DNA of 64,000 nucleotides, taken from contig NC_058504.1 in NCBI RefSeq assembly GCF_020382885.2, positions 13,341,019 to 13,405,018 of the forward strand. Direction: 5' to 3'. Below are positions 1 to 64,000 of the stretch, in pieces; the first letter of the stretch is position 1; each line of letters begins with the position of its first letter. Source of the stretch: Scatophagus argus (taxonomy: Eukaryota; Chordata; Actinopteri; Scatophagidae). The position numbers were made by a program, and so were the translations under genes. The notes beneath the pieces were generated by a model. That model worked only from the letters and a program-made list of their open reading frames with translations, made no database searches and was not told the DNA's origin.

Positions 1-92
1 AAACATGGCGTCAGAAATACATGACAACAGTCGGCCAAACCTGGTGTTTTCTCTTCATGTACACCCAGGTTTGTGCTGAATGGGAAGTCTAC

Positions 93-2660
93 CTGCTTGA
101 GTTGACAAAGACTGCTGTGTTTTTCATCTTTCTGAAGAAGGCTTTGTCACATAGCCCCTGGGTTTCTGGCGTCAGGGAGCAGGAAACAACTATGAAGTCG
201 CTCTCAGACACAAGTGTGTCCAGGGAAACTGCTCAACAGGGAAAAGAGGAAACTAAAAATCAAATACAGAGAACTAGCAACTATCTCACTATTAATGTTA
301 ATAGATAATGCTATTTAATAGATAGCATTATTTAATTTTCACTTGTTCTGTTCTGAGTTTTTATCATTCTCCATTCAATGTGCAAGTTTCTCTCATTTTT
401 CTTACCAAACTCTCCATTCACCTCAGCAGCATTGGCCTTGGCTGTCCTCCCAGAGTATAGCAGCCTCTTCACTCCAAAGGGCATGAGTCTCTGAGCAATG
501 GCCATGCCTGAACACAAACCCAACCTAAGTTCACCTATGAACAGGTCTTGATCTTGTTTGAGAAAATAATGCCGCACGGTGCAACTGGTTTAGACAGTGC
601 AGGATTTGGCTTCAGGATCTGATCATATCATAATTATGATAATGAAGCTGCGGTGCCAAAGCAAATGAAGCAATAATAACAAGTCTTACCGATGCGACCC
701 AGTCCAATGATTCCTACTGTGCTGCCAGATAGGCCATAACCACAGAGCCAGAGAGGCTTCCAGGAGCTCCAGCCACCACTGAGGGAGAAAGAAAAAGACA
801 GTAAAACTACTGTGTGACTCAATTAAAGCAATTACTTGTTCTCTTGGCTAAAAAGTTACAGACACTCAAACACAATCAAATTAGACAGAGGTCTGTGTAA
901 ATGTGTAACTCGGAGACTAACTTCTTGACTTCCTCCACTCCCTCTGGTAACCTGCGAGCTGTGGCCAGCAGCAGAGCTACAGTCAGTTCTGCTGTGGCGT
1001 CAGTCAGGACGTCTGGAGTGTATCCAACACGTATGCCACTGTTGACAACAAACAGTACTGTAACTCAGAAGACATGTGACTCTTCAACCTGCTACTCACA
1101 GTTTAAGTATAAGCTACAGTTATTTCATCCAACCTACCGTTTTTTGATTTCATCCATAGCCAAGTGGTCAAATCCCACTGACAGAGTGCTGATTACTTTC
1201 AGGTTTGACCCTGAAATCAGATACACAATGTTCTGATTGATTAGTTGATACAAAATCAACCAATAACAATGTTGATGATCAATTAATTATTTTCTAAAAT
1301 CTATTAGGTAAAAATGTAGAACATCTCTAGTGGTGTAGATCTGTTGCTTTCCTCGGTTTCAGATCATGGTAAATTAAAGCATCCATAAAAACTACTTAAA
1401 ACCCTTGGAAGTGTTCACGTTCTATTGTCTGAATAAAAGTAGAGCTGCTCTTGTAGCTTAGAGCTTAGGATGCTGACCCTGAACTGTAAGAGCAATTTGC
1501 CTCTCTCTCTCTCTCTGTCATTCATTCCCTGTTGTCTCTCTACAACAGTCTAATAATAGTAGTAATAAAAGCATAAAATGCCCCTAAATTACTCACTATG
1601 TCATCTTAATTCAGCCTTTTCGACCCTGATCAACAGCTCTCAATAAAACATGAAAACTTCCATGCACTGTAAATGTATTTGCGTTTTATATTGATGCTCA
1701 TAGATCCTGAGCTCTGGAAAAGTTTGATTTTCTGGAGGAACTTTTAATAAAATATTTCATAGACTCAAGAACTGACTGAACAAAAATTAACCAAAGGATT
1801 ACTGGGTAATGAAAACACAACGGTTGTTACTTCCAGTCCTAATGCTATTCTTTTTAAATTATACATAGTTTCAAATTGATTTTAAAATCTTACTGCTCAT
1901 TTTAAAAGCCTTGAATGATAAGGTCCCTCCTCAGTCCTTTTAATTCTCTCCTAAAAACTCACTTTTAGCCTATGCTTTTTTCTGAACTGATGGTATTTGT
2001 TTGCTTGTGATGGTATTGTTTACACTTTTACTCTGTTTTATACTTTATGCCCAGGATGTTATTCACTTTTATTCTTTGTTTTTGAAGTTTTAAAAAGGTG
2101 ATGTGCAAATAGGGTTCTTATTTTAATTGTTACTATCACCGTCCCATACTTAGGACTTCCTGCAAAGCGGTAATGATGTACCTGCAGCATCCAGGACCTC
2201 AGCATCAATCTTATCGGACAGCAGACACAGAAGGCCGTGAGCCCCCTGCACACCTTTGAGAAGCTCTGCCCTTGGCACAGGTTCATCAGAGTCCCACAGG
2301 GACACCTCACATCTGTTTACATGGAGACAGAAAAAAGGACCAAATGCATGTGACTCTGTCATTTAGACATATGGATTAATATAGGCACAAAGGCTGTCAT
2401 TTAGGATAGTTAAAAAAAAAAACTGCCTGTCACTTTATTTTGGCTACAGAAGCGTGCAACATGAAACCAAGCAAAACTGATGACTGTCTGAGAATAAGGC
2501 TGAGCTAAACTGAAAAATAAGTCAGTCACGCACACCGCTGTTTGGTAATAAATGTTGTTAAAAAAACTGCATACACTTCAGCCGTTGACAGGATCTTCAT
2601 CCCCTCTTGAGGGATGCGCCTCGTCAAGAAGACCTTCATGAGTTTAGCAGCTCTCTGCAT
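93..2660 (-). CDS. grhpr: Glyoxylate/hydroxypyruvate reductase, 3' part beyond the left edge
   Basis: Cytosolic NAD(P)H enzyme that reduces glyoxylate to glycolate and hydroxypyruvate to D-glycerate. Seven exons in phase: 2575-2660, 2182-2312, 1138-1210, 922-1038, 690-778, 406-507 and 93-228. Reading them in order gives [15 protein letters not shown], then LWDSDEP and [14 protein letters not shown] (substrate domain), [50 protein letters not shown] followed by the Rossmann dinucleotide loop [10 protein letters not shown], and [20 protein letters not shown]. This follows mammalian GRHPR almost residue by residue. The catalytic Arg/Glu/His exons lie beyond position 1. The start is either the ATG at 2639 or the in-frame ATG at 2660 (MQRAAKL before MKVFL); human GRHPR also has a short MRPVRL-type leader, which favours 2660. 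No disruption is seen. It is head-to-head with ssh3. Teleosts can have two grhpr copies and I cannot tell which this is. Confidence 0.95.
1443..1592 (+). repeat. Degraded tRNA-derived SINE in a grhpr intron
   Basis: A worn tRNA-like head (TTGTAGCTTAGAGC) is followed by a CTCTCTCTCT tract, TCATTCATTCCCTGTTGTCTC and a tail AATAAAAGCATAAAATGCCC. This order matches a common percomorph tRNA SINE, whose better preserved relative lies at 61785-61965 on the minus strand. Confidence 0.6.
1885..2130 (+). repeat. Possible 3' remnant of a non-LTR element
   Basis: The stretch contains AAAAGCCTTGAATGATAAGG and CCTAAAAACTCACTTTTAGC followed by T-rich sequence. This resembles the degraded 3' end of fish LINE-like copies (an LKALNGL / LKTHLF-type reading). 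No intact frame remains and the family is a guess. Confidence 0.3.
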
Positions 2661-3499
2661 CCCACGTTGTAACGACCCGTATGAACTCAAGTCCTCTTCG
2701 GACAGAAGGGCGCAAGACTTCGAGGAAAAGGTAGATGTCTGCACACTCCTCCAAGACTGGGACTACCAAGGTTTTACCCTTTAGCGTCTGCTGTACTCAG
2801 CATAGCAGGGCTACACATCGCGCGATTCTTCACACATCAGGAAGTACTTCTTACCGCGCATGCGTGGAGCTGTAGCTATTTTAATCTATCGGGTCGGTCT
2901 GGTTGCATTTCTTCCCTCCAATAACGTCTTCTCAAGGCTTTCAATCCCATCCATCATTCAGATCAGATACAATTACGTGGCACAGATGAAATTAAAAGAA
3001 TGTCTTGTTGTCATTCTGTATATAATCTTTAAAACAATATTTATACAAGGATATATTAAATAAATGAATCATCAGCCTGTTAACGCCAGGCCATTCAGCA
3101 GCTCAGTTTATTTGGATGCAACTTGTTAATCATAGAAAGGGTATGTTTACATTTCTCCTCTCATTCGCTTCCTGTGATCATGTAACAAGCTAGGAGCGGA
3201 CAATGTTCTCACATCGACAGTCGTGAACCGTAGGCCAGACTTAATAATTACATGAGTCAGTAGTAGTTGTGAAACGCGCGTAAAAGAATAGGTCTACTAC
3301 TCGCTATGACGTAGGACTACTTGCACTTTATTTGAATATTTACATTTGGCGTAGTTCTACTTCTTTACCTTTTCCAATGGAAATAATGTTGAAAAAAGTA
3401 CTCTTATATTTCTTTACTTAAGTAAACATAGTAATAGGCCACATTCCACATTACAAGTCACGTCCACTGCGCGAGGACTTGCCTCCGAAGTCGCCTGCG
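2661..3499. promoter_or_regulatory. Divergent grhpr/ssh3 intergenic region with an NRF1-type site
   Basis: About 0.8 kb separates the grhpr start from the likely ssh3 5' exon. GCGCATGCG at 2856-2864, in the context CCGCGCATGCGTGG, matches the NRF1 palindrome typical of housekeeping promoters. Around 3300-3430 there is sequence of the TTTACTTAAGTAAAC type, part of a dispersed fish repeat. No coding potential is seen. Promoter function is inferred from position and motif. Confidence 0.45.
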
Positions 3500-3703
3500 T
3501 ATGACGTCACTGTCCTCTCCCGCATTCTCCTGTCCTCGCGCTGCTGAACGGTCCTCCGCTGGGGCAGCCGCTGAGCTGTACAGGCTGAAGTCCTCACCAG
3601 CGAAAGAAACAGAGGGCGGAATAAGGAGCAGTCGGCACTCGAGGAACAAGCCAGCCGCGTTTCAAAACGAGAAATTAGAGTTGGGGAATACAGTCTGGAA
3701 CAG
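3500..3703 (+). other. ssh3: Likely ssh3 5' untranslated exon
   Basis: A GC-rich stretch ends in a plausible donor (GGAACAG then GTCAGA at 3704). An acceptor after a pyrimidine tract at about 4502 (TCATTTCAG) would join it to the exon carrying the ssh3 ATG at 4631. The 5' boundary is not visible. The open frame across 3501-3764 does not look like a conserved protein. Confidence 0.4.
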
Positions 3704-4630
3704 GTCAGAAAACTGTCTCCTGGTAGGGTTTATATTTATGCCGTGGACACTGCGGCTAACTTGATAGTCAGCTGTTAACGTTAGCTTGGACTGGCTGTCA
3801 CAGGCAGTATCGTATAGCGTGTTATTGTGGTTTGCTGCAGGAACGAAGCTCGTCGGTCTGTGTCAAAGCGCCTCGTTTGATTACCCGCCTGTTAACAATG
3901 GGTGTATGTCAACGTATTAACCGCTTGCAAGAATTTGAAGCCTTATCACTTAATAAAGAGTCACATAATGCAGGCGTTACCGCATTATCCTTGCCTTATG
4001 ATGGTCAGCAGTCCACAGACTGAAAACAACCCTTAAGGGAAGATTTCAGTGCAGACAATTCTCTCATTATATTTCACTCCGGTTACTAGTATGTTGTTTT
4101 CATGCGCTTTATACTAGAGACACATCCTTAGGTGCAATACTGTACTTTATCAGCAATTATTACAGTCTGTCTCATAAGTGCAACAAGAAAGCCGATTGTC
4201 ATTGTTTTAACCTATTCATTTTTTGTCATTGTGAGGCAGTGAAGGAATGCATTTTCGCTTCTTTATATGGGCAGAATAATATTTGCTCATCTGAAGGAGC
4301 TGAAATATCATGGAGCTTCATCACACTGATCCTGTTAATCCAGTAATGTCTTTGGTGGCCTAACACAAAGCCCTCTGACATTAAATATATGTATCCTCAT
4401 GTTGCTCAAGCCTTCATAGATTTCCCATTAGACTTTTCTTGATGAATCACTCCGATAAAGCCTATATATGAGATGTAATTAAATATTTCCATGTCATTTC
4501 AGAAACACCAGAATACCTCCAAGGTTCACCCCACCCACTGCACACTTTTGGCTGAGGAACTTGCAGAGCCTGTCTGAACTTGCCAGCGGCAGCAGCAGCA
4601 GGTTTAGTGGAGGCATACGTGTACTGTGCA

Positions 4631-7600
4631 ATGGCTCTGTTGACCCTGCACAGGCTCCCATCCATCCCCACCAGTCCAGTGAGTCCAGTCATTTCCACGC
4701 CTTGTTGTACACTGAAATATTTGGGCACATTGCGTTCATACCTGTCGAATGCAACATTGAACTGAGCTGTTAGCAGTGTGTGTTTTCTTTGTCAGCCCTT
4801 TCCAGGGATGTTATTGCACTGATAGGCTTACAGGGCAAACGTGCCACAGACAAGGTGTCATCAAAGTAATTCAGCTCCCATTCACATTCGCCGCGGTGAT
4901 GTCAGAGTGATTGGATCACCTTCTGTCTGTGTAAATGCTACTGTGGTTGATTAATGCATGCATACATACATTGTTTAATAATCTAAACACTCATCATCAG
5001 CCTCTTCATGTTATCTCCTCTTTTCTCATTCTGTCATGAAGATTATTTGACATCATGTCCAAACCCTGGCTGTTCTTCTTCCTAACCAAAACCATAAATG
5101 ACCTGACTTTGGGTCCAATTCTGTTTTTTTTTTTTTGCATATTTTTTCACAGAATCTAATCATTCTACTATCTTAACTTGTGTTCTCTCTTTTTTTTCTT
5201 CTTCAAACCGTCATCAGTCCTCTCCTGGCTCCTGCCCACATCTTCTCTTTAATTTTTTTTTTTTTTTTTTTGTTTTCTTTCTGACTCTGTCTGGACTTGT
5301 CAGTTTCGTAACAGGTAATGTGGCTGTTGCAAGTTTCTTCTTCTGTAAATACCCTGCTGCGACTTTTCTCTCTCTCTTGTTTATTCTTCCCTCTCCTCTT
5401 TTGCACTGCATTTCTCTCTCTTGTATTTCTATAGTTTCCCTGTCAGTATCTTTGTTTTTGCCCCCCCCCCCCCTCCCCTTAGTGCCCTCCTCCTCTAATA
5501 TTTGTGTCTGCTCACATCAGTCTTCCACTGCATGTTATCTGTGTTGCACCACATTTCACCTGAGAAGTTGCTGAACTTGTTTTCCAGATGTTTGTGTCCT
5601 CACTTTTTGACAGGAAAAACAAAATCCGACACACTGTCTCCAATGCTCCCAGAAAGTCTGTTGCATCAAGTTAGAAACATGTCCTCTTGGGAGCGTTAGA
5701 AACACTGTGCAGTATTTTCTTGTAATAATTAATGCATCACAACTCCACATTTACTGTAGTGTGAATGATAACACAATGGAGGTTACATATATTTACTCCC
5801 AGTCTTCTTGATCAGATTTGTGATTTATTTCATTTTTTAAGGATGAAAGCCTCCAAAGAAGAGGAAGACTTCAGAAAAGGTAGTTGTGCATCAGTGCCAA
5901 AACAAAATGATTCCCTCAAAATGATTGACATCAAACTAAGTGACTTCTGTCCAACTGCAGGGAGAGCTTTGCCCTTGTGAAGGGGGCTGTCCATCTGCTG
6001 GAAGATGGCAAGCAGGCAGACATCGATGAAGAGACTTCTGTCCCTCCAGTTTCTCCGGCAAAGGAAGGCGTCGGAGCGTCAGACATGCGGCGCAGACATG
6101 TTCATGCCATGGTTGAACAGCTCAGGCCAGAAGACACCATAAAGCTGGTGAGACCTCGTGGATACATGCATGTTACAAATCAGATCAGTACTACCTGAAA
6201 ATGTCCTTTAGAAAGAATTCTGTTGGGCAGCTAAGTAATCTTGTTTTATCAACAAATCATCTCACTAGAGAGGTAACATCATGCTACACTCATATAATGA
6301 GTAGATTATGGTGGAATCATCTTGCTCTTGTCACAGTCTCACAATCTTCTAGTATTATTGTTTTTTTATTATTGAATTCACAATTTATTATTATTAAATA
6401 ATCATGTAGACGGTCTGTAAGTTGTTCAGGACCGCATGACTGCAGCACATCAAAGTTTATTGTAGACATTTCTGGATGATGCTGACAGCTGTGCATGTCA
6501 CTGATTTACTGCAGAACAATATATTACTGATAGAATTCCACAGATTTTTGAGATTGACCAGTAAGTGTTGCATGCAGCTGCTGGATTCATATCAACTTCA
6601 AATATGAAAACATTACTGATAAGGGTAATCTGTGACACTTAACATTTAGTCATTTCTTTTTTGCTTTTTAAAACAGTGGGAATCATTAAAAAAAATCATT
6701 CAGAACACAACAAACACAGACATCTTGAAAAAAGCATTAAGTCATTTATTCAGTGACTTGCATGCACCGCTATAGCAATATTACTGTGCATCAATTGTGG
6801 AACTTGATCTAAGCAATAAAACCAACAGCCCAAGAACAGAAGTTTACTCAAAGCAGAAGCTATGTGGATGGCAGAAGAACCAGCCAGTCAGTCAGTCTAT
6901 AATGTAGTAGTTTCTGAAGTGCACAGTGATTTGGAGTTACTGTGTAGTGTGGGCCAAACGCAAAAAAAAACAAAACAAAAAACAGGTATGGTCCTTTAAG
7001 TGGACTGCAGTCAGTCAGCTTTTCTGATTTGATTTCTTCACAATACTCGAGGAAAATGTTTGACACTTTTGTGTGATCAGGCTTCATAGGAAACAGCAAC
7101 ATGTTGCGTGTAAAGTCCACTAATTTTACTTGGCCTCGCTGCTCTAGCCCTTCTCCTTTCTCTTTCTCACATCCTCTTGCCTGGCAGGCGGTGCAGTTGG
7201 AGTCTGTCAGCTCGGTGAGGGTCAGATATCTGATCATTGTCTCCACCCTCAGCAACAAACAAGAGAGCATCCTGTTGGGCATGGATTTCCCCACCTCAGA
7301 CAGGTGTGTGTGAGCAAGATGCTGCTGTGTTGCATCACAAGGAGGCCAGACACAGTAACACAGATTTCCATTCAGTTAATGATTTGTTGTTTTGCTTTCA
7401 CGAGCTAAACCGCCTTCTTCGTATCATGTCTCTGTGTCCTCCCTGCCTCTTTGCAGTGATCATTGCACCATCGGCCTTGTTCTGCCGGTATGGAGCGACA
7501 CGCAGGTGTATCTGGATGGAGATGGGTAAGGGACATTTTTAAAAAGGGTTTGAGGACCGAATTGTGAAAGCACAAGCAAGGACTTTGTAAGACTGCAGCA

Positions 7601-10600
7601 CAGACCGTGCAGCTTGAAGCCTGGGATTGTGGCCAGAGATAATGTGAATGAGTAATGTCTCTATTTATGGAACTGAATCAGTCTCCATAAATTACAACTG
7701 CTCTTATCAGTCACTTAGACCCTTATATAAGCATGGAGATCATGTGTTTTTATAATGAAATGAAAGCAAAGTATGGTTTGCTACTTTCTGTGTGAATACG
7801 AGAAGGTTAGAGAGACTTTAGCAACAGAAAGATCTGGTTTATATATTCCCTGATTGCGCTGTGTATCACCCAGAACCCCAAATGTCCCAAAAAATTTGTT
7901 ATAAATGTGGCAACTCATTCGCTGCGAAGCTCGGCGGAGGATGTAGACAGTTGCACTTTGAATCCGAGACTGACACCAGCTGTGTTTTAAGTAACCTGCT
8001 GTCAAATGCTGAGCGTCACATGAGACGCTTTGATCAGCTGCTGTGTCACACCAGCGTGTTCACCCTCATTAGGCTGCATCACACCTCCAACTGTGCTGCT
8101 TCTCTCTTGCTGTCCTCACATTTTCATTCTCCACTTTCTTCACAAGAACCATCACTAATTTACACAGAATGACTGCATGATCTCACCCTGGCTGTGCAGT
8201 AATGCATCTTATTACTATTACTTACACAATCCTCACTTCTCTTCATTTTCCTCAGACTTAATTATTGAAGCTCGTGTTGCTGTCTTTTTTCTGCAGTGGT
8301 TTTAGTGTAACCTCAGCTGAAGAGACCAGAATCTTTAAGCCTGTTTCTATGCAGACCATGTGGTGAGTAAAAGTGCAGACACCCATGTGTTAATATTTCA
8401 ATATCCTCTTATGTATCCTTTTATATAGCCTCTTTCTGAGATTTTCAATACCCTCAGTTTCAGTACCTTTGTTCCTCCCCCTCCCCACTTCTGTAAGGTC
8501 AGTGCTACAGGTGTTGCATGGCTGCTGCGAGCGAGCGGTCAAGGCAGCGGTGATCCCAGGCAATGGCCTTGAGTGGGCTCAGCACTACCACCACCACACT
8601 GAGTCTGACCGCTATTGCCTTAACGAGTGGGAGGCCATGAATGACCTGGAGTCGGTCCGCAGGGACAGTGATGGACAGAGGTAAGTAAAGAACCACACCT
8701 CAAAACTGTAGTTGTATCTGTAATGGAGTAAATAAAATGAAAGTTGTCCTTTTATTGCTAGTGCATTTGTAACTAAGTTTCACATTTTACTGTACGTTAA
8801 GCTCGGCAGAAAGAATTTCCAATCAGGAGCTGATCAAAGAACACCTGAGAGACATCATGAGGACTGAAGACCTAGACAACCTCACGTCTAAAATGGTAAG
8901 ACGTATGGGCATATATAAAGAGGAACTTGAATTAAGTCAGAGAAGTACAAGAGCATTCGCGAGGAAAATAAAATAAGAAAATAAGAGGATGTACGTATGT
9001 CTGTGTAATTTGATCTTTCCCCTGCGACTGAAGGTGCACTCAACCCTGGAGACCAGGATAGGCTTCGACATGAGACCCTATAAGGAGTACATTGACAATG
9101 AGATCCTGGTCACCATGGCACAGATGGACAAACCCTCCAAAATATTTGACTATCTTTACCTGGTGAGAGATTGCTTGGCTCCAAAGGCATTAACCTCTGT
9201 ATTAGGTCTATATTAGTAGGCCTCTATGTTACCACAAGGGTAAGAGACATTTCTAGCACTTTAGCCAGTAAACTAACGGAAGTGTGCTTTCAGTCATGTG
9301 ACTTTAACTTCCCCTTTGAAAGAGATCTGTGTTGAAAGTGATAGGGAAGATGACTCTCTTGGCCCTTTCCTTTTTGTCCTCTGTGGCCTGGGCTCAACCT
9401 CTCTTTTGTTTTCTGTCTGCAGGGCTCTGAGTGGAACGCAGCTAACTTCGAGGAGCTGCGGAAAAACAAGTCAGTGTTTTCACCTGCCACACCACACAAC
9501 TGCAGCTCTCTGTGTTTTTGTCCGTCTCAATTTTTCATTGTCCCATGACATGGGTAACAATTGTTTATTGCATACTGCTGAGTCACCGCTGTGGCTCTAA
9601 CTTTGTATCTGTGTGCTTTTCAGTGTGGGCTATATTCTGAATGTGACAAGGGAGATTGACAACTTCTTCCCAGAGTCCTTCACTTATATGAACATCAGAG
9701 TGTATGATGTGGAGGAAACCGACCTGCTCTCTCACTGGCCAGACACGTACAACTTCATCAACACTGCAAGGTAGTCTTGAAACACCAAACATCAATAAGC
9801 CCATTAACTGCATGATGTGGTTAATGATGCTTTTTTTAAATTTGTCCATTTACTAGACATGACATTGCTAGACACACCAGTTGTGCTGAAGCTCAGTCGG
9901 GAGGAGAAATGTTTGACACGCTAAATCATCTGATAACCACAGCACAGACAGGAAAGGAGAAGACAGATGCCAGTCTTGCTGGCAATTATGAAGCTGGACC
10001 CCCCCCAAGACAGTTAGCTTAATACAAAGACAGGAAGCAGGGAAACAGCTAGACGAGCTCTCTGCGCAATGGTAACAAAAACAAACAGACTGTTTTATGG
10101 CTTTCAGCAGTTGCCAGGCAACCAGGAAGTTACTGTGTCTGGCCAAGAAATAGACCTAAACATAACCCCCATACACATAACTGTGTTTTTTTGTGTTTTT
10201 CTGTACACTTTTTCAGTTTAAACAAACACGAATACTGTGTTAATTAATGAGTTAGTGGGGCTGGTTTACAGATGTTTGTTCCTATGGACAGAGCCTTACT
10301 AGCTGTTTCTTCATTTCATTTTGGCTGCCTGCTGTTGCTTCATGTTTAGCATACACACAATAGTGTTATCAGTGATCACCCAGAAAGTGAAGTGTTTTTT
10401 TTTGTTTGTTTGTTTTTTTCCTAATATGTTGAACTATCCTTTGCATCATGCACTTCCGGGGTGTGCCTCACCACCTAAAGAGACCTTTATTTCCATTAAT
10501 TTTAGGCTATGTGAACAATGTTTACAAACTCAGACTGAACCAGCAAATTTATTAACTGCACTAACCAAGCAGCGCAAAACGGAAAAATAGTGCTTCTGTA

Positions 10601-12108
10601 TTTTTGGATCTTATTTGTCGCCACGTCAGCTTGTACATTCCAACAGAGCGTCACGTATCTTCTGACCTTTAGCCTTCCTCAGCCACTGACTAAGCTCCTC
10701 TTGAACCCCCGTGTATCACAGGAAGAGTGGACAGGCGGTGTTGGTGCACTGTAAGATGGGCGTTTCTCGCTCAGGGTCCACGGTGATTGCCTACGCCATG
10801 AAACAGCAGCAGTGGCCACTGGATGTGGCGTTGCCGTACGTCAGGGATCGCCGGCCCATCGTCAAGCCCAACGAGGGCTTCATGAAGCAGCTACAGACCT
10901 ACAACGGCATCCTCAACGCGAGGTCAGGCATGGTGTTAGGTCTAAAGCCGCGCCAAGAACTCCATTCAAAAATGAGCAGTCAGTTGTGATGTCCAGTGCC
11001 GCAAGAGCACCATTCACCACTGTCTGTGACTTTTTAGATATTGATTTGTGGGCTCATGCGAGGGTTGTGCTGTGTGTCATTGCAGCCAGCAGCGTCACAG
11101 CGCACTCTGGAGGCGAAAGTCTAGAGACCAAAGACAAAAGTCAGTGCGCAAGGAGGAGGTCGGGGATGGAAACCCAGAGGAGGAAGAGGAAGATGATGAA
11201 GAACTTGGTGATGAAGATGAAGAGAGTCCAGTTGAAAAGTATTCAGGTAGCCCAGATGAAAAAGATGATTCAGAGGAAGACACAGAGGTAATTAATTCCA
11301 ACAGGGATATATTATTAGCACGTAACATCTTAGTGGCCCATATGGCACATTTTAAACGCTGCAGATTTTTCTTACTTTCAGTCTCTTCATCTTCCCAAAC
11401 ACACCCAGGTTTTTGAAGAGCCCACTACCCAGTATGATGCAAACCAGGGACCTGGGCAGATGAAACCACCAGAAGTCAACCCTGTTATCACAGTAATGGA
11501 ACCAGACAAGCTGCATGTGTCTCTTGTTCTTGGTGCAGACATCGCTCCTTCGCTAACAGTTTTCTTTTCTTCCTATCCCTCAACTCAAGGTCGCTCCGAG
11601 TGTTAATCGCAGTGGCAGGATGAACCTCTTCTCCCTCATGCAGTCCATTAGTGAACTGGACGACGGAGATAGAGAACAGGTGAGTGCCCGTCTAAGTTAA
11701 GGACATTTACAGGAGCCTTGTAACTGATTTCATCACGTTTGCTGTTTGTTTTTTGTCTTTTGATTCCACTTATATTTATACACGCATATCAGCTTAACTG
11801 GTACTTAAAGTGCAACGGTACAATCTCACCTTAATTTTGAGAGATGTTCTTTTCCATTGTTTGAAAAATCCAACCTATATGTCCTTTTTCAGGTGAAAGG
11901 AGAGACTGTTTTCACTACTAATACTAGAAAACGGAAGATACAGGAAACATGTATATTTCATTATCCATTATAGGTTCTTTTCCTTGATTTCAAGGTTGAA
12001 AAGATGTGCGTTAAATAGAGCCACTCTGTAACTGACTCCTCTGTTTCTTTGTTCTTTTCTAAAGGTACCTGGCAGTCCGAGGCGGTCTCCAGGACAGCGG
12101 AGACGTAG
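4631..12108 (+). CDS. ssh3: Slingshot protein phosphatase 3
   Basis: Slingshot enzymes dephosphorylate cofilin/ADF on Ser3 and so reactivate actin-filament severing. Exons in phase: 4631-4678, 5842-5879, 5961-6147, 7188-7303, 7457-7525, 8297-8362, 8498-8680, 8802-8895, 9034-9162, 9423-9469, 9624-9770, 10722-10922, 11086-11287, 11409-11492, 11590-11679, 11893-11950 and 12065-12108; about 600 aa. The start MALLTLHRLPS matches the family MALVT start. Next come the slingshot N domain (ESFALVKGAVHL, VLPVWSDTQVYLDGDGGFS), a DEK_C-type domain (EHLRDIMRTEDLDNLTSK, about 250-310) and the dual-specificity phosphatase domain (YLYLGSEWNAANFEEL to GILNASQQRH). The catalytic P-loop HCKMGVSRSGS is intact, with Cys near residue 385 and Arg near 391. 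PVWSDTQVYLDGDG fits SSH3 rather than SSH1 or SSH2. The tail is strongly acidic (11173-11287). The last two exons are uncertain: a T|GT junction stops at 12108, while exon 16 read through stops near 11976. The gene converges with mrpl18. Confidence 0.92.
5120..5475. repeat. Low-complexity pyrimidine-rich intron stretch
   Basis: Runs of T at about 5120-5140 and 5250-5271, then a C run at 5460-5474, within ssh3 intron 1. Open frames here are compositional artefacts. Confidence 0.7.
9945..10145 (-). repeat. Dispersed fish repeat (TAAGCTAAGC / GCTAGCTGTTTCCC type)
   Basis: The + strand reads CAGTTAGCTTAATACAAAGA, then CAGGAAGCAGGGAAACAGCTAG, the reverse of the common teleost unit containing AGCTGTTTCCCCCTGTCTTTATGCTAAGCTAAGC. 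It lies in the ssh3 intron before the catalytic exon. Related pieces occur at 26785-27145, 51655-51790 and 60505-60610. Confidence 0.5.
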
Positions 12109-13805
12109 CCAAGGTCGACGAGGTCTGATTCACCAGAAAGGGTGTGTGGATGTTTCACCTGAACCGCGTCACCTGCAGGAAGCAGGTCAAAGCAAAACCT
12201 AAAGAGCTAAGGTCCGAAAGAGCTGGGCGTTACAGGAGGGAGAGGGACCTTTAGAGGAGGAAAAAGTCCTGAAAGAGACAACACCTGAAGTGGAGAGTGC
12301 TCTGGTAACATGCTAAAGTTTTTATACACTGATACACTCGGGCTTTTTATTTCAGATTATTTACATTGTCAGAGTTTTAAATTGTGTTTTGCAGGTCTTT
12401 TATTACATAATTTGTTATTATTACTGATGGTTCACTGATGTTAAAAGGATCTTGCCGCAGTATTTCTATACCAGTGAAAGCTAAGGTGCCTGATGGCTTA
12501 AGCGATTCTCAGTGTAAATTGCTGTGTTTTTTTCTCATGTGTTTTTGTAACATATCTCATCACACACAGCTGTACCGCCTCTCCCTCCATGTAGCAATCG
12601 CCCCTCTTCCCTTTTCCCTTCTTCAGCTCCCACATCATCACTCCAGTGATGATATCTATGCAATTAACATTCTCCTTTAAGCTGTATGCTGCCAATCCAA
12701 GGTAAAAGGTTTTATTTGCGTTTCACATTCTCTCATCAGAAGATGCGACTTTGTCCGCAGATGGGATGATTTCCATGTATCCGAGCTGTGCATTTTAGAC
12801 CAAGTCAGGGCCAGTGTTATGACACAAGCCTTTCTGCCAAACTATGTATTCCCATGTGCCAATGAATAATTTATCATGTCAGTATATTAAGAGCCAATGT
12901 CACCCATTTTATTTTTATTCCCTCTATTTGAACACCAGGCCTGTACGAGTGCCTTCAACCTGAGAGTGAAATGACTCTGTGACTGGTGTTTTTACTACAA
13001 TGTGGCGGCTATACCTTACCTGTACTTTTATGTACTGTTTCTCACTTGGTTTTATTACAGTATAAATGTGACTTCCCAAGGTTTTGCATGTTTGTCTAAT
13101 GCACATATATCAACACGTAATTGCTGATGACCTGGGTGCATGTTATGAGTTTTTATACGAACATGTGAGAGCAAATTGTTCAGGGTTTTCTTGTGTATTT
13201 ATATTGACATTTAATGGACAGAGATCAATTATTCGATATTCTGTTTTCAGAATTCCGATCACTAGATGCTGGTGTTACTTTAAATTCAGTGAACACAAGC
13301 TAAATCTTACTGCATTTAATGTGCATGCTCACCTTTCAAGAAAATATGCACTTTATAATCCCACGACACACACTGTTCCCACTGCCTGAGCCAATGTCAC
13401 GCTGTAATATGATTAAAATGATTTTATTTTGTTGTGTCCACATCTCTATGCCTTATTGTGTTTCTTTCTTTTCTATGCTACTCACACTCTGTTGTCTACA
13501 CTTCTTTCTTGTTTCCAGAAAGCAGTATGAGTAAATATAAATGATTATGCTCAGTCCAGCTGTTTAGTTTTCTTGATTAAGTAATGCACCAGAGAAGAAG
13601 TGCTTCTGTTCAGAAACATTTTATCCACAAGAGAAAAGCACAGGGAAACGCAACCGGATCTTCATCACCCTTGTCTTTATGCTGACATTCACTGTAGTGA
13701 TGGTCATCTCAATATCAGTATGATGATAATTCACAAAAGAGCAAAGAGTAAGGGATACAGAAGAAAGTTTTACAAAACAACAGATGTGACAGTTGACACA
13801 TAAAT
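12109..13805. other. ssh3 3' region converging on mrpl18
   Basis: No conserved coding sequence. The interval must hold the 3' UTRs of two tail-to-tail genes: ssh3 on + and mrpl18 on -. An alternative ssh3 last-exon frame, rich in Pro/Arg (SPRRSPGQRRRSQGRRG), is open from 12065 to about 12202 but needs a different phase from the splice I prefer. A minus-strand AATAAA at about 13419 could end mrpl18. Confidence 0.5.
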
Positions 13806-14679
13806 TCATGTCCCAACATATTTCCTTCGAGGTTCACTAAGGATGATTCCTCCCTCTTTCATTGCTGTCCTAAACATCTGAATCTGTGAAAGAGACAGAA
13901 AAGATCAACATGAAGGAGGTGATGACTAGAAAACAACCCCAAATCGATTTTCTGACAGCAGCTGGTGCTGCATGTACTCACAGAGTCAGAGCGATATGAC
14001 CATGGAATCTCCGTGTAGACCATCCTGGTGATGCCAGCCTCCTGGCACCGACGAGCCAGCACCTCACCCACAGCCTGACACGCTGCTGCACAGTGCGTGG
14101 AAGCCAGCATCTTCTTCATTGTCCACTCCTTGGTTGAACAGGAAAGCACAGGGATCGAAGAGCTGCTGGAGAACACTTGTGCTGTCACATGTTTCTGGGT
14201 GCGAGAAAACTCCAACCTGAAGAAAAAAAAAAAATAAATAAAAATGAGAGACCAAAATGGTAAAAACAGAAGTGGGAGAGGCAGGAGGAATCAAACAAGA
14301 AGAAAAAATCTTTCTGCCAAGAACGACTGAAATACAGATGAAATTTTATCTGTTTAAAAAAATCAACTGATGAATAACGTTTTATATTATTATGTGCCCT
14401 TATCTTAAAAAAAGAGGAAAGATTGTGACATTTTATCAATAGTCACACAGACCTGTGGTAGTACTCCCGGTGAGGCCAGATCGTCTTCCAGCCCCGTTCC
14501 TTCACAGCCAGCGCCATCTGCTCAAGGTTCCGGGGGTTTCTGTTCACAAAGGTCGGGTTCACGGCTTCATTGTCATCTGCGCGGGGCCCCGGCTCAGGGG
14601 TTGCTTGACTAAAACACCGAGCTGAGACATAAGAAGGCACAATCGATGAAACAAAGGCACGAGCGAACAAGCTTATCAA
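13806..14679 (-). CDS. mrpl18: Mitochondrial ribosomal protein L18 (uL18m)
   Basis: Large-subunit protein of the mitochondrial ribosome, uL18 family, associated with 5S-type RNA binding. Three coding exons: 14453-14679, 13982-14216 and 13806-13883, giving 179 aa against 180 in human. The core VNRNPRNLEQMALAVKERGW, then EYYHRLEFSRTQKHVTAQ, CSTKEWTMKKMLASTHC, LARRCQEAGITRMVY and MKEGGIILSEPRRKY follows human MRPL18. With the ATG at 14679 the N-terminus (MISLFARAFVSSIVPSY) is an Arg/Ser-rich, acid-free mitochondrial presequence. A second possible start lies upstream: ATG at 14991, a 20-base exon ending in a GTGAGT donor at 14972, and an acceptor at 14608 (TTTTAG). This joins in phase and gives MALHMSRQATPEP with 162 aa. 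The first reading is preferred because of its presequence. Confidence 0.93.
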
Positions 14680-14971
14680 TCAATCTATGCTAGCACTGTC
14701 TACTGGTTAAGTAAGGCTATGAGCAGTATCTAGTACTTAGATGTAAGCTCAGCTGTTAAAGGAGATACCACTGCAATGAAGATAACTTACCTGTCTGATT
14801 TGCAGCCACAACAGGGCGGCATCGTTGAATTTGACTTAAGAACAGCCGTACACCGCGACTCGTTTCGCTCAAAGCCATCTCCACTAAATAAAGCTCAAGT
14901 CAATGTGCCAACAGCGTTAGTCCTTAAAGAGGCGAAAACATACTCGTTTACTCTATTTGCTAAGGACTCAC

Positions 14972-15018
14972 CGTGACATGTGGAGCGCCATCTTTGACAT
15001 TCAGACAACATCCGGTAA
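14972..15018 (-). promoter_or_regulatory. mrpl18: Probable mrpl18 promoter with YY1- and ETS-like motifs
   Basis: On the minus strand AAAGATGGCGCTCC contains AAGATGGCG, the YY1 core often found at starts of ribosomal and mitochondrial genes. Just upstream, ACCGGATGT resembles an ETS site. The candidate ATG at 14991 lies inside the YY1 motif, as in many mitochondrial genes. Confidence 0.5.
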
Positions 15019-16338
15019 ACTTGGTGCTACTTTAGAAGCAACACGGACAGGAACAAATACCAACGCTCCAAAAGATCCGTTTCCGTGTCTTCAATCAAAA
15101 GCTCTTTTTTTGTACATTTCTGTCCATTTACAGTAACTTTTGACGGTAAAATAAGTTGTTAAACAATTACTGTACTAAGAACAATTCTGAGTTACTTTTC
15201 TTTTTCAAGTTTTCTACGTATACTTCACTACATATCAGGGCTACTCTTCACTCTTCTGAGCTCCACTTATGTCAGCTACATCAATATGGGTTTCATGTTA
15301 ATGAATCAACAATATAACCTACATATACCAGGCTCCTACTTTTACTCGTGATATATTTAGCTGATAATACTGCACTTTTACTTAACTAAGACTATAAATG
15401 GCAAACTTTTTTGTATCGAGTCATTACTCCTTCAACTTAACACTCGAGTAAAAGGATTTGAATACTTCTTTCATCATTGGTAATGTGACAGATTAATCAT
15501 ACATACACACACAATAAATGGTGTGACTATGCAACAGCTAAGGTGGTTAGTTCAATTCATGATTTCCCACAGTATGATTACACAAGAAAATCATCTTTAA
15601 TTTCAGTTCAAATTTGGTGTATTTTGCAGTGCAAACTGGCAGAAAAAAAATAATGGCATGATAATATACAGTATGGTTCAATCAGAAGACTCAGCTGATA
15701 AACAAGGACTCAGTCCCAGTAAGGCACATGAAAAACATTTATGACCAATAAGTATTTGATGTGTGGTGTGCTTGGAAGACATGACAATGAGGGGAAGAAT
15801 CTTTGGCTCATGAAGATCAATCGGATGATTCTCGGCTATCGTTTGAAGAATCCTGCAAGACTGGTGCTAATTAAAGCACAACTCTACAATCAGACAATCC
15901 CTTAAACTGCAGAACAGATTCATTAATTTATGTGCTTTCCCTTTTCATAATTGAAATCTATAATTATGTTCATACAGTGAGAAGTAAACAGTTATCATTT
16001 TTGACTCACCAAAAGATTAAATAGATAGTGGCACACAACACTGAGAGTGAAAAGAAATTAGCAAGGAGACACAAAATCCTATTTTTTCATTTTATATAAT
16101 GTAATTGTAATTCATAATATGGGAACTTGTTCTTGTTCTGCCAATACAAAAATAACAGTCTATACCATTATGATCACCGTGCAAGTCAATTAAACCATTT
16201 CTTAGCCTACAGGAAACAGAATACCAACATTAAGATGCAGGAAGATGCAGGAACAGTCATTCTGATTCGGGTAGTGGTGGTCCAAGTATTCAGTAATATA
16301 CATAAGTTAACAAGCGTTTGGTAATATTAAGTAATATG
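15019..16338. other. mrpl18-tcirg1 intergenic and tcirg1 3' UTR
   Basis: No protein is recognised. The interval from about 15500 to 16338 is AT-rich and should be mostly tcirg1 3' UTR. A dispersed repeat occupies about 15175-15480 (separate entry). Confidence 0.5.
15175..15480 (+). repeat. TACTTTTACT-type dispersed repeat
   Basis: Contains CTCCTACTTTTACTCGTG, TGCACTTTTACTTAACTAAG and CACTCGAGTAAAAGGATTTG followed by AATACTTCTTTCATCATTGG, the usual order in a very common teleost repeat with ACTCAAGTAAA and ATACTTCTTCCACCACTG. Fragments of the same family are seen at 3300-3430, 35300-35470, 37385-37515 and 46745-46862. Confidence 0.5.
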
Positions 16339-19300
16339 TTATATGGGAGCTGAGGCACTGATCAGAGATGAGAAGGAAAAAGGGTTCAGCTTGTAGCCTG
16401 TTCCACTGTAGAACTTATTCTGGAACTCCACCCTGTAAGACACAAGCAAAGTCAACATGTAACAGCAAATACAAACAACAACACCCACTCAGTTTCTTTG
16501 CATCTCTTCACCAACAATCCCGTCCAGTTTACTCTACAGTGGACACAAAGCAAGGACAATCACTGTTGAGTTACTAATGATTTGATGCCATTTTGGATGG
16601 TACCACTTCCAGGCATTTGTGGAAAACAAATCCCTTTGACCAGTATTTTAATGGAGACACCACAGGTGAAAACGTTCTTTTTTTTTCATGCACTGGTCAA
16701 TTCTGTGATGCTGGGCCCATTATCTGTCTTGTTTAAAACTGTTTATTGTAGTTCAGATTTCAGTTCTCCTTACTTAATTAGATAATGCTTCTTTTTAAAC
16801 AATATTTTAGAAAACCAAAACAAACCAATCTTAAGTGTATGAATGAAAGTATGAAAGGTGGGGGCTGGGTGGGGTTTCAGGGTGATATCTTTTAGTTAAA
16901 CTCTTTGACATATTCACATGAGTGGGTTTAAAAAATTATATCGGCGAAAGAAGGAGGAGGGGGTTGGGGGTAAAAAAGGAAAAGCAGAAAGACAAATGAC
17001 TATTATTAAAGATGACTACTCTGCATTACCTGCGTTTTGAAATAACAACCTTTGTCACAAATGTCATGTGGCGATCATACTGAGCTAAACAGAAGTACTT
17101 TGAGGTGGCTTCACACACATCATTTAAAACTTATTAAATTAAAAACTTCTTTGAAATCTTGGTTAATCCAGTTTTTCTCAGTCCTGGTCCTGGAGACCTC
17201 CCCTAACCTGCATGTTTTCGACGTTTCCCTGCTTCAGCACACCTGATTCAAACAATAAATTCTTATCAAGCCTTTTCAGAGCATGATGATGAGTCGAAAC
17301 ATCTAAAATATGTGAGGCCAGGGATCCCCAGAACAAAGACTCACTGGGGATAATCACCCATGGCTCGTATCCACAACCTCAGACACAAGGGGCGAGTCAG
17401 GATGTTGTCGAGCTACCTGCTAAGGGAGGAATCACAGCTGGCTTCACACTATGACATTACAGCCTATAGGCAATCACCAGGGTTGGCTGCAGAGGCAGAT
17501 TTCAAACTAGTATCTAGTATCTGATCTTGGTAATTTATTTTTACAAAGACTGACAGCTCCATATGCGAGAAATTTCTGTTTAAAGATGCTCTCTATATTA
17601 ATCCTGCCTTGCAAGACATGAGCATGGTAGTCTAAAAGTAACCTGGACAATTTGCATAAACCTTCAAAAAACACCTTAATTAAGCAACTCTCTCCCCTAC
17701 CATCCTTACCAGTGTAGACGGAGTGCATGCAGGAAAGCCGAAAGTCCCTCCATAACCAATAGGATGGAGACGGTCAAGACAGCAAAAAAGGCGAAAATCA
17801 CAAACAGGACTACAGACCCCACGTAGCCCTGCCACTTCAGGGCATTACGCATCACCATCACCCACAACACCTCTGACAGCTCTGTGGAGACACAAATAAC
17901 CCACTGTGAGACACCCATCACTGCTCGGAAAAAATATATGGTGTGTGCATATGAATAACTGGCTGATAAAAGAATAGTATGAGTGTGTTAAAGAGGAAGT
18001 CTGAGTGTGTGAATCATGGGACTATGATGCTGTACATAGTGTGCGTGTGTGTGTGTGTGTGTGTGAGTAGGTCTGCCACTAACGTGCATGTGCCAAGCTG
18101 AGAGCCCAGAGTCGGAGGTAAGAGGCAGTGTTGGAGATGCAGCCCAGGCAGTATTCTATGGTGTGGATGGCCTGATGCATGAACACATCTGCTGCATCAA
18201 ACTCCTGCAGACAGGACAGTTTAAACATTTGCACCCGACTCACAACAGCACATCTGTAACTGGACTTCATGTATTTAGTTACACAAACTTATTTCTTACC
18301 TCCACTTCAGCAGCTTCTCCCTCGGTCTCCCCCTGACGGGTGTTGATGGAGCCCTCATCAGCCACCAGCGGACGCCTGTCTTCCTCCTGATGTTGCAGAG
18401 AATCAGAAATGTATCAGAAAATACATCCTACTCTGGAAAAAAGGTTTATGAAAAGAAAAAAAAAAAAGGTTTGGTCAAACGCAGACTCACCACTTGATGT
18501 CGTCTTCTCTTGAATGAGATATATTCACACGTGGGCTTCCCTAGCAGGAGGACTGGGACAGAACAAAGGGCCAGCACCACCAGGACCTTCTGCACCACCC
18601 CCTACATGTGAAGAGTTACAGGACCAGATATTAAGCTTTTAAGCAACACATGCTTTGTAGGCAAACACTTGTGCTTTTGTTCAAGCCGCTGTCAGTTACC
18701 ACAAATAGCATGTACTTTAACTTCTGCAAACCATTTACCTCAGAATGCCATGTTTATCTGAGGTGGTGTTAGGTTAGATTTCTACCCTCCAGATGTTCAC
18801 TGGTTTCAGTTCATTTTACTCATTACTCAATGAAAATGAGCTTGCAGAGACTCACAGATATTCACCTCACAGTGAGCATTTCATTGTCCTTTTGTCTTAT
18901 TACATTATTGTTGTTCAAAACATGACCAACATTTGCATTCTTATTGACTGTTAAAGTACTGATCATGAAGTCAGGTGCTGGTGTGTTTGTGACCGACTTT
19001 GACATTTAAGCTGTGAGAGTAATCTGCTGAACAACCCTTTGCTGACGAGCTACAGTCAGAGGATAAAACCAGGAGGACACAAAGAAAAAATGAAATATGG
19101 TGACTTTATCCATAAAAAAAAGCTGTTGCTGGCCAGCTGCTAGACTGTTTTGCCTGAGATGCTTTAACATGCCAAGTTTGGATAACTTTCAAAAATAACC
19201 AACATCAAATAAGCTTGAAATAAGATAGTGAAGACTAAATTTTCCCTGTGATGGGAGATAAAATAGGCACACATTTTAAGGATAATGAAACCAGACACAC

Positions 19301-22300
19301 CTGTCCTGTATAGAGCGGTGGGTTCTGAGGATTGTCTGTAAAGAGGAACATGTCTATGAAGTGGATAAGTATACTGGGAGCGGTTTTGGACTGGGCTGGG
19401 GCATAGGCGATCCACTTGAAGACCACCATGAACACCAGGTAGCCAAACAGACAGAGCATGAAGAACAGCTCAGGGATCAGCACAAAGAACACACTGCTTA
19501 TCTGACCAAAGTGCCTGGAGAAAACAATAACAACGAGGGAAAGCAGAGACAGGGAAACAAATTTACATGAAGGAGTATCGGAATAAATATGAACAGAATG
19601 TACCAAAAAAGTAAAACGTGATTACTTACCAATAGTTGAAGAACGACAAGCAGACTCCAAAAGTCATGTGAATGATACCGATGATGACCGACATCTTCAT
19701 CTTGTACGAGTTAAGGAAAGTTAGTTTGTTGTTGGACAGACTCCAGATCTGACAAAGAAAGGAGAAATAATTATGAAGGATGTGACAAGGTGACAGCTTG
19801 CAAGAAAATGGACCATAACAGAATGATGAAAGACTGCGTTGGCCATACCGGGTCAATGCCAAATGGATAGGGGCTGGTGAAAACACCAGGCACAACAGGA
19901 TCCATGGACAAGTACTGGTTCCCTGCCAGGACTGATGAACTAAAAGAAATAACACAACAGAAGGTAAAATGAACGAGAAACAAGGTGTGATGAAGTTGGG
20001 ATTAAATTAAAAAAAAAAGAGGTCAAGCTTGAAGGTATAAAATGCCCTTACTTCCATATGTTCTTCTCGAACATCGGGCCGACGTGCCACGCTGAGTTGA
20101 AGGTGGTGAGGCCTTTGCTGAAGCACTCGTTGTAAACGGCCCCCGTGTAGACAGAGAACAATCCCATCAGCAGAATCAGGTACCTTCCTCCAAAGATCAT
20201 CCGCCAGATCTGAAACATACCGATTTCATTTTAGTATTTAATGTGAAAGGTCAAAGACACTCTCTAACTTACATGTTTTTCTGAATCTTAAAGAACATAT
20301 ACAGACACAATAAAATATAGCTCCCTGTTGGGCAATGATCTCATCTATGTCATTTCATCAATTTCTTTGAAACATCAGTTAGGATGAGTATAAAGGACAA
20401 TACCTAAAAATTCAATATCATATGAATTAATTAATTAATATTTTAAGTTGGTAAAAAAAAAATCCAAAAAAACCTGACTTCATCAAACTCAATCTTCTTA
20501 AGAGGAGCATACAGTCATACAAGCAGTAATGAATAAAACGCAAAGAAAAAAAAGTATTGGCAAACACTCAAGTTTCAGTTCAATGTCAGTATTTTCAGTT
20601 TTAATTCTTAAATATTATCAATTTGTTTTTTTTTATTTTTTGCTATTTTAAAACAAAATGGATGGAGATTAGTCAAGGGATCTGAATCAGATTCAATAAG
20701 ATGACAGCAAATCCATCACTGCACAACTCTTATCGTTGTGTTGAGCTTGAGAGAGTGTGTGTGTGTGTGTGTGCACGTGTGTGGGCACTGTGAGCGATTA
20801 TCCTTTGAATTACCTCATTGTTGTTGTGCTTCAGTTTGGGGTCCTTCTCCTCAAGGACCATCCAGAGGGCCGCCAGCGTCATCAGTAAGCCGTGGCCCAC
20901 GTCCCCAAACATCACAGCAAACAGGAAGGGAAATGTAATTATGGTGTACACCGCTGCAGAAGCATTGAGAGAAAAGACTTGACTAAAGTTAAAGAAAAAA
21001 ACATGTGTGAAGCTGAATATGTTTGTTTAGTGGTGTGAAGCCACACCTGGATTGACCTCACGGTAGTTGGCCACTCCATAGGCATCGACAATGTTTTGAA
21101 AACCAGCTGTGAAAGAATTGAGGGGAAACAGGGTAGGTGGAGACGTGGAGGAAGGCAAGCGGTTGTAGAAGGAATCGACCCCACTGCCACTCTTCCTCTG
21201 AGGACGGAGAAGAGGGTTGGATAAAAACGGCACAAGTGACAAATGAGGCGGTTTGCTTATTTATGTCAAGTCTCCATTGTCTTACCCCTCCCTCTCTCAG
21301 AGCGCTCTGCAGCTCAGGGAGCTTAGCCGTGGGACACCAGGCCTCGGCGATCAGGCATTTGTCAGTGACGGAGGGGCTGCACAGATTCAGCACCATCTGG
21401 ACCGCCTTACACTTCTGCACTCGCACCTTCCACTGGGGCAGCGCAGCCACCGCCCGCATCAGCAGCTGCTGCAGGAAGGCCTCGGTCTGTGATAACACCT
21501 GAGGCAAAGGGAAGCGAGAGTGGGTGCATAAGCAACATGATTCAAAAAGCACAGAGCAGGAAAATAAAAAAAAACACAACATGTTCTTTGAAGACAACCA
21601 ACGTGACTGCGGTTTTTGTGCTTTCTATTGTTTTCAAGTGTGATACAGATAACACAAAAGAGAGGTTAAATCCTGGTGATAGAAATTACATTCTGTGACA
21701 TGCACTACACTTACTGATTTGATATCTTCAATTCTGCCTTGAAGTCCCTGGAGGACCTCCTCCCTGTCAGCTGCGCTCTCAGGGTATGCAAATGTCTGTG
21801 TGTGGAAGCTGTGGGGGGGGGGGGGGGAATAATCAAAAGATATTCAACCGCCTCCACAGATGCTGCAGTGTAGATATCTGCAATTCAAAAAAAAAACAAA
21901 AAACAAAACAAAACAAAAAACTGATTGACAGGTTTACCCACCAATCACATATCTTCTTGACTTTCTGTCCAATCTGATCTCCCCAGTAGGAAATTAGGAA
22001 GACTGTCCATTGCACCATTTCCCCCTGCGTATGAAGAAACATCAAACAGTTGCTCAAAAAAACAAACCATCAGAGACCATCCCTGTAACAGAAATAACCT
22101 TCACATCCATCTTTCAGCCATAATCCCCCCCCCCCACACCCAAGTTTTCCTGTTCATACCGTGCTCGGATGCTCAAGCCGATCCTCCATTTCTCTGAAAT
22201 CTACGATAATATAACCGCGACATGCCCGCCACAACAACCGTTCAAATGAGGGGACCTTCCAAGGATGGACCACTCCTGCCACAAAACTGAGACAGGAAGG

Positions 22301-23377
22301 TCGCAGGGCGAGGTGTGTTAAAGGTGAATAAAGACATAAAACTCATAATGAGCATTACAGGAAATCAGATCTACCTGAGGTGGACATCTTGGCGGTTATC
22401 AAACAGGCCTTGGCTTTCCAGTATAGGCGGCGGTGCCTGTGAGAAGGAGAAGAACATTAGGTTTGTTTGTTTTTTTAATAATTTTTTTTGCAGACATACA
22501 TTTGACGCACAGAAATTTTAAAAAAATCTAACCACCTGTGAGACTGTGAGAGAGTGTGTCCTGGTTAGGACACCCCGGTACTGACAGAGCTGGGTCAGCT
22601 GAGCCCGGAGGCTGTCTCTGTTCCTGGACACCTGGTGAGACACACGCATTTAAAAACCTCCCAAGCCAATAAGTTCAACCTCTATTGACTGAGTACTAAT
22701 GAGACTCTTCTTTGTTTCCTGATCTCAGCCTCATTTGAAGTGCTCACCTCTCTAAGCTCTCTGGCCAGCCTCTCGCTCTCCTCCTCTATGGTGATGAGTT
22801 CTCGGGGCTGAGGGGCCAGAGGTGTCGGGTATGGTGGAGGGAGTGGACCCTGCAAGGGTGGAGACAGGGAGCGACGGATCTCCTGTTCCAGGAAGGCTGA
22901 TGGGCACATAAAGAAGGTGAGAGAGGACAGAAACATGATTAACAGACAAAGAATATGGATGAAAATGTAGGTGGGGAACTTATAATACTTACTAAAAGTT
23001 TTCTCAAGTTCCTCACATCGTCTGACTTCACCAACAAACTTCCTCTGAAAGGCGTTTACATTCGGATTTAACTAAAACCAGAGGAGGACAGAAGAAGAGG
23101 GCAACAGGGTAACTCATTTTCATCTACAATCAGATTTAAAAATGCAGTAGAACCGACGTCACAGTCAGTTGTAAATAGATCGGTTGCTGTGGATAAATTA
23201 CTGAGATTCAAAACACTAATCATTTACAGTTGAAGAACTGCGTCTGGGCAAGTTACTCACATCTCTGAACTCAACCAGACCCAACTCTCCCAGCTCACTG
23301 ACACAATTGTAGGCTGAGCCGGACTGGAGGAAGAGCTGCACCAGACACACCTCCTCACTGCGAAACAAAGAGCCCAT
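16339..23377 (-). CDS. tcirg1: V-type proton ATPase subunit a3
   Basis: Subunit a of the V-ATPase Vo sector provides the proton half-channels; a3 serves lysosomes and osteoclast ruffled borders. Twenty coding exons in phase: 23261-23377, 22993-23071, 22748-22896, 22536-22631, 22375-22436, 22160-22286, 21942-22024, 21715-21808, 21286-21498, 21047-21197, 20814-20953, 20052-20209, 19849-19939, 19630-19748, 19301-19514, 18491-18601, 18300-18386, 18084-18204, 17710-17881 and 16339-16432; 825 aa (human 830). The start [19 protein letters not shown] is typical. Landmarks: [65 protein letters not shown] and [20 protein letters not shown]. The essential transmembrane Arg is in [20 protein letters not shown]. 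The C-terminus is [19 protein letters not shown]. The proline-rich insert at 22748-22896 ([19 protein letters not shown]) and linkage to ssh3 support a3 over a1, a2 or a4. A non-coding first exon ends at 24350. Confidence 0.96.
17165..17300 (+). repeat. Dispersed repeat in the last tcirg1 intron
   Basis: CTCAGTCCTGGTCCTGGAGA, CCTGCATGTTTTCGACGTTT and CACACCTGATTCAAACAATA, then GAGCATGATGATGAG, match a very common fish interspersed unit of unassigned class (perhaps a non-autonomous DNA element). It helps explain the 1.3 kb length of this intron. Confidence 0.5.
18041..18066. repeat. TG microsatellite
   Basis: About a dozen TG units in a tcirg1 intron. A similar tract lies at 20755-20772. Confidence 0.9.
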
Positions 23378-24349
23378 TGCTGCCTGCAAGACAACAAGGA
23401 AAGAAATTCAAATTAATAACATTTAAGTGAAGTTGAGGGAGGCAGCAAACAGTAAAAAGTTCAAAGAGGGCATCTGGACAATAATAGCCTCTCAGTGACG
23501 ATGCAGAAGCTTAGGGGTGGAAACAGTTGAAAAGGGAAGCGTCAGGTCCTCCTGACTGATGATCAGGCGGAATTTCCATTGTTGCACAGGCATGGTTTTG
23601 CTAATATTACAAGCATATTTTAAGTTCACCTCTTTTTTCTATTTGCAAGTAAAATCCCTCTGTAATACATTACAAAAACATTACTATATGCACACACCCA
23701 AGTGGCAGATCATTACTATTATTAATACCTTTATAAAATAAGAATGTTCAGTTTCCACTGAAACTTTTTTTGTTAGAGAAGAGTTGAATTACCTGGTCCT
23801 TGGAAGGTTAGATTAACCCCACTGATATGAATCGGAGTGGAGAAAATACCACAACCTCCAAAATGACCATGAAATTGAATCAACACGAAAACTGAGCAGA
23901 CTGTACTTGTATCTTGCAACAGCTAAATGTAACAAGTTATATAATTACATCATACACAATTGATAACAATGATAAAACAGGACGAGATGCATTTGGATAA
24001 ACACTGGACTGAGACATTTCTACAAGGGACTTTGGCATTTCCTCCAACAAACAATAATCATAGCAGTTTTACCTGCCCGTGATTCTGTCACTTGATTTTC
24101 ACTTATCATCGTCAGAAACAGGGCAAAGTTTCGTTTTCCGTGGCTTGACATGTCAATGAAACGAGGCTGAAAGATTACCATTAAACAAAATATGAAGCGC
24201 TAAAACATTAAAAAAAAGAATAGAGTTAAGTGAATAGGGGAAATCCACTGAGAAACAGACAGAGCACATGACAATAGGAGCCCGTGCACGGTCGAGAGAA
24301 ACCGCTTCGCATGAGCTAAAAAAATGACGCCAAACACTTGGTACCTCAC

Positions 24350-24460
24350 CTATGTGTCTCCTAGATTCCACTGGACTCCGACCTGCTGTCTCTCGGGAGG
24401 TCCAGCACCAAACCGACGGACAGACCGGTGACTGTTTACCGGGACAAACCAGACGTGTTT
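24350..24460 (-). other. tcirg1: tcirg1 5' untranslated exon
   Basis: The ATG exon has an acceptor (TTGCAG then GCAGCAATGGGC) just before its start codon, so a leader exon must exist upstream. The minus strand ends a plausible exon with GACACATAG then GTGAGGTACC at 24350. The 5' boundary is estimated. Confidence 0.5.
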
Positions 24461-24513
24461 ATGAGAAGTTTTAGATTTCAGCTCCCACTTCCCGTTTGTC
24501 ACGTTACCGCTGC

Positions 24514-24523
24514 CTCACGTGAC
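24514..24523 (-). promoter_or_regulatory. tcirg1: CLEAR-type E-box upstream of tcirg1
   Basis: The minus strand reads GTCACGTGAG, nine of ten matches to the CLEAR consensus GTCACGTGAC bound by TFEB/TFE3/MITF. It lies 50-170 bases upstream of the inferred leader exon. V-ATPase subunit genes are known members of the CLEAR lysosomal network. Site use is inferred. Confidence 0.6.
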
Positions 24524-24529
24524 AGTGAG

Positions 24530-26169
24530 CGCTCTTCTCGCGTCTGGCCACAAGAGGCCGAGATATTCGGCTACTCAAATGGCGGTTAACGGTTGGATTC
24601 AGAATTTTAATGTCTAACGTTAGCTGTATGATTATGATGCGAATATAATCAGATAACAGATATCATGTGTGGTTGTGCTGGTTTGCGGAACACGAGTTGC
24701 TAAGCGACACCTTAATGCGTGGCGTGACTCTCATTTAACTATGGCCGTGTCCGAATTATTTTCCTCGTTCACTCATTCACTCACTATTACAGTGGGCGTT
24801 TAACAGCTTAGTCAGTAGTGAGCGGTCAGTTGAGATTGCGGACGCTTTCAACAGCGTTGACGTCCGTTAAGTTTCGAAAAGGACAAAGGGTTTGACATGG
24901 CCTTGCATTTAAAATCCCCTCTAAACGTGTATGCTGGGGACAATTTGTTTGCTGTAGTTTTTAACCCCCAAAAGATTACCTTGTGTGTTCATAAAATCAC
25001 ATATACGCTCATTGACTTCCAGAGCTGTGAAAACGGGTAACTTTTTTCATTTAAAAAGTTTAAATAATGGACACGCCTCTTACCGCTCGCTTCCCGTTTC
25101 CATATTACACCTTGTGTGTGTCTTTGTGGGCCATAAAACTTCCTGTGAAGTTTCAATTCCAAATTAAGCGAGCAGACACTTCGTCCCCTCATCGGATCAG
25201 CAAGTGAAAACAGTCCTGTAGTGCAAACCGCAGTGATCATTTCGCAAAGTGCAGCTCAAACAACCAGAGGTAACAAAACCGTAGGGTATTAGCAGTGAGA
25301 CCAAAGCACACACACACACACATCAACCTGTAAGCTAATATGCAAGTGCTGAGCATTTTTAGTTTAGTGTAATAAATGCATGTAAATGAATTTTGATCTA
25401 TGCAAGGGGACACAAGTCTTTGAGTTGACATGAGAAACGGATGAATAGCAATACAAAACATATTTTATTTTATTGTAAAAGGGCAGACCTGCAACAGGTA
25501 AAATAACAAGTAACGAGAAATACAATTGGAAGAAGACAAAAAAGTTTAAAATGAGGCAAGAAATGAAATAAGAAGGGAGCTTAAACAAGACTAAATTTTT
25601 CAGAGGAAAACAAATCTGTTGAATTTCATCCATGAATATGTCGGTTCATTTCATTATTAGCTGTATATCACTACAGACGCATTTTCATCTTACCCTAAAG
25701 ATGATATTGTATGAAGCTGGTCTACATTAAGAAGCAAAGCAGATTGTGGTCACACTAATGACTTTGGAGTTGTATTACAACTAACTTTAGATCCCCTCAA
25801 CCACACACACACATACAAAAAAAACAAAAAAAAAAATCAACCTACAGTAAAATTATATTTGCTGGCAAATCAGACAGAAACATAAAACTGCCTTCTGTAT
25901 CTCATTTCACATCATTTACACTTTAGATACACAACAAACATGTTATCCTAACCATGACTGCTGTGGTTTCAGAGAGCTGACAGTTTTATGGCATCTCACT
26001 CCCGGACTTGAGGACAAACACTAATGAAGCAAAGTTAGCAGTGATTTTTTTTCTCCTGTTTTCTAAAAAATTCAGATCTATGCCAAGTCGGTGTCCAGGA
26101 TCAAAACCTAGACACCATTCTACCCTCCTCTCAGTTGTCCTCCTCCCTTCATCCTGAGTTTATCCTCGT
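24530..26169. other. tcirg1 upstream region and prpf19 3' UTR
   Basis: No protein is recognised in 24530-25450. From 26169 down to a minus-strand AATAAA near 25463 the sequence is AT-rich and fits the prpf19 3' UTR. Short CA tracts lie near 25308 and 25803. Confidence 0.5.
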
Positions 26170-29100
26170 CTACAAACTGTAAAATTTGAGACTTCTGTCC
26201 ATTCCAGCAGAGGTCAAGAACCGAGCGTTTTCCCCAAAGGCCACTCCAGTCACCAATCCTGTATGGTCTACAGTGAGACAGGAAAAAGCAAGGTCAAAAC
26301 TCTGCTACTTCCTCAGCGCAAACACCATATGAAATACACAGTGGATGAGTATCTGATCAAGTTCTCCCATCACCTGTGAAGTTGAGAACCTCAGACCACT
26401 GCTTGCAGATGTAGACACGGATGTCAGAGCCTCCAACAGCCAGGTAGGTACCACTCTGGTCAAACACGAGGGACTTCACCTGAAACAGAAGAACAAAGTA
26501 ATGAGATTCAGAAGTACAGGGATGTGAGAGTTTGGAGAATAGAGGAATGTATGCAATCCAGTGTAGACAAAAAAACTAAAACAAAACAAAAACATAATAA
26601 TTCCTTACATGCTGTGTTGCCGTTAAATCCACAGAGAGAATGTATGTGGATTAACATAGTAATCTTGCCAAGCCTGTATTTTCAATTAGTACAACTAAAC
26701 AGACTCTTACTTGCATGCTATGCATTTGTGAAGATCAATACATTTTTTATTCCTGGTTGGTAAATATAAAGCCAGCTTGAATGAAGACAGAAAACACTGG
26801 GAGAAACAGCTAGTGAGGCTCTCCAAAGTTATTCACCTACTGGCACCTGTCTACATGATACTATTTACCACATTTACTTTACTTAATCCAGATACAAACA
26901 GAAATGAAAAATTAACAAGTTGATGTTTTACATGTGGTACCTATCCTCCTCCATGAGGTGACAACAAGACTCTGGGATGTCATTGTGCCCAGCTAAGGTA
27001 TAGCTTCCCATCTTTCTGCTAAAGGTAATTGCCTGCTGGCACAGCCTTCATTTTTAGTGTATAGACATTAGCAAGGTATCGATCATTACATCTAACTCTG
27101 GGAAACAAAATGAATTCCAAAAACTTCAAACTATTCCTTTTAGATGATAAATAAATGCAATTTCTTACCTCATAGTTGTTGTCCAGAGTGATGGTCTTGA
27201 AGTTCTTCAGTTTCCTCAGATCCCACAGTTTCAGAGAGCTATCTTGGGCACCTGGAGCGCAGCATCAGACAAGGACGTTAAGGTAGTTGAAAGAAACACA
27301 GTTAAATATACAGTGCCAGAGCCACTTAGAGCAAATCGAAAAGCTGAAGACAATCTGAGTATTTCATGGTACTGTATGTCAGTGTCTTGTGCAGTTTCTT
27401 CATATTCCCAATGTTTCTGCAACTTGATCCTTGTAACCTGAAGGAGAACATTTGCACAAATGATTAACATCAGCAGAGTAAAAATACTGTTTGTGGTTCT
27501 AACCTGTGGCCAGATAGTATCCGTTCTCAGAGAAAGCAATGGAGGTGACAGGACCAGAGTGGCCTGGGAAGTTGGCCACATTGGTGCGCTCCTTCAGATC
27601 CCAGATCTTGATTTGAGAATCAGCAGTCCCAGTGCCAAAAATGAGGCCATCAGGGTGGAACTGAGCACAGGTGAGAGCTGTAGGGGGCACACACAAATTT
27701 TATCACCGGAAGCAGCAGGTCACTTACTAAGACTGCCAAACACACATGGTGACATTAGGACACTTACCACAGCCAGCACTTTCATCAGTGACTTTGGTGA
27801 GGACTCTACCAGTCTGGATATCAGAAAAGGCCCAGTACTGCAGAACAGTAAAGACATAAAATGGGAAAGCATTAGTGCTGTGACACAATTAACCAGTGAA
27901 AAGAGCACTTATACTTATGTGATAAATACAGGATGTGGTCTGTCGAGATTTTCGTCAAATTGCACAAACACAAACACACACCTGATCCTCGGAGGAGCTG
28001 AGCAGGTAGTCCCCAGTGGCGTGTAGGGAGAGTCCAGTGACACCTGCCTCGTGGGCACGCACCACCTGGACACAGTTGCCCCCACTGACAGACCATACAC
28101 GGATAGTGCTGTCTGGAGATGCAGAGAAAACCACAGACTGGAAGGGACAGACAGCAAGGGAAGGATGGATGGGAAAAAAAGAGCGGACAGTGAGTAAAAA
28201 TAAGATAATCATCAAAATTATCACCGTCTATGTTTAAAATACAGAAAATGTTACCTGGGATGGATGGTAAATGACAGAGGTGACCTTCTTGGTGTGACCC
28301 TTAAGTGTTGCCACAATCTGCTCCTCGTTCTTGTCGAACACCACCACGTTCTTATCGGCTCCACCTGAGGAACACAAGAGGGTCGGCATCAAATTTATAA
28401 CTCTTCAATTGAACTGTAGTGTGTAAACAACTCACAAACTCATCAAAATTGAAAGATGCAGCAGAGCGCTGAATAAAACAAATATACCAGTGAGAACTTT
28501 GTTGGTGTCTGAAGGACACAGATCCAGAGCCAGAATACCAGGGACACTGGCACTATGAAGACCCTGAAAGCAAACAAAGAGAGCGCATGGTGTCACTATG
28601 GACATTAGGTCCATCACAACACTCTCTACACTTCCTGATTAAAAAGGAAAAAATGAAATTTATACTAAAAAAAACAAAACAAAAAAAAAAACAGTATACT
28701 TACAGCATGAGAGGCCACTTGGCGGTATTTGCTGAGATCCTCAGCTCTAACCAGCTCCTCTGGGACGGTTTTTCCTCTCTGGTGAAATACAATTAAGCAG
28801 TTACATGGGTTTGACAGTATGTGACACAATACCACAATAGCTATAAATAAGGGTAAGAGCCTTAGAATACCTTCTTTCTTTCTGTAGTCAGGATAGTAGC
28901 CTTGTCTTGGAGCTGTGAACAGAAAACAGACATATTGAAACAAACATCTTAGGCCTGTTTAAGAGAATGGAAATGGAGTATACCTGCACAAATCATTCTA
29001 AATCACAAATCTTCAATTCAAAAAGGAAGAAAAAAAAATCATACCTTCTGGATGATCTCTGGGGTCATTCCCACCTGTTCACTAATCTCCATTGGCTCTC

Positions 29101-30918
29101 CACCAGCGCCCTGAGGTACAGACAGGAGAATAAGATTGTTAGGAGGAAGCACAACAAAAGATCACAATGACAATTTCTGATGAGTATCTCATTGACTAGA
29201 ATTAAAAAGGTCAATCACTCACTGCTGCAGTTGGCTGAGAGGCAGGGACCGCCTGAGGGGCAACCAATCCAGCCTGGGGTTTGAGTGTGGCAAGAGCTGT
29301 GACGAGGAGAGAGACTCTCTAAGAAAACATGCTATCAAAACATTATCTAAGAGCTCATGTGGCCGTACAGCACCTTCGGGAGACGGCTGACGTGCTTCCC
29401 AAACGGATTTGTGCGCTGCAATAAAGGACATGCACAAACTGCTGCCAACCTACCTTCTCTTGCAGCAGTGACCTCCTTGGTGAGTCGAGCGATGACTCTG
29501 CAAGCGGCATCATGTTGGTAAAGAGCGTGTGACAGTTCTTGGCGAGTGGTCTGCAGCTGCTGCCGAAGGGTGAAGCTGTGAAGCATAACAGCATCCTAAA
29601 AGAGAAAAGAGAATACAGAAACTATTCTCACTGTTTAAAATCAATATTTTAGAAAAGACAAAAACAGATAAAAAAAAAGTCTAAGCTGCAGGTAAATTAC
29701 AATTCCCTGAGACGCATTCCTCTCTTGGTTGAATTTTTCAAGACTATGCATTGTACTGCGGTCTACTAAAGCAGCTGCTGTTCACATTCTGCTCAAACCA
29801 AGGTGTACTACAAAGAAAAATATTGGTGAAAGTTTGTCTTGAAAGAAAAGCCACCTGTTAGTTCAAAACAGAACATGTGTGTAACATTTACAGTATGAAC
29901 GTGTTTTGCTGTGGATTTCTCCTTTGTCATCACCTTAAGGTCAACAATACTTACCCACTCATCTTGAAGGGACTTGAGAATGGCAGGGATACTTGTTGCT
30001 GATGGTGCCTTTGGCCTAATGGGATGGGACACTGAAACAGAGAAAAGTTGCTTATATTGAGGTCGAGCCGTCTCACCTTTCAGAAATGTTACATTTTAAT
30101 TTTACCAACTTAAATTAAATGAATTATTGAGAAATTACATGCCTTAGTTGGAAAAATAAAATTATTAAATTAGCACAATATATCTCTATCCTGACATTTG
30201 CTAAAACGGTCACAAATACTGAAAATACTGCTAAATAAGGCTTTCACTGAAACTAATGCAGTTTCAAACAAGAACCCTGCAACTGATACACAGGTATGGT
30301 ATAAATAAATATGGTGAACACAATATAAAAGACATCTCTGAATAATTCTGTGTATACGCATATCTAAATGTCACCCTACCAACCGAACATAAAGATAAAT
30401 AAAAACACCTCAATTCAAAAAAATCTGAAAATTCAGGAGGACTTACTATGGGGCGGTTGTAAAAACGGCATTCGTTTTAGTTATGTGTATAGTTACCCAA
30501 TAAACTTGCAACTGAGTATAGATATAATACTGCTCCCAGTAATTTACCTTTGATGTCTACAAGCTGTTCCTCAGACAAGGGTTGTCCATTCATCGGGTCC
30601 GTTCCATTCTCTGCGATGTACTTCTCGATCAGCCTGCGCTCAAACACCTGGTTAGACACCGGGGAGACGCACGGGTGCTCCGGCACCTCGTTGGAGACTA
30701 GAAAGAAACACACTTACAGCTTAAAACCACATGATACCACGTGAGAATTAAACAATCGCAAACAAGTCCAGTAAACTAGTACAAGGAGAAAGAGGCACTG
30801 CATGGCCGCTAACGTTAGCTAGGTCAGCTAGTAGCATTAGCGCGGTGCCTAGCTAAACTACACTGCCTCCGTCATATGGATGAATTCAACTCCACTCACT
30901 TGCACAAACCAAAGACAT
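26170..30918 (-). CDS. prpf19: Pre-mRNA-processing factor 19, U-box E3 ligase
   Basis: Scaffold and K63-type ubiquitin ligase of the spliceosomal NineTeen complex, also acting in DNA-damage signalling. Sixteen exons in phase: 30900-30918, 30548-30697, 29955-30031, 29454-29595, 29223-29296, 29045-29110, 28871-28912, 28704-28778, 28488-28563, 28255-28364, 27982-28137, 27768-27837, 27504-27677, 27169-27251, 26374-26479 and 26170-26267; 505 aa (human 504). The U-box is [20 protein letters not shown], then [16 protein letters not shown] helical tetramerisation region includes [20 protein letters not shown]. Seven WD40 blades follow, for example [33 protein letters not shown] and [15 protein letters not shown]. 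The protein ends [11 protein letters not shown] as in human. Nothing is disrupted. tcirg1 lies downstream and IgA upstream. Confidence 0.97.
26785..27145 (+). repeat. Nearly full-length dispersed fish repeat in a prpf19 intron
   Basis: Begins AGACAGAAAACACTGGGAGA then AACAGCTAGTGAGGC, passes CACCTACTGGCACC and AGCAAGGTATCGATCATTAC, and ends with CAAACTATTCCTTTTAG. This left-to-right order is that of a common percomorph repeat of unassigned class. Shorter pieces are at 9945-10145 (minus), 47740-47860, 51655-51790 and 60505-60610. Confidence 0.55.
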
Positions 30919-32255
30919 CTTCCTAGCGCAGTTTTTAAGTTTTTTCCAAAGATGAAATCAGTCGCGTTCTGTACTCTGATACTTATTACCGCTACTCTAT
31001 ACTTATGTTTTACTCAAATTGCAAGTAGCACGCTGTCCTTTCATTGCCGCTACAAGCTGGTTTTCTTCTTCTACGCTTTCTTCCAGTCCTTGACGGTCCC
31101 AGCCTCACAGGTGCTCCACTGCCCTCTACCGCCAGAAAACACCACTGGCACCAAACACCAGTGATGAAAATATTAGTGGATGGAAAATTAATTGACAGCA
31201 ATTTTTTCCTGATGGTCTTACGTCATTTATATAGCAAAAACAAACAACGTTCTCTGTTTCAGCTTCTCAAATGTGAGGTGTTTAACTCGTTAAAATCTTA
31301 GGGTTAATATCTTAGGGTTCTCGACTGTCATGTTATGTGAAATGTCGCGTGTGATGTCACTCTGACTTTGTGAATGCATTTTTTTCTCACTCTTCATTGC
31401 ATTTTATATGCAAATAATCAATTACAAAATCCACAGATTAATTCATAATGAAATTAATCCTTTCTCATAGCCAAACTTACAGTGAATTTAAAACAAATAC
31501 ACATGAAATGTGTTAGACTTTTTATTGTTACATTTTGACAATCCAAATATAACATAAGCAGCAGTTCAACCTCTTCTGTCACTTGAAATTTTTGGTGATA
31601 AGACATTATCCTGTACACAAGATTCACAGATCAACAGGTTATTGCAATATTTGGTGGAACATGTGACATTTCACATAGCTAATTTTTCAGTTACCCTAAA
31701 GGTAAATACACTATATTACTGTAAAAATTATTGAGCTCCAGGACAGATTTTTAACTTTACAATTAAATGCTGGAGTCAGGAATGGAAAACCTTATGGATG
31801 GAGGAAAATACATCAACTAAGTCTTTTTTACTGTACAGTGCATAAAAATTCCCTTTGCAAACTTTTGTATCTTAATGCTAATTTCCGTATAGCCCTAGAG
31901 ATCATACATCACCTCTCACAAACACCGGACTGTCACTCAGAAAACCCAGTGCAGATCATATTGGTCCTGAGGGTACAGAGGTAAGTAACAGCAGGAGATT
32001 TCAGGAGCACCATCAACAGTGTCAAGAAGTATGTATTATGAGGCAGGAAGGCTAATGCTCAACTCATGCTTCAGAAAAAAATACATGCAACATTGATACT
32101 TGGTATAAATACTGAACTGTTAAAACTAAGCTAAGACACAAAAGGCACACGTGACGTCCTTCATTTTCATCCTCACTCCATCTGAGAATCTTGTTCTGTG
32201 GTTTCTCGAAGCCTACTGTTTCATCAACCCTCATTTCAGCCCCCATTGTCTGCTT
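30919..32255. other. prpf19 promoter side and IgA 3' UTR
   Basis: The prpf19 promoter should lie just right of 30918. A minus-strand AATAAA at 31521-31526 is a likely polyadenylation signal for IgA, giving a 3' UTR of about 0.73 kb. No protein is recognised. Confidence 0.5.
31521..31526 (-). terminator. Polyadenylation signal AATAAA for IgA
   Basis: Canonical hexamer on the minus strand, 730 bases past the IgA stop codon, in an AT-rich context. Confidence 0.45.
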
Positions 32256-35200
32256 TCATAAGAAGTTCAGTTTCTCCGAAGTGTAAACACTGACGGATTC
32301 AGAGGTGTCCGTGTCTAGAGGCAGTGTGGAAAAGTATTCCTGTGATTCACTCCACCTTTCTTTGCTTCCATCTTTCTTGATCTGGAACTGAACGCAGTCC
32401 TCTGAGGAATGGAGGCAGTCTGAAGCCCCAGGCACTGAAAAGGACATCTTTCGTTCTCCCTCGTTAGATGTGACCTGCTATAAAGGAATGAAGAGATGTT
32501 TAGTAAATATTTTAATCTGTGACATACAAATACTCACAGCCTGAATATAGCATTACCTCAGTAGCCGAGTTATGACTGGGGGAGTCTGCAGCTGCTAATC
32601 TGTGAGCTCCCTGGTTTTGAGCTCTAGGAGTCCCTACCATAACTGGACTATAATTCTGGAATTACAAACAACACACATGAGCATATATGGGTAACGCACA
32701 TTAAAAAAACATTAAGCAAAGAAACAAAACTGGCTAACGTAGTGAGTTAATGAGCCTTACAGTATGAGCTGGACTGGCTCTTGGAGTCAATTTTCTTGGT
32801 GTTCCAGGCTGCTGAGAGTGACTGTAGAAGCCCGAGGGCTGAGGCCTGGGCTGGCTGTAGGCCTGCACAGACAAGCAGAGACACACAGACACACAAAATT
32901 CATGCAAACCACTTATAACGTAGTCACAGAGAATACAATGCTGGTTGTGAAAGTTAGACTTTGCAAGGACGTCGCAACATACGGCATACAAATGAGCGTT
33001 CGATTAAGAAAAAGGGAACAAAAAGGTTAATTTTTTTCATTGGTAATCTGTATGTATGTTTTAATTGTGTATCTGCAGCATTTTGGCAAAAACAAAGCCA
33101 CAGAGGGCTCAGTCTTCATTTAGGTGTATTTATAAAGGATTTTCAGTTGACATTCACTAAGAGGCATTCACCCTGGATGTGATTCATGTTGGATGCTCTG
33201 TGTTGCTTTTATGTTGTCATAAAAGTAAAGAACACAGCTTCCTTATAATACTCCCAGAGATCTTAAAAAATATCTTTTAGGTTTAATTCCAAAAGAAATT
33301 GTGAGAAAGTTTAAACTTGAGTCTCCCCAATATGACATATGGATTCAATATGTATGAAAACTTGAATAACATATAAAGTAAAAACTGTCATGTAATGGCC
33401 ATGTTAATGGCCTGTATTTGATTTATAACTAGATAAGTGTGGAAGCACCCAGAACTGCGTAGGATGGTGAATGGTGAGTTAAAAATAAGTAAAAAGCCAG
33501 TATTGGTGCTAATCAGCTCTTCCTGATTTCCTCACCTGAATGTTGACCCTCGGAGGGTTCGCTGGTGGTGTGCGGTCTGCTCTGAGACCAGGAATGATCT
33601 GTGAAAGGCTGCAGTTCGGGTATCGCTTCATGAACAGAATGAAACCAGCCAGTGACACAAACATGCCAGAAGGCACAGTGATTGACTTGAGAAGTGCTCG
33701 CCATCTGCCCCCCTTTTCTGTAGAGAAATAGGGGAGATATGAGGACAAATGGCGACTATGGGGATGCAATGAATTCCAATGCAAAAAAAAAAACGCCATT
33801 CAAACGCACGCTGTCACGCACCAATAACCTGCAACAAGGTGGAAGACACCAGGTTTCCATTCTCATCTCTGATTTCATATACCCCATCGTGCCTTGAGGT
33901 CAGGCTTGCAATGACAACCTCATTCATGGTGCTGTTCCTTCCTAGAGAGATGAGGCCTCTGTAGCGCAGGTCATGGTCCATTATCTGGCCTCCGCGGATC
34001 AACTGCACAGGATCATGGGGTGGCTTGGGGTCAAATGGATCCGGGGAGGATTTGTCAGGGTATCGGGATGGGGTAAAAGTGAGGTGTGTATGAGGGACAG
34101 GAAGAAAGAGGGGCAGGTTTAGAGACTCCTTGGTGAAGCGGGTAATATTGAAGGAGTGCCCTGGATCCACAAGCAGGATCATGAACACAGAGAGAGGAGC
34201 ACAGAATGAAAGGTATGTGGGGGCGTCAGACAGAAACGGAAACATAAAATATAAATGTTACAGTTGACAGGGTTGAAAAGTTAAGAGATTTATCAGTGAG
34301 CTTCTTAAAACCCATCCCGCTCACCACGGACTGTGAGGGTGCAGCGCGACACGACCTTCCCATTGCCGTCTCTCATAGTGTAGTTGCCCTGGTCGGCTTG
34401 CGTCACTCTCTCGGCCACCCAGAGCTTCCCAGCCCTCAGTAGCCGCCCCCGGCCAGCATTGCTGGTCTCAGGGTCCGTCCGGTTCCACAGCACAACAGGC
34501 ATGGCATCAGGTGGAGCACCCCTGGGAGAAAACTCCAGCAGGGAGCCGTTTCTGGGGATGCTGTGCTCAAAGTTCTCGCCATAGTTTCTGTGGTAGGACT
34601 TAATGCATTCTGCAGCAAGAGAAAGAGGAGGGATGGATAAAAGGGAGGCAGAGGGAATGATGTAAGCAAGTAAGGTAATTTATTGTTAAGTCTCATTCAA
34701 AAGTCAAAGAATTCTGAGAACCTAGAGCTGAGACTCCAAGGTCTCTGCTTACTAAAATGAACTTTTTCCTCACCACTTAAATCTAATTGTTCAAGGTCTA
34801 ACCATCCATCCATCCATTTTCTATACCACTTTGTCTGTGCAGGGTTGTGACCATTTTAAGCAGTTACGGCTTAATAAAAACCAATAGTTCCAAACACTTT
34901 TGGCTTATAGTCTGTTAAAGTGAAGTGTTGTCTCTGCTGATATCTATATGACATTACTTTTAGCATCACTATCCATCCATTTTCTATACCGCTTATCCAT
35001 TTGGGAGGAAGCAGGAAGTACCGTGAGTGAATGGTGAGTTAAAAACAAGTAAAAAGCCAGTATTGGTGCTAATCAGCTCACAGGGAGAACATGCAAACAC
35101 CACACAGAAGAGCCCAGACTGGGATTTGAACCACCATGCTGTCCTGTCTAATGATCCAGTGATTACCAAGACTACATGTGTGTAGCAGAAGTTTCATATT

Positions 35201-36629
35201 TAATATCTCTCATGCCATCAGAAGCATCTTGTGGTTAAAAGTAGCTCTATCTTAACCAGCTACAACCATAAAACGATGCATCAGTATCAACATTATATAT
35301 TCAAAATATAATAAGAATTATATGTAAAATACACGAGAGCCATTTTTCTGCAGAATGAATACTTTGACTTTTGAAACTTTCAGTACATTTTCCTTTGTAC
35401 TTGTATAAAGCAGATTTTGAATACTGGACTATGACTCAAATTGAGTATTTTTAAGTTAATATATAACAAATGAGTCAAGTGATGATTATGAACAAAACAG
35501 GGACGGATTTCCAAACAGAGAAAAGTTTTGTACCTGAAACAATCAAACGAACAGTCTCGTATGTGAATCCAGATGACAGCTTGATGGCATAAAGTCCCTG
35601 ATCGCCATGAGTCACTTCTCTCAGGACTAACATCTTGTCTCTGGTCCACTCAAACCGTGGGTCCTTTACCTAAAGTTTTAAAGCATATATGTTTGGGAAA
35701 TCTGTATTATGCAACAAAGAAACAAAAACTCAAGTGGCAACACACTTGCACTCACGTTTATTCCGTCCAGCAGGAGGCGCCTCGGTCCCTCAGAGTCTGG
35801 CGTGAAAGTCACCATTCTGGATGTGGAGTACACGGGCAGACGAAATTCCTTCCCAGCACACACCACATGGGCTTCATCTCTTTCACCTGTCAAAGCGGAA
35901 AGGGAAGTTAGAAACCTCTTCAGGTGAACCTCACCCAAATATCACTGAGGAAATTATGGCACCGCCTTCTAATAAAATTTACAAATAAATAACTAAAGCA
36001 GTTATAAGGGTCTATTCTTGGACTACTTTTATGTCCAATAATATATATATACATCAATTATATACAGAATAAATCACAATTTACAATGCTTTATTAATGA
36101 CTTTTATAATTCTATTTGCATTTATAATTGCACATGACTTACTAGCTTTGGCTAAAAACTGTAGGCCTACATCTTATCAAAACAGGGAAACCATTACTGG
36201 TTGCTGGTTTATCATCATCAATAATACATCATTACCACATAAAACCCAAAGGTTTTTTTTTTCCTAAACAGCCCCTAAACAAACAAGCAAAAAAATTTCT
36301 AATGCGCGTGTTTCCAAGAAAACAACTACAGCTGTCACATTAAAATGTTTAATATAGCACTTACTCCTTGTTCTTCAAATGATAAGTTTAACTGCTGGAC
36401 AAAGTATATGTGCACTTTAGATCATGTGTGATAAATATTGGACCAATGATTGGCTTCCAAACTATTTGTGATGTCAAAATCCATGCTTGCAGCAGCTTCT
36501 TGAAATCAGATTTTCAATGAGCACAGAGAAAATTGACACTTTCAGCAAACAATGTGTGGAAACATTCACCAACTTACCCACAGCAAGAGGAAGCGTGAAA
36601 AGGACAATGACGAAGACAGAGGAGGACAT
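32256..36629 (-). CDS. Ig-like transmembrane protein A (unnamed family)
   Basis: Not recognised as a named gene. Nine coding exons in phase: 36578-36629, 35756-35886, 35534-35669, 34325-34609, 33822-34160, 33536-33717, 32761-32862, 32557-32655 and 32256-32474; 514 aa. Signal peptide 1-17. Ig-like domain 1 (18-106) is split across two exons: CAGKEFRLPVYS, then VKDPRFEWTRDKMLVLREVT and GDQGLYAIKL. Domain 2 (107-201) has VVLWNRTDP and ADQGNYTMRDGNG. Domain 3 (202-314) has HDGVYEIRDENGNL. One membrane segment (about 322-342, SITVPSGMFVSLAGFILFMK) is followed by a 170-residue tail, Pro/Ser-rich, ending SVYTSEKLNFL. The F strands keep D-x-G-x-Y but lack the canonical cysteine. Five possible N-glycosylation sites are visible (NGS, NRT, NYT, NIT, NST). 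A leader exon ends at 37007. IgA is head-to-head with IgB, a paralogue with matching exon phases. Cell-surface location is inferred; the ligand is unknown. Confidence 0.88.
33468..33519 (+). repeat. 52-base source segment, copied at 35028-35079
   Basis: Intronic sequence starting TGAATGGTGAGTTAAAAA and ending TGGTGCTAATCAGCTC matches 35028-35079 at 51 of 52 positions, in the same orientation. Confidence 0.85.
34802..35160 (+). repeat. TCCATCCATTTTCTATACC-type repeat with internal insert
   Basis: TCCATCCATTTTCTATACCG at about 34973 and GAGAACATGCAAACACCACA, then GGGATTTGAACCACC, belong to a common fish interspersed repeat. The 120 bases before the TCCATCC motif (from GTTACGGCTTAATAAAAACC) also match 38290-38405. 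A 52-base unrelated segment interrupts the unit at 35028-35079. Confidence 0.6.
35300..35470 (+). repeat. Fragment of the TACTTTTACT-type repeat
   Basis: AATGAATACTTTGACTTTTG, CAGTACATTTTCCTTTGTAC and TTTTGAATACTGGACTATGA are worn pieces of the family described at 15175-15480. Confidence 0.35.
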
Positions 36630-37384
36630 CTTCTCCTGAGAGGACAGATCAGATTGTTTCATTAACAAAACACGGTGGACATGGACGCTCCTCTGAAATC
36701 AAGCCGCAGGACATGATCATGGTTGATCATGGATCAACAAGCCCCACCTCCGAGGGGGAACCTCAAAGACAACTGAGACGATGTTTCTGTAGAGCAATGC
36801 ATACTCCACACATCCAAACTGACCAGTATTGACACATTCTCACCAATGGTGCTCTGTCTGCTGTTTAGACTCACGTCCACGCAGGTATTCAATATGTTCC
36901 CCATGATGACCAACATTTATGGTGACATAGTGGACAATTAGGCCGTCAATAAGCACTGCGCTTACAAATGATCACACGACATGCGACGCATCTCGTCTGA
37001 ACTCACCTGCAGGATGTGTGTGGAAAATAAGTGCACCTCCGCTTAAATGTTTACAGGAATGAGGGTGGAAAAGGAGGATAACAACGTCCTCTGCAGTGGA
37101 GCGCGCATGTGCACTGGCTCCCTTCTTTATTTCTGAGGATGATGAGCTGTATTCTCAGCAGCTCCTGCGCAAGATGCGTCGCGTGTTGCTGTTGTTTTTG
37201 CAGGTTCTCGGCTATTAATACGCCACTAGCGCAAAAGGATTAAAGGTTAGAAAGATGCGTTGCTCCTGATGAGGGATGTGCCAAAATTAAAACTTGAAAT
37301 GTTACCAGGAACTTACAAGAACACGAGGATAGATCCTCTCTTATAGAGAAGATCTTTCTGCAGAGGAATTAGGCTTCTGAATTA

Positions 37385-37515
37385 CGCTACAGATTTGAGG
37401 TACTTGCACTTTACTTGAGTATTTTTTTTTCCATTCAGTGCTGACACTCCACATCATCACAGACGGGGAATATTGAACGTTTAACTCCACTATATTTATT
37501 TTACGATTAGAACTT
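37385..37515 (+). repeat. Fragment of the TACTTTTACT-type repeat
   Basis: GAGGTACTTGCACTTTACTT then GAGTATTTTT and AACTCCACTATATTTATTTT follow the usual order of this family. Confidence 0.45.
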
Positions 37516-38284
37516 TCAAACTAGGACTTTGCTACTGTCATCGATTAACCACGATTAAACGAACCATCGATTAAACTCTAAGAAACTTCTTCGGGCCGCG
37601 GAGCTCATTTGAGATGGTCTGACGCAAAGTGGGCAAACGTGCTGTGATGTGAGGAGTTCACATTTCAAATTGTGAATGATGGACGTTGTGTCTTCCAGGC
37701 TAAAGATGGACCATTCAGGACACAAAGTTTAACAGAACAGAGACCCTAGACTGTTCAGCTGCTTAAGTATCATATCGAGTAAAAATGGGGAGGAATTTCA
37801 CCTTCAAAGCTTCTGCCATTAGTGTCCTCAGTTCCCAAACACTAACTGAGTGTTGTTTAAAGAAAAGTTGATGTAACACAATGGTAAAACATGGCCCTGT
37901 GTTGCAGGCATCAAAGTCAGAATAAGAGTATATTTACATAAAAACAAGGTTGTTTGAAGTGTCATCAGTTTAAGCCATTTGTATTGACATTTTACGTTTT
38001 GGGGTTGTAAATGACAAAAGAAACAAAGAAAAAAAACTGCATAAAGAAGCTGACATGAGCCTTCTTGTAGAAATGATTTGTACTTGTGTTGTGTTGAGAA
38101 AGTAAAAGAAAAAAATGGTTTATTATTTAAAGTTGAAATATTGATGTTATAAGGATCTGAAAAACTAAAATGAAAAACACTTATAGCTTATACAAACATC
38201 TATAAAATAAACAGTATCCACAGATATGTTTTATTTTTGTTGTTGTTGTTGTTATTGTTTTTTTGTTTTTTTGTTGGCTATATG

Positions 38285-38560
38285 TCCAACAGTTATGGCC
38301 TAATAAAAACCAATGGTTCAAAACATTTTTGGCTTATAGTCCGCTTAAGTGAAGTATTGTCTCTACTGATGCCTATATGACATTACTTTTTGCATCATTA
38401 TCCATCCATCCATTTTCTATTAACCCCATGTGCATGTGTTGGGATTGTGGGAGGAAGCCGTAGGAGGCTCGCATGCACAGGAGGGAACATGCAAACTCCA
38501 CACAGAGGGGCCCAGACCGGGATTCGAACCTGGAACCACCTGCCGCATCATTATGAGCAG
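38285..38560 (+). repeat. Second copy of the 34802-35160 repeat
   Basis: GTTATGGCCTAATAAAAACC through TCCATCCATCCATTTTCTAT matches 34861-34988 at roughly 88 percent by eye. Then GGGAACATGCAAACTCCACA and GGGATTCGAACCTGGAACCA form the usual repeat end. This copy lacks the 52-base insert. Confidence 0.6.
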
Positions 38561-38943
38561 TTTAAACAAAGAGTGATTTTGTCTCTGAAAATCACTACAG
38601 TCCTATGTAGCCTTACAGAAACTCTCTTTTCTCTCTGTATCGTTTTAAATGTTAGACCGTATATGCGCAGTTTGCGCACATGTGGCGCAGTTATGACGTA
38701 CACAGAGGTTGAACGAAGCCTCGCCCAGTTTCACTTCTGTGCTGGAGCAGTGACAAACAACCTCCACATAAGAAGTGAACTATTTCGCGGTGAGTGAACA
38801 ATCTCATGTCTGTCGGTTTTCTTAACATGTGTATATTTTCATATGTTTCTTAAATTGCTCGATGATCAGTTTTGTCTGCTTTCAGTTCAGAGAAACGCTG
38901 TGAGCGTAATGACATGTTAAAAACCTCTCCGTCCCCACAGAAC

Positions 38944-41900
38944 ATGTTACTGTTGTTGTCCTGGCTTGTTTCCTTCTGCTTGTTCGGTGAGTATATAAAC
39001 AAAATCACAGAGGAAATTAAACCATTCAAGTTTTCTCACCTTTTCCTTTGTCTTTTTTCAGTTTTACTGTGAAAGTAGTCCTACTTTCTGCTGCACATAG
39101 CAACTCTGTTCACCTCGTTCAAATGCAAACCTGTATCGTAGCAACTTCAGTGTTAAGTAGCCAATGGTCACAATAGTTTCCATATTAACTGAATTGTGTT
39201 TTTTTGGGGGGGGGGGTCAGATAAAACTGAAAGAAAACAACAGCCACCACCGCCCCCTTCACTTCAGTTTCAACATTTCTACTTTTTGCAAACGTGTCTC
39301 ATTAAAAGAAACAAATTAGGAACTTAGCATTGAGTTAATCAGTTACACATTACTTGGTTTATGTTTTGCAGTCTGGCAATTTAATTAAATTGAACTCAAT
39401 AAAATTTAATGAAAGACACATCTAGGCTATTTAGTTGTACAGTATTCATTTATATACATCTTCGGTATGTGGGTGTTTGGTGAAAATAAGATCAGATAAG
39501 TTAAGCCAGGCCTTTATTAGACCCACACTGGGGAAATTCACATTGTCACAGATGCACAAGAATAGCAAAACAAACATGCAGGTAGGTCGAGTGAAAAAGA
39601 TGAAAAAATACAGTGATATTTACACCCTTATTAAAAGAAACTATCAAAAACACGCGACATACACACATGATATTTACAGTATCTCACAATTTTTACATTT
39701 TTAGCAGTGAACAAGTTACTGTATTGCACTAGGAGATGGGAGACTGTTGTACATTGATTTATGACAAACATCTTAAAGAAAACATACAACATTCGAACAT
39801 GTCATGGTAGGAAAATCACAGGTGTAAATAAATAATAATTATTGATGACTGAATTTCTTAGGTAGGGTCATTGGCATATTTCTAAAAATGTTGCTTTAAT
39901 TGTACAAATTTTGGATGATCCAGAAATGCATCATGTGAGATAGTGACTATATTAACTAAATGGGGCCCTCGTTGATTATTTTGAGGGCATGGGAACAAAA
40001 GGACCATAGAGAAATATTTGTTTGTATGTGCAGCTATTATTACATTCGCAAAACAATTCTTCATATGTCGTAGCAAATGTATTGAATTTGATTACAGTAT
40101 GCTTTTCGCATGGTCAGATGTTTTGTGTCTAATTTAATTTAATATTCCTGCCCTCTATCTCTTCTTTAATTGTATCTTTCTGATTGAAGGTTCGTCTGTA
40201 GGTGCGGCTTTTGAAGAGATATGCTATGGCAGAGATTTTAGATTACCATATGATTATACACCACCATTGTACAATGGAAAGCTGTACTTCACTCCAAGTA
40301 AGGGGGGACCCAGGAAGCTAATGATGGATAATGGGGAGGTGAGCAGCCCTTGGTGCTATAATTTGTAATGTCACCAGTATCGCTATGCTATGGTATCCAA
40401 GCAAGATCTGAAATATGGCAAACATCTTCCTTCTGTTTAAGCTAGAGCAAACCAGGTTTGAATGTATCAACTCTGTCCCGAGTACGTGTATTTGTGTTGC
40501 TCCCCTGTTCAGGCAAAGGATCCACGCATGAAAGTTTCCTACAGCACAGTTCGTCTCAAAGATTTGAGGGAAAGCGATGATGGAACTTTTTCTGTCATGT
40601 TCGGCACAAGAATGTATGATTTCCTCAAACTGAAAATTCTGGGTGAGAACATTACACTATATTGTATGTTTAATGGCTCTATTCCCTCAGGTAACATTTG
40701 TGTAAATAGATATTTATAGTAATTACTGACGTGCAGTCTTACTAAATACAATAAGTCCACCCTTTTTTCTGGATGTACTTTTTCAGATTGTGCCGAAGAG
40801 GTCACAAGGTATTACGGGCATTTGTACTCCTATTCCGTTCCTAGAGAGGCTGAATTTCTGGAGTTCATTCCTCTTCACTCTGTGGACCAGCTAATGGTCC
40901 TGTGGAATCTCACTGACTCTCAGACTAATAAGGGAGCCAGACGACAGATGAAGCGCAATTCCTGGGAGATTAGCGGCGTCACTCAGGCAGACGCTGGCTA
41001 CTACAACTTAAGGAAAAAGGACAACACTTTGCTGTCTAGGGTACTTCTCAGAGTAGAAGGTAAGGTGTGGAACTTGGTAGAAGCTGCATGGCTATCTGAT
41101 TAAATGTTTTTATGCAATCTTCTCTTTATCACACACAGAGAGCAGACGACACTATGATACAAAGGTAAACACGAGGCTCTTCATCCAAAAGCCATTTGTT
41201 GATGTCCCATGGACTGTCACTTTTACCCGTGAGGGGGAAACAGAGCAGATACCACTGATGAAAGACGGCAAACCTTTCAAGGAAAGTTCCTGGAACCTGG
41301 AAGCGTCTTTTAGAAGGAGAATTTCGTTCTTACATGATAGCATCGAAATTGCTCCTGTGCAAATCAGAGACTCTGGCACCTTTGAGTTCAGAGACCCTCA
41401 AGGCAACCTGGCTGAGTCTGCGGAGGTGTTGGTAGAGCCAGGTAAGATTTTAATCTGAGGGGCAGGGTCTGTATGATCAGTTACTGGTGATTCAAACAAA
41501 CCAACAATCCTTCTTCTTCTGCTTTTTACAGAATTTACTCCTACATGGGTTTATGCTGCTATTTCTGGCGGGATTATCTTTGCTGTGATTTTCTGCTGTT
41601 GTTGTATCAGAAAGTGTTGTTGTGGAAAGAGCTCCTCTAAAAGAGACGAATCCGCAGCTGCTGTGTATCACCATGTAAGTACTTTGTCAAGTGGGCATTC
41701 AAATCAACTGTTTACAGTATGTGTTGCTATTTTTACTTCAGTATCTTCATTTCAATTGCAGGATGAGAATCGACCCACAGGTCCCACAAGTTATTCTGCT
41801 GCGCTTGCTTCGCATTATTCCTATCGGCCAGTGAATTCCCTTGCTTCTAGAGAACCTGCAACTGCCTCCCTTGGGCCACCGGTAGGTGCTATTTAAAGGT

Positions 41901-44165
41901 TTTTAAACCGTGAAAGGAGTTTTAGGGTTGGCATGGAAAGGGAGAAATGTAAGGCAAATATTCTGTGTCAAGGGAAAGTTACGTGCATGCTGATGCACGC
42001 TGACTGCTCATGGAGGCAGTTAGGGCACTGTGAAAGTGTTAACACAAGACATATATGCCCACATGTTTTTGAAACAGGTTTTGCTTGCTGTAGTCATGCT
42101 TCCTGTTTGTACTGGTCTTGAAGAGGTCCATTCTTTTGTTAAGATTATTTGGGGACGGAGCATTTTTGCATTAATTGGACAGTTTTGACAGCTAATACAC
42201 AGACTAGAAACATGGGGATATAGAAAGTGGCATGATGTGCAACCAGCAGTTCAACTCTTAAAGTAATTATGCACCATTCTATGTGCAGTCATTCATGACC
42301 TTGGCGTTAAGGACTTACCACCCAAGAAGATTCACGGGTCATGGTGGTAACACTTCTTACAGCAGGGGTTCCTGAACTTTTTCTGCAAGGGCCCCCCTTT
42401 TATAGATAAGAATATTTTCCAGCTCATTGAAACTACATCAATAGCATAAGGAAGTATTATGTGTTTCTCCAAGTGTTGTCTCAAATTGTCAGAAGCTAGT
42501 CTTTTTAGATACACAACACATTGTGGTCTGTTCATGCAGTTATCCACATTTAACTCTAAATGATTAAGATGTCAGCTTGCGGAGTCCCTAAACTCCTTCA
42601 GCCTGATGAGCAGCAGATTCAGCATACCAATCCTGGCATTTCCGTGGCCAATGGCAAGAGATTTCTCCAGCACTTTTTAACCATCGATGAGACTTGAATC
42701 CACCACTTCCAGCCAGAGATGGAAGAACAATTGAAACAGTGGAAACAAAGACTCTTGCTGCAAAGAAAGTGAAATCAGTGACGGCCACAGGTTGACTCCG
42801 TCTTCTGGGATGCAAAGAAGTGCTGGGGCTTACTTCTGATGTCTTGAGAAAGCTACGGGAGAAAATGGAAGATTCAGTAGACAGAAGGTTTTTTCCACCA
42901 GAAAAACATTCCAGCCCACAAGTCAACAGTGATAATGGCTACCATCCAGGAATACGGCTTCAATCCTGTTCAGCACCCACCCTGTTTACCTGATGTGGCA
43001 TTCAGAATCTACTGCCTCTTCCCCAAGATGAAGAAGGAGCTCAGCACTTGCCATTTTGACATTGATGAAGACATGATAGTTGCTGTGGACCACTTTCTGC
43101 AGGTTCAAGATCCCAACTAAGGAACTAATCTGTGTGTCAATGTAGGAAGGGACTATGTTGACAAATAAATGTGCTTCAAAAGTTTTCTAAATTTGATTTC
43201 AGCCATGAACTTATTAATCAACTTGATTATCAGTCAGTCAATCAGCCAGCTCATTCTGAACTGACTGCTGAAGCCTCAAATTTGATTCAATTTTTGAATG
43301 AACAAAGATTGTGGGTCTTGGCTACCATATCACTTTAATTCAATTGTGTTAAGACTGGCTCTCTTGATGGCGAGTATGAGCAGAAGGAATACAAATAAAA
43401 CCTGTTTCTTAGTTAGTATGGGCACTCGACTATTGTTTAAAGACAGCCCTAAAATAGTTTGAATACTTTAACACGGATATCTTGTAAAACCATCTGGGTA
43501 AAACACAATAAAAGACAGAAAGCATAAAAAAGGCATACAGATAAACAAAAAAAAAAACAACAGGAAAACATAAAAGTTGTCTTAACATTAAAATTTAAGT
43601 GAAAGTGAAATTCCGATAGAATTGTTTTCAAAAGGGTTTTAAAAGAGATTACTGACTCAGCCAACCTGATCTCCTTGAGCATATCGTTCCAGGCTATACA
43701 GATTGTACCTATTGCTTACCTGTTCGTGGCACTGTGGGTGAGTGGGGGGTCCTTTTTCCAGCACTGACCCACATGCATTTTTTTTTACCTTACAGGTGTA
43801 TAATCCAGTAAATATCCACGTGAACCCCACTCAGCCCGAGGTACATACACAAACATACAGAATTCCCTCTTAACACATAACATGTAGGGGCATGAAAGCC
43901 TACTGGCATAAATCTGACAGGCTCTTTTCACACACTGAACTTACTAACACAGTTTCATCAACACACACGCCACTTCTCTTTGCAGGTTGCAGCTCCAGGA
44001 GGGCAGGGAGTCACTCCAGCACCTTCAGGCAGCTTTGATCTTTCCTCCTCGGACCCTGATCCCAGGTTTGAGCTGAAAGGACTGGCCTTTCCCTCTGCTC
44101 CCCCTCTCAGTTCTGACTCAACATTCTGTGATGTTTATAGTTCTGATAAACTCAACTTTCTGTAA
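38944..44165 (+). CDS. Ig-like transmembrane protein B (unnamed family)
   Basis: Paralogue of IgA. Nine coding exons in phase: 38944-38986, 40190-40338, 40513-40642, 40787-41059, 41139-41441, 41532-41674, 41762-41881, 43796-43840 and 43986-44165; 461 aa. Signal MLLLLSWLVSFCLFG. Domain 1 (15-107) is split as in IgA: CYGRDFRLPYDYT, then GGPRKLMMDNGE and AKDPRMKVSYSTVRLKD. Domain 2 (108-198): MVLWNLTDS and ADAGYYNLRKKDN. Domain 3 (199-299): RDSGTFEFRDPQGNL. F-strand cysteines are again missing. The membrane segment WVYAAISGGIIFAVIF runs straight into CCCCIRKCCCGK, a likely palmitoylation cluster. The tail has a 45-base exon (VYNPVNIHVNPTQPE) and ends FELKGLAFPSAPPLSSDS, then VYSSDKLNFL. The intron at 41882-43795 holds a mariner fragment. 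The exon 2 acceptor could instead be 12 bases downstream. Confidence 0.88.
39480..39720 (+). repeat. Dispersed repeat in IgB intron 1
   Basis: GCCTTTATTAGACCCACACT then GGGGAAATTCACATTGTCAC is a very common teleost repeat head (ACTTTATT..CCCAC..TGGGGAAATT). The exact class is not assigned. Confidence 0.5.
42571..43170 (+). mobile_element. Mariner-type transposase fragment (DNA transposon), decayed
   Basis: The + strand reads VSACGVPKLLQPDEQQ, FLQHFLTIDET and IHHFQPEMEEQLKQWKQ, then FFHQKNIPAHKSTVIMATIQ, EYGFNPVQHPPCLPD, FPKMKKELSTCHF and VNVGRDYVDK. These match the C-terminal two thirds of mariner transposases (FLTVDECWVHHFEPE, NAPAHKS, HPPYSPDLAPSDYHLFP). The first catalytic Asp survives in TIDET. 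The Asp of the D-N-A-P-A-H block reads Asn (KNIPAHKS), and the third catalytic position lies in the decayed SPDLAPSDY block (CLPDVAFRIY). Stops follow TIDET and interrupt the middle. No flanking terminal repeats could be identified. It sits in an IgB intron, same strand. Confidence 0.8.
43440..43690 (+). repeat. Dispersed fish repeat in IgB intron
   Basis: AAAGGGTTTTAAAAGAGATT then ACTGACTCAGCCAACCTGAT and CTCCTTGAGCATATCGTTCC resemble a common teleost unit that reads CAGCCTGATCTCCTTGGGCAG..GTTCCAGAG. The class is not assigned. Confidence 0.45.
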
Positions 44166-46224
44166 AGGACACACTGAAAATATATGCAGAGTTAAATTCA
44201 AAATGATGCTTTGTGACCTGCAGGAACACAGCTGTATCAGTCCTTTATTGGACTGTGGGACATACGCACAATGAACATCAGTTGAAGATAAGGAGATAGG
44301 GATCATTTAGACCATAAGAAACAAGATATCATTCACATATGACCACACTCACCATAAGTTAATGTGTGGGATATCCTCTTTCTTTTGATATAAATACACC
44401 CACATAGTTTGAGGTCTGTACAGTATTAATAGTTTTATCAATTACTCAACTGGAGTCAAACTTAAGTCAACATTCAAGCCACTATTACCAGCTTTATACT
44501 TTACACTATATTTGTAACTTTACACTTATACAGTAAGTATAAGTAATGGATATTCTTTTTATAACATTGTTTCAAATACTCATATATCATGTGCCTTCAT
44601 CCTCTCTGTGTGACTTATCAGTGCATTTTGATAAATTATATGGAATGTTTTGATTTCGGTACGTGGACTCTGTTACATTTTGTGTCTTTTTGTTTATGTT
44701 TGTAGAGTTTGCTTATGCCAGAGTTTCTATCCAAAAGCTCTTCTGGTCATTTGGAAGTGAAATTAGTAGAATATAGTGATATTTGATACAAATGTTTGTC
44801 TTTCTTTTGACTTTGACATTTAGTATTAATTTGGCTATTAATCATATTAGATTATTTCCTTTCTTCCTGTTCGCAGTTTGAAGCAAATTGTTCTCAGTGA
44901 TGAAGTCTTGCTACACAAAACCAGCACTGACCGAACTGATGTAATGTTCTCAGCCCTCTGGGGCCCCTGTGTTTGAAAAAACACTGCAAAAGTGCTGTCT
45001 AGGATGCCTCTTAGGTAGACAATATGTGATAATGGGCTGTAATAAGTGTAATAATACTGGAAAATGATTTTAATCTAAACCAGAGTTTGTAACTGTTTCA
45101 ATGTGCAAATCAATGCAAGTCATTGGTAAAACCATATAAGATATTAAACTTATATATTTAACCACTTTCGTTTGAATCCATGCAGTAGTTGAAACATTCA
45201 CTCAAATGTGCAAATTCAACTTCCCGATTTTGTTTATAGGATCAGGAAGTTAGAATTCATTGTTTGGAGACTTTCAGTCTTGTGGTAATCTGTCCTGTGG
45301 TTGCTGACATATTTCATTTTGGCTCACAAGTGACCAAATCATTGACTGCACATGAAGATGGACAACATGAGAGCGCCTCAAAAGTGAAGCCAAAATTTCT
45401 CGATCGCCCCCTGGTGTCAGTCTCCAGTGTAGGTCATAAACCCTGCCACTTCTATGTTAACAGACTAGAACTAAAAACTCAAAGTACACGTCAAATACTT
45501 TTTTTTCTAACGATGGTTTCTGCCACTTTATGTACTCTGATGTACGTTCAATTATTATGTTTTTCTTATAAATTTGATCTTAATTGGTTATTTGAGATTA
45601 TCACGAAAAGGAGACCAGGGACGCCATGATTGACATTGAGCTGCATGAGCTGTGTGGACGCTGCTCGCGATTGGTCCGTCCGATCACTACCAGGTCACCA
45701 CTAGGTCAGGTACAACTGCGCATGCGTGAGCGAATGACCTCAGCAGCGCAAGATGGCAGCACTCATATCCGAGACATTTTGGCTTCAGTATTGTGAAAAG
45801 AATATAGAGAATTTGTACAACAAATAAAAATAAAATAAACAACAAATAAAAAAAGAAAGATTCGCCTCAAGGATGTGTTCTCATAAGATTTGCTTGCTAG
45901 GGATGTGACCTTATCATACCATATGAGGCTAACGGATGTTCGAAAGAAAAGCATTTCCCACAGCTCCTAAACGTCTCACGACTACCTCCATAGAAACGCC
46001 CTTTTGGGTGGGCCCAGACGAAGCTCACTATCCGTCCGTGTGTAATTAATTAGAGTACATGCAGTACGCACTGTTTGCACTGTACAACGTATGTATATTG
46101 AAGTGTCATTCGTGAAGTGTTGACAAACTGATAAACTTAACATATCTTACAGTGCGCTTAACTGGTCGACCACGCTTTACGCTGGACACGGGTTTAACGT
46201 TAATGTCTGCAGTCACAACAGAAG
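44166..46224. other. IgB 3' UTR and IgB-IgC intergenic region
   Basis: AT-rich sequence follows the IgB stop. ATTAAA at about 45143 is a weak polyadenylation candidate. A dispersed repeat fills 45335-45800. The IgC promoter should lie shortly before 46225. The open frame at 45264-45629 lies largely in the repeat and is not a gene. Confidence 0.45.
45335..45800 (+). repeat. Dispersed repeat carrying NRF1- and YY1-like motifs
   Basis: Reads CACATGAAGATGGACAACAT, AAAGTGAAGCCAAAATTTCT, CGATCGCCCCCTGGTG, CGCCATGATTGACATTGAGC and TGCGCATGCGTGAGCG, then GCGCAAGATGGCAGCACTCA. A second copy of its right end is at 47628-47725, so the unit is dispersed. It contains an NRF1-like GCGCATGCG (about 45716) and a YY1-like CAAGATGGC (about 45750). 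Confidence 0.6.
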
Positions 46225-49200
46225 ATGATTGTGTTGCTGTTGCTGGCTTTCTGTTTTTCTGAGGGTAAGTAAAATGATGAGTCTGTTTTTTAAGACTGTC
46301 GTGTTTCATTAAGCCTCATCGGTAAGTAGGCTGTTGAACGGTATATCAGGTATCTAGAGGGAGTGGGAGGTTTACGTATGTAATGGAGGAGGACATGTAG
46401 GTAGATGGTGTGAGGGAAGAGGATACAGAGGACAGGGCGGGTTGGAAGCCAATGATTCGCTGTGGCGACTCCCGAAAAGAACAGGAAAAGAAGGAAGATG
46501 GGAGTCTAGTAGTCTTCTTCACTGAAGTACAACAGTGAGGCGTTAAATGTTTCCCGTTTGTGCTACTTTACAATACTAGACTACATTTCAGAGGAAAATG
46601 TTAGCTATGGTTACTAGTTGTACTTGTAAAGTTTGTCATGTCTTTGCACAAATGTGGTTATTATGTTGCACATTTTAATCGTTTGTGTACAGAGGTTATA
46701 TGATAAATTTCTGTCCCGAGTAAACGTTGTGAAAAGGGTCATTTTACATACTGTACACTTTAAGTACATTTAGCTTTTACTCTAGCAGTATTTTTATTAC
46801 TGGACTACAACATTTTGTTTTCATCAAGTTAAAGATCTGAACACTTTCTCTATCACTGTACGGGATCATGAGCATCTGCAATACCATTAAAGTTTAGTTA
46901 GTACATGCTGTATAATATGATTTCAATATGCTGATATATGTGCCCCCATTTAAATTATTCCAAGGTTATTACTTGTTCACAGTTATGTTAAAACACATAA
47001 GTATTTTCAAGTAATTTAGTATAAAATGATGGTTTTCAAAGATGTCTGGTAATGCTGACATACCTTTTTTTTTAAACTTTCTGTCTAGGTCTCTCATATG
47101 ATAATAACTACTATGGAGGCACATTCAGAATAATCATGCACAAAAGGGCTCAATCCATCGAGTTCACTTCAAGGCGCAGCTCAGAAGTGAAGATTTTGTG
47201 GAAACGTGATGACCCTCCAGCCAGCGAGGACAGTAGGCGGAGGGTGATATATGGCCATTTTGTAATTAGTAACCTAACCCAGCAAGACAGTGGCCGCTAC
47301 ATAATGAGAGACAAGGATAAACTACCATTGTATGTCAAGACCATTGAGGTTAGAGGTGAGTCTATATAAACCACTTCTGTAGCATAATCCACTTTCATAA
47401 TCCACTGTTGCTTAGCCGTATGTTCGCTCTTTGTTAGAACTTTTTGGAATATGTGAGAATATAATGAAAACTCCACAACAGTTCTACATTTGGATTTTTG
47501 CTGAGAGTTAGATGAAAATGATCTACACAGTGCATATGAGGATAGAGGAGATAGCTTATCACAAAGAAAATGGGGAAACAGCTAGCTTGTCTGAAGGTAA
47601 CAAAATCTGATACCAAACAGTGTCACCAGTGCAAGATGGCAGTGCTCGTATCCGGGATGTTTTGACTTCACTTGTGTACGGCAGAAGGAAGTCTAGACGT
47701 GTTGTCCATCTTTGTATATCTCTATGTGCCCAACTAGAATAGTCCCTTCCAGTAGCTTTATATTCACCATACAAACATGACTGCAGTATCAATCTTCTCA
47801 TCTCACTCTCAGCAAGAAAACAAATAACCACGTTTCCGAAAAGTTTGGATTTCTTGTTGGACGTTCTTTTCAGTTAATGACAGCTGTGATGCTATGTGAA
47901 AGATAAAACTAGAAATTTAAAAAACCAAGACTACGCTTAATAAGTGTTTGGTACTCCAGATATGTTGAGTGGAGATGCCCTCTGATATCCTCTGTCTTGT
48001 TCGTTTTCTCTTTCAGCAAAGGAGGAGGTTTATGTTCTGACAGAAGGTGAACGCTTCAGTATCAGTTTTTATCTGGAACCACAGTTCTGCAACATTTACT
48101 TCTTCTCATACATTAACCATGGATTGGTAGAGACTAAGATTGTGCTTGATGGCCGGCTGGTGGACAGTATGTCTCAGTGCTCAGGGATTCGTCTGTTAAA
48201 GCCTTGTGGGATTTTAAATGAGGACCTCGAAATGCCATGCAGAGGGCGCTATGAGATCAGAGATTCAAATGGCAACAATGCCTTAATGGTGACATTGGAA
48301 ATGGAGCGTAAGTAACCTGTACGTTTATCAGTATCAGATGGTGGTTTCAAAGGCGATGTACGGTTTTCTCAACCAAACAGAGATCACTCAGTTATAAAAT
48401 CTAATGTTTGACACATTAGCAGACTTTTTCCACTGTACTTATATGCTGTCTACAAACTGGTAATGGGTCTGCTACTCATTATTATTTCAGACAACTTTTC
48501 TATAATTTTCATAAAATTGTGAAACTCACACTCAAAGTTTTTAAATCCTAGGCTGAAATGACTTAATCAGTTATCAAAATTGTCCATTGACTAATGGCTT
48601 CTTTGTTGCAGGACTGGATTCTGATACTTCTGCTAGTGGTGTTGGCATTGGTCTGTTCACCATCATCTTTCCCTGCTGCTGTACCTGCTTGTGGCACTGC
48701 TGCTGTCATAGGGGCTCCTCCAAAAAGGGCCAATCTGAAACCCCTGATGGTGATCAAGAGGTGAGTACATTCTGCATTAAAGTTACCTGAAACTTTTGCG
48801 TGTGTCTGTAATAGTGTAAAGTTAAAAGTCCTGGTGTTCAGACTGTGTTTCTGTTTCATTCAATATGCGTTATGACCATAAGCCTGTTGGACAGAGACCA
48901 GAACAACACAGTCCTCTTCCCCCTGCCACACGCAACCCAACTCAGCCCCCTCATACTCCAACTGGCCCACTGGTTAGTATGTGTTTTACAGGGAGAACTT
49001 CTCTTGCTTTGTTTATTCTCTTTCCTCTCCACCTCTGATGTGTTATGCGTCGCTTCACTCTGCAGATACACCCTCCTCCTGCTATGGACACGCCGCCAGC
49101 ATATTCTGAGGTAAGACCTGTCGTCCGTGTCCATCTAAGCATGCGCGAACCCATGCGTGGTCACAGGTACATACTCATATTAGTGCATCTATTTACAGAG

Positions 49201-51406
49201 CAAACTGGGATTTCTTAGCTCTCCGGTGTTTGTGATAGTCACCGTTTTTCCACATTAAAGGTCTAACAGCCATGTTGGATCCGTTCCTTTCCACAAAGAC
49301 AGTTTTTCTTTGAAGTTTTAAGTCGAGTCAGTCGAGTTAAAATTACTTTGAAAAATTACTTTTAAAAAAATGATTTAAAAAGAGGCCAGGGAGCAGCAGC
49401 AGCCAAAAAACATGCCAGCGTTCACTCAACCAGAACCGGATACTCAGTCACAGTGCTGAAGTACGGTTTGGTACGGAGAGCCACATCAAGAACTTCTCTT
49501 GCTTTGCTTATTCTCTTTCCTCTCCACCACTGATGTGTTATGTGTCGCTTCACTCTGCAGATACACCCTCCTCCTCCTATGGACACGCCGCCAGCATATT
49601 CTGAGGTAAGACCTGCCGCCCCTGTGAGCATGCGCGAACCCATGCGTGGTCACAGATACATACTCATATCTGATTAATGAAAGTGCATCTTACAGAGCAA
49701 ACTGGGATTTCTTAGCTCTCCGGTGTTTGTGATAGTCACCGTTTTTCCACATTAAGGGTCTAACAGACATGTTGGATCCGTTCCTTTCCACAAAGACAAT
49801 TTTTCTTTGACGTTTTAAGCCAAATCAATTCAAGTGTTTTTTTTGTGCTGTCTGCAGTAACAGTGAACGGTGTAACAAGGCAGCGTCTCTTTCCTCTTAT
49901 TCTCTTTCTTCTCCATCTCTGATGTGTTATGTGTCGTTTCACTCTGCAGATACACCCTCCTCCTGCTATGAACACGCCGCCAGCATATTCTGAGGTAAGA
50001 CCTGCCGTCCGTGTGAGTCTGAGCAGGCGCCGAACCCATGCGTGGTCACACATACTCTAATTCTATAGATCTGAATTCACTAGAATTTAAATACATCTAT
50101 AATAATGTACGGCGTGCAAACCGACTCAAGACTATACATAATGCACAAGGACTGTGCAGACTATATACACAGCACAGAGACTATACAAGTCTATACATAC
50201 TGCACAAAAACTATAGATGCAACAACGAGGAGCGGCAGCAACCAGGGCATGGTCTTGCTATGAAATGTTTGAGACGGCCATAAAATGCAGGTAGGGACAG
50301 TATTGTATACAGTGTCAACAGTGTAAAGTGCAGGTAGAACAGTTGCTGTAAACATTACGAGGTATAAGCTGACAATGTGCATGTTGTATTGTGTAGTGAA
50401 CTCAATCCAGCCTCTGAGAATTGAGGAGTCTTATGGCTTGGCGGGAAGAAGCAGTTGCACAGCCTGGTTGTAAGAGCCTAAATGTTTCGGTATCTTTTCC
50501 CAGACGGCAGAAGAGTGAACCTTCATTGTTCTCTTGTTTTCTAGTCAGTGGTCTTCCCTGCTCTGTTTTTTTCAGTCAGAGGAATTTGATGTGCACAAGC
50601 TGGGAGCATAAAAATATTTCTTGCATGCAATATAAATGTGTTATTTCTTATTCTAAAAAATGGTATATTTGAATATTTCTGCATACTTGGCTCTCTAAAC
50701 AGTTCTTGAATTGCATGTATGAGTATGACTGGAAATCTGAGACTCTTGTGAATTAAGTGAGCTGAACTGTATTCATGTATGATGTTAGTCTCTGTAGTAT
50801 GGCCCTTTTATTGTTTTTTTGAAATGTTAAGTCACTGTAAAAAGGACATAATTTGACCTGTGTGAAATTATATTTATGGACAAATGGGAGAAATTCAGGT
50901 CAAACTGGGAATGAGACTCAACTATCACCTGTTTTTTTCCTCCCTCCTCCCCTTCTTGAAGTACCTTCCCCCTCCAGTCAGAAGTGGTGGTCGTCTTAAT
51001 TGATAAATCACTGTATTTTGTTTGTTATGTTTATATATGCCCTGTCCTAAATGTTATACTAATGATATCGAAGTGTTTCATGCTGTGTGTATCAGACTGA
51101 TTGGTGGAAGCTAAATGAATATTCTCTGTGTAAAACCACAGAAGCTAACATCTGTATTTTAGACCAAATTCAGGTTCAATATTTTATCAGTCCGGGAGTG
51201 TTCGGGAGTGCAGTGCTTGTGACACTTTTTTTTCTCTCCAGGTTTCAGCTCAAACAGAGGATCCGGACCCTCCAGCTGTCCCTGTCGACTCTGACCCCGA
51301 GGTGCGGTTTGAACTGCAGGGGATGGCCTTTCCCTCTGCTCCCCTACTCAGTTCAGACTCAGGTTGCAGTGACGTTTATACCTCAGATAAACTCAACTTC
51401 CTCTGA
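46225..51406 (+). CDS. Ig-like transmembrane protein C (unnamed family)
   Basis: Third paralogue. Nine coding exons in phase: 46225-46264, 47089-47355, 48017-48307, 48612-48760, 48883-48972, 49066-49110, 49561-49605, 49950-49994 and 51242-51406; 378 aa. Signal MIVLLLLAFCFSEG. Only two Ig-like domains remain. The first (14-102: YYGGTFRIIMHKRAQSIEF, then VKILWKRDD and QDSGRYIMRDKDKL) aligns with domain 2 of IgA and IgB. The second (103-199, ending GRYEIRDSNGNN) aligns with domain 3. The split domain 1 is absent. Membrane segment GVGIGLFTIIF runs into PCCCTCLWHCCCHRG, a cysteine cluster. The tail has a Pro-rich exon (EQHSPLPPATRNPTQPP), three near-identical 45-base exons (IHPPPAMDTPPAYSE), and the shared end FELQGMAFPSAPLLSSDS, then DVYTSDKLNFL. 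The acceptor of the Pro-rich exon (CATAAG at 48882) is weak but is the one that keeps phase. Function unknown. Confidence 0.85.
46745..46862 (+). repeat. Fragment of the TACTTTTACT-type repeat
   Basis: TGTACACTTTAAGTACATTT then AGCTTTTACTC and AAGATCTGAACACTTTCTCT ATCACTG match the right end of the family described at 15175-15480. Confidence 0.45.
47628..47870 (+). repeat. Right end of the 45335-45800 repeat joined to a second repeat
   Basis: GTGCAAGATGGCAGTGCTCG then TATCCGGGATGTTTTGACTT matches 45748-45790. From about 47740, CAGTATCAATCTTCTCATCT then CACTCTCAGCAAGAAAACAA matches the right part of the 26785-27145 family. Confidence 0.55.
48999..50055 (+). repeat. Three tandem copies of a 45-base exon with flanking intron
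   Basis: Each unit contains a TATTCTCTTTCCTCTCCACC-like pyrimidine tract, TGATGTGTTATG, CACTCTGCAG, the 45-base exon and GTAAGACCTG. Units 1 and 2 also share a right flank (GCAAACTGGGATTTCTTAGC, GATAGTCACCGTTTTTCCAC). Exon starts are 49066, 49561 and 49950, so spacing is 495 then 389 bases. Exons differ at only a few bases, for example AMD, PMD and AMN in the middle. Confidence 0.9.
50060..50520 (+). repeat. Dispersed fish repeat in IgC intron
   Basis: ACTATACATAATGCACAAGG, AAAGTGCAGGTAGAACAG and TTATGGCTTGGCGGGAAGAA, then CCCAGACGGCAGAAGAGTGA, follow a common teleost unit (GATGGCCTGGTGGGAAGAAGC..CAGACGGCAGCAGAGTGAA). The class is not assigned. Confidence 0.5.
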
Positions 51407-51654
51407 ATGCCTTGATTTTGAAAAATGCTGTTTACATTTGGTTTAGTAAGTTATTAATTAGTGTGACATTAATGTCAACATTTTTAGAAAAAATACAGTT
51501 CTTGGAGTCTCTGTTGCACTGGTCTCAGTCAAAACATTGTCTGGCACATAAACCCCCCATAAAACAGCCAGTTTTCACAGTTTTGTATGGTCAAAAGGGA
51601 TGTAACATGTTAATTTGTGAGCTTTAGAGGTTTTGCTTTGCAAATATGGTCACC

Positions 51655-51790
51655 TCTATGTGTAGCCAAGCTAGCTGAGCTAAGCTAAGCTAACCAGGTT
51701 GCTGGCTGCAGCTTCAGATTGCAGATGTGAGGGTGGTCTCAGAAAAAAGCAAAGCATATTTCATAAGGTGAGAAGAGTATTCTTTAAATA
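51655..51790 (+). repeat. AGCTAAGCTAAGCTAACC-type repeat fragment
   Basis: GAGCTAAGCTAAGCTAACCA then GTTGCTGGCTGCAGCTTCAG and AGAAGAGTATTCTTTAA match the family of 26785-27145. Confidence 0.5.
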
Positions 51791-52109
51791 TCTGCACTAT
51801 TTTTATGGCGAAAAAAACCCCCCAAGAAACAACATTAGAGCCTTCAGATGCCACACGTTTGACGAGCAGAGCATGAAAATTTGTACCCAAGGACGATCAG
51901 AGCCACAGGGAAATGTACTCACTGTGCTTTCATGTACTCAAAACTGACAGTGCCTGTGCTTTTTAAAATTATTTTCTACCTCATGAGTCTCACTTAAAGA
52001 ATCTGGTCACTTTCTCATAGTACCGAGTGAATAGTTTCCTCTCCTTGTTCCTGTGCTTCTGTCGGGGATATAGTATTTAATGCAGATCAGTTTGAATTTT
52101 CAGGTAAGA

Positions 52110-52345
52110 CACATACACACACGTGTCTGTGTGTCTGTGTGTGTGTATATATACACACACACATATATATACTGTATATATAATATAAAGACTTGTAATA
52201 TTTGGTGCTTATATAGTTGTATAGTTACTTCAAATGATATATAGTTACTTCAAATATAGTTATAGTTAACTTCAAATGAGCTGAAGATGTTTTTTCATAT
52301 ATATATATCTAGCGATGTATATATCTATATATATATAGCTTGTGT
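52110..52345. repeat. Compound TG/TA/CA microsatellite
   Basis: Alternating CA, TG and TATA runs are interleaved with three imperfect copies of TATAGTTACTTCAAAT (52220-52280). Confidence 0.85.
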
Positions 52346-53799
52346 ATTGCAGGACCACTTTCATTTGTTCAGGTGAGATACGCACTCATATTGAGACATT
52401 GTGACAATGATAATGTCACAAGCACTGTTGGCCATTGGAAAGTGGCGCAATGGCATTTAAAAACCTCTGGTGCTACACTCGATGTCAAAACTACACCATG
52501 AATCGATTACCTCATAATTCTAACTTTAGATAAATCTGTCAATATAAGCCATAAGAATCATTACCGCTCCAATGTGCTTTGTCTCTTTTTATGATTCACT
52601 TGTATACTAAACACTACACTAACTCTGTGTCAGGGTTTTTTTGCATGTCATTGCCTATTGGGGAAATATGAAGGGGTAGAGCTGATTTTTTTTGTTTACG
52701 CACTAACCAGCTGGAGCCTTTTTTAAGAACATGATGAGAACATGTTTAAACTAGTGAGTATTTTGGGTTTGTAACTTTGTGTATTTGGACTTTCTGTCAG
52801 GTGCATTAAAGCAAACAAAACTTTACTAAACGATTTGCGTGTGTATTTGTTTCACTGTCTTCCCATCTTCATAAACAACATAATTCAGTTTGTCAACAAC
52901 TTTTGTTATCCTGAGTGAGTCTGAAAGTCGCTTGTTTTGATGTCAGCAAAACGTGTGGCGAAGTCGCTATTACCGTAGTGTCTCGTATATGGGCGCACTT
53001 AAAAATATTGTTGGGGGGGGTAGCTTACTGTGTTTTCGAAGTAGCCGCAGTCTCTCCCGCGGTCCTCTACAATGCAAATTGAAGACTCACGCTTTTTCCC
53101 CCACTGTAGTTCCTTAATGTCTGTCTTGTCACTGTGTTTACTGTCCTGCGCCTCAACATCAAGCACGCCACCTACTGGCTCTCCGCCATTCTTCTCTTCT
53201 TTTCTCCGGCGAGCCAGGATCGTTGCAGCCCTCCCTCGCTTCCCCCCCCATCCTTCATCTGAGTGACTCAGTTCTTCTCATATTGTGCGTTTTATTTTAA
53301 CAATAAAATTATCATCAGATATTTTGAGAATACATTCAGGTTTCGAATCACGTTATCATCTTTTTTTGTTTTGTTTTAATCTTTGTCTCCGGGATGATGC
53401 AAAGATACGGTGACAGAGTGAGACCTCCCTCTGGACTCATGTAACTGGTCCATTTGGCACTCTGTGTGTAGGAGGGAAATTAGTTTTTATGCTGCCGGGT
53501 GAGCTGGCAGGGGATGATCATTCTGGCACCGAGGTCTGATTGTTCCACTCGGCTGGAGGGGCGCTGGGGGTGGAGGGCCGTCGCAGATAGCCGCTGTGAA
53601 CAAGGAGGATCAAAAACGCTTCCGGCTGACTGAGTAGCAGGGATCCTATCAGGCACAGGGGACTGAGGAGACTGTCAACAGACCACAGATCAGTTTGGGA
53701 GGAAGATGGCCCATTAGAATAGCTGTATTCACTGGAGACGTCACAAATGCTTGATCAGTTTCTTGTGAAAGCCTTAATATATTTTATCCTCAGAAATTA

Positions 53800-54200
53800 T
53801 GCTCCAGACTAAATTATCTCAACAACTATTGGGTGAATTGCCATTAGATTTGGTACAGATGAATGTGCCCAGAGCATGAATCCAGTGACAATCTTATGAA
53901 ATATTATAACATCTACTCAGTGGATTGTCATAATGAACACACATTTACGGCTCCCAGAGGATGAACCATATTGACTTTGGGAATCCTCTGACTTTCAATC
54001 TAAGACAACCATGAGGTCAAATTGTGTCTTGAAACTAAGTTTTAAGACCAAATACCTGCCAAAGTAATGACATTTCCATCAACACCATTTCTTTGTGTTA
54101 AGTACCATTTACCAAATGTACTTACTACAACATCAGCATTTAGCCTAAAACCTGCAGTGAACCCGTTTACAAATGTGAGTGGAAAGTCATGTACAGAATC
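53800..54200 (+). repeat. Dispersed repeat (TCTCAACAACTATTGGGTG type)
   Basis: TCTCAACAACTATTGGGTGA then ATTGCCATTAGATTTGGTAC, CCCAGAGGATGAACC and TTGACTTTGGGAATCCTCTG, then CATCAGCATTTAGCC, follow the order of a common percomorph repeat. Confidence 0.55.
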
Positions 54201-55226
54201 TCTAAATGTGCACATGAGAATCTGCAATCTTCTTCCAGCTAAGGTAAGGTAATTACAGCCTCCTTCAGAGTAATAGTTCACCTCCCTGTCGCCTATGGAT
54301 GACTGTACAGTGTAGCTTCCCTGACAAGGTTGGGCTGTCTGTGTCTCCAGAGAAACTGAGATCTAAAATATGTTGTTCTCTGCTGTAGACTCGACAGACT
54401 GACAAGGCTGGCTTCATTGTGTATGATACATAATGAAGCCTTCAATGAACTTACGAAAGCGTAGTTTCTTGTCTATTGGCCAGTAGAGGGTGAAATACTC
54501 CCCATCACAAAATACCTTAAGAATCTTATCGCACAGCACAATGTTTTCTCACTGGTGCTACTTATCCCTGCTCATCAAGCTTCAATAAATGCTTTATCAT
54601 AAGACGTCCACATCTTCCCCCCAAAAACTTATTGAGCAACAAGTTCTACCATTTCAACATTTTCTTCATGCTGAGATTTGTCACACTGGGGGGAAAAAAA
54701 GTCTCCAACTCTGTCAGTTGTGATTTGTAATTGTAAATGCACACACTGATATAAATGGCAGAAAAGTATAAGTTTGCTCCAAGAGCCGGAAAATACAGAC
54801 AAGTCATCAGCTCAGACGGGCCTCTCGACTGGTTGTCTTTTTTTACATGTGCCTTTCTACATTTACTTTGATCAGTTCCCCAAGATTAAACAAGGAAAAT
54901 AGTGATACAAGGGCACTGAATTTGATCAGTTTACTGTTTATCGGCACACTGTTTCAACTATTTATATAAGTGTACACATTTACAGATTTGTTTATTTGCC
55001 TTGATATTTTGTTTTTTTTTAAAAAATTGTATTTGAATTGTGGAAAAGACAATGAAGAGAGAGAGTAAACACTTTATGGTCTGACTTTTGGAACAATCCA
55101 ATATCGCAGCCTTTTAATACCTTTGTGTGTGATTACAGTTATTTAACACCATACAGAAATTCAGTGTAGTTTGGCTTTTTCTGAAGGCAAACAAAAAGAG
55201 CGTGTCTGATTAAAAATCCCACAGGC

Positions 55227-55232
55227 TTTATT
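55227..55232 (-). terminator. tmem109: Polyadenylation signal AATAAA for tmem109
   Basis: Minus strand GGGAAATAAAGCC lies about 108 bases past the tmem109 stop codon. Confidence 0.6.
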
Positions 55233-55339
55233 TCCCATAATAGATTTACACACAAACCATCAGTGTTACTATTTTCTTACCCAACATTACCATAATTTTT
55301 GTCCATTTTAACTCCTTTCCCCTCCACCCTCCCTGGTCA

Positions 55340-57871
55340 CTATTCACCTTTCCTCTTCTCCACTGCTTTCAACCGGCTATCAAGACAACTCAGCCGGTCA
55401 TCCACTGAAACAGTCTTTTCACAACCTGAAGTGAGCAGAGTCAACAGGACGCACCCCAGCACCAGGACGCCCAGTCGAACCGCCGTGGTGTCTGCAGCGG
55501 CATTCTTGTCAGTCACGATCAGTCCAAAAAGCCAGAGCGCCAAGACAGTTTTTACCACCCAGAACACCCGTCTCAGCACGCATATCAACAGACGGAGAAC
55601 AATAGTCAGCACCCAGTAGCCAATGAGGGCCAGCAGACCCCACTGGGCGATGGCTGTCACACCCTCTGGAGTGAAGCGGGGCAACGTCAGCGCAACTGTG
55701 GATGGAGGAAATCCAGCTTAGGCATATTTCCGTAAAGAATAAAGCTTGAAAATACCCATCTAGTACACCTAGCAAACAACACTCAGTAAACAAAAAAAAA
55801 AGAAGGAGTGGCAGACAAATGGCCTGAAGGAGAGGCAAGTCAGCATATTTTCACTTGTTCTTAAACTTGTCCTACCCCTAGACAACTGCCTGCACTTACA
55901 GAAGTTACACATACAGAAAGGAAAAAGTGGAGCATGTGGCAACACCTGTACACACTCTCAATAGCTCAGTCACACACACACGGGCCATCCTGGTACCTAC
56001 CATCGAATCCTGTGACCCTGAGGATCTCTGTGACGTAAACAGCAATGACATTCAGGCCGCTGGCAGCTCCTTCAGCCAGGAATCGGATCACCATCTCCAA
56101 AAACTGTATTGGTGGTGTTTAGGGAAGGTGGAGAAATGTTTTACTTTCAGATTAACACAGTAACAATGAAGAGAGGCAACATTGTGATCACAGTAATAAT
56201 CATGCAGGGAAGAAGCACAGAACAGCTTACAAACAATACAGCCAGACTAGACGTATCCTCATGGCTCCATAAACTAGTGCTTTATATAACAGAAAGACTC
56301 ATACCTACAGCAGCTGTTTGTTCAACCTTGATTATATTAATGCAGAATTCTTTTGACTCTACATGCTGCCGTGCTGCACCTTAACATAGATAAAGTGCAG
56401 CATTGTTGACTTGGACAAACAGCTGTGTGGGCAAGTGACAGCTGGAAAGTGCTCCTCGCTATTCCTGTACAGTCTTTGCTCACACACACACACACACACA
56501 CCCAAAAAAATCACCCAGTATGAACGCACACACTGTGCTGCCCCGTCAGCCAAGGTCAAGGGTAGCCCAGTTAAGTTGGACAAGTATCTTATCTGCACCT
56601 GTTGCACTGCACACTGACATACGTGAGGACTGTTCCCAGCATGCCAGAGCAAGAGTCAAGCATCTGTCACTTCATGTCAGTGTGTGTTTATCAACTGAAA
56701 ACACATTTAATTTCTACTGCACTGACATTACAAGGCTTGGTTCGCCAGCAAGTCCCATCCCGAAATGTTTTAATGAGGACTGATCAATTGATGCCAAGTG
56801 CAGGCTGAAGTAGCCAACAAGAAGGCGTGATGCAGCCCATAAGCTGAAAATACAGAATTGCATGCTGTCTTTCTGTGGGCTTCCAAACCGACAAAATTGA
56901 CTATATTTACTCTTAGGTTATTTTATTAATGCCCAGATTAAGCTGGGTTTCCTCACTGGAAACCAAACTCGGATAAGGCTCCATTACAGTTTGGTTTAGT
57001 CCTCGATTTTACATTCAGAGCTACCAACTGAGTTATATTGAACAATTTCACAGGGAACCTGTCACAGGAGCAGGACTATAATGTGCCCTTCCATGCAAAT
57101 ATCACAGCATAGAAACACACAACTTCATCACAGTCATGCTTCTACTTTCTGCACAAACTATGGGAGCGACATGAATTAAACAGAGCCGAGAGAGGACTCA
57201 GTTTAAGGAAGCATGTCAAGGTAAACTAATTGGAGACACCCCGGAGGTTTCTTACCATGGCCACCGTATAGGCGTTCTCCTGGCCAAGCAATGACTCAAG
57301 ATACAACACTGCACTCTGGGGAAAATTGAGCCAGAGCCGGGTGGAAGCAGGGACACAGACGAGTGTGTATGGATGAGGGGGATGCATGGATATAAGAAGA
57401 CATGAGATGAGGGGATCAGAGGAGAGATTAACAAGTTCAGAGGCATGTGTGTGAAGGGAGTGGAGGAGGAAGGAGAGAGAGAGAGAGAAATGAGAAGGAA
57501 GGTTGGAGGTGAAGGTTAGTGATCAGGTACAGTTATTGACCAAGAACAGGGATAGAGCAAAAAAGTGAAGTTAGACCAAACATTCAGTAAAGCAGGATAT
57601 TAAGAGGAGTGGAAAGCCACTTCCTGGTGCAGGAAGCAAAACAAAGGGCTATTAAACGGTGGTGCACCTCAGCAGCTGATCGAATCGCGCCGCTTCCCAA
57701 CACCGACTCCGCGTAACGCTGGACCTCCTGGCAGGTTCCGGTGATAACAGTCCGGAGGGTGACCACCGGTGGGCTCCCCCCGGTCGCTTTGGCTTGCTCA
57801 GATTCGGCTCCAGCCCAGGCCACCGCCAAACCGAGCAGCAACACACAGATGGTGAGGAAAATCCGAGCCAT
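55340..57871 (-). CDS. tmem109: Transmembrane protein 109 (mitsugumin-23 family)
   Basis: ER/nuclear-membrane protein reported in mammals to form a cation-permeable bowl-shaped assembly. Four exons in phase: 57668-57871, 57256-57315, 56001-56103 and 55340-55695; 240 aa (human 243). Signal peptide MARIFLTICVLLLGLAVAWA, then SAVLYLESLLGQENAYTVAM and FLEMVIRFLAEGAASGLNVI. The last exon carries the membrane segments: QWGLLALIGYWVLTIVLRLL, FWVVKTVLALWLFGLIV and VRLGVLVLGCVLLTLL. A charged C-terminus (LDSRLKAVEKRKGE) follows. Segment order, length and position beside prpf19 fit TMEM109. The in-frame ATG at 57913 would add 14 residues (MTFCAFGFGRGRIA) and spoil the signal peptide, so 57871 is chosen. 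Confidence 0.88.
56476..56502. repeat. CA microsatellite in tmem109 intron
   Basis: About eleven CA units followed by CCCAAAAAAATC. Confidence 0.9.
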
Positions 57872-59484
57872 GGCAATTCTACCCCGCCCAAAGCCAAACG
57901 CGCAAAAAGTCATTGTTGGGGATTTGAGAGCAATATAATAAACGTGGCAAAGAAAACAAGAGGACGTCCAAGGATCAACGCTGCAGCAGAGAGCAGGTTG
58001 AGCCGCTTGTGCTCAGTGAGTCAAGATAGACATATAAATCAAAGACTTAAAATGGCTTCTGTTGAAAGCAGTCATTGGCTACAAAGCGATTTTAAAATCA
58101 ACGAGCAGCTCACAGTAGGCATAAAGACAGATCCGCACCAACTGCTCAAATAACACGCCAATAACTCAGGTGTCCAATTAAAAAAATATACTAAATTGGT
58201 GGATTAAAAAAAAATAACGCGACTCCAAGTGAGCTGAGTATTTAAATATAAACTTTGGCAGCGTTACAAATACCCAATCGAGGATCACCGCGCTCCGTCA
58301 AGGACGCTCCAACATTACCAGTGGCTATATTTGGTAAGAAACCGTTAAAGGCTTAAATTCAGCGGTGGTCGAGATATTTGATCGTCAGTGACGCTGCAGC
58401 AGAAAGTAAATAAAAATATAAGAGTGTAAAAATGTCTCCAAAAGTTTCTGTTGCAGCTTTGCGCATAAAACTGCAAAAAACAAAACAAAAAAAAAGAGAC
58501 CGCGGGGACGCTGAGCCGACCACGAGCCTCCTAAAGCCTCTTAATTCAGCTCTGAGCTCCACACCAGTAAAGTTCAGCGTTTCTTTCACCGTCAGCTTGC
58601 ATACAATACACTGCTGCGATGGATTATGTTGCATAACCTCTTAAAAACTCCCTTGTCGCTGCTCCCACATGACGCTCCCTTCCTTCCAGCGTTTCTAACG
58701 ACACTTTTCAACATGTAAACGCGTCCACATCTTCAGGGAGGAGGAGGAGGAGGAGGAGCGGGGGAAGAAGAGGTGGAGGGAAGGTTAAACAGATTTGCAC
58801 ACTGGGATTTGTGGTTCGGGGTAAACGTTAACATTATTTACGGGGTCTGATGAACATTTCAAATTGAAAAAGAGTGACATGGAAGCTGAAGCTGGGCAGT
58901 TTAATAACTAAAGGTACAGCCAGTACACAACATCAAGTTAGATTTTTAGAGAATTTTAAACAGGCAGTTAAAAAAAATAATAAAGAAAGAAAAAGAATCA
59001 GGATTGACACTGACTATGTACATAAACTCCAACATTATATCAACAACCACTACACTGAGAGGATGGTCGTTCATACTACTACTGTTTAATCTTTTTCTTT
59101 TCACACTGCGAATGCGCACCCTCACACACACCCACACATACCCACAATCATCATTCAGTGTGCGATGCAATGTTGCACAACCTCATTCTCTACATTTTTC
59201 CTACACCAGTATCTGAAAACGCACTGTGAAGTAGTGGGTACTTAATGAGAGAAACTGAATTCAGTCACTGTTTAAAAAACAAAAGAAAAAGAAGAAAAAA
59301 CCTAAAGCGTTCAGTTCAGAGCATCACAGCTGCCCTACATGGTGGGAATCATCCAGAGATATCACACCGATACTGTCCTGGAGGAGGGCCACGTGTTCAG
59401 AGTGGAAAGTCTTGGCAGTATTTTGTACTACTGCTTATATTGTTGAACCCTTTTCCTCCGCAGCACGCGCGAGGAACCTCAGGT
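57872..59484. other. tmem109 promoter side and rnf20 3' UTR
   Basis: The tmem109 start region lies just right of 57871. A GGA-rich tract (58736-58785) and AT-rich sequence follow. The part next to 59484 should be the rnf20 3' UTR. No other protein is recognised. Confidence 0.5.
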
Positions 59485-62400
59485 TCAGCCGATGTAAATG
59501 CGGTGGAAGTCGTTTGCTCCGAAGGCGGCGTTGCACTTGGGGCACTTCCTCTGACGTGTGTCATAGCGTGTCTTAACGCACTCGAAGCAGAAGACGTGGA
59601 AGCACTTTGTCAGTACAGCATCCTTCACCCGGGAGTTGCAGCATGGACACGTTAAACGAGCCTGGGGGGAAAGAGAGAGAGACGGGGGTGTAGAGAATGG
59701 ATTCAGTAATGAACCGAGAAGCCATTTTGATTTGTAATGAGCGGACACAAATGTCTTCAAGCTCATTTGTCCTTAACCAGGAACACCCCACGTGATATGA
59801 AGTGTATTACAGCCACAGTGTCTTCACAACTGATTCTCATGACCATGATCAGTGCAGGGGATGCTTGATACATGAATCTTACAGTATAATCAGACCAATG
59901 ACAAAATCTGTAAAAATCTGAGCATGAGACATTAATCACTTCTGTAGTTCACACAGAAAAATTCACCACACGGACTAAAACTTTCATCCATTGTGTGATG
60001 TTGAGTTTTGCACAGTTGGTCGGCATTTTAAGTGTTCTTGTGTGTTCCCGTTAGAAGAGTGCGATCAAGCCGACAGCTGGTCTCATTTGGTGAAAACTCG
60101 GGTGATAAAAGATTACTCCGGCTCATTCAGTTAAAATGCGCAGTTACAAGTCAAATGGAGCCTTAAGAATCCCGTCAACCTATTTGTAAATAGCTGGAAA
60201 CTTCTAGCCTGATTATGTCCAATGCTCCTTGTAAAGAATCTGAGGGTAAAACAAGAAATCACCGTTTTATGTACGATTATGTGCTGGACTATTTATTTGT
60301 TGGTATCAGTAACTTTGTGGAGTCTCTGCTTGTTGCCTTGCCAGTGTTCAGGGCCACGAAACAGTTTACTGTATAACACCTTCTAAAATGTCCATTTGTC
60401 ATTTTTAAACTTTTTTTTTTTTTTTTTTAACAAAGTAACCAGAGGAGACACAACATGTTAATTAGTAAGTGTGTTAATTAGAGGTGCTGAATGGTGGATT
60501 TTATTACCTTCAGAGATAGCCAAGCTAAGTATTTACTTCCTGCTTCCAGCGAGTTAAATACTTGCTGGCTGTAGCTTCCTATTTAGCATACTGCCCTGAA
60601 GCAGGATAAATGAAAACAGGAAGCTATTACTATATTGTGCATCACAGAAACAAACCTTATATTCACTGATTTCTTCATTTAGGATGTCATCTCCATTGCT
60701 GATCTTCTCAGCTGGTTTCTTGGCCTTCTCGATCTTTCTCCTGAGTTTGGAGATGTCCTCCTGAAACACAGATGAGTTAACAGCTGTAAGTAAATCAACA
60801 TCAACTTATAAATTAATCTGGAGTTGTTGGCTTGAGTTTGCGCTTCCTGTATTGACCACAGTTTGTATTTAAGCTAACTGTTCTGTCAAGCTGATATGTT
60901 TTGTGCCTATTATGGCTATGGAAAAAAGTTCTGTAATATTTATCCCTTCTTACTCCCAATATTAAACATTTCAAAAATAGCCCCAATAGGTGTAATTGTT
61001 TGGTTACACAACATCTCTCCTTTTAAGTCAATGTCATATTTGATATTTGAGTTTATTTGTGCACACTTGCTGATTTGTATGTGTTGTTACCTGTGCTCGC
61101 CGGGCATTAAAGGACTCTTTCTCCCTGGAGATGCTGTTCTCGACGAGTTCTTCCCTGACCAGGTTGAGCCTCTGCTGAACCTGCTCCAGCTGAGTTCGCA
61201 CCTCCTCCGACAGCAACGCAGATTCCTGAGCCTGGAGGATGAACACAGATGTTTTCATTTTTCCTCAATAGGAATGTTCTTTGTTCTTACACTGCGAAAT
61301 CCTGTATGTACATACAGCGCATATCCACGTCGTTGAATTTCCTTAACAGCAGCTCACCCTTTTTGGGATCAATTTGCTCTGCGGCTGTGGCTCATCACTA
61401 CAGAAAGGTGTGTTACCTTGCGTTTGTTCATGTCCAAAGCCTGTGTTCGGAGGGCCAACTCTCTCTCAGCAGTGCTGATGGTGCCCTGCAGGAGGCGCTC
61501 TTTTTCCTCTAACTTCCTCACCACCTGCAACTGGGCATCGACCTGACAAAAGTGCACAATCCCCAAAAATTGTGAGAAAAATGAAAATAAAAAGCTTTAC
61601 AGCTAAAAGGCAAATGTGACAACAAACTGGGGAAACAAATGGAAGCGGACACAAAAAAGTAATAATGAATAGTGTTGGCTTTTTCAGGTTTTGTTTATTT
61701 TTAGACAAGCTATAGAAAACATGGTTGTGTATTGTTTCTGAAAATAGTCCCTACTGCAGGTGGTTATCAACCCAATATAACTGAGCGGGGGGGGGGGGTT
61801 CAGATAGAACAGCTGAAGATATGACAGGAAGGGGGTAACAGAGAGAGAGAGAGAAGGGATGAAGCGCAGCAAAGGAGCCACAGGCAGGATTCAAACCTGT
61901 GGCCACTGCAGAGAAGACCTCAGCACATGGGTCGCACGCTCTACCAACTGAGCTACAGGGGCGCCCTCACCTGAGTTTTCAAAGTGAGCAGTTGGTCGGC
62001 CAGCTCCTCCTTCTCCTCTTTTAGGAGCTTGTGGATCTGGTTGGACTTGATCCGCTCGCTCATCAGCTTGAAGTTCGCATCGTCTTTCTCTCTGAGCTGC
62101 TGCATCAGGCGAATGTTCTGTTCCTGCATGTCCTCGAAGGCCTGTCCAGTCACATCCATCTCGCTCAGCAGTGCGTCCTCCTCCTGCAGAGGGAGCAGGG
62201 AGACGACACAGTGTCAAGACAGTGAAAGGAGGCTTTGTTTGTGCGTTAAAAATGAGCAGCTCACACACCTGTTTTGCTATAGAGAGCTTCTTGTTGAGGG
62301 TGTCGATCTGCTCCTCCACAGAGCGAATCTTCCTCAGAGCCTCTTCATCTGCCATCTTTTTGCCCTCCCTCCTCTCCCTCTCCTCCAGCTCCCTCAGCCT

Positions 62401-64000
62401 CTGCCGCAGCTCCTCTCCCTGGAATCAGCATTGTTATTATGGGTTTGCCACACTACAACACCTTAAATAATTACACAGATATCATTATATTGTATAATCA
62501 CAAATATTCATAAACCAATTACACATACATTAACTTGTTTACTATGTTCACTTATCTGTGTAAATATTTGTCTGTGGGTGACTTGTCTCTGTAGCATGCA
62601 TGTTAATCACCTCTGACTTGGACTTCTTCTCTGCAGCCATGAGCTGGACTTTGTCCCTCTGCTCCTTTGGTGCTGAGCGGTACATGTCCAGCAGCAGCTT
62701 CATCTCCCTCTGGGACTCCTGGGCTTTCCTGAAGGCGCACAGTCAAGGTAAGTGGAGTCTTTAACAATGCTATCATGATCAAGGACCATAAGACCATCTT
62801 TTCACCCATCTCTCAGTGATAACATTTTTTGTTAACCTGCCATATAACGTGACAAGGGTCGACTATATCACCTGAGCCACAGCTGATGTCTCGTAGAATC
62901 ATATGACTTGTGAATTTGGCACCATGTAAAATTAAAAAAAAAAACAAAAAACAAAAAACCTTCCACATTAGAGGCTTACTTGAGTTCTGCTCGGACAATC
63001 TTCAGTTGCTCCATCTCCTTCCTCTTTGACCCGCCAACCACAGACAGTCGCTCCCCAGCGGACTCCTCAGGTTGACTGCTGCTCGATGGCTTCTCTTTCT
63101 CGTCCTTTATCACACCGCTGCTCCCACTACCACGGGTAGACCTCTCTCTCTCCCTGTCCCTCTCTTTCTCCCGCTCTCGATCTTTCTCCTCTTTCTTTAC
63201 AATGTCCTTTTCTTTCTTTTCCTCTTTGTCTTTCTTCTCCTCTTTCTCTTCCTCTTTTAAGGTCGCCTCAGGTTCTACTCCAGGCTCTATTTTCACCGTG
63301 GCTCCTACAGAAAGAAAACAAAGCAAAGTGAAGAAGAAGCTGTCATACAAGACAGTTTTAATACATATTATAATAAAAAATCTATTTGAATTATTTATAT
63401 TTCTAAATAAAAGTGAACAAATATTTCATAGTCATACAACCAGGTGTTAGTTACCGGTGCTGCTGGGTGTGGAGGAGCCGTTGTCAGGCTCTGTCTTGAT
63501 CACAGATTCACCAGAGACCGCTGGGGTGGAAGGAGAGGTGGTCTCATCTTTCACATCCATCTCTGTGCTCGACTGGGACTGGAGGATGGCATTGCCCTTT
63601 GCAGCGCGGACCTACATATGCACCACACGAACGTGTTTTAGTGTGATGTGCTGTCTTGTGCTTAACTATACCCATAAGGCAAAATGAACTATTTAATTTC
63701 TTTTGCAAATGAGAGGTGAACAAGTGAATTTCTCTTCATCCCCAACTGATCTACCTGGTTTAGCTCGGCTTGTGTCTCTCTCAGTCTGATCTTGTATTTC
63801 AACACCTCTCCCTTCATCTGCTGGTTGTGGGTTTGCAGCGTGCTGATCAGGTGACGCATCTCTCTGTTGATGGGACCTGACAGAAAGATGTAGGCAGAGT
63901 AACGTAGGAAAAAAGAAAGCAAGTTAAACATTGTACTGCCTGTTTCAATGGCTTTCATGCACCTCATTCAATATATCGGCCAGAACCTTTTAGTTACCTG
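59485..64000 (-). CDS. rnf20: BRE1 E3 ubiquitin ligase (RNF20-like), C-terminal half
   Basis: Nuclear RING ligase that monoubiquitinates histone H2B with RAD6. Exons in phase: 63998-64000 (edge), 63755-63876, 63455-63611, 62980-63304, 62611-62728, 62269-62418, 61971-62183, 61417-61542, 61091-61231, 60656-60760 and 59485-59661; about 545 codons in the window. Most of it is coiled coil: [60 protein letters not shown] and [20 protein letters not shown]. The C3HC4 RING is complete: [59 protein letters not shown]-x-x-KDE and the [13 protein letters not shown] end favour RNF20. Some coiled-coil residues (RAELKKAQ, REKESFN) look RNF40-like, so the paralogue is probable rather than certain. A Lys/Glu/Arg-rich linker (62980-63304) holds several SUMO-like sites. 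A SINE abuts one splice donor. Confidence 0.9.
60505..60610 (+). repeat. Fragment of the GCTAAGC/GCTGGCTGTAGCTTC repeat
   Basis: GCCAAGCTAAGTATTTAC, GCTTCCAGCGAG and CTTGCTGGCTGTAGCTTCCT, then ATTTAGCATAC, in an rnf20 intron, belong to the family of 26785-27145. Confidence 0.4.
61785..61965 (-). mobile_element. tRNA-derived SINE beside an rnf20 splice donor
   Basis: Minus strand begins GGCGCCCCTGTAGCTCAGTT then GGTAGAGCG (Pol III box A) and continues to GGTTTGAATCC (box B, about 61887-61897). A SINE body with CTCTCTCTCT follows and a G/C run marks its end near 61787. The tRNA-like head starts within about six bases of the donor of exon 61971-62183. Confidence 0.8.

What the first reader, a model, noticed from the sequence alone, without database searches (positions are those of the whole stretch)
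32256..51406. Three-gene cluster of Ig-like receptors that lack the F-strand cysteine
IgA, IgB and IgC share exon phases, Ig-like domains, one membrane segment and a related tail. All eight domains keep a D-x-G-x-Y/F turn (GDQGLYAIK, ADQGNYTMRD, ADAGYYNLR, RDSGTFEFRD, HDGVYEIRD, QDSGRYIMRD and others). The residue two after Tyr is hydrophobic or charged, never Cys, so the usual B-F disulfide cannot form. Many then read R-D-x-x-G/D. This looks like a coherent family with a derived fold, not random loss. I know no named receptor with this set of features.
Basis: partly seen in the sequence, partly recalled or inferred. Interest (0 to 1): 0.85.

Follow-up and report, generated by a model that had tools for sequence, protein, structure and literature searches.

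The report
Immunoglobulin receptors lacking the core disulfide
Three neighbouring genes, probably from a bony fish, encode cell-surface receptors built only from immunoglobulin-like domains that have lost the usual internal disulfide bond and its partner tryptophan, and two relatives elsewhere in the genome suggest that this is an uncharacterised receptor family and not decay.

Summary
Three spliceable genes (IgA 515 aa, minus strand; IgB 461 aa; IgC 378 aa) carry eight mutually related Ig-like domains. The C-strand Trp is also gone (Phe in 7, Tyr in 1). Replacements are hydrophobic or aromatic throughout, so the whole Cys-Trp-Cys core was rebuilt. Two further genes on contigs C9 and C17 carry six more such domains: 0 of 14 have core Cys or Trp. 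The "derived fold" is not supported: one domain is predicted confidently (pLDDT 87.8) as an ordinary V-type sandwich, with CD2 as first Foldseek row. Disulfide-free V domains are known in CD2 and CD58, but beside domains that keep the disulfide. In D2 of IgA, C9 and C17 two Cys sit at the A-strand start and in the G strand, suggesting a replacement A-G disulfide (not measured). Tails carry tyrosine motifs: TNYSPV (IgA), PPVYNPV (IgB), three exon-duplicated PPAYSE (IgC). I read it as an uncharacterised adhesion/signalling receptor family, a new variant of a known kind. Ligand, expression and orthologues are untested.

The parts
36578..36629 (-). IgA exon 1, signal peptide
35756..35886 (-). IgA exon 2, first half of domain D1 (Cys in HVVC)
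35534..35669 (-). IgA exon 3, second half of D1 (GDQGLYAIK)
34325..34609 (-). IgA exon 4, domain D2 (ECIKSY...RCTLTV Cys pair; modelled, pLDDT 87.8)
33822..34160 (-). IgA exon 5, domain D3 (no Cys)
33536..33717 (-). IgA exon 6, membrane segment
32761..32862 (-). IgA exon 7, cytoplasmic tail
32557..32655 (-). IgA exon 8, tail; with the end of exon 7 gives TNYSPV (ITSM consensus TxYxxV)
32256..32477 (-). IgA exon 9, C-terminal tail LPLDTDTSESVSVYTSEKLNFL
38944..38986 (+). IgB exon 1, signal peptide
40190..40338 (+). IgB exon 2, first half of D1 (Cys in EEIC); an alternative acceptor 12 bases later is possible
40513..40642 (+). IgB exon 3, second half of D1
40787..41059 (+). IgB exon 4, domain D2 (DCAEE; no G-strand Cys)
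41139..41441 (+). IgB exon 5, domain D3 (no Cys)
   Evidence: model poor
41532..41674 (+). IgB exon 6, membrane segment
41762..41881 (+). IgB exon 7, tail, ends GPP
43796..43840 (+). IgB exon 8 (45 nt), with exon 7 gives PPVYNPV (PPxY)
43986..44165 (+). IgB exon 9, C-terminal tail FPSAPPLSSDSTFCDVYSSDKLNFL
46225..46264 (+). IgC exon 1, signal peptide (short; below the 19-mer cut-off)
47089..47355 (+). IgC exon 2, domain 1 (D2-type in the domain tree; no Cys)
48017..48307 (+). IgC exon 3, domain 2 (four Cys at non-core places)
48612..48760 (+). IgC exon 4, membrane segment
48883..48972 (+). IgC exon 5, proline-rich tail (acceptor CATAAG looks weak)
49066..49110 (+). IgC exon 6, 45-nt PPAY exon, copy 1
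49561..49605 (+). IgC exon 7, 45-nt PPAY exon, copy 2
49950..49994 (+). IgC exon 8, 45-nt PPAY exon, copy 3
51242..51406 (+). IgC exon 9, C-terminal tail FPSAPLLSSDSGCSDVYTSDKLNFL

Best explanation
The three genes are tandem members of one family of type I membrane receptors whose ectodomain is a string of two or three V-like Ig domains. Shown: in all of these domains the Cys-Trp-Cys core is replaced by hydrophobic or aromatic residues. Shown: the same state is found in two genes on other contigs that score as relatives. Predicted: IgA D2 folds as a normal V-type sandwich. Inferred: the core is held by packing and, in D2 of IgA, C9 and C17, by a substitute disulfide between the A-strand start and the G strand. 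Inferred: the receptor binds a partner on another cell through a V-domain face, as CD2 and CD58 do, and signals through a tail whose tyrosines sit in ITSM-like (IgA) or PPxY (IgB, IgC) motifs. In IgC each PPAYSE[I/V] could bind WW-domain proteins (NEDD4-type ligases, for example) when unphosphorylated and Src-type SH2 domains when phosphorylated; exon triplication raises its valency.
For: Gene models and phases. Relatedness of the eight domains. Core positions 0 of 14 Cys at B, 0 of 14 Cys at F, 0 of 14 Trp at C. AF2 of IgA D2 with 6 of the 8 domains as alignment: pLDDT 87.8, pTM 0.78, eight strands. First Foldseek row 1hng (CD2), E 4.5e-5; 8 of the 50 rows shown are CD2-family entries: 1hng, 1t6w (titled a calcium-binding adhesion design; CD2-based by recall), 2ptv, 1qa9_B, 2ptt_B, 2edo, 2ptu_C, 2ptu_B. 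Relatives on C9 and C17: with the eight-domain profile their six domains score 17.2-35.3 bits, against at most 12.7, 12.1 and 9.2 bits per domain at three loci with Cys-bearing Ig domains (L021, L070, L072). Cys pair at D2 start and G strand in IgA, C9, C17. Tail motifs. dN/dS: IgB/IgC tail dN 0.145, dS 0.904 over 37 codons; C9/C17 D1 0.52/1.99 and membrane segment 0.33/1.11. Zebrafish Cd2/Cd58 IgV domains lack the disulfide (PMC5990624, passages).
Against: No transcript or protein data. The A-G disulfide rests on Cys placement; no model distance was measured, and IgB D2 and IgC lack the pair. The D3 model is poor (B3 pLDDT 67; 0 PDB matches at E <= 0.001). Foldseek rows differ little in E (4.5e-5 to 3.8e-4 over 50 rows, most of them antibody or TCR V domains), so CD2 is not singled out. 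Sequence profiles match generic Ig proteins best (VEGFR, Robo, contactin, pIgR, CEACAM1), and the 60 of 178 rows shown hold no CD2-family entry. The C9 and C17 loci came up in only one of the four searches with window proteins, at E 0.015 and 0.048 (not in 52, 57, 59), and the reverse searches reach IgA D2 only at E 0.007 and 0.65. The profile also gives ordinary Ig loci low whole-ORF E-values (3e-6 for L021, about 1e-5 for L070 and L072 with the 14-domain profile). Tail likeness between the cluster and C9/C17 is weak: best E 0.08, and the C17 tail finds only itself in the genome. Single ITSM-like and short PPxY matches can occur by chance. Two of five dN/dS comparisons gave saturated dS.
Confidence: 0.6

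Rival explanations
1. They are divergent members of the CD2/SLAM family: the V domain of CD2 multiplied, with the C2 domain lost or turned into a V-like one.
For: First Foldseek row is CD2; 8 of 50 rows shown CD2-family. V domain without disulfide is a feature of fish Cd2 and Cd58. IgA has one TxYxxV.
Against: No domain keeps a B-F disulfide and the C-strand Trp is replaced in 14 of 14; IgB and IgC have no TxYxxV/I; no CD2-family entry among the 60 of 178 profile rows shown.
Confidence: 0.2
2. They derive from CEACAM-like or other IgSF adhesion genes whose N-terminal V domain lacks the disulfide.
For: CEACAM1 and CEACAM6 chains among the profile rows; CEACAM15 D1 at Foldseek rank 27; locus L072 of this genome (C9:18077779) encodes a Cys-less V domain followed by a Cys-bearing Ig domain, CEACAM-like by recall, and came up as a weak hit (E 1.28; 14-domain profile E 1.4e-5).
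Against: L072 keeps Trp (VIWNF) and has an ordinary second domain, and scores only 8.9-9.2 bits per domain with the eight-domain profile.
Confidence: 0.12
3. The cluster is decaying: pseudogenes that lost cysteines by drift.
For: The domains are divergent (18-28% identity to IgA D1); IgC exon 5 has a weak-looking acceptor.
Against: Full open frames with GT-AG at all 24 introns, hydrophobic or aromatic replacement at every core place, dN/dS 0.16 in the IgB/IgC tail, same state on C9 and C17.
Confidence: 0.04

Closest known systems
CD2/CD58/CD48/CD244 V domains
   Same: V-type sandwich with no B-F disulfide (Cd2, Cd58: PMC5990624 passages); among the best Foldseek rows for IgA D2
   Different: There one V domain precedes a C2 domain with disulfide; here 2-3 V-like domains, none with it, and C-strand Trp replaced; that CD2-family V domains keep this Trp is recalled
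CEACAM N domain (recalled) and the CEACAM-like locus L072 of this genome
   Same: Cys-less V domain
   Different: Trp kept and a Cys-bearing Ig domain follows (L072)
Disulfide-free domains in receptor tyrosine kinases and titin (VEGFR D4, KIT D4, titin; recalled)
   Same: Single Ig domains that lost the disulfide; VEGFR or titin heads each profile list
   Different: Here every domain read in five genes is affected
Fish NITR receptors
   Different: NITR V domains keep core cysteines (recalled)

Membership tests
Immunoglobulin superfamily (V-type fold) | V-type beta-sandwich | tested here: met
   IgA D2 model pLDDT 87.8; 216 PDB matches at E <= 0.001, the 50 shown being Ig domains by title or recall. 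Tested on 1 of 8 domains; the B3 model is too poor.
Immunoglobulin superfamily (V-type fold) | Curated Pfam Ig model above its cut-off | tested here: not met
   0 of 3 proteins reach a gathering score; best Ig model I-set, E 0.02; 14 domains singly, best I-set 0.0025.
CD2/SLAM family | V domain without B-F disulfide | tested here: met
   0 of 8 window domains, 0 of 14 in all, with core Cys; feature of Cd2/Cd58 from PMC5990624 passages.
CD2/SLAM family | Membrane-proximal C2 domain with B-F disulfide | tested here: not met
   No domain read in the five genes has Cys at either core place.
CD2/SLAM family | ITSM (TxYxxV/I) in the tail (SLAM members; recalled) | tested here: inconclusive
   One in IgA (TNYSPV), none in IgB or IgC.
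CD2/SLAM family | Closest structural neighbours are CD2-family domains | tested here: inconclusive
   First Foldseek row and 8 of 50 rows; VIA rows shown are tied within 1 Z and cannot exclude a family.
CD2/SLAM family | Clustering with CD2/SLAM in a tree | not tested
   No vertebrate proteomes on hand.
CEACAM family | Cys-less V domain followed by Cys-bearing C2 domains (recalled) | tested here: not met
   No domain with core Cys; contrast locus L072.
NITR | V domain with core cysteines (recalled) | tested here: not met

The most novel reading that the evidence does not exclude
A distinct family of vertebrate receptors in which the entire Cys-Trp-Cys pin that marks Ig domains was given up in every domain and replaced by a packed core plus an A-to-G disulfide in the middle domain, coupled to a tail with duplicated PPxY/YxxI motifs acting as a WW/SH2 phospho-switch.
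Probability: 0.3. Interest if true: 0.7.

Novelty: new variant of a known kind. Interest (0 to 1): 0.5.

Why it matters
The B-F disulfide and the C-strand Trp are textbook marks of the Ig fold, and none of the three proteins reaches a Pfam Ig cut-off. A family of at least five genes that dropped all three residues in every domain, yet shows signs of purifying selection, would show how far the Ig core can be rebuilt, and would mean that Ig receptors of this kind are easily missed by annotation. The tail of IgC, with exon-triplicated PPAYSE motifs, also offers a testable link between a surface receptor and WW-domain (ubiquitin ligase) or SH2 signalling.

Tried and rejected
Rejected: a new fold (IgA D2 is an ordinary V sandwich); hidden exons restoring the cysteines (no further Ig-like ORF in the window); further members within 10 kb on either side of the window (best weak E 5.6 on the 3' side; 0.18 on the 5' side). 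Weak genome hits: 14 loci were scanned with the 14-domain profile at E <= 0.05; 11 gave nothing (L010, L020, L022, L034, L036, L037, L039, L040, L041, L042, L059), and 3 gave ordinary or other Ig domains: L070 (FGFR-like by recall, Cys-bearing), L021 (titin-like by recall, Cys-bearing) and L072 (CEACAM-like by recall). L010 and L022 had weak ORFs (E 0.076-0.78). Because the profile gave L021, L070 and L072 E-values near 1e-5 to 1e-6, I ran a control on one common set of 1269 sequences: C9 and C17 domains 17.2-35.3 bits, those three loci at most 12.7 bits per domain. The control loci are few and were picked because they had surfaced as weak hits. Genome searches have limited reach (the IgB D3-plus-tail query found the IgC tail but neither its Ig domains nor IgA), so five genes is a lower bound.

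CD2-family rows do not appear among the 50 VIA rows shown or the 60 profile rows shown in each; absence there does not exclude kinship. Literature: ten searches gave, in the listings, no paper describing this cluster; most were narrow. A zebrafish locus name that I recalled (dkeyp-77h1.4) is listed as unknown or uncharacterised in two papers (PMC7918649, PMC5418189; passages); nothing links it to these genes, so I dropped it. PMC7720500 was seen as outline and passages and gave no link. PMC11969063 passages gave CD2/CD58 topology only. PMC5990624 was seen as passages only: it says first that the IgV domains have no disulfide and the Cd2 IgC2 domain has two, and later, against itself, speaks of the B-F and A-G bonds in the 'IgV-like domain'; I read the later sentence as meaning the IgC2 domain.


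Full report
What is there. The window is G000:C12:13341019-13405018 of a 570.7-Mb, 48-contig genome; that it is a bony fish is my inference from the gene content, not a tool result. With splice sites placed by hand, GT-AG at all 24 introns, they give full open frames: IgA (minus, 515 aa), IgB (plus, 461 aa) and IgC (plus, 378 aa), nine exons each. Ig exons are phase 1-1; D1 of IgA and of IgB is split by a phase-0 intron at a matching place. Each protein has one membrane-length segment after the Ig domains. Neighbours are PRPF19 (U-box PF04564, ORF 30477-30713; Prp19 PF08606, below its cut-off, ORF 29811-30095, both minus; the gene name is by recall) on one side and a BRI3BP-family gene (PF14965, ORF 55343-55717, minus), probably TMEM109 by recalled human gene order, on the other. 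PRPF19 and TMEM109 are adjacent in human by recall, so the cluster would lie inside an old neighbour pair.

Is the cysteine claim right? Yes, and it goes further. At the F-strand Cys place the eight domains have I V M L M I F I; at the B-strand Cys place V Y I V M L L F; at the C-strand Trp place F F F F F F F Y (order A1 B1 A2 B2 C1 A3 B3 C2). The columns come from an alignment at low identity (18-28% to A1); the model of IgA D2 supports the strand assignment for that domain (B 13-16, C 21-28, C' 38-42, F 74-80, G 85-93). So both cysteines and the tryptophan were exchanged for hydrophobic or aromatic residues in all eight. With 29.8% I/L/V/M/F in these domains, eight of eight at one place has a chance of about 6e-5 if residues were drawn at random; this is only indicative, since the domains are related.

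Is it a family? Leave-one-out profiles recover each of the eight domains above 2000 shuffles. Four searches of the window's genome with IgA, IgB and IgC proteins found the cluster; one of them, with IgA, also gave C9:17517262 and C17:2935817 at E 0.015 and 0.048. The eight-domain profile finds three exons in each at E 7e-8 to 5e-4, and 20 kb of each locus reads as a gene with three Ig-like domains, a membrane segment and a long tail. The profile also likes ordinary Ig domains (L021 at E 3e-6), so I ran a control on one common set: the six C9/C17 domains score 17.2-35.3 bits, while the best single domain scores 12.7 at L021, 12.1 at the FGFR-like L070 and 9.2 at the CEACAM-like L072. C9 and C17 are each other's closest kin (51-53% in D2, 43% in D1, 62-65% in the membrane exon), perhaps whole-genome-duplication copies (inference). 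Their six domains have no Cys at B or F and no Trp at C, bringing the count to 0 of 14. In the domain tree the D2 domains of IgA, IgB, C9, C17 and the first domain of IgC form one group (85/89, not starred); 2 of 11 inner branches are starred and C2, B3 and C1 are long branches. I read this as one three-domain ancestor, with D1 lost in IgC (inference).

Where did the disulfide go? D2 of IgA, C9 and C17 has Cys as its second residue and another in the G strand (RCTLTV, VCLNV, NCLNV). In C9 and C17 these are the only Cys in the three domains as read (exon ends partly approximate), so they most likely bond to each other; A and G strands are neighbours in V domains (established knowledge). No distance was measured. 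IgB D2 keeps only the first, and IgA and IgB have a Cys before the B strand of D1 that may instead bond near the D1-D2 junction (inference). IgC domain 2 has four Cys at other places. [quoted passage not shown] so such a bond has a precedent.

Tails. IgB and IgC share 28 of 37 C-terminal residues with dN 0.145 and dS 0.904. By eye all five genes share an F-x-[ST]...L-[SD]-[ST]-D-[ST] stretch (alignment), but between the cluster and C9/C17 this is not significant (best E 0.08 with lax settings; the C17 tail finds only itself in the genome). The three cluster genes end in Y-[ST]-S-[DE]-K-L-N-F-L. IgA reads TNYSPV at an exon junction, IgB PPVYNPV, IgC PPAYSEI, PPAYSEI, PPAYSEV. The three PPAY exons lie in tandem 137-nt repeats, 95% and 86% identical to the first, so they arose by exon duplication, probably recent. 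PPxY is a WW-domain ligand and pYxxI/V can bind SH2 domains (recalled), so a switch is plausible but untested. One ITSM-like match in one gene is weak evidence.

Known or new? What I could not match to anything known is their use in every domain of a receptor, the joint loss of Trp, and the A-G cysteines in a V-like D2. The same genome offers a contrast: L072 encodes a Cys-less V domain that keeps Trp, with a Cys-bearing Ig domain after it. Without vertebrate proteomes I cannot say whether other databases already name this family; the ten paper searches listed under Tried and rejected showed no description.

Verdict. Real genes, real and coherent loss of the Ig core residues, ordinary fold where it could be tested, uncharacterised receptor family as far as these tools show: a new variant of a known kind.

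Noticed in passing
window 48994-50014: Three tandem copies of a 137-nt unit (spacing 495 and 389), each with one 45-nt PPAY exon: exon triplication in IgC.
   Followed up: yes
C9:17515380-17520718 and C17:2934929-2945262 (L043-L046): Two three-domain genes with the same Cys-less domains and long tails; the C9 tail end is proline-rich.
   Followed up: partly
window 42560-43120: Intron of IgB holds ORF pieces that read to me like a Tc1/mariner transposase remnant (recall); Pfam gave no hit to the one piece tested.
   Followed up: partly
window 29811-30713 and 55343-55717: PRPF19 and a BRI3BP-family gene (probably TMEM109 by recalled order) flank the Ig cluster; these are neighbours in human by recall.
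   Followed up: partly
window 20733-21624: V-type ATPase 116-kDa subunit gene, minus strand (PF01496).
   Followed up: no
window 59488-59772: RING-finger exon, minus strand (PF00097), reading like RNF20/RNF40 (recalled).
   Followed up: no
L072 (C9:18077779): CEACAM-like gene (recalled likeness): Cys-less V domain that keeps Trp, then an ordinary Ig domain.
   Followed up: partly
window 48017-48307: IgC domain 2 has four Cys at unusual places (25, 55, 64, 75 of the domain), possibly one or two new disulfides.
   Followed up: no
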